DNA of 26,781 nt from a virus: IMG/VR virus record IMGVR_UViG_3300026509_000101, positions 1 through 26,781 of that record; one strand, 5' to 3'. Made by a program: the position numbers and the translations under genes. Shown in pieces: positions 1-26,781 of the stretch (position 1 is the first letter of the stretch; each line of letters opens with the position of its first letter). A model generated the notes under the pieces. The model was not told where the DNA came from. It did no database searches and was given only the letters and a program-made list of their open reading frames with translations.

Positions 1-703
1 TAGCGTTTAAGTCTTTAATCTGTTGGTTTAAATTTTTAATTGTTTCATCTTTTTGGGAAAGTTGATTTTGTAAGTTTTGATATTCTGATTTTAAAACATA
101 GTTATTTTCAACCTCTTTTTTTTCAATAAACTCTTTTTTTACAACTACCCTGTGCCACATTTCAACGCATACTTTTACACTTTCTTTATTGTTTAAATCG
201 ATACCAAGATAATAATCGCTACTTGATCCTGATCCTAAAATTTGTCTTGCTTGTCTAACAATTCTTTCTACATCTATTTCATTCGGGCAGGCAGTTGGAA
301 CAATTTCAGAATGTTTTTTAATATGTTGTCTATCGCAGGGGATTTTATAAAACTTACAAATATCAGCCACTAGCTTAGCTGATGTATTATATAAAGCATC
401 TGATGGAGTAATTCCCTTATACCACTCGTGTTCTATTCCAATAGACCTTTGATTTACATTATAGTTTCCGCAATGGTATGCGGTATAATACTCCTCCAAT
501 CCTTGATAAAGTTTTCCATCGTTTCCAATAATATAATGAGCAGAAACTTTTGTTCCTCTTGTTCCAAAGCGGTTTATAGCAGATTGAACCGTTCCAACGG
601 TTGAATGAATAACAATAGTATCAATAGGCAATCTACTTTCATCGTAGTTCCCGGTTGCTGTTGTAAATTCTATGTTTGGTAAATTTGTCTCTACTCTTCT
701 CAT
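1..703 (-). CDS. N-acetylmuramoyl-L-alanine amidase (Amidase_2/PGRP fold), 3' end outside window
   Basis: A reading frame opens with ATG at 703-701 and runs off the left edge after 234 codons without a stop. Residues 27-140 look like the Amidase_2 (T7 lysozyme/PGRP) family, zinc hydrolases that cut the bond between MurNAc and L-Ala in peptidoglycan. Visible marks are the strand and ligand IVIHST (His33), SAHYIIGNDGKLYQ (54-67), a GIEHE strand (89-93), and HSEIVPTACP (131-140), giving His131 and Cys139 as the remaining zinc ligands. Residues from about 195 on are Gln/Lys/Glu-rich and look coiled-coil. It is the last gene of the minus-strand series, after the giant polyvalent protein, so it could be an endolysin or a virion-associated lysin; the coiled-coil tail leaves both open. 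There is no clear ribosome binding site. The fold call is firm; the role in the cycle is inferred. Confidence 0.88.
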   Translation of the reverse strand, partial: MRRVETNLPNIEFTTATGNYDESRLPIDTIVIHSTVGTVQSAINRFGTRGTKVSAHYIIGNDGKLYQGLEEYYTAYHCGNYNVNQRSIGIEHEWYKGITPSDALYNTSAKLVADICKFYKIPCDRQHIKKHSEIVPTACPNEIDVERIVRQARQILGSGSSSDYYLGIDLNNKESVKVCVEMWHRVVVKKEFIEKKEVENNYVLKSEYQNLQNQLSQKDETIKNLNQQIKDLNA

Positions 704-709
704 AAATTT

Positions 710-781
710 TTATTTCAACCAAAAACTTAATGAATTTGGCATAATCAACACCAAAAACCACAAGATTATATAAATAATCAT
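710..781 (-). CDS. possible 23-aa membrane peptide
   Basis: A very short ATG frame fills most of the 110-bp gap between the giant gene and the amidase. It encodes one hydrophobic stretch (IIYIILWFLVLIM, residues 2-14) followed by a short polar end closing in WLK. The same frame stays open about 19 codons upstream with a charged stretch (SRQTIDDVIM), but without an ATG, GTG or TTG start. A hydrophobic peptide just before a lysin suggests a holin-like or other small membrane protein, but it is shorter than known holins and there is no ribosome binding site. It could be chance in AT-rich DNA. Confidence 0.22.
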   Translation of the reverse strand: MIIYIILWFLVLIMPNSLSFWLK

Positions 782-813
782 AATAACATCATCTATTGTT
801 TGTCTACTGATTT

Positions 814-3800
814 TTATTTTAATTGTCTTCTTAACTTTTTAATAACTTCACTACCAATTATTTTGTTTTTTCTTGCTATTTCTAAAATACTTTTAAATTC
901 TTCATTTGATAACTCTTTATTTGCCGACTTTAATATTTCAACTTTTTCATCATTTGTTTGAGAATAAATTAAACTATTTAAATATGGATTATCTTTTCCT
1001 TTAACAATTGCTACTCTAAATCTTTTAATAAGATTAGTTTTTTCTTGACTTGATGAGCCTTTTTCTAAAAACTCTTTTAATAACTTTCTTTCTAATTCTC
1101 TTCTTTTTTCAATCGTTGGATTTTTTTGATACTCTTTAACATAATCATTAATCCTATCTCTAATTTCCAAATACCTTTCTGCTTTTTTTTGTTCTATTAA
1201 TTTTTCACTCTTTGAAAGTTTTTCTCTTAATCCTTGATCTGAAACTTTAATCCATCTTCCAGCAATATTTGAAATTACTGGTAAAGATAAAAATTTTTCC
1301 AAAGCGGTTGGATTTTTAGGATTATAAGATGGCAATACTATTGCAAGTCCTTGATTTTTAACCAACCAATCTAAAAGAATAGGAAATGAACGACTAAACC
1401 CTGCTTTAAATTCTTTTTCCGGAATAATTGGTCTGTCTCTATAAAAATCATAAGGATTATTGCCAGATAGATAAGATATTAAAGCACCAAGTCCAATAAA
1501 TGATGGAGAAAGATTTGGTAATTGTCCAGCTCCAAATGAAAGAATTTCCATTATGCTTTTTACTATTCCATAATCTTTATTAATATTCATCGTCTTCCAA
1601 AATAATCCACCAATAAATCTTCCAGTCTCATCTTGAGGAATTCTAACATAGACAGATTTCCCATTTTCATCTAATCCAATTGGAATAATGTTATAGTTTG
1701 TTTTATCATATTCTGATATTCCGTTAATTATTTTTTTTAATCTATCGCCTAAATATCCTAAAGCCATTGCCATTATAATTAATTTTGGTAATATATTAAC
1801 CAAAAATGTTTTATACCAAAAAGATGAAGCGTTAGCTTTTCCTCTTTTACCAGTTGCTATATATAAATCTGTCTTTAAGCCTTCTTTTATAGCATTTGAA
1901 AATAAAAAAATTGAATTAGTTATTAGTGTTGCTCTTCCTTTTACTCTAAAAGCTGGAGAACCGACTGATGTTCTTATAAATTCTGCTAATTGTTCAGGTG
2001 GCATTTCGCCTTTTAAATTTACATATGCGGCTACTTTTGGTAAAGTTTCAATAAAATCGCCAACTTTCCTCACTGTTTCTAAAACATTAATTATTGGAGA
2101 CAATATCTTAAATTTCTTTTTTTTCGCAAATAATCCATATCCTTCTAAAATTCTTTCAATCTGTTGTTGATCGTTTGGTATTTCACCCGAAAAAACATCA
2201 TTATAAGATAAACCTAAAATATTAGCATTTTCCATTTCTCTTATTAACTCATCTCTTAAACCAAAAGCTTTTTTAAAGGCTGGCTTTACTGCTTTTATAT
2301 ATCCTTTTCCTAATTTATAAGCATCAATAATAGGAGACAACGGCACTTCGGCTAATGTTTTATGAGGATAGTTTTTCCAAGCACGATTCAAGTCTCTTAC
2401 AAAATTAAATGTTTGAAAACCAAGATTATATATTGTGAATATTGGTCTATAAAAATTGCTTTGAGAAATAGCTCTTGCGACATTACCAAGCATTTCTAAA
2501 GTAGAATTACTTGTCCAGTTTAAAGTCTCGGCTACATCTTTTGGCACATACCAACCCTGCGGTTTTCCGTTTTCTATTGTTATTACCAATCCTAAATTTT
2601 CATCTTTTGGCATCATTATATCTAAACTTTTTCCATTCCATCTTGTTTTTGCTTTTTCAATCTCATTGCTAAAATTTTCTCTTAAAAAGTTAATATTTAA
2701 TTTTTTAACTTTATTTCTTTTTATTGCTTTATAAGTTGAGATAAGTTTCATTACTGTTGCTGTTGCTGGATTTGATATTTCTTTTAAAGTTCCAACTTGA
2801 TGATAAACTCTTGGACTAATATATGTATCTAAATAATCTATTACTTGAAAAGTAGCATAAGCCGGGTTCATTTTCATTTCTTTTAATGTTTCTGGTGTAT
2901 AATATCCTTCTTTTTCGGCTAAATCAACAACTTTTTTAACTCCTTTTCTAAACAATTCTTTTGCTTCTTGAAGTTTTTGCCAGTCTTCAGCCGACATTTG
3001 TTCTTCCATTTTCTTTAAATTAAATGAAGCAGTATTTGGATCATAACCTAAAGGATTAGCAAGCTCGCCTCGTTCATAAATAACCCGTTCATAAAATAAT
3101 ATTTTTCCCAATTTATTCCAACCATCTTCTACTTCTCTTGCTTTGGAAAAAGCTGGCTGTAAATTATCTTCAATAAAGTTTTTAACTTCAGCATCCGAAT
3201 AAAGAAGTCCTTTTAAAGCATATTCTGGATTTAATTCTGGTGGGATTATTTTTCCTTCTTTTTGTAATTTATTTATTCTTTCAATAATTGGTCTGTTAAC
3301 ATCGTCAAATAAAATTTTTATTTGATAAACTAAATTTTTCTTTCTCATCTCTCTATCAACATATTTTGCTTTAAATTTTTCTTCTGCTTTGCTAAACATT
3401 TGGTTAATTTCCTCATCTCTTTTTTTAAATACCGCATCTTCTCCTTCATTTAATAAATTCCAAATCTCATTAAAGTTTTCCATCACTTCAGGTTTCCTAT
3501 CTAAATATTCAAAAAATCCTTCCCAAAATCTTGGGGCTTTTTCTTTTAATAAAGCTGGATCGTTAAATAAAACCGATATAGCATCAGCATATAATTCTGA
3601 TGATGAATAACGATATTTTGTATACTTTGGGTTGGCGTTTTCATCAAATGGTTTCCAAATTTGCGTTAATTTTTTTAATTCTTCTCTTATTACTCTATTG
3701 TTTAATTCTCCATAAAGATTTTTTAAATGTTTTTTAAGAGTAGCAATTCTACCAACTAAATTTCCTCTTGCCATTGTTTTGTCAGGTAGAAAGTCAGCCA

Positions 3801-6800
3801 AATGACCAAGTTCGTGGGCTAAAACTTTAGCGGTTAATTCCGGGTTTTTAAATATTTCATAACTTAATTTAATATCAAATGTTTTTGGATAAAAAGCGCC
3901 TAAAGCAGTCTTAAATCTTGAAGACAACTTAACTTCTTTACCTAATAAATTTTTAGCAATCCGAAGAATTTCTGGAAACTCAACCACTTTTATATCATTA
4001 ATAATTTTTTCTGGACTTTTTATATTGGAATAACCACCAACATCAGCAAATCCCGATGGGGCTTTTCTTGTATCTGTAGTAAACAAACTTCTTTTAACAA
4101 AAAACGTTTTGTTTTCTTCAGCTAACCTTTTAACTAAAGTGTCATAATCATTTTCTTTTGCGACTAAATTTATTCTTTCTTTTTTAGCGTTTTCAAGTTT
4201 TTGTTTAAATTCCTGTTCTTTTTGTTTAATTTCCTCTTCCTTTACTTTTATTTTTTCATCAAAATCTTTTATTTTTTTATCTATTTCATCTACATTAATA
4301 CCTTTTTTTCTTAAATCTTCTAACTCTTTATTTAATTCAGCTTTTGCCTCTGTTAATCTTTTACCCCAATAAATAACATCACTATCATTTTTATTTGCCA
4401 TTGCTTCTTGTTTCCATTTTTCAAAATCTTTTATATCTTTATTTAATTCATTAACTACGCCTAATTGTCTTCCAGCAAAAGCTCTTTCTGATTTTAAAAC
4501 CGCTAATTCTTTTTGAAGTTTTGACATCGCAAATTCTTTTTCTGCCTGAACTCTAATTACGGGATCTGTTATTAACTCTATCTTCATATTTTCAAAATCC
4601 AAATCACCAACCTCAACTTGTTGTCCGGTATAACTCCAAATATTCTTAATTCTTTTTTCTTTTGTTTCTAATTTCTGAAAGATAAAACTATCAACTGAAT
4701 TTTCAATTAATGGATAATGAATTCTTACTTTTGCCCATTGATTACCTTGTCTCCAAAGTCTTCCTTCTATCTGTTGAATATCAGTTGGATTCCACGGCAA
4801 ATGTAAATGGAATAAATCAGTTGTTTTTTCTTGTAAATTCATTCCAACTAAAATCGCTTCAGAGCCAATTAAAATCCTTGTTTGTCCTTTGTTAAATCTA
4901 TTCTGTATCTCATATTTTTCATCAATATCCATACCACCCGAAACAAATTCTATTTCACTCGGTTTAATATTATATTTTTTAACTAAATATTCTTTTAATA
5001 AAGGATAATATTCAACTCCACGAGGCATATAAATTATTTGATTAGCTTCTTTATTATCTTTGTAATTTTGAGCAACACTATCTAAAGCAAATTTAATTTT
5101 TGGTGAAAAATTAACAAAATTTTCATAAGTTAGTGGTGGAAGTTGTATATCCTTATCATTAGCAAATCTTGATAAATATGGTGATAGAGTAATATTTTGT
5201 AATTCAGTTATCGCAACAATTGTTCCACCTTTTTCTTTATCTTTAAAAAGTGGTTGTGCTTTTAAAATCATTTTTACTTGTTCTTTTGTTGGAGACAAAA
5301 TAACTTTTCGTTTATCTTTTATTGGTCTTTCTAATTCATTATCTCCTGTTTCAAAACTAATATATTCCGTAACTAACTTTTGTAATTGTCCTAAATTGGT
5401 AAAGTTTTCAATAACATCTTCTTCTCTTACTTCTTGATTGGCTTTTAAAACAAGCTTTGATTTTAAATCCATAAACATTGACATAAAATCATTAACATTT
5501 TTAAGCTTCATTTGTTCTAATTTCTTTTTACCAAATAAAGATAAAATAGAATAAATTTCAAGCGGATGATTGGAGAATGGAGTAGCTGACAATCCAAAAA
5601 CATTTCTTCCGTTATTATTGTTTAAAATATATTGAGAAATAAAATATGATTTTACTCCTCTTGATGAACTTGAACCTCTAACATTTTTATAATCATTTGA
5701 ACCTCTTCTTTCAACTTTTGCTCCTGTGAAGATATTTTTAAAGTTATGAACCTCATCAAAAACCACTCCATCAAATCCTAAATCCTCAAAAAATATCTCT
5801 CCTGTTGTTCCTTTTAAAGCCTTTCCACCATATTCTTCTGCTGTTGCCTCAAGTTTAGCTCTTTGTCTTGATGTTATTTTTGGCGGCTCTAAAACATCTT
5901 GAAGTCCAGTCATTAGTTTATTATAAGTTTCCATTCTAAAACCAAGTCTTGACATACCTTCATAACTCATTAAAGAGATTGTCCCATCTTCAATTTTAAG
6001 ATCGGATAAATTGCCTTTAAACTTTTTGCCTAAATTCATTAAAGAATTTATTTTTACATTTGGTATTAAATCTTGAATTTCATTAAGCCATTGATAATAA
6101 ACTGAATTTGGAACAATAATAAGCGGTCTTTTTACCCAACCTCTATACATCATTTCATTAATTGATAAAATAGCGGTCATTGTTTTTCCAAGTCCTACCT
6201 CATAAGCCAAAAGTCCAACTCCTTTTGTTGTTAAAAAAGATATACCTTCTTTTTGTAATTCTCTCAACTTTAATGGTTTCCCTTTAAAAGTAGCGTTAAC
6301 TTGTGAAAGAAGCGGTATTTTTTTATAATCAGGTTTAACATACGCATTAAACAAACGATTATAACTATCCTCTATAATTTTTTTATTCTCATCAGACAAC
6401 TCATTTAAAAAACGATTAAACAATTTATCTCCAATCTCTCGTCTTCTTCTTCTTATTTCAATATTTCTTATTTTATCACCGGTATTAACTATTTTTCCGT
6501 TTATATATTCTATAACTTCCCATTCTGAAGAATTTTCAAAAGCTTCTCTTGGTAAATCAGATAACCATTTTTTAAATTCAGTAATAATATTAACTAATTC
6601 TTCATTTCCATCGTCTTTTTTTATTTTTATTTTTAATTGTTTAACAAACGATTCATCATTTGGTTTTAATTTAATTTCATTTATTTTTTTCGGTTTTGGC
6701 AATACTTCTAAAAGTCCTTTTTTTTGTTTTTCATATTGATCTTTATTTAATAAATCTTTATTTTTTTCTAATCTATCAAGTTTTTCATAAATATTTCCAG

Positions 6801-9800
6801 AATAATACAAAACATTTGGATAAAATTTATTTACTAAACCAAGTCCGGTATCAGATTCAACCAATGGATCAACTGCAATCTCATCTGATTTAAATTCTTT
6901 TAAGCTTGTAATATCCTTTCCTAAAGTTTTTAGAACATAATTTACATCAAGTTCTCCACCCGGTAAAACATTTTTCCATAATTCTTTTTCTTTATCTGAC
7001 AATTCATTTAAATATATGGTTTTATCTTTTTTTGTGCTTACTATAATAACATCTTTTTTTGCTTTTCTTATAATTTCTTTTGGTTGTTCTACCCGTGATA
7101 CATTGTCAATTTTTCCTTCTTTTAATGGCTCTTCTGGTTTTTCTGGTGTTCTATCTATCTTTGGTAATTCTTTTATCGGTTCGCCACTTAATATACTTTC
7201 AAATCTTTTTTTTAAATCTTCTAAAGTTCCTTTAACAACATCTTCACCAAATCTACCTGCTCTTTTTTTAACTTCACCTAAAATATTGCTTGGAAAATGA
7301 GTAAAGTAATTTCCATCGGATAATAATAAAGGATCGGTTTTCCCGCCTTTTTTAAAAATAACAATATCCGTTCCTATATCAGTAGTTCCAAAAATACCAC
7401 GAGGAAGTCTAAAAGCCTCAATTAAAGTAGCGTTTTCTCCTATTTTTTCTTTAGCATAATTTACGCTATTGTCCAAAAAGCTTGATGGCATAACATAAGC
7501 CAATATTCCATTTTTTTCAAGTAAATCTATTCCTCTTTTTAAAAAGTATTCCTCATATTTTCTAATCTTTGGTTCTTCACCAAGGCCTAAATAAAATCCT
7601 CTATGGTCGCCATAAGGTGGATTTCCGACAATAATATCAAATGTTTTCCCTTTAATATCTAACTTATTTCCTCTTTCATCAATAAATATACTTTCAAACG
7701 GTTTATTTTGAACATAAGCTTTTGGATAAAGGATTTTGGTAATTTTTGCTGATATTGGATTTATCTCATAAGCCTCAAAACCAAAGCCATCTTTAGTTTC
7801 TTTTATAAATCTTCCAGTTCCAACCGCTGGCTCAAGTAAAGAATAATCTTTTGGTATCTCATCAATGTTTAAAATCTTTTTTATTCTTTTCCAAATAAAA
7901 TCAACTACTTCTTGTGGAGTATAATATTCATCCAAAACCCCTCTTTCTTCAACTCCTGCTTTTGCTAATCCACCGCTTCCCGTATATTGTTCAAGAAGTT
8001 TTTTATCTTCAGAAGTATAATTTTCTGGATTATCTCCTTTTTCTTTAAGAAGTGCTTCTACTTTAGCATTTATTTGCTGTTGTTGTAATGGTGTTATCCG
8101 TGTTGGAGGTCGCTCTCCAGAGATTGAAGAGCGTTTATTATACTCCCTCCCGGCTGACTTGCCAGCCTCATCACTTGTTCTTTCAATGTTTCCGGATTGC
8201 TTTTCGCCCACCGATATAGGACTGGGAAGTTCTTTTTGTCCAGTTTCTCGCCCAGAAACATTATTTCGTTCTTTGCCATATAATTCTATTTTAGTATCTT
8301 TTTCTATTTTGTCAACTTTTATTTCTTTATTAGCTTCGTTATAAATTTCAGTAAGAAGTTCTATCATAGCATCTCTTCTTGCCCATTGTTTTATTACTGT
8401 TTCTTTTAATTTTCTTGCTTCTGGTGTCATTCGATTTTCTACAGCTTTACTAAAAGCTTCTTCTGTTATATATTTTTGACGCTCAGAAAGTTCTTGATAA
8501 ATTGATTTAGTAATTTCTTCTGGTCTTGTTTTAAATTGCTCAATAAACTCCTCTGCGCTTTTATATTTTCTTGCTTCTTTAATAAAAGGTTCAAGTTCGA
8601 GAGGTATTTTTGTTTTAACTTGTTCTGCTATTTGTTCTTTTGGTTTTTCTGGTGGTTTAACTTCTGATATTTCTTTATTAGCAAAGTTATAAATGTCGAT
8701 TAGTTTGGAAGGACGAGTTAAAATATCTGGAACATCTCTTTTATGATATGACGCATAACTTCTTATTTGTCTGCCAACTTCTTCCAATCCATATTTTTTA
8801 ATATCTTTTAAAAAAGATGGATATAATCCCTTCCTTTCTGATTCTGTTAGTTTTCTCTCTACTCCAAATTGTCTTATATATGCTTCAAACAATTTTTCTT
8901 TTACAAATTCTTCCGCGCTTTTATAATTCTTTGCTTCTTCTACTAATGATTGAAATTCTGGAGATATTTCTGGTTTTGTTTTTTCTAATACTTTTATTTT
9001 TTCCTCTGATGGTTTAACTTCAGGTTTTGTTTCTGGTTTTATTTGTGTTTTTGGTTCAACTCCATACTGCTTTATTACATCTTCTAAAATCTTATTTAAT
9101 GGAGTATCCCAATAACGATCAGTATATGGTCGCTCGGTAATTCTTACTAAAAATTCATCTCTAAATTCTTGCCATTTTTCGCTTACATTAGTATACCCAT
9201 CTCCAATTTCACCTAAATCTAATCCCATTTCTTTTGCTTTTTGTAAAGCCATTCTTCCAAGTTTCATAGCAAATTCAGTTTGTTTCTCTTCAAGTGTTTG
9301 TTCAGCTTCTGATATTTTTTGCTGAAGATTTTCAATTTCTTTATTTATTTCTTTTTTCTTGTCAATTGCTTCTTTACTTCTATCACTTTTTATTTTCTTT
9401 AATTCATTTTCTAATTGTTTTATTTTTTCCTGTAATGGTGCTTTAAATTTATTAAGCTTTTCATTAGCATTATTCCATCTTTCATCAAAATCTGATGGTG
9501 TTTGATAAAACGCTTCTTCTACTTTATCAAGACTATATTCGCTACTAACATCAAATTTCTTAACCTCTTCCCCAGTTGTTTTTGGAAGTTGTTCTGGAGG
9601 TTTTTTCAAAGGTTGTTCAGGAGTAATTGCTGGTTTAACTTCTAAAGAAGATGGGGAAGAAGTTTTTAATGTATTAAATATCTCTTCAAATGTGTATAAC
9701 CCATCAATTTTATCTTTACCGCGATATATAACTGGAACTTCTTTATTTAAGCTTCTAAAAGCCTCAAGTCTATGAGAGCCATCAACTGTTATAAACTTAT

Positions 9801-11445
9801 CACCCTCTTTTTGTATTTCAATCGGTTCTACTTTTTTACCTTCCTTTATCATTTTGATATAATCAGCCACTCCTTTTTCATCAACTGAATCACGAGCAAT
9901 TATTTTATCTGGCGATAATTTACCAATTTGATTAGTTTCTTGAGCTGAAAATAAAGCATCAGCAAAATCTTTTGCCGATACATAATCTTTAGCTTTGTTT
10001 AATTCAGGAATATCTTCAGCTAATTTTTTTATTTGTCTACTTTGTATTTCTTTTGTAATAACCGGTGGTATTTTCGGTTTTTCTTCGGTAGTTGTTGGTT
10101 TTTTTGGTTGAATAACTATTATATCTTGATTTTTATTTTCCGCCTCCAACGCCCCTTTTATAAGTTTTTTTCCTTCTTCTGTCTTATCATAACCATTTTT
10201 AATAACTTCATTTATTATTTCCTGTGGTGTATATCTTTCTTTTTTAAAGATAGATGGGTCAAATTTTTTTGATTTTCCAGTCAAAAATTCATAAGCAGAA
10301 TTTAAAGCTATTTGTTCTTTTGTTGAACCAGTAATATCTGGATGAACTTTTTTGGAAGCTGAACGATAAGCTTCATTTATTTTTTCAATCGGATCACCTA
10401 ATTTAACTTTAATATCAGAATATTCATTTAAAACTTTTAAAGCCTCAACTCTTAAAATCTTATCAGTTTGTCTTCCTTTTACAAAATCAGACACTCTTCC
10501 TTTCATTCTTCCCCAACCATCTAAAATTCCCAAAACCATACCGGAAACAAAAGCATCTTCATTTGAAGCACCACTTAATTTAGCCAATCCAAATCCCAAA
10601 CCAAAAGAAGCCGGGATTGAATATCTTGTTTTTTCAACAAATCCCAAAGCAGTAAATGGAACTGAAACAACTACATCTTCAGCAAATTTTTTAAACCTAT
10701 CTTTTAAATCTGGATCTAACTGTCCATAAATTGAAAACGCCCCAATATTTTTTAAAAGTGGTAAGGTATAACGAGCTAAACGAGGATAACTTTTAATAAA
10801 GTTAGTGATTAAAGTAGATCCTTCTGCTAATCCAAAAAGTTTTTTTCCTATATTTTGAATAGTAATTGCTGTTCCAACCGCCTCACTTACACCAGCAATA
10901 ATTTTATCAGCTAAATCAGGATTAACTTTTTCTTTTGGTTTAATAATTCCACCAGTTAAACCTTTAATAAAACTATTTTTTGATGTTTGAAATTTATCAT
11001 CAAATTTTCCAATTAAACTTTGTTCATATTGTTTTTGTAATGTTTTTATATCTTGTTTACCTCCTTCTGGTTCTGGTGAGTATACTGGTTTAGGTAAAAT
11101 AGGAAATAAATCATAAATACTAATACTTTCTACCCCTTGAGTTAATCCTTGTCTTACTTTACCTAATTCTTCTTTAACTGGTTTTGGGACAAATGAAAAA
11201 ATAACATCTTTTATTTTAATAACATTCTCTTTTATTTTATTAAACCCTTCAAAAAAAGATGGAGTAGTTACTACTTGTTTTGGTTGAGATATTGTTAATG
11301 ATTGTTTAGGTTTTGATGCTTCATAATTTAAATATGTTTCTGCCGTATTTAAATCCCATACGCTACCTTCTGGAGAGGGTGATTTTGGTGATGAAATTTT
11401 TATTCCTGATTGTTTTTCTGCTGTGTCTAAAGTCCATACTGCCAT
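814..11445 (-). CDS. 3543-aa polyvalent protein: J-domain, ParB-like, N6-adenine MTase, SNF2 helicase, metallopeptidase
   Basis: Domains in order: residues 1-110 low complexity with two VWxLxTAE motifs; 190-320 Gly/Ala-rich and hydrophobic; 331-390 J-domain-like with HPD at 368-370; 508-575 ParB/sulfiredoxin-like with DGSHR at 555-559; 650-730 coiled coil; two KSAEEF repeats at 842 and 962; 1174-1365 N6-adenine methyltransferase with motif I EPAVGTGRF (1205-1213) and NPPY (1275-1278); 1728-2240 SNF2-type helicase with EVGLGKT (1749-1755), DEVH (1897-1900), SATP (1953-1956) and EGRLWRQG (2227-2234); 2300-2430 coiled coil; 2541-2625 zinc peptidase with HELGH (2544-2548) and possible third ligand Glu2617; 2690-3440 polyvalent-type C-terminus with a hydrophobic segment near 3213-3232. 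It contains no cysteine. Phage P1 DarB, with methyltransferase and helicase domains, is packaged and protects injected DNA from restriction. A similar delivered anti-defence role is inferred. It starts 1 bp after the 388-aa gene. Confidence 0.93.
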   Translation of the reverse strand: MAVWTLDTAEKQSGIKISSPKSPSPEGSVWDLNTAETYLNYEASKPKQSLTISQPKQVVTTPSFFEGFNKIKENVIKIKDVIFSFVPKPVKEELGKVRQGLTQGVESISIYDLFPILPKPVYSPEPEGGKQDIKTLQKQYEQSLIGKFDDKFQTSKNSFIKGLTGGIIKPKEKVNPDLADKIIAGVSEAVGTAITIQNIGKKLFGLAEGSTLITNFIKSYPRLARYTLPLLKNIGAFSIYGQLDPDLKDRFKKFAEDVVVSVPFTALGFVEKTRYSIPASFGLGFGLAKLSGASNEDAFVSGMVLGILDGWGRMKGRVSDFVKGRQTDKILRVEALKVLNEYSDIKVKLGDPIEKINEAYRSASKKVHPDITGSTKEQIALNSAYEFLTGKSKKFDPSIFKKERYTPQEIINEVIKNGYDKTEEGKKLIKGALEAENKNQDIIVIQPKKPTTTEEKPKIPPVITKEIQSRQIKKLAEDIPELNKAKDYVSAKDFADALFSAQETNQIGKLSPDKIIARDSVDEKGVADYIKMIKEGKKVEPIEIQKEGDKFITVDGSHRLEAFRSLNKEVPVIYRGKDKIDGLYTFEEIFNTLKTSSPSSLEVKPAITPEQPLKKPPEQLPKTTGEEVKKFDVSSEYSLDKVEEAFYQTPSDFDERWNNANEKLNKFKAPLQEKIKQLENELKKIKSDRSKEAIDKKKEINKEIENLQQKISEAEQTLEEKQTEFAMKLGRMALQKAKEMGLDLGEIGDGYTNVSEKWQEFRDEFLVRITERPYTDRYWDTPLNKILEDVIKQYGVEPKTQIKPETKPEVKPSEEKIKVLEKTKPEISPEFQSLVEEAKNYKSAEEFVKEKLFEAYIRQFGVERKLTESERKGLYPSFLKDIKKYGLEEVGRQIRSYASYHKRDVPDILTRPSKLIDIYNFANKEISEVKPPEKPKEQIAEQVKTKIPLELEPFIKEARKYKSAEEFIEQFKTRPEEITKSIYQELSERQKYITEEAFSKAVENRMTPEARKLKETVIKQWARRDAMIELLTEIYNEANKEIKVDKIEKDTKIELYGKERNNVSGRETGQKELPSPISVGEKQSGNIERTSDEAGKSAGREYNKRSSISGERPPTRITPLQQQQINAKVEALLKEKGDNPENYTSEDKKLLEQYTGSGGLAKAGVEERGVLDEYYTPQEVVDFIWKRIKKILNIDEIPKDYSLLEPAVGTGRFIKETKDGFGFEAYEINPISAKITKILYPKAYVQNKPFESIFIDERGNKLDIKGKTFDIIVGNPPYGDHRGFYLGLGEEPKIRKYEEYFLKRGIDLLEKNGILAYVMPSSFLDNSVNYAKEKIGENATLIEAFRLPRGIFGTTDIGTDIVIFKKGGKTDPLLLSDGNYFTHFPSNILGEVKKRAGRFGEDVVKGTLEDLKKRFESILSGEPIKELPKIDRTPEKPEEPLKEGKIDNVSRVEQPKEIIRKAKKDVIIVSTKKDKTIYLNELSDKEKELWKNVLPGGELDVNYVLKTLGKDITSLKEFKSDEIAVDPLVESDTGLGLVNKFYPNVLYYSGNIYEKLDRLEKNKDLLNKDQYEKQKKGLLEVLPKPKKINEIKLKPNDESFVKQLKIKIKKDDGNEELVNIITEFKKWLSDLPREAFENSSEWEVIEYINGKIVNTGDKIRNIEIRRRRREIGDKLFNRFLNELSDENKKIIEDSYNRLFNAYVKPDYKKIPLLSQVNATFKGKPLKLRELQKEGISFLTTKGVGLLAYEVGLGKTMTAILSINEMMYRGWVKRPLIIVPNSVYYQWLNEIQDLIPNVKINSLMNLGKKFKGNLSDLKIEDGTISLMSYEGMSRLGFRMETYNKLMTGLQDVLEPPKITSRQRAKLEATAEEYGGKALKGTTGEIFFEDLGFDGVVFDEVHNFKNIFTGAKVERRGSNDYKNVRGSSSSRGVKSYFISQYILNNNNGRNVFGLSATPFSNHPLEIYSILSLFGKKKLEQMKLKNVNDFMSMFMDLKSKLVLKANQEVREEDVIENFTNLGQLQKLVTEYISFETGDNELERPIKDKRKVILSPTKEQVKMILKAQPLFKDKEKGGTIVAITELQNITLSPYLSRFANDKDIQLPPLTYENFVNFSPKIKFALDSVAQNYKDNKEANQIIYMPRGVEYYPLLKEYLVKKYNIKPSEIEFVSGGMDIDEKYEIQNRFNKGQTRILIGSEAILVGMNLQEKTTDLFHLHLPWNPTDIQQIEGRLWRQGNQWAKVRIHYPLIENSVDSFIFQKLETKEKRIKNIWSYTGQQVEVGDLDFENMKIELITDPVIRVQAEKEFAMSKLQKELAVLKSERAFAGRQLGVVNELNKDIKDFEKWKQEAMANKNDSDVIYWGKRLTEAKAELNKELEDLRKKGINVDEIDKKIKDFDEKIKVKEEEIKQKEQEFKQKLENAKKERINLVAKENDYDTLVKRLAEENKTFFVKRSLFTTDTRKAPSGFADVGGYSNIKSPEKIINDIKVVEFPEILRIAKNLLGKEVKLSSRFKTALGAFYPKTFDIKLSYEIFKNPELTAKVLAHELGHLADFLPDKTMARGNLVGRIATLKKHLKNLYGELNNRVIREELKKLTQIWKPFDENANPKYTKYRYSSSELYADAISVLFNDPALLKEKAPRFWEGFFEYLDRKPEVMENFNEIWNLLNEGEDAVFKKRDEEINQMFSKAEEKFKAKYVDREMRKKNLVYQIKILFDDVNRPIIERINKLQKEGKIIPPELNPEYALKGLLYSDAEVKNFIEDNLQPAFSKAREVEDGWNKLGKILFYERVIYERGELANPLGYDPNTASFNLKKMEEQMSAEDWQKLQEAKELFRKGVKKVVDLAEKEGYYTPETLKEMKMNPAYATFQVIDYLDTYISPRVYHQVGTLKEISNPATATVMKLISTYKAIKRNKVKKLNINFLRENFSNEIEKAKTRWNGKSLDIMMPKDENLGLVITIENGKPQGWYVPKDVAETLNWTSNSTLEMLGNVARAISQSNFYRPIFTIYNLGFQTFNFVRDLNRAWKNYPHKTLAEVPLSPIIDAYKLGKGYIKAVKPAFKKAFGLRDELIREMENANILGLSYNDVFSGEIPNDQQQIERILEGYGLFAKKKKFKILSPIINVLETVRKVGDFIETLPKVAAYVNLKGEMPPEQLAEFIRTSVGSPAFRVKGRATLITNSIFLFSNAIKEGLKTDLYIATGKRGKANASSFWYKTFLVNILPKLIIMAMALGYLGDRLKKIINGISEYDKTNYNIIPIGLDENGKSVYVRIPQDETGRFIGGLFWKTMNINKDYGIVKSIMEILSFGAGQLPNLSPSFIGLGALISYLSGNNPYDFYRDRPIIPEKEFKAGFSRSFPILLDWLVKNQGLAIVLPSYNPKNPTALEKFLSLPVISNIAGRWIKVSDQGLREKLSKSEKLIEQKKAERYLEIRDRINDYVKEYQKNPTIEKRRELERKLLKEFLEKGSSSQEKTNLIKRFRVAIVKGKDNPYLNSLIYSQTNDEKVEILKSANKELSNEEFKSILEIARKNKIIGSEVIKKLRRQLK

Positions 11446-11446
11446 A

Positions 11447-12613
11447 TTATTTTGGTTTCCAACTTGAATAACCCAAATCTTTCATTGCTTGAGTAATATA
11501 AGCTGCCGCTGTATTTTTATCTAAACCAGTTTTTTCCATCAATCTGTTTACTGCTAATAAATACTCTTGAGCCGATAATCTTTTATCGCCACTCCAATCT
11601 TCTTTATCAAGTTTTTGTAATTTTCCGTTAATTGTTCTATATTGTTCATCAATTACTCTTATAATTTCTCTTGCGTTTCCTGTAATATTTCTTTGTTGAG
11701 TAGTCGTTAATCCTCCAGTTCCAGAACCTTTACTTTTAGCAACTACTTGTTTGCTGATAATCTCTCCAGTGTCAACATTAACAACATAAAAACCTTGATT
11801 AGTTCCATCATCAAATTCTTTCACAACTGTTTTAAGATTTTTTGCTTTGTTTAATTTAATAGCCGATTCAATCATAGAAGAAGAAATACCAGTCATTCTT
11901 GTAATATTAGCTATATCCTCACCCGTTGCTCCATCAAGCATTCCTGATTGGAGTAAGAAATTTAATTGTTCTCTTGCATCTCGTGCCTGTTGACTATTAA
12001 TATCAAATTGTTTCAATTGAATCTTAAGTTGTGTTTCTATGTCAGCTTTCTTTTTGGCTATTTCATCTCTAATAGGAGCAATAGCATTTTGAAAATCAGT
12101 TGTTAATTTTTGAATTCTACCAACTCTGTTTGCTTCGGATAAAAATGGATTGTCATTAATTTTTGATACTGCTTGATTATAAGCTTGCGTTTTTGATTTT
12201 AAATCATTTTCTAATTGTTCTATTCCTAAATCTTTATACAACTTATCGTATAATCCTTTTAAATCAATAGTTGGCGTTTGCTGTTGTCCTAAAATACTAA
12301 AAGCAGATGATGATGGTATTGATGGTGATGATGGTGTTGGAGTAGATGGTGGTGGATTATATGTGGCGATTGGTTTTGGCTGTGGTTGTTGTTTTAATTT
12401 TTGAAGATAGTCCCAGTTAGCTGGATTAGTCTGTTGAACAACTTCTCTTGAAACTTCTTTTCCTGCTCCTATCTGATTGCTTTGTGGGTGAATTACTCCC
12501 GGATCGGAAAAAGTTCCGTTCCAATATTGTCTTCCTTGATACCAACCACCTTGCTTAAACCCACCTTTTGGCGGTTTTATGCCAAGCTGTTCTGGTGTAT
12601 ATATTCCTGCCAT
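11447..12613 (-). CDS. 388-aa Pro-rich coiled-coil virion protein (possible ejection protein)
   Basis: I do not recognise a named family. The N-terminus (1-75) is rich in Gly, Gln and aromatic residues. Residues about 76-110 are a Pro/Ser/Thr linker. Residues about 115-215 are strongly helical and charged and look coiled-coil. The C-terminal third contains a small beta stretch (GFYVVNVDTGEIIS) followed by helices. It has no cysteine. It lies between the head-tail adaptor (3 bp upstream) and the giant polyvalent protein (1 bp downstream) and shares their promoter at 13287-13316, so an internal or ejected virion protein working with the giant protein is the most likely role. Position and composition are seen; the role is inferred. 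Confidence 0.8.
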   Translation of the reverse strand: MAGIYTPEQLGIKPPKGGFKQGGWYQGRQYWNGTFSDPGVIHPQSNQIGAGKEVSREVVQQTNPANWDYLQKLKQQPQPKPIATYNPPPSTPTPSSPSIPSSSAFSILGQQQTPTIDLKGLYDKLYKDLGIEQLENDLKSKTQAYNQAVSKINDNPFLSEANRVGRIQKLTTDFQNAIAPIRDEIAKKKADIETQLKIQLKQFDINSQQARDAREQLNFLLQSGMLDGATGEDIANITRMTGISSSMIESAIKLNKAKNLKTVVKEFDDGTNQGFYVVNVDTGEIISKQVVAKSKGSGTGGLTTTQQRNITGNAREIIRVIDEQYRTINGKLQKLDKEDWSGDKRLSAQEYLLAVNRLMEKTGLDKNTAAAYITQAMKDLGYSSWKPK

Positions 12614-12616
12614 AAA

Positions 12617-13276
12617 TTATTTAAAAAAATCATTAACTTCAAAGAAAGTTGTTGTTTTTTTATATTTATTTTGATTTTTCTGAATTTTATCCCAAGCAAA
12701 AGCTAAAATTTGTTTTGCTTCTAAACTTCTAAATTGACCCGGTTGTTCATCTTCACCTTTTTTCTTTAATATAGCAACGGCTTCTAAAACTATTGCCTCA
12801 TTACAATCTGGCATTGAATAAGAAAAAATAGTAGTATCATTATTATTAACTAAAGTATCTACTGTTTTTAATCCCCAAATTGTTATGTTATTATTTCCGT
12901 TTGTTGTTGGTGTTGGATAAATAAAAAACCTTTTCCATTGTGTTGACCATAGTCTATCTGCTCCTGATGGTATACCATTGGCTTTTTCGTAAAGATAGTC
13001 TTTAAAAACCAGCGGATCGCCATAATCTTCACCATCAACCTCAAGTTTCCAAGCTGAATCGGGTTGCCAGTTGTTTGGATAATCGTAATACTCTTGATTA
13101 GCAATAGTTGATGTGGTTAAAGCATCTTCAAGTTGAGGCCAAGGATATAAAGCACCGCATTTGATATATGCTCTATTTATAGCAGATTTAATAGTAGTTT
13201 CATCAAAAAGACTACTGGTTGCGGGTATTGATAAATCGCTTTTTACTGCATTTATTAATTCAGAAAAAGTATTCAT
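12617..13276 (-). CDS. head-tail adaptor / connector-like protein (219 aa)
   Basis: The protein has the pattern of podovirus adaptor (P22 gp4-like / T7 gp11-like) proteins: an N-terminal helical segment with a conserved-looking INRAYIKCGALYPWPQLED region (34-52), then beta strands around YYDYPNNWQ and the aromatic segment WKRFFIYPTP (about 113-122), and a helical C-terminus. Such proteins sit under the portal and join head to tail. It opens the left-hand operon: a promoter at 13287-13316 puts the predicted transcription start only about 4 nt before the ATG, and the 388-aa gene follows after 3 bp. Its distance from the portal and capsid genes, beyond the fiber cassette, is unusual. The family call rests on pattern and context, not on a diagnostic motif. 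Confidence 0.66.
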   Translation of the reverse strand: MNTFSELINAVKSDLSIPATSSLFDETTIKSAINRAYIKCGALYPWPQLEDALTTSTIANQEYYDYPNNWQPDSAWKLEVDGEDYGDPLVFKDYLYEKANGIPSGADRLWSTQWKRFFIYPTPTTNGNNNITIWGLKTVDTLVNNNDTTIFSYSMPDCNEAIVLEAVAILKKKGEDEQPGQFRSLEAKQILAFAWDKIQKNQNKYKKTTTFFEVNDFFK

Positions 13277-13286
13277 AATAATTTAA

Positions 13287-13316
13287 ATATTAGAAGATAA
13301 AGATATTTATTCGCAA
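13287..13316 (-). promoter_or_regulatory. promoter, shared family (TTGCGA-18-TAATAT)
   Basis: On the minus strand TTGCGA (13316-13311) is followed by an 18-bp spacer that starts ATAAATAT and then by TAATAT (13292-13287). The predicted start is near 13280, about 4 nt before the adaptor ATG. The same -35, spacer start and spacing recur before the fiber and portal genes. Confidence 0.72.
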
Positions 13317-13370
13317 GTTATTTTTTTACTAAAAGATTGGAGGCAATTTTAACCTTATACTTATAAACTT

Positions 13371-14087
13371 TTATCGAATTTTTCTTAAATCATTATAAGA
13401 AACAACTTTACCCCATTTTTTTTTAAATTGGTTAATTCCACTTTCTAAAAAAGTTAAAGAACCTAAATTTAAATATTTGAAACCTTCTTCTTTTAATTCT
13501 TTTATTAAATAATAAATTATGATATAACCAGCATTATCATATTTTTCATTATGATATAAAATTTTCACTTCAAACATATTTTTAAAATAAGACAAATAAG
13601 ATAAGGCGGCTAAATCGTTGTTTTTTTTATAATATAAAGAATAAACTCTAACATTTTCTTTACCTTTTAAACAATTCTCACACATTTCACTTAAAATTAA
13701 CCTATCAGAAGGATAAAGATAATCAAAAACTATTTCTTCTTTTTTTATTTTATAAACTCTTTTAAACTCATAATTATCTTTTTCTTTTAAATGTCGCTTT
13801 AAATCAGAATTTATTATAAAATTTTCTAAATTTACTATTACTTTTTTTGTCGTAAAATCAATTTTTTTTTCTTCAACTACTTTTTTTTCTACTAACTTAT
13901 TATTTTTAATTTCAAATTTGTCTATTCCTTTAATTAAAACCTTTTCGGCTAAATCATTATCAATATCTAAATAATTAAAATTTTTATTTTTAGTTGATAT
14001 TTTAGCTTTATTTTTTATTTTATTTTCTTTGCTAAATATTACTGAATATCCTACGATGTTATTATTTTCATCAAAAAATATTCTCAT
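13371..14087 (-). CDS. GNAT / FemAB-like acyltransferase in the tail cassette (238 aa)
   Basis: The C-terminal half (about 120-238) resembles the GNAT fold used by FemAB/FemX-type and related acyltransferases: beta strands around VRVYSLYY and DLAALSYLSYF, a helix in NAGYIIIYYLIKELKEEGF (about 185-203), then YLNLGS (205-210) and GINQFKKKWG (217-226), which matches the late 'G...FK..wG' signature of this group. The N-terminal 100 residues are Lys/Asn-rich and unrecognised, apart from an opening (MRIFFDENNNIVGY) that looks phage-like. The start overlaps the stop of the preceding tail paralog (ATGA). Enzymes of this type transfer aminoacyl or acyl groups; the substrate here is unknown. It could modify the neighbouring fiber proteins or the host envelope. 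The fold is moderately supported; the function is open. Confidence 0.62.
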   Translation of the reverse strand: MRIFFDENNNIVGYSVIFSKENKIKNKAKISTKNKNFNYLDIDNDLAEKVLIKGIDKFEIKNNKLVEKKVVEEKKIDFTTKKVIVNLENFIINSDLKRHLKEKDNYEFKRVYKIKKEEIVFDYLYPSDRLILSEMCENCLKGKENVRVYSLYYKKNNDLAALSYLSYFKNMFEVKILYHNEKYDNAGYIIIYYLIKELKEEGFKYLNLGSLTFLESGINQFKKKWGKVVSYNDLRKIR

Positions 14088-14524
14088 TTTAATTTTTGTG
14101 TAAAAACATAAATTTTATAATTAAAAGTTAAATTAGAAAATATATTAAAATTTTGTCCTTGACGCTCATAACAATAAGCACTTAAATAGAGCCTTACATA
14201 ATTAGGATAAATATAATAAGTAAAAAATAATGATTGAATATAAAATTTACCACAATCAACACATTCGCTATAATCCAAAGGTAAAATAGAATATAAATTA
14301 TTACAATCTTTTACTAAAACTTTAACTATTGGATAATAACCTAAATTATGATAAACATTAACATAAGTTTCTCTATCTGGGTCAGAAGCGTATAAAGTTA
14401 TACTTCCTGAAAAAATTCCATATAAAGATAAACTTTCATATTTGCTCCAAAAAATATAATCTTTTGGATTGTTAGAATTTATATTAGCCGTTGGTTTTGC
14501 TATTTTTATTCCATAATTTCCCAT
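14084..14524 (-). CDS. tail-tip/receptor-binding paralog 3 (146 aa)
   Basis: This is the third of three tandem paralogs that begin M-x-NYG-(I/V)-KI. I chose the ATG at 14524-14522, giving MGNYGIKIAKP, because it aligns with the starts of both neighbours and lies 1 bp after the preceding stop; an open frame extends upstream to 14638 inside the neighbour and is probably unused. A YHNLGYYP motif sits in the middle, as in the siblings. The second half has several Cys and Tyr residues (DYSECVDCGKF, AYCYERQ). The protein looks all-beta and secreted or virion-exposed. A host-recognition role is inferred from the fiber context and the duplication. The stop (TGA) overlaps the ATG of the acyltransferase gene. 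Confidence 0.66.
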   Translation of the reverse strand: MGNYGIKIAKPTANINSNNPKDYIFWSKYESLSLYGIFSGSITLYASDPDRETYVNVYHNLGYYPIVKVLVKDCNNLYSILPLDYSECVDCGKFYIQSLFFTYYIYPNYVRLYLSAYCYERQGQNFNIFSNLTFNYKIYVFTQKLK

Positions 14525-14525
14525 T

Positions 14526-14921
14526 TTAATCAAAAGGGTCATAATATATAATGACAAAATATGGAATAGAATTTCCCTCGGCATAACCACACAGTCCCGA
14601 TACATAAATATATAAATTGTTATTATTAACATAAACATTCACAATTTCATACATACCTACTCCACAATAATTACGATAAGGAATTTGTCTATACCTTGTA
14701 GAAGAATTTGTTGGTTTCATATAAGCATCAAACAATGGGGTATAGCCCAATCCGTGATATATAGTTTTAGTTGTCCCTTTTGAATCAGAATAAACAAAGG
14801 AACTTTTTTCAATTAATTTTATTTTTAATAATGGATAAGAAGAATGGTAAATATAATCACCCAAAGATGGAGAATTAACACTATAACCACTTTTAGCTAT
14901 TTTTACACCATAATTTCCCAT
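14526..14921 (-). CDS. tail-tip/receptor-binding paralog 2 (131 aa)
   Basis: Middle member of the tandem family. It starts MGNYGVKIAKSGYSV and has the family's TIYHGLGYTP motif near residues 52-61. The rest is Tyr/Asn-rich predicted beta structure, with cysteines in YCGVGMY and GLCGYAEG. The preceding paralog ends 2 bp upstream and the next begins 1 bp downstream, so the three are co-translated. The short beta domain with a 'H-(N/G)-LGY-x-P' motif recalls small phage tail-fiber or adhesin domains. I cannot name the family with certainty. Confidence 0.68.
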   Translation of the reverse strand: MGNYGVKIAKSGYSVNSPSLGDYIYHSSYPLLKIKLIEKSSFVYSDSKGTTKTIYHGLGYTPLFDAYMKPTNSSTRYRQIPYRNYCGVGMYEIVNVYVNNNNLYIYVSGLCGYAEGNSIPYFVIIYYDPFD

Positions 14922-14923
14922 AA

Positions 14924-15232
14924 TTAACCCTCATAAAATATAACAAAATATATATTTCTATTATAACAACTAATATAAATAGAATTTTCGTTTACTCCAA
15001 AACTTGCTGGGGCTAAAGAACCATCCGCTCTTTCAACCCAAGCCATTGCCGCTGGCACATAGCCTAAATTATGATAATAAGTATAACCAGAACTACAATA
15101 AACACCTGTTTTTATAAAAATTTTATGACTTTCAACACTGGATAAAATTGTTAAATATCGTGGCGGAGCGTTTTTAACATCATATTGAGATGGCGCGTTT
15201 GGTTTTAATATTTTAATTCCATAATTTGGCAT
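14924..15232 (-). CDS. tail-tip/receptor-binding paralog 1 (102 aa)
   Basis: First and shortest member of the tandem family. It starts MPNYGIKILKPNAPSQYDV and carries YTYYHNLGYVPAAMAWVERAD in the middle (about residues 51-71), followed by beta-type sequence ending in IYFVIFYEG. It lies 2 bp downstream of the 171-aa fiber/tip gene. Because all three siblings share the N-terminus and the HNLGY motif while the remainder differs, they probably arose by duplication and divergence of one surface-recognition module. The role is inferred from the neighbourhood. Confidence 0.68.
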   Translation of the reverse strand: MPNYGIKILKPNAPSQYDVKNAPPRYLTILSSVESHKIFIKTGVYCSSGYTYYHNLGYVPAAMAWVERADGSLAPASFGVNENSIYISCYNRNIYFVIFYEG

Positions 15233-15234
15233 AA

Positions 15235-15750
15235 TTAAAATCCGTTAAGCTGATAACCTATTAAAATTATATCTCTTGAACCATCATTTATTATTATTCT
15301 ATTATTTGCTCCATCTAACCTAACATAAGACCCACCAACTCCGCTTCCAACATCAACAGTTCCAGTAACTATACTTGCTGAAGTTAACTGACCTGAAAAA
15401 GTAGCATTGCCTGTATCTCCATCAATTGAAAAAGTATTTACTCCGCTTGAATTTTTAGCAATAATTCCGTCTGGAGAAATAAGAATTTCACCACTTACTG
15501 AATTTTGATATTTTCCTATTCTTATTGCTCCACTGTCCGTAAATTGATATTCTTTCATTATCTTTTGAGAAGAAGTATTTAAAGACTTTGTAATAATATC
15601 TCTTATTGGTGGCATTCCAGTATCTTTTATTTCTTCTGGTTTTAAAATCTGCGATGACTGACTACCTGATGAATAATTAAAATTTTGACCAGAAAAAGGA
15701 AAAGGTTGTTCTTGAATTTCTTCCGGATAAAAAACCTTTTCATCTGCCAT
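15235..15750 (-). CDS. tail fiber/tip structural protein (171 aa)
   Basis: The first 60 residues are Pro/Gln/Ser-rich and probably disordered or used for attachment. Residues about 65-125 carry short beta repeats (GAIRIGKYQNSVSGEILIS; DGDTGNATFSGQLTSASIVTG) of the kind found in phage tail-fiber and tail-tip proteins, where 'sIdgdtGnatF.G.l.asSI' marks a trimeric beta region. The protein ends in a hydrophobic strand (IILIGYQLNGF). It lies 5 bp after the nozzle-like gene and 2 bp before the three paralogs. A structural role in the tail tip is likely; the exact part cannot be fixed. Confidence 0.72.
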   Translation of the reverse strand: MADEKVFYPEEIQEQPFPFSGQNFNYSSGSQSSQILKPEEIKDTGMPPIRDIITKSLNTSSQKIMKEYQFTDSGAIRIGKYQNSVSGEILISPDGIIAKNSSGVNTFSIDGDTGNATFSGQLTSASIVTGTVDVGSGVGGSYVRLDGANNRIIINDGSRDIILIGYQLNGF

Positions 15751-15755
15751 AAGAT

Positions 15756-17129
15756 TTAATCAAAATAAATTTTAATATCATAAACTTCTGGTGATACATT
15801 ACCATTTGGATTTAAAACCACTCGTGGTTCAAATATCTCACCTTCTTCTTGAATTGAAAAATGAGCTTTTTTACCACCAGTTTTATTATATGAGTTAGCC
15901 CCATCAATTGTTTTTGCTTGAACAAAATTACCATTTTTATCAATTCTAAACCAAAATTCAACCGAACAACCAGAAGGTAAAGGATACATTGTCAACTCCG
16001 CAAATTTCCACTGAACAATATTACTTATACCTTTTGGCTTTATTTTTAAATCCAATCCTTCATATACACCAATTGCTTTGTTTGATGGATCAACTGATTT
16101 TACTCCATAAGTTAAACCAGATTTATAGCTTGCTATTAAAGTTCCATTAAAATTAACAATCGCTCCAATTTCATCAGCCTCTAAACTATAATCTAAATTT
16201 AAAACAAAAGGTCTATTTTTATTTAATCTTCCAATACTATAAATTCCATTATATCCCAATGCCCCTCCATAAACGCCAAAATAAGCTAAATTTCCAACTT
16301 CCTGTTTGTCAATCCAAGACAAAGCCGTCTCTTCCCATTCAAAAATCTGCGGTTGTTCATAATAATTACAAACTCCACCGGGATTAGTTTTTCCACCACC
16401 GGGAAACCTTTTTATCGGAATAGTATTTGACATATCAGCTAAATATATATCTCCATCGTTGCCAACCTGAATTAAAGGAAATTCAGCATCAATTTGAGAA
16501 TTTATACCCCTGTCTTCTTCATTTACTTTATAACACCCAATGATAGTTCTACCGTTTCTTTCTATAATTGTTTTTGCGATATTTCCCGGAATTAAAGCTA
16601 AAGCCTCATTTGTCCAGCTTCCATCATAACCAACCATAGCCAACTTATCATAATTTGCTATTTTTGTAGCCCCAGCAATTTGTTTCATTGTGTGCCATTT
16701 AGCCGAAGTTAAGTTAGAAGCAAGCGTTGAAACATCAGACCAGTTAGATAATCCAGGTATTGGTTTTCTTTTAATTTTTGTATTATTACACCAACCTAAA
16801 TATTTAGTCCCATTACTTTGAACCAATTCTTCTGCTCCTTTTATTTCTCCATCTGGATCAGTGTAAACCACTGACCAAACCCCGTTTGTTCTTTTGTAAA
16901 TTTTACCACTACTTCCAAAACCATACAAATTTCCATCAGAACATTTAACAAACCATCTTATCAAATCAGTAAATACTCCGCTTCCTTCCTCTCTTAAAGC
17001 CTGTTGACAATAGAGACTGTCAGTAATCCTTCTTATATTTAAATTTTTTCCAAACTTAAAAGCTCCCGGAATTCCTTTATCCTCATAATCTGAAATTCCG
17101 CCTGAAAATTTGTTAATATGATATATCAT
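15756..17129 (-). CDS. tail nozzle / propeller-like tail protein (457 aa)
   Basis: I take the ATG at 17129-17127 (MIYHINKFSGGISDYEDKG) as the start. The longer frame to 17168 needs a TTG start and overlaps the preceding gene, and the conserved-looking FSGGISDY opening is typical of this kind of protein. Repeated strands such as SDGNLYGFGSSGKIYKR and GNDGDIYLAD, with regularly spaced Trp and Gly, suggest a beta-propeller, as in podovirus tail nozzle or needle-base proteins. The C-terminus (about residues 365-457) is a separate beta domain with WKFAELTMYPLPSG. It contains several cysteines, unlike the head proteins. It lies 26 bp after the 282-aa gene. A tail-tube or nozzle role is inferred from fold impression and position. 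Confidence 0.68.
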   Translation of the reverse strand: MIYHINKFSGGISDYEDKGIPGAFKFGKNLNIRRITDSLYCQQALREEGSGVFTDLIRWFVKCSDGNLYGFGSSGKIYKRTNGVWSVVYTDPDGEIKGAEELVQSNGTKYLGWCNNTKIKRKPIPGLSNWSDVSTLASNLTSAKWHTMKQIAGATKIANYDKLAMVGYDGSWTNEALALIPGNIAKTIIERNGRTIIGCYKVNEEDRGINSQIDAEFPLIQVGNDGDIYLADMSNTIPIKRFPGGGKTNPGGVCNYYEQPQIFEWEETALSWIDKQEVGNLAYFGVYGGALGYNGIYSIGRLNKNRPFVLNLDYSLEADEIGAIVNFNGTLIASYKSGLTYGVKSVDPSNKAIGVYEGLDLKIKPKGISNIVQWKFAELTMYPLPSGCSVEFWFRIDKNGNFVQAKTIDGANSYNKTGGKKAHFSIQEEGEIFEPRVVLNPNGNVSPEVYDIKIYFD

Positions 17130-17155
17130 AAAAAAATGATAAACTATTAATCTAT

Positions 17156-18004
17156 TTATTGGCAACAATTTGTATATTTATTAGTATAAATGGTGTTTTT
17201 CTTTGAATATTTTAAAGAATAAGTAGGAGGATTATTATTTTGGTATTTACTGTTATATGAGATATTTTTTAGACTATATTTTAAACTATAAATAGAATTT
17301 TTTCTATCATATTTGTTTAAAAATTTATTAAATTTATTCTCCAATCCAATTTTATAATAATTTTCTTGAAGTAAATAGCCACCATCTTCAAGAAGTAAAT
17401 AATTAAATACATCATAATATTTTTCAAAATAAGGAAGACAGACATTAAAATAATCGGTGGATAAAGTATAAGTGATTGGAATATTAACATTATGGCTTTC
17501 TTCCGTTAAAATAAAGGAACTATCCTCAAGAAGCAAAAAAAAAGAGTTTTCTTGTTTTAAATAATATTTAACATAAACAGTATTATATTGATCGTTTCTT
17601 TGAAAAACACGAACAGAGATATTGTTGTTTTTTTTGTAATTTTCTATATAAGCCTCAATTTTATAACTTAAAGTAAAATTAACATTAGCCGAGCCTAAAT
17701 ATCTTATATCAACTGTTTCCCAAAGTCCAGTTGAATGATTGTAAATTTCAAAATAAACAGGTGAAAGAGTTGGAGACAATGAAGTTTTTCCTACCCATTT
17801 AATAGTTATTTTTTTATTTACTCCAACTGAAATTTTAAACAAATGGACAAGATAACAATCTTGACCGCTTAAATCAACATAGGTATCATCTTCATTATCT
17901 ACAATTGAAATCTCGTTATTACTATACAAAGTAGATAAATCACTATCATCTAAAGCATAAATATTTGTTGTTAATGGAAATGTTCCTCTGCTGTATAACT
18001 TCAT
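17156..18004 (-). CDS. beta-rich tail protein with LLLED and YxxKY repeats (282 aa)
   Basis: Family not recognised. Residues about 40-150 look like a beta sandwich with SPVYFEIYNHSTGLWETV near 81-98, as in carbohydrate-binding or fiber domains. Two copies of an LLLED motif follow: LLLEDSSFILTEE at 157-169 and LLLEDGGYLLQEN at 203-215; the second form is familiar from phage tail proteins. The last 50 residues carry four YxxKY units (239-243, 250-254, 262-266, 273-277) spaced 11-12 residues apart, and the protein ends in Asn-Cys-Cys-Gln. It lies between the CHAP-like stub and the nozzle-like gene. A surface-exposed tail role is inferred. It has no Shine-Dalgarno sequence. Confidence 0.7.
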   Translation of the reverse strand: MKLYSRGTFPLTTNIYALDDSDLSTLYSNNEISIVDNEDDTYVDLSGQDCYLVHLFKISVGVNKKITIKWVGKTSLSPTLSPVYFEIYNHSTGLWETVDIRYLGSANVNFTLSYKIEAYIENYKKNNNISVRVFQRNDQYNTVYVKYYLKQENSFFLLLEDSSFILTEESHNVNIPITYTLSTDYFNVCLPYFEKYYDVFNYLLLEDGGYLLQENYYKIGLENKFNKFLNKYDRKNSIYSLKYSLKNISYNSKYQNNNPPTYSLKYSKKNTIYTNKYTNCCQ

Positions 18005-18034
18005 AATTCATATTTTTTTATTTATAAAACTTAA

Positions 18035-18148
18035 TTAATCCAGTCTTTCAACACACAAACTAACACATTGCCCTTTGTTTTGTGGCGTGTTTCCAACACC
18101 GTTTTTGTTTATCCATTTGTTTATAAAGTCTTTTAGTTTTTGGTCCAT
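18035..18148 (-). CDS. 37-aa CHAP-like stub (truncated peptidoglycan hydrolase or tiny gene)
   Basis: An ATG frame of 37 codons lies in the 153-bp gap between the fiber and the 282-aa gene, starting 9 bp after the fiber stop. It reads like the first part of a CHAP cysteine hydrolase: DFINKWINKNGVGNTP, then GQCVSLCVERLD, where the family has its nucleophile Cys in a 'GxQCxDL' motif (here Cys28). A full CHAP domain needs about 80-100 more residues with a catalytic His; here a TAA follows at once and no matching sequence lies downstream before the next gene. It may be the remnant of a virion lysin, or an intact micro-gene of unknown role. Confidence 0.45.
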   Translation of the reverse strand: MDQKLKDFINKWINKNGVGNTPQNKGQCVSLCVERLD

Positions 18149-18157
18149 AAATAAAAT

Positions 18158-19243
18158 TTAAATATAATAAAATCCATTTATTGCAATTCTTGTCCCATTC
18201 ACAATATCCGCAAAACCAACATCTGATAAACCATAATTTTTGTTAAAAATCAAATAATTATTGCTTGTATATGCCGCCCCCCAAGTATTTGCATCGTGCC
18301 AATTTCCACTTGATTTTCTTGCTATTAAACCAATAACTATTTGATTATTAGAAGAAGGAGAGACTGGAAGAAGCACTCTTAAAGTTCCTGACCAAGAACC
18401 AATATTATTTATGTCTTTATATATCATTAAATATACTGTCCTTCCTTTAATCGTAAATTGTGAAGCATAGTTGATTTCAGAATAAGTTCCCTCTGACCCA
18501 CCAGTTCCTGAAACAGTTGAGTTATAGTTAAAATAATCTGGAAACCCTTGCGGGTTTTCTACCTTTGAGTAATAATTATCTGTAATTGGGGCGTTAGCAA
18601 GCGAATAATCACTTCCACCAGTTATCGTAATCGTTGTATTTGGTGCAGAATAAGAAACACCGATAATATAAAAATATTTTACTGTTGAGGATTGAGTTAA
18701 CTTTATTTTATCTCCTTTTTGATATTTCCCCGTGACATTTCCTGATACAGTAAAGGAAGTTGAGGAGGCATAAGTCCAAGTTTCATTGGCGGCAATCCAG
18801 CCATCAAATGGTGTTTTAAAAATTAATTTGTTTATACCATCTCCACCAATCTCTAAATCATTTGAGGAATTTAAATTTAATATATTTCTTGCCGTCCCAG
18901 TGCTGTCTTTTTGTTTAATTGCTGTGTTATTTACAAGCGGGGTATTAAACTGTTGTCCTGCTAAATTACTATCACCAATTTCTAAAATATTAGAGGCATT
19001 TATTTTTGCGATACTTCTTTCCGTCCCATTGCTGTCTTTTTGAGAAACAACTGAAACATTATTGTTTCCTTGTAAAGTTTTATTTGTTAAGTTTTGACTT
19101 AAAGAAGCCAACCAATCAGCCAATTGTTGGAAAGTTGATTTTTTTGTTTCTGGACTTCCTGATGGATTATCAACTACAGGAAATATATCTGTTGGATCAA
19201 TAGTTGTTATCTGATTTAGTTCGGTAATCTTTTTATCTGCCAT
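18158..19243 (-). CDS. tail fiber/spike-like protein (361 aa)
   Basis: The N-terminus (MADKKITELNQITTIDPTDIFPVVD, then TKKSTFQQLADWL) is the usual virion-binding opening of phage fibers and spikes ('K.t.L....p.DllpvvD'). Two copies of a 24-residue unit follow, QKDSxGTxRx...EIG, at 68-91 and 111-134. A second module (about 147-240) contains NETWTYASSTSFTVSGNVTG, KYQKGDKIKLTQ, TVKYFYIIGVSYS and TTITITGGSDYSLANAPI, a beta module seen in many phage structural proteins. The C-terminus (about 240-361) is a further beta domain, probably for receptor binding. A dedicated promoter (19253-19282) precedes it with almost no leader. It opens the tail cassette. Confidence 0.82.
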   Translation of the reverse strand: MADKKITELNQITTIDPTDIFPVVDNPSGSPETKKSTFQQLADWLASLSQNLTNKTLQGNNNVSVVSQKDSNGTERSIAKINASNILEIGDSNLAGQQFNTPLVNNTAIKQKDSTGTARNILNLNSSNDLEIGGDGINKLIFKTPFDGWIAANETWTYASSTSFTVSGNVTGKYQKGDKIKLTQSSTVKYFYIIGVSYSAPNTTITITGGSDYSLANAPITDNYYSKVENPQGFPDYFNYNSTVSGTGGSEGTYSEINYASQFTIKGRTVYLMIYKDINNIGSWSGTLRVLLPVSPSSNNQIVIGLIARKSSGNWHDANTWGAAYTSNNYLIFNKNYGLSDVGFADIVNGTRIAINGFYYI

Positions 19244-19252
19244 ATAAAATAA

Positions 19253-19282
19253 ATATTAGAATACAAATCTATTTATACGCAA
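19253..19282 (-). promoter_or_regulatory. promoter, shared family (TTGCGT-18-TAATAT)
   Basis: Minus-strand TTGCGT (19282-19277), an 18-bp spacer beginning ATAAATAG, and TAATAT (19258-19253). The predicted start is near 19246, about 3 nt before the fiber ATG. It lies directly after the capsid-gene terminator, so it restarts transcription for the tail cassette. Confidence 0.74.
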
Positions 19283-19289
19283 GAGGTTT

Positions 19290-19322
19290 TAAAAAAATCC
19301 CCCCCGCCATTTAGACGGGGGG
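19290..19322 (-). terminator. Rho-independent terminator of the major capsid gene
   Basis: On the minus strand CCCCCCGTC (19322-19314) pairs with GGCGGGGGG (19308-19300) around a 5-nt loop, a 9-bp stem with one G-U pair, followed by a run of T at 19297-19291. It lies 25 bp downstream of the capsid stop. Such GC density is unique in this AT-rich window, so the call is firm. Confidence 0.95.
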
Positions 19323-19346
19323 AAAACTTATCACTCTCTGCTTACT

Positions 19347-20456
19347 TTATACAGAGAATGTAAAGAAACCTTCAGCCGCAAATGCTCTTCTTTCATCAGC
19401 AACTTTACCTCCGTAAACAAACAAATCTTTATAAGCACTTCCAAAATCACCGATTAATTCTTCTTCTATATCAGCCTCAAGCAGCTTTTCAGCAAATGTT
19501 AACCAAGCTGGGTGACCAGCAAGACAATGATATCCATTAGTATTATCACCACTTAATCTTGAAGTTTTAAAAACCTTAAATCCTAAAAGCTGGGTTAAAT
19601 ACCCTTTTTTAACAAGGTCTTCATAAGCTGCGGGAACATTCAAAGCCACTCCTGTTGCTTGAACCAAAACTGTCTCAAATTCTGGCGGAACTAAAAGCCA
19701 TCTATCAGTATCAGGAACAGCTGAATGACCATTTTTTTCAGCATTATCTAATTTAAGCTTCAAAGCCGCAACTTTTTGAAGCAAATTAGAGGACGTAATC
19801 ATTACTGGAGTAACCGCCTCAATCACATAACTTGCACCAGATGAAATAACACCCCCGGTGTATTGAGATGGGACATCATCTAAATCATCCTCAATAACAA
19901 TTGAGGTGGGGGAATTGTAAGCTTTTACTCTATACCATTTAGTGTGTCCTGCGGCTTTAAATCCTTTACCAACCATCGCTGATGTAAAGTTTGTTCCTGT
20001 TCCTGTTACATTACCAGCGCTATCAATCGCAACAGTTCCAGTAGTATAATCAGTCCCAACCCTATTACCAGCCGCAACATCGCCATAAAAACTAAAAGCA
20101 TACATATCCATATTCTTCAGTCTCTCATCTGCTTTTTGCTTTACAATGGTTGAATGTGGATTTTTAATATAAGAAATCCAGTTATCAATCGTTTTTTCTT
20201 TCCAATAAAAAGATTTTTTCTGATCAATGACAAGCTTAGTGTTATTTTCAGTTAAATCATCTGGGGTAAGAGGTGAACCTGTATAAACTTTTTCAGATAA
20301 CCGATCAAAATTTAAAATGTTTAATACAGAGCCAACGCCATTGATTTCACCTTGATAGTCTCGGTTGACTATCTCATCAAGGACGCTTCGTTCATACATT
20401 TCAAGCAATAACCTTTGTGAAAATCCTTGTGCTATTGTTGAACCACGAGCTGCCAT
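19347..20456 (-). CDS. major capsid protein (369 aa)
   Basis: The call rests on position, length and character. It follows a scaffold-like gene, has its own promoter and strong terminator as expected for the most abundant virion protein, and is close to the usual length of HK97-fold coat proteins. Residues 1-50 (MAARGSTIAQGFSQRLLLEMYERSVL) look like the N-arm helix. Residues about 85-130 contain the helix FYWKEKTIDNWISYIKNP and MDMYAFSFYGDVA. Residues about 137-212 form an inserted Gly/Thr-rich beta domain (GNVTGTGTNFTSAMVGKGF). Residues 225-300 look like the P-domain helix and strands (NLLQKVAALKLKLDNAEKNG; WLLVPPEFE). The C-terminus (FGSAYKDLFVYGGKVADERRAF) resembles the axial domain. The subfamily cannot be assigned by eye. 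Confidence 0.84.
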   Translation of the reverse strand: MAARGSTIAQGFSQRLLLEMYERSVLDEIVNRDYQGEINGVGSVLNILNFDRLSEKVYTGSPLTPDDLTENNTKLVIDQKKSFYWKEKTIDNWISYIKNPHSTIVKQKADERLKNMDMYAFSFYGDVAAGNRVGTDYTTGTVAIDSAGNVTGTGTNFTSAMVGKGFKAAGHTKWYRVKAYNSPTSIVIEDDLDDVPSQYTGGVISSGASYVIEAVTPVMITSSNLLQKVAALKLKLDNAEKNGHSAVPDTDRWLLVPPEFETVLVQATGVALNVPAAYEDLVKKGYLTQLLGFKVFKTSRLSGDNTNGYHCLAGHPAWLTFAEKLLEADIEEELIGDFGSAYKDLFVYGGKVADERRAFAAEGFFTFSV

Positions 20457-20519
20457 AGTATTTAAAAAATAAATTTATAATAAATGAAGATTATTATTCC
20501 TTCGTCTCACAAAGAGGTT

Positions 20520-20535
20520 AGAAGTGTTATCTTCT
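20520..20535 (-). promoter_or_regulatory. 5'-terminal hairpin of the capsid mRNA
   Basis: On the minus strand AGAAG (20535-20531) pairs with CTTCT (20524-20520) around a 6-nt loop. The promoter upstream predicts transcription to start at about 20535, so the hairpin would sit at the very 5' end of a 79-nt leader. Such 5' hairpins can slow mRNA decay; that role is inferred. Confidence 0.4.
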
Positions 20536-20541
20536 GTTAAT

Positions 20542-20571
20542 AAAGTATCAAATCAATATATTATATGTCAA
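20542..20571 (-). promoter_or_regulatory. capsid promoter (TTGACA-18-TGaTACTTT)
   Basis: Minus-strand TTGACA (20571-20566), an 18-bp AT-rich spacer, and TACTTT (20547-20542) preceded by TG as in an extended -10. The predicted start near 20535 gives a 79-nt leader. It lies in the 123-bp gap between the scaffold and capsid genes. Confidence 0.72.
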
Positions 20572-20579
20572 GAGGATTT

Positions 20580-21413
20580 TTACTCAATATCAGTTTGAAT
20601 TTTGCCAGCAAGCAATAATTCTTTATATTTCTTATAATCTTTTTTCATAAGTTCTCTTGCCTCATCAAGAGATATTTTTCCAGATAATGATTGATATCTT
20701 TCATTTGAACCCGAAGTTCCAGTTTCAAACATTTTTCCTTTTTTAGGTGGATTAGCTTTACTTGAATGATAAAGAAAAGCCGCCACCAAATCTTCAAATG
20801 GAAGTCCTCTTCTTGTTGGTTTAGCTGAAAACGCTATAAATTCATCTGTTTTTCCTTCAAGCTCTGGATAATCGGCTAAAACTTTTGGATCGGTAGCAAA
20901 CTTTTCCACCTTTTCAATCCACTCTTCAGTATCACGCCCTGCGGTTATAACTTCATATAAAGCATCAAGTCTTTTTTTAGCTAAATAATTATCTTTAACA
21001 ATTTTTCGTTCAGTGTCGGTCATCAAATCCCAATCTTCATAAATTTTAGCCATTTCTTCATCGCTTGGCTCTGGAAGTTTTATTGCTTTTTCAATCGCCT
21101 CTCTCATTTGTTTATTTCTTGAATGAAGAATTAAAGCTTCTCTTGAAGACTCAATAAATTTCTTTTTATAATCAATTTCTTTCATCTCTTCTTTTTTCTC
21201 TTCTTCAGCTTCTTTTTGTCCTGTTTTTTCCTCTTTTTCTTTTTCCTCAACTTTCGGTTTTTTTTCGGTATCTTTATTTTTAGCTTCTGGTGAAGTTTTT
21301 TGGTTTTCTTGAATATTATCCTTTTGTGAAGTTTTTTCTGGAGCATCTAATTGACTAATAAAAGAATCAAGATTTTTTTTCAATTCCTCTTTAGAGGGTT
21401 TTTGGTGTGCCAT
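20580..21413 (-). CDS. scaffolding protein (277 aa)
   Basis: This protein directly precedes the major capsid gene. Residues 1-85 are extremely Glu/Lys-rich and probably disordered or coiled-coil (for example EEKTGQKEAEEEKKEEMKEI). Residues 86-180 are helical and charged. The C-terminus (about 245-277) carries SGKISLDEARELMKKDYKKY, a short helical end of the type that binds coat protein in scaffolds. It contains no cysteine. Length, charge and location fit an internal scaffold that guides procapsid assembly and is then lost. It is not a protease, since no catalytic triad pattern is visible. It is expressed from the promoter at 21741-21770 together with the 79-aa gene. Confidence 0.82.
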   Translation of the reverse strand: MAHQKPSKEELKKNLDSFISQLDAPEKTSQKDNIQENQKTSPEAKNKDTEKKPKVEEKEKEEKTGQKEAEEEKKEEMKEIDYKKKFIESSREALILHSRNKQMREAIEKAIKLPEPSDEEMAKIYEDWDLMTDTERKIVKDNYLAKKRLDALYEVITAGRDTEEWIEKVEKFATDPKVLADYPELEGKTDEFIAFSAKPTRRGLPFEDLVAAFLYHSSKANPPKKGKMFETGTSGSNERYQSLSGKISLDEARELMKKDYKKYKELLLAGKIQTDIE

Positions 21414-21428
21414 AGGTTTATTTCCTGT

Positions 21429-21446
21429 CCTAAAATAGGGTTTAGG
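21429..21446 (-). promoter_or_regulatory. small hairpin before the scaffold start
   Basis: On the minus strand CCTAAA (21446-21441) pairs with TTTAGG (21434-21429) around 6 nt. It lies 15 bp before the scaffold ATG and includes part of the purine-rich AGGACAGG tract, the only Shine-Dalgarno-like sequence in the window. It could tune scaffold translation. There is no T run after it on this strand, so it is not a terminator for this operon. Confidence 0.3.
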
Positions 21447-21469
21447 AAAATTTTTAATATATTAAAGCC

Positions 21470-21709
21470 TTATTTTTCTTTATTTTGATTTTTTTCTTCT
21501 TCTTTATTTTGTTCTTCTTTTTTTTCTTTATCTGGTTCATTCGCTTTATTTTTTTTAACTTTCTTTTCTAAAACTTCAGCAAATTTCTCTTTCTCTTCTC
21601 TTGTAAGATAACTTCGTCTTGCTTTTAAAAAAGCTACTTCAAAAGCGTTTAATTCGTGAACTTCTTTTGAAGTGATTTTTTTTAAAATTTCAAGAGCCTC
21701 TTTTTCCAT
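21470..21709 (-). CDS. small pre-scaffold protein (79 aa)
   Basis: Residues 1-50 form two likely helices with ILKKITSKEVHELNAFEVAFLKARRSYLT, a pattern I associate with small conserved phage proteins next to scaffold genes, but I cannot name a family. Residues 50-79 are an almost pure Lys/Glu/Asn/Gln tail. The gene has its own promoter (21741-21770) with a 25-nt leader and is followed after 56 bp by the scaffold gene. It could be an accessory assembly factor. The coding call is good; the function is unknown. Confidence 0.7.
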   Translation of the reverse strand: MEKEALEILKKITSKEVHELNAFEVAFLKARRSYLTREEKEKFAEVLEKKVKKNKANEPDKEKKEEQNKEEEKNQNKEK

Positions 21710-21740
21710 AGAGTAAAATAAATTTTTAACTTATAACTAA

Positions 21741-21770
21741 ATTATAAAAACAAAAAATATTTATTGTCAA
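21741..21770 (-). promoter_or_regulatory. consensus sigma70-type promoter (TTGACA-18-TATAAT)
   Basis: Minus-strand TTGACA (21770-21765) and TATAAT (21746-21741), both perfect consensus hexamers, with an 18-bp spacer that starts ATAAATAT as in the related promoters. The predicted start near 21734 gives a 25-nt leader to the 79-aa gene and scaffold. Confidence 0.82.
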
Positions 21771-21771
21771 A

Positions 21772-21888
21772 TCATTTTCTTTTTTTATGCTTTTTAATCT
21801 TTAAACCGTATTTTTTCTTCCATCTCATATAAATATCAGGTCGATTTTTCTTCATCCAAATTATTTGTTTTCGTGAAACAAATGGCAT
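21772..21888 (-). CDS. very small basic protein (38 aa)
   Basis: I place the start at the ATG at 21888-21886 (MPFVSRKQIIWMKKNRPDIY), 1 nt after the stop of the preceding gene; a longer open frame to 21963 would overlap that gene throughout. About 16 of 38 residues are Lys or Arg, and the C-terminus is KIKKHKKRK. Such basic mini-proteins are common among phage head genes and may bind packaged DNA or the capsid lumen. The family is not recognised. Confidence 0.55.
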   Translation of the reverse strand: MPFVSRKQIIWMKKNRPDIYMRWKKKYGLKIKKHKKRK

Positions 21889-21889
21889 A

Positions 21890-22075
21890 TTATTTTTTTC
21901 TTTTTTTAACTTTTTTCCAAAATATTTTACCAGCCACTTTTTTTCCAATAAGCATTGAACCATACTTTCTTGCTGATTTTCTGGCTATTTGGTCAAATAT
22001 TCCAGTTTTAAAAGTTCTTCCCAATTTTTTAACCATCGTCAATCCCTTTTTTCCTTTTGGTTTTAGTCTTTTCAT
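21890..22075 (-). CDS. small basic protein (61 aa)
   Basis: A 61-residue protein with strong positive charge at both ends (MKRLKPKGKKG and WKKVKKRKK) and a more hydrophobic middle (TGIFDQIARKSARKYGSMLIGKKVAGKIF). The ATG overlaps the TGA stop of the 106-aa gene, giving translational coupling in the portal operon. DNA-binding or capsid-lining are the most natural guesses. No known family is recognised. Confidence 0.6.
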   Translation of the reverse strand: MKRLKPKGKKGLTMVKKLGRTFKTGIFDQIARKSARKYGSMLIGKKVAGKIFWKKVKKRKK

Positions 22076-22392
22076 AACGGTCTATTTTTAGCAACTTCTA
22101 ACATTGTTTCAATAGTTTTTTTAGCTCTTTCAGGTGAAGACAATAAATCTTCAAGAAGAATATAGTTTCTTAACCTTGCTTTCAAAAAAATATCTTGTTT
22201 GGTGTTGTGATCAGTCTTTGTCAATTCTCGCTCAACGCTTTCTTTCATTGCTTTAATATACTCTCTTATCTTTTCAATTGTTAGATTATTTTGACTTAAA
22301 GCATTAAGCCAATTATTTAAAGTCTCTTTTTCAACCGCATTTAAATCCTCATATTTCAACCCAAATTTTTCAAGAATTTTGTCTATATTCAT
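22072..22392 (-). CDS. portal-adjacent helical protein (106 aa)
   Basis: Entirely helical-looking, with the opening MNIDKILEKFGLKYEDLNAVEKETLNNWL and a long middle helix (about 40-80). The ATG overlaps the portal stop (ATGA), and its own TGA overlaps the next ATG, so it is tightly coupled to portal synthesis. Small helical proteins in this position are frequent beside podovirus-like portals, but I cannot assign a defined role. There is no membrane segment and no cysteine. Confidence 0.72.
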   Translation of the reverse strand: MNIDKILEKFGLKYEDLNAVEKETLNNWLNALSQNNLTIEKIREYIKAMKESVERELTKTDHNTKQDIFLKARLRNYILLEDLLSSPERAKKTIETMLEVAKNRPL

Positions 22393-24197
22393 AGGTTTTG
22401 ATTAGGATTAACTTGCCTAATTGGAATGTTATTTTCTGTTGGGATTTGTTCAGCTGGAAGATTAGATGTGTTAGCTGGAAGTTGAGGTGTTTCAGTATTT
22501 TCTACTGGTAATCCACCCATCATTCCAGATGAGACAAGTTGATTAATTTGTAAATTTTTTTGATTTTCATATTCCAAAACATCATTTATTTCATCAGGGC
22601 TTAATCCAGCAAACTCTAAAAGCTTTCTTTGATATATTTCTTTTAACTTTGGATTTTCAGGAATGTTGGTCATAACCGCATTTAATTTAGTTAAAGCATC
22701 GGTATCTCTTGTATTTTTCTCATCTAAACTCCAAATTTTAACTTGATAACCGCTTTTTGTTTTCCAATCTTTTGGTGATATTTCTCTTGAGAAAATATTT
22801 TTTGTATTTCTTCCTTGTTTATAAATTTTAACTGGATTTAACCTATCAGAAGCCGCTTCAATCATTTTATCAAACATTTCAGCTCTTTCTTTCCAAGCTG
22901 GAACATAAAATTTACTCCAACCTTTTATTCTTTCTTTCGCCTCACCCAAAGCCAATTGAACTTCACCAAGTGTTATTTGTTTTTGAACTGCCACCCCCTG
23001 TTGTGTGGCTGTTGCCCCTGTCGCCTTTTCCATCATATTGATAACAAACATTATTTCATCAAGACTTTCGGATAAATCTGGAATGTCTACTTTTTGAATA
23101 ACCTCTGTTGGTTTTCCGGGAATAGGATACCAACCCCAAGGTTGTGGAGTAAATGTAGCTGGACTATAACCACTATCTGAAAATTTAGTTGAATCATAAT
23201 AATGCATTCCAAAGCTTCTTAAAGTCCTATTCTCAACTAACTGAGAAAACCAAGCATTTACAACTTTATTTGGAGTTCTTATCATATCGGCAATTCCATC
23301 AGACCAAAAGTCCTGAACTTCAATATCATCAGTCCAAGTAGAATAAGGAAGATGTGTTTTCCAATAGTCATCAACTGTATCACCTATGACATTTGATAAT
23401 TTGTCTTTAAAAATGATTTTACTATTTTCCGCCTCAACATAAAGCCAAAACTCTTCTTCCTCTTCTAATTTTTCCTTATGCTTGAAGAAGTGTAAGGATA
23501 ACTCAACATAAGTTTCGCCAAGTATTGGATTTGAAACATCAGGAACTCCCATTTCAGTCATTTTATTTTGTTTTTCTCTTCTCATTTCCTCATTTTGCTG
23601 TGATTTTATTAATCCTTTTTCCGAAGCAAACCATCTTTTTAATTCAGCTATTTTTCTTTGATCATACATAGGATTTGCTTCCAATACCGAAAAAGGAACG
23701 AAAATGTTAGTGTGGATAAGATAACGAGCCGAGTGAATATCAATCGGATCAGTGTATCTGTCAATTAAAATATCTTCAGGATCAACAACTGTGAATTTTA
23801 TTTCTCCATCAACGACTTGAATTTGAATGAAACTTCTTCCAAAAAGAAGAACTTGTTTTTTATCGGCTAAATCTTTTAAATCAAGCTTGTTTTTTCTAAC
23901 TGTATATTCCCAATACTCATTTTTGAAAAGTTCAGCTTGCTTGTCGTTATCAAGGTTTTCAAAGTAGATAAGAGGCATATCGTCAATATCTTTAAAAAGT
24001 GTTCGAATAAACAACTTCATTAAAGGGATATTGACCGACTGTCTTTGTGTAAGTCTGTTTGTGATGATTTTATCCCGGTAGAGCAAATAATTCTCTTTCC
24101 ATTCCTCTTGTCTTCTTTTTTTGAAGTTGTAAGCAGATTCCTTATTTAATCGTAATATTTCTATTTCTGGATCAGTTGTTAAAATTTGGTGCGCCAT
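22389..24197 (-). CDS. portal protein (602 aa)
   Basis: Length, position right after the large terminase, and sequence character fit a podovirus-type portal, the 12-subunit ring through which DNA enters and leaves. The N-terminus (1-70) has charged helices with RRQEEWKENYLLYRDK. Residues about 95-140 contain KDLADKKQVLLFGRSFIQIQVVDGEI and DPEDILIDRYTDPI, typical of the portal stem-and-wing core. A Glu-rich segment with LEEEEEFWLYVEAEN lies near 245-260. A long helical region around 390-430 (MMEKATGATATQQG, then LGEVQLALGEAKERIKGW) matches the crown/stem helices. The last 50 residues are Pro/Asn/Thr-rich. There is no cysteine. A promoter at 24206-24235 lies almost against the start. Confidence 0.88.
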   Translation of the reverse strand: MAHQILTTDPEIEILRLNKESAYNFKKRRQEEWKENYLLYRDKIITNRLTQRQSVNIPLMKLFIRTLFKDIDDMPLIYFENLDNDKQAELFKNEYWEYTVRKNKLDLKDLADKKQVLLFGRSFIQIQVVDGEIKFTVVDPEDILIDRYTDPIDIHSARYLIHTNIFVPFSVLEANPMYDQRKIAELKRWFASEKGLIKSQQNEEMRREKQNKMTEMGVPDVSNPILGETYVELSLHFFKHKEKLEEEEEFWLYVEAENSKIIFKDKLSNVIGDTVDDYWKTHLPYSTWTDDIEVQDFWSDGIADMIRTPNKVVNAWFSQLVENRTLRSFGMHYYDSTKFSDSGYSPATFTPQPWGWYPIPGKPTEVIQKVDIPDLSESLDEIMFVINMMEKATGATATQQGVAVQKQITLGEVQLALGEAKERIKGWSKFYVPAWKERAEMFDKMIEAASDRLNPVKIYKQGRNTKNIFSREISPKDWKTKSGYQVKIWSLDEKNTRDTDALTKLNAVMTNIPENPKLKEIYQRKLLEFAGLSPDEINDVLEYENQKNLQINQLVSSGMMGGLPVENTETPQLPANTSNLPAEQIPTENNIPIRQVNPNQNL

Positions 24198-24205
24198 ATT
24201 TTAAA

Positions 24206-24235
24206 AGTTTAAATAATAAAAATATTTATTCGCAA
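24206..24235 (-). promoter_or_regulatory. promoter, shared family (TTGCGA-18-TAAACT)
   Basis: Minus-strand TTGCGA (24235-24230), an 18-bp spacer beginning ATAAATAT, and TAAACT (24211-24206). It starts 3 bp after the terminase stop. The predicted start near 24199 is about 2 nt before the portal ATG, so the transcript would be nearly leaderless. The -10 is weaker than in the sister promoters. Confidence 0.62.
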
Positions 24236-24237
24236 CA

Positions 24238-25611
24238 TTAAATCCCCAAATCTTCATAAAATGGTTTTACACCACCATAACTTGTAATTTTAATGGGCTG
24301 TAATTGTTTTTTGAAACCAACCGCAAATGTTCTAAAAGCATCAGCGCCGTGCGAAGACCAATCGTGAAGAGGTGTTTTTCTAAAAACTTTATTTTTTTCA
24401 TCCCAATCTTTTCTGTAATTTTTTAAAGCCATAATTCCACGACTACATCTATCTTTATCAAACCAACATCTATTTAAAATTGTCCTTACCGCATTTATAC
24501 CTTCTTCAACTGAAAGTCTTGGTGCTATCTCAAATGTTATTCCAAAACTTTTAGCAATTTCCCATCTTGATTTTCCAGTCCCAAGTTCTCTAACCTGAAT
24601 ATCGTGTGGTGCGAAGTGTTTAGCATAAACATAGCCTTTTTGCTGTAAAACTCTAATATAAAATTCTAATCCTTCTCCGGTTGCTTCAAAATAATCTATA
24701 AAATGAAATTCATTTCCAATCACTTGAAAAAACCAAATAGTCGTTGAGTCATCAATTCCTAAATCCCAAGCCGTGTAGACTGGAAAATTTCTTTCAACCG
24801 CAATTTTTGTTATTCTTCCTTCTTCTTCCGCTTTTCTTATTAAACTACCATAATATGAACCAACTACCGGTGAATTAAAAGAACAAAGATATTCTTGTTC
24901 AATGTATGCTATCGCTTCTTCTTCCGCTCTCCCTTGTGCCTCAAATCTTTTTATAACATCTTCTTTTATTCTTTTAAACTCATCTTCTGAAAAAATACCA
25001 GTTTCTTTATAAGTTAAAGTTTCAACAAACCATAAATCATTGTTTTTAGCAAATTCAAAAAGACTTCGTGCGTGATTGTCTCCTTTTGGAGTAGTATTAA
25101 AAATCGCAATTCCTTTATTTTCTCTTAAAATCGGCTCAATTACATCCCAAGCGTATGGGTCGTGTTCAGCCCATTCTGAAAAAACAACCAAGACTGGATT
25201 TCCACCACGAAGACTATCTGGGTTGTTTGTTCCTGCCACTTGAAAAATACTTTCTCCACCTTGAATATTTTTTGTTTTTATGGTCATTCTCGTTTCATTT
25301 GGTTCATCTAATCTTAATTGTGGTGGAATGTGGTTTATATATCTAAAGCCATCTGAACCAATCCCATTCCAAAGATTGTCTCTTCCCATAACCAAAGTAG
25401 GATAAATATACTTAACTAAACAATTATTCAAAATAAGTCTTCTTGGAACAACATCAGCAATCACTACTTTGTCTTTACCGGAGCGTCGATGCCAAACAAG
25501 ATAAAAAAACCTTTTTTTACTTTTTCCATTCATCGCCCTTTCAACTTCACGAAGAAAATTTAACTGATATTTTCTTGGAGCAAAATTATAAGGAATAGTT
25601 ATCTCTTCCAT
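24238..25611 (-). CDS. terL: terminase large subunit (457 aa)
   Basis: This is the ATP-driven DNA packaging motor and headful/cos nuclease. The ATPase domain carries an adenine-binding Q region (APRKYQLNFLREVE, 11-24), a Walker A variant WHRRSGKDK (40-48), a Walker B strand LVVFSEWAEHD (141-151) and a coupling motif FNTTPKG (171-177). The C-terminal RNase H-like nuclease has TAWDLGIDDST (280-290, first Asp at 283), YFEATGEG (308-315), the loop APHDIQ (334-339) and HDWSSHGADAFR (416-427, last Asp at 425). All motifs are present and in order, so it should be active. It starts 2 bp after the small-terminase stop without a ribosome binding site and is followed by a portal promoter. Confidence 0.97.
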   Translation of the reverse strand: MEEITIPYNFAPRKYQLNFLREVERAMNGKSKKRFFYLVWHRRSGKDKVVIADVVPRRLILNNCLVKYIYPTLVMGRDNLWNGIGSDGFRYINHIPPQLRLDEPNETRMTIKTKNIQGGESIFQVAGTNNPDSLRGGNPVLVVFSEWAEHDPYAWDVIEPILRENKGIAIFNTTPKGDNHARSLFEFAKNNDLWFVETLTYKETGIFSEDEFKRIKEDVIKRFEAQGRAEEEAIAYIEQEYLCSFNSPVVGSYYGSLIRKAEEEGRITKIAVERNFPVYTAWDLGIDDSTTIWFFQVIGNEFHFIDYFEATGEGLEFYIRVLQQKGYVYAKHFAPHDIQVRELGTGKSRWEIAKSFGITFEIAPRLSVEEGINAVRTILNRCWFDKDRCSRGIMALKNYRKDWDEKNKVFRKTPLHDWSSHGADAFRTFAVGFKKQLQPIKITSYGGVKPFYEDLGI

Positions 25612-25613
25612 AA

Positions 25614-26075
25614 CTATTTTTGTTCAATTTTTGTATTTTGATTAATTTTGGCGGTTTCCTGATTTTGATTTAAACTTTGGTCATAAGAAACAATCTTTGC
25701 CACAATTCCTTTAACATTTGCGTCAACTTTCTGTCTTAAATTCCACTCCGGGAACTTTCTTTCAATGATCCAAGCCCACCTCTGCCAAGCTTTATCATCT
25801 GTTTGAAGTTTTAAAAATAAAGATTGTTTTTGTTTTTCAAATGCTTTTTTATATAAAGTATCAAATCTATCTAATAATGATTTTCTGCCTTTTAATTTTC
25901 TCTTTTTCCAGCGTTTCCAAGTAATTTTTGATATTCTTTTTTTTTCAGGTAATCTTTCATTTATTAAGTCAATTAACTCTTCATCAGTAAAAATTAAAGC
26001 ATTTATGTTCTCATTTATTACTTCTTCTGCTATTTTTAAAAACTTTTTTGTCAATTTTGTAGGTTTTGTTATCAT
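25614..26075 (-). CDS. terS: putative terminase small subunit (153 aa)
   Basis: Called from its place 2 bp before the large terminase and from an N-terminal DNA-binding region: helices with TDEELIDLINERLPEKKRISKITWKRWKKRK (30-60), which reads as a helix-turn-helix followed by a basic recognition segment, then more helices with AWQRWAWIIERKFPEW. Small terminases recognise the packaging site and form a ring that regulates the motor. The C-terminal 25 residues are Gln/Asn-rich. It ends in TAG. There is no conserved catalytic motif, so the assignment depends on synteny plus the HTH impression. Confidence 0.74.
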   Translation of the reverse strand: MITKPTKLTKKFLKIAEEVINENINALIFTDEELIDLINERLPEKKRISKITWKRWKKRKLKGRKSLLDRFDTLYKKAFEKQKQSLFLKLQTDDKAWQRWAWIIERKFPEWNLRQKVDANVKGIVAKIVSYDQSLNQNQETAKINQNTKIEQK

Positions 26076-26101
26076 TTTTTGAAGATTTTTTTTAAAAAAA
26101 C

Positions 26102-26368
26102 TTATATTTCCAACTCAATTTCATCATTTATTATAACATTTCTCAACAATACATAAAAAGTCCTGTGTTTTTCTGATTTAACCGCTTTTCTAATATAACC
26201 TTTGTTAATTAAAGAATTAATGGCGTTTAAAGTAGAATAACTTTTTATTCCTAATTCTTTCATTTTTTTTAAAATCTTTTGTTGAGGAACAGGATCATTA
26301 GGAAATTTATCGCACCACCTTTTTATAAAAATCATAATTGAAAGTTGAATTCTTGTTAGGGTGTCCAT
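26102..26368 (-). CDS. winged-helix DNA-binding protein (88 aa)
   Basis: First gene of the packaging operon. The sequence follows a MarR/winged-helix plan: helix 1 (TRIQLSIMIFIKRWCDKF), an HTH (VPQQKILKKMKELG, then SYSTLNAINSLINKGYI) and a beta wing (RKAVKSEKHRTFYVLL). Small proteins with this IQLSIMIFI...INSLI.KGYIR pattern sit at the head of terminase operons in other phages, as far as I recall. It may be a regulator of late transcription, or a DNA-site recognition partner of the terminase. A strongly folded 94-nt leader ends 9 nt before the ATG, so translation is probably controlled by that RNA. Confidence 0.75.
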   Translation of the reverse strand: MDTLTRIQLSIMIFIKRWCDKFPNDPVPQQKILKKMKELGIKSYSTLNAINSLINKGYIRKAVKSEKHRTFYVLLRNVIINDEIELEI

Positions 26369-26377
26369 ATTTTAAAC

Positions 26378-26471
26378 AGAGCAACTTTTGAAGGGTTTCT
26401 GAAAGAAGTTTAAAATTTCGGCTTTGACTTGCCAAACTTCCTTCAGCTTACTCCACATCGCAAGCTGCTCT
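26378..26471 (-). ncRNA. structured leader RNA before the packaging operon
   Basis: Read on the minus strand, the ends pair as AGAGCAGCTT (26471-26462) with AAGTTGCTCT (26387-26378), 10 pairs including one G-U. Inside, CTGAAGGAAGTTT (26446-26434) pairs with AAACTTCTTTCAG (26411-26399), 13 pairs including one G-U, topped by a small GGC/GCC hairpin (26433-26431 with 26422-26420). Both wobbles are G-U on this strand and would be A-C mismatches on the other, so the minus strand is the functional one. The 5' end coincides with the predicted start of the promoter at 26479-26507. CAGCTT (26467-26462) can also pair locally with AAGCTG (26450-26445), so a two-state switch is possible. It could be a cis-regulator or a released small RNA. 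Confidence 0.66.
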
Positions 26472-26478
26472 AAATTTT

Positions 26479-26507
26479 AGAGTATATTATTTTATTTTTC
26501 TTGTCAA
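26479..26507 (-). promoter_or_regulatory. promoter of the packaging operon (TTGACA-17-TACTCT)
   Basis: Minus-strand TTGACA (26507-26502), a 17-bp spacer, and TACTCT (26484-26479) overlapping a TATACT. The predicted start near 26472 is one base from the first paired base of the leader RNA. Its spacer lacks the ATAAATA start seen in the sister promoters, so it may be an older or differently timed promoter. Confidence 0.68.
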
Positions 26508-26515
26508 GTAGAATT

Positions 26516-26635
26516 TTAAACTCCAGTAAGAAAAAGAGTATAAAAAATTAAATGAAGAAGATAATACCCAAAATAAAAAGCAATTATTAAAGAAAAAATA
26601 AAAATAAACAAAGATATTAATTGTTCATTATTCAT
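26516..26635 (-). CDS. possible 39-aa membrane protein
   Basis: An ATG frame of 39 codons ends 9 bp before the -35 of the packaging promoter. After a polar start (MNNEQ) it is almost wholly hydrophobic: LISLFIFIFSLIIAFYFGYYLLHL (6-29), then FYTLFLTG. That suits one transmembrane helix, or two closely packed. It has no charged residue other than Glu4. Such peptides can be holin-like or unrelated membrane proteins. In DNA this rich in A and T, hydrophobic frames also occur by chance, and no ribosome binding site is present. Confidence 0.4.
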   Translation of the reverse strand: MNNEQLISLFIFIFSLIIAFYFGYYLLHLIFYTLFLTGV

Positions 26636-26781
26636 AAATAGTAGTGTTATTATTTCTAACTTTTAACTTTTAGGACAAATAGCATAATAAATTATTTCCA
26701 TAGTCATTTTTTAACTTTTAATCTCCATCTTATTTTTTTACTATTGATTTTATGATAAATTTTTCTTTTTTTTTTTTTTTT
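26636..26781. other. short non-coding right edge
   Basis: No gene is supported here. The stretch holds three copies of the octamer AAAAGTTA on the minus strand (26657-26664, 26664-26671, 26712-26719), a 14-codon frame that is probably meaningless, and a poly-T run at 26766-26781 against the window edge. On the minus strand, codons from the edge to a TAA near 26726 could be the end of an upstream gene, but this cannot be shown. Confidence 0.4.

What the first reader, a model, noticed from the sequence alone, without database searches (positions are those of the whole stretch)
814..11445. Giant polyvalent protein joining chaperone, ParB-like, methyltransferase, helicase and protease domains
One 3543-aa reading frame carries HPD of a J-domain (368-370), DGSHR of a ParB/sulfiredoxin fold (555-559), NPPY of an N6-adenine methyltransferase (1275-1278), a full set of SNF2 helicase motifs (1749-2234) and HELGH of a metallopeptidase (2544-2548). 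Known: polyvalent proteins are delivered with phage or plasmid DNA and counter host defences, and P1 DarB has a methyltransferase plus helicase and protects against type I restriction. Inference: this protein enters the cell with the DNA, and the peptidase may either release its domains or cut host proteins. The J-domain at the front may recruit host DnaK to pull or refold the chain.
Basis: partly seen in the sequence, partly recalled or inferred. Interest (0 to 1): 0.78.

Follow-up and report, generated by a model that had tools for sequence, protein, structure and literature searches.

The report
Giant phage cargo protein, hidden gene
A phage makes one giant 3,543-residue protein, probably carried in its particle, that strings anti-defence enzymes onto a conserved carrier end, and a small second gene is hidden in another reading frame of the same DNA wherever this enzyme block occurs.

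Summary
In detail: a 3543-aa minus-strand ORF (814-11445) carries all five motifs at the stated residues. Methyltransferase and SNF2 domains pass Pfam cut-offs. The ParB fold is supported by a structure model. The J domain is sub-threshold but supported by several independent tests. The C-terminal ~1000 aa (HELGH peptidase plus an LPD38-like region) is a carrier shared by well over 100 phage proteins of about 1500-4400 aa with varying cargo. The gene lies last in the structural block, where T7 has gp16. It is therefore a DarB-like polyvalent protein, most likely packaged and ejected; this is inferred from homologues, not shown here.

New points: (1) A 96%-identical sister phage has lost exactly the methyltransferase-helicase cassette (1274 codons, in frame) and gained another insert, so the cassette is swappable. 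(2) J domains with an intact HPD occur only here and in the sister; two relatives keep the fold without HPD. (3) A 61-aa ORF (X, 8094-8279) lies in the +1 frame just upstream of the methyltransferase. X is conserved in 11 of 12 such cassettes by HMM (the twelfth marginal), some with an apparently different C-terminus. Substitutions show selection acting on X's frame. The function of X is unknown.

The parts
814..11445 (-). giant polyvalent protein, 3543 aa
10258..10467 (-). J domain, residues 327-396, HPD at 368-370
   Evidence: Pfam DnaJ 3e-5, sub-cut-off; E. coli CbpA phmmer E 8e-4 to the sister copy; 0 nonsynonymous changes; helix II-HPD-helix III in a low-confidence model
9721..9933 (-). 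ParB/sulfiredoxin-fold domain, residues 505-575, DGSHR at 555-559
8316..8323 (-). site where the sister phage L081 carries a ~190-aa insert not present here (between residues 1043 and 1044)
8288..8315 (-). sigma-70-like promoter TTGACA-16-TAAAAT, 8 nt before X; joint-highest consensus match (11/12) of the giant-gene region and the only one on the coding strand
   Evidence: the number of such sites in the region is not above shuffles
8094..8279 (-). X: 61-aa overlapping gene in the +1 frame of the giant gene
4239..8060 (-). MTase-SNF2 cassette, 1274 codons, absent in frame from the sister phage
7186..8085 (-). LPD36-like (GSGG 1156-1159), TP motif and N6-adenine MTase (NPPY 1275-1278), residues 1121-1420
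4546..6378 (-). SNF2 helicase-like ATPase, residues 1690-2300
3526..3948 (-). zincin-like metallopeptidase, residues 2500-2640 (HELGHLAD 2544, SSELYAD 2615)
814..3525 (-). LPD38-like C-terminal carrier region, residues 2641-3543, one strongly hydrophobic segment at 3214-3232
11447..12613 (-). conserved gene next to the giant gene (388 aa), homologues in 8 carrier-family loci
2..703 (-). amidase endolysin, just downstream

Best explanation
This is a tailed-phage polyvalent protein built as carrier plus cargo. The C-terminal third (zincin peptidase plus LPD38-like region) is the conserved carrier that probably places the protein in the virion as an internal, ejected protein. N-terminal to it sit exchangeable cargo domains: a J domain, a ParB-fold domain and a DarB-like adenine methyltransferase-SNF2 dyad. 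On infection the chain probably enters with the DNA, and the dyad travels along and methylates incoming DNA to protect it from restriction. The dyad comes with a small overlapping gene, X, in its +1 frame, which probably makes a separate accessory protein. Shown here: domain identities, carrier conservation, cassette loss in a sister, selection on X's frame and its linkage to the dyad. Inferred: packaging, ejection, methylation, any action of the peptidase or J domain, and translation of X.
For: Domains. DarB homology. Carrier: 177 viral loci encode a relative of the C-term alignment, HExGH nearly universal, model matches LPD38 proteins in BFVD at best E 1e-39. Cargo differs between members: GGDEF, primase, RadC, ddrB-ParB, strawberry-notch helicase. 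Position after portal, capsid and tail genes; in Pelagibacter phage Baldr the homologue lies between tail tubular/internal-protein-like genes and tail fibre, where T7 has gp16. Cassette loss. Published virion proteomics of a DarB-like podovirus giant (PMC9144972) and of P1 DarB (PMC9024508). X.
Against: No proteomics or methylation data exist for this phage. The window ends inside the endolysin gene, so the rest of the genome is unseen. LPD38 was not matched by sequence (Pfam), only by fold. No capsid-targeting sequence was identified. The J-domain model has low confidence (pLDDT about 40).
Confidence: 0.75

Rival explanations
1. The giant protein is made late and stays in the producing cell, where it methylates new phage DNA and helps assembly; it is not injected.
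For: It is encoded in the late block, and methylating progeny DNA before packaging would also protect it.
Against: The carrier/LPD38 type is filed as phage-type polyvalent by Iyer et al.; the DarB homologues of P1 and JC1 were found in virions; the carrier is kept where the dyad is lost, so it has a role of its own.
Confidence: 0.15
2. X is not a gene: its +1-frame conservation reflects a DNA or RNA element, or a +1 ribosomal frameshift that ends the giant early.
For: X lacks a clear Shine-Dalgarno sequence, and its ORF length alone is not unusual for this linker (533 of 2000 synonymous shuffles reach 61 aa).
Against: Third-position bias in X's frame (2/1/13; Fisher 3e-6); 39-62% aa identity in X's frame while the giant frame is near background in the distant pairs tested; an ATG shortly after an in-frame stop in most copies and a common C-terminal end; most other genes of this phage also lack a Shine-Dalgarno sequence.
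Confidence: 0.13
3. The J domain is only a structural helical module and does not work with host DnaK.
For: Two family members keep a J-like fold at the same place without HPD (L107, L113).
Against: HPD is intact here, with 0 nonsynonymous changes in 70 codons.
Confidence: 0.4
4. The sister's missing cassette, or the giant ORF itself, is an assembly artefact.
For: Both are metagenome contigs.
Against: The same cassette stands in frame at the same place in independent contigs (L087, L111, L189); the sister junction is clean and in frame and the sister also has its own insert.
Confidence: 0.03

Closest known systems
DarB-like giant virion proteins of Bcep22-like podoviruses (JC1 gp69, 4515 aa; PMC9144972)
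   Same: podovirus giant protein with methyltransferase and helicase, encoded after structural genes; found in the virion by mass spectrometry
   Different: carrier C-terminus not detectably related by tblastn; no J domain described; nested X not tested in JC1 itself
Phage P1 DarB
   Same: adenine MTase plus SNF2 helicase, homologous in three collinear blocks; defence against type I restriction is known for P1
   Different: DarB is 2255 aa with no J, ParB or carrier domain in the chain; its separate helper Ulx is unrelated to X
Polyvalent proteins of Iyer et al. 2017 (PMC5512222)
   Same: MTase-SNF2 dyad with LPD36 GxGG and TP motif, zincin with D three residues after HEXXH, LPD38-type end, late-gene context
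   Different: DnaJ and J domain are not mentioned in that paper; no overlapping gene mentioned
Leptospira phage LE1 gp15 (NC_048892)
   Same: closest annotated dyad among phages, about 31% over 1304 columns
   Different: different ends; X not detected there
Pelagibacter phage EXVC032P Baldr giant (WDQ27601.1)
   Same: C-terminal carrier at 26-31% identity with HELGH and the same gene position
   Different: no MTase-SNF2; N-terminus has a segment that looks lytic-transglycosylase-like by eye (no Pfam hit)

Membership tests
Polyvalent proteins (phage type) | several unrelated conflict-type domains in one chain | tested here: met
Polyvalent proteins (phage type) | encoded among virion genes | tested here: met
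Polyvalent proteins (phage type) | zincin with HEXXH, downstream glutamate, and D three residues after the motif | tested here: met
   HELGHLAD and SSELYAD conserved across A3, compared with PMC5512222
Polyvalent proteins (phage type) | protein present in the virion and injected | not testable with these tools
   needs proteomics
DarB-like MTase-SNF2 dyad | LPD36 GxG[GAS] and TP motif before NPP[YF], SNF2 domain after it | tested here: met
   GSGG 1156, YYTP 1174, NPPY 1275, SNF2 1690-2300
DarB-like MTase-SNF2 dyad | protects DNA against type I restriction | not testable with these tools
   known for P1 DarB only
LPD38 | match to the Pfam LPD model | tested here: not met
   no Pfam hit in residues 2883-3543 at E<=10
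LPD38 | fold similarity to proteins named LPD38 | tested here: met
   61 BFVD hits below 1e-3, several named LPD38
J-domain proteins | HPD between helices II and III | tested here: met
   sequence, helix placement in a low-confidence model
J-domain proteins | score over the Pfam cut-off | tested here: not met
   24.4 of 27.8 bits
DdrB-like ParB | match to PF18763 (ddrB-ParB) | tested here: not met
   only general ParB/Srx matches

The most novel reading that the evidence does not exclude
X is a real, separately translated small protein, overprinted in the +1 frame of the dyad's upstream linker, possibly with its own promoter and near-leaderless start. It is an obligate partner of this clade of DarB-like methyltransferase-helicase modules and moves with them between giant proteins because it is physically encoded inside them.
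Probability: 0.75. Interest if true: 0.7.

Novelty: new variant of a known kind. Interest (0 to 1): 0.62.

Why it matters
Giant ejected phage proteins are a poorly understood route for delivering enzymes into bacteria. A family of well over 100 proteins sharing one carrier end, with a natural sister pair that differs by exactly one cargo cassette (plus one insert), makes the carrier-cargo idea directly testable. The overlapping gene suggests that DarB-like anti-restriction modules need, or carry, a small partner missed by annotation, much as P1 DarB is aided by the separately encoded Ulx.

Tried and rejected
Resemblance by eye of the sister's 190-aa insert to Baldr: not supported by phmmer, no relative found. 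X as a relative of P1 Ulx: no similarity. X in annotated phages or plasmids: none at significant E. X in P1 DarB or LE1, or in L102, L129 and L134: no hit. C-terminus against solved structures: no significant match by sequence or fold, only weak zincin-type hits with E above 0.3. An internal in-frame start after X: none seen in the linkers of the window, L087 or L186 (read by eye). A conserved -10 box as a general feature of X: present in the closer copies, absent from five of the distant ones, so only suggestive. Pfam LPD1 search of the record was uninformative. TerL relatives at 61-67% that were searched whole do not carry this giant, so it is exchanged between phages.

Full report
OBSERVATION. 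The window is a whole IMG/VR virus record of 26781 bases, with nearly all long ORFs on the minus strand: TerL, portal, scaffold, major capsid, tail genes, the giant ORF and an amidase endolysin cut by the window end.

DOMAINS. Residues 1121-1420 form an adenine methyltransferase with an LPD36-like GSGG motif, a TP motif and NPPY. Residues 1690-2300 form an SNF2 ATPase. Both are homologous to P1 DarB and, more closely, to Leptospira phage LE1 gp15. Residues 505-575 fold as ParB/sulfiredoxin in a confident part of an AlphaFold model (pLDDT about 75-84), with PDB matches of probability 1.0. Residues 327-396 are a J domain: the Pfam score is below cut-off, but NCBIfam DnaJ (0.011), E. coli CbpA against the sister copy (8e-4), the helix-HPD-helix order (low confidence) and J-like relatives agree. 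Residues 2500-2640 hold the zincin with HELGHLAD and a downstream SSELYAD, invariant glutamate included.

SELECTION. Against the 96%-identical sister L081 (IMGVR_UViG_3300031509_000005), the J domain has 5 synonymous and 0 nonsynonymous changes, ParB 13 and 1, the peptidase omega 0.11, and linkers 0.35-0.40. The counts are small, but the assigned domains are the constrained parts.

CARRIER AND CARGO. The C-terminal ~1000 aa aligns with 177 viral loci (80 kept) and with contigs of Gemmatimonadales, Elusimicrobia and other MAGs. Full ORFs are about 1500-4400 aa, nearly all with HExGH. The AlphaFold model of this end (mean pLDDT 75) matches viral proteins named LPD38 (61 hits below 1e-3, best 1e-39). 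Cargo differs: MTase-SNF2 (L087, L111, L102), ParB (L088), primase and ParB (L090), RadC with ddrB-ParB (L094), strawberry-notch helicase (L092, L095), diguanylate cyclase GGDEF (L093, L134). In Pelagibacter phage Baldr the homologue stands between tail-tube/internal-protein-like genes and the tail fibre, where T7 has gp16 (the T7 order is established knowledge). A gene of about 370-450 aa precedes the giant in the relatives examined, and tail gene 15756-17168 has homologues in 16 family loci.

NATURAL CASSETTE LOSS. The sister's gene has 2453 codons. Window bases 4239-8060 (1274 codons) are missing in frame, with a 3-bp AAG microhomology at the junction, and a ~190-aa insert sits between residues 1043 and 1044. 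L107 and L124, whose portals are 64% and 49% identical to the window's, have giants of 1631 and 2353 aa without the dyad. So the dyad is cargo and not needed for the carrier's own role. Direction (loss in the sister rather than gain here) is inferred from the dyad's presence at the same place in more distant relatives, and from the sister keeping X.

J DOMAIN. J-like folds also occur at the same place in L113 (2.9e-6 with a model that did not include it) and L107 (0.003), both without HPD; Pfam gives DnaJ 0.015 and 0.013. Iyer et al. do not mention DnaJ or a J domain. Recruitment of DnaK is therefore possible but unproven.

OVERLAPPING GENE X. In the linker before the methyltransferase, the +1 frame holds a 61-aa ATG ORF at 8094-8279, the longest ATG ORF in the +1 frame of the whole gene (next 39). 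Window against sister: 58/61 residues identical in X's frame against 47/61 in the giant's; base differences by X codon position 2/1/13. This is opposite to the rest of the gene (Fisher p 3e-6). Homologues at 39-62% stand in the same +1 frame of other giants while the giant frame is near background in the pairs tested. A separate scan with the dyad alignment found 11 dyads. X lies directly upstream of the MTase in 10 of them by HMM (E below 1e-6), and the eleventh, L201, is marginal (0.39, then 0.017). With the window this is 11 of 12. Some of these giants lack the HExGH motif altogether (L200, L201, L204, L205), and L186's C-terminus looks different by eye, so X follows the dyad and not the carrier. 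In L196 no ATG was seen at the start of X. In the window, TTGACA-16-TAAAAT stands 8 nt before X's ATG and is the only 11/12 promoter-like match on the coding strand. TA[TA]AAT also precedes X in the closer copies but not in the distant ones. Promoter-like sites as a whole are not above shuffles, so the promoter is only suggestive. Most genes of this phage lack a Shine-Dalgarno sequence, so its absence before X says little. X has no match in Pfam, PHROGs, annotated phages or plasmids.

MECHANISM (inferred). The carrier takes the chain into the capsid and out with the DNA. Published support is the virion presence of JC1 gp69 and P1 DarB. The dyad then modifies incoming DNA as proposed for DarB. 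X may assist the dyad as Ulx assists DarB in P1, although they are not homologous.

VERDICT. The giant is a new variant of a known kind; the overlapping gene tied to the dyad is the most novel part.

Noticed in passing
window 8094-8279 (-): 61-aa overlapping gene X in the +1 frame, conserved with the MTase-SNF2 cassette (see report)
   Followed up: yes
L093:6965-13033 and L134:1646-12925: carrier-family giants with a diguanylate cyclase GGDEF domain (Pfam 2e-22 with motif RQGGDEF in L093; 2e-14 in L134), suggesting delivery of a second-messenger enzyme
   Followed up: partly
L091, residue 1469 of the giant: peptidase motif changed to HELGQ, a likely inactive copy of the otherwise nearly invariant zincin motif
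   Followed up: no
window 2-703 against L081:13384-14421: the sister has a different N-terminal catalytic domain on its endolysin-like protein while the C-terminal tail stays about 81% identical: a second cassette swap
   Followed up: no
L081:8968-9545: ~190-aa insert in the sister's giant with no detectable relatives
   Followed up: partly
window 11447-26368: most genes lack a Shine-Dalgarno sequence and have A/T-rich upstream regions, which may hint at the host group
   Followed up: no
window 14084-15232 (-): three neighbouring small ORFs (14924-15232, 14526-14921, 14084-14638) share a PNYGIKI/GNYGIKI stretch and a YYHNLGY-like motif, probably diverged duplicate tail proteins
   Followed up: no
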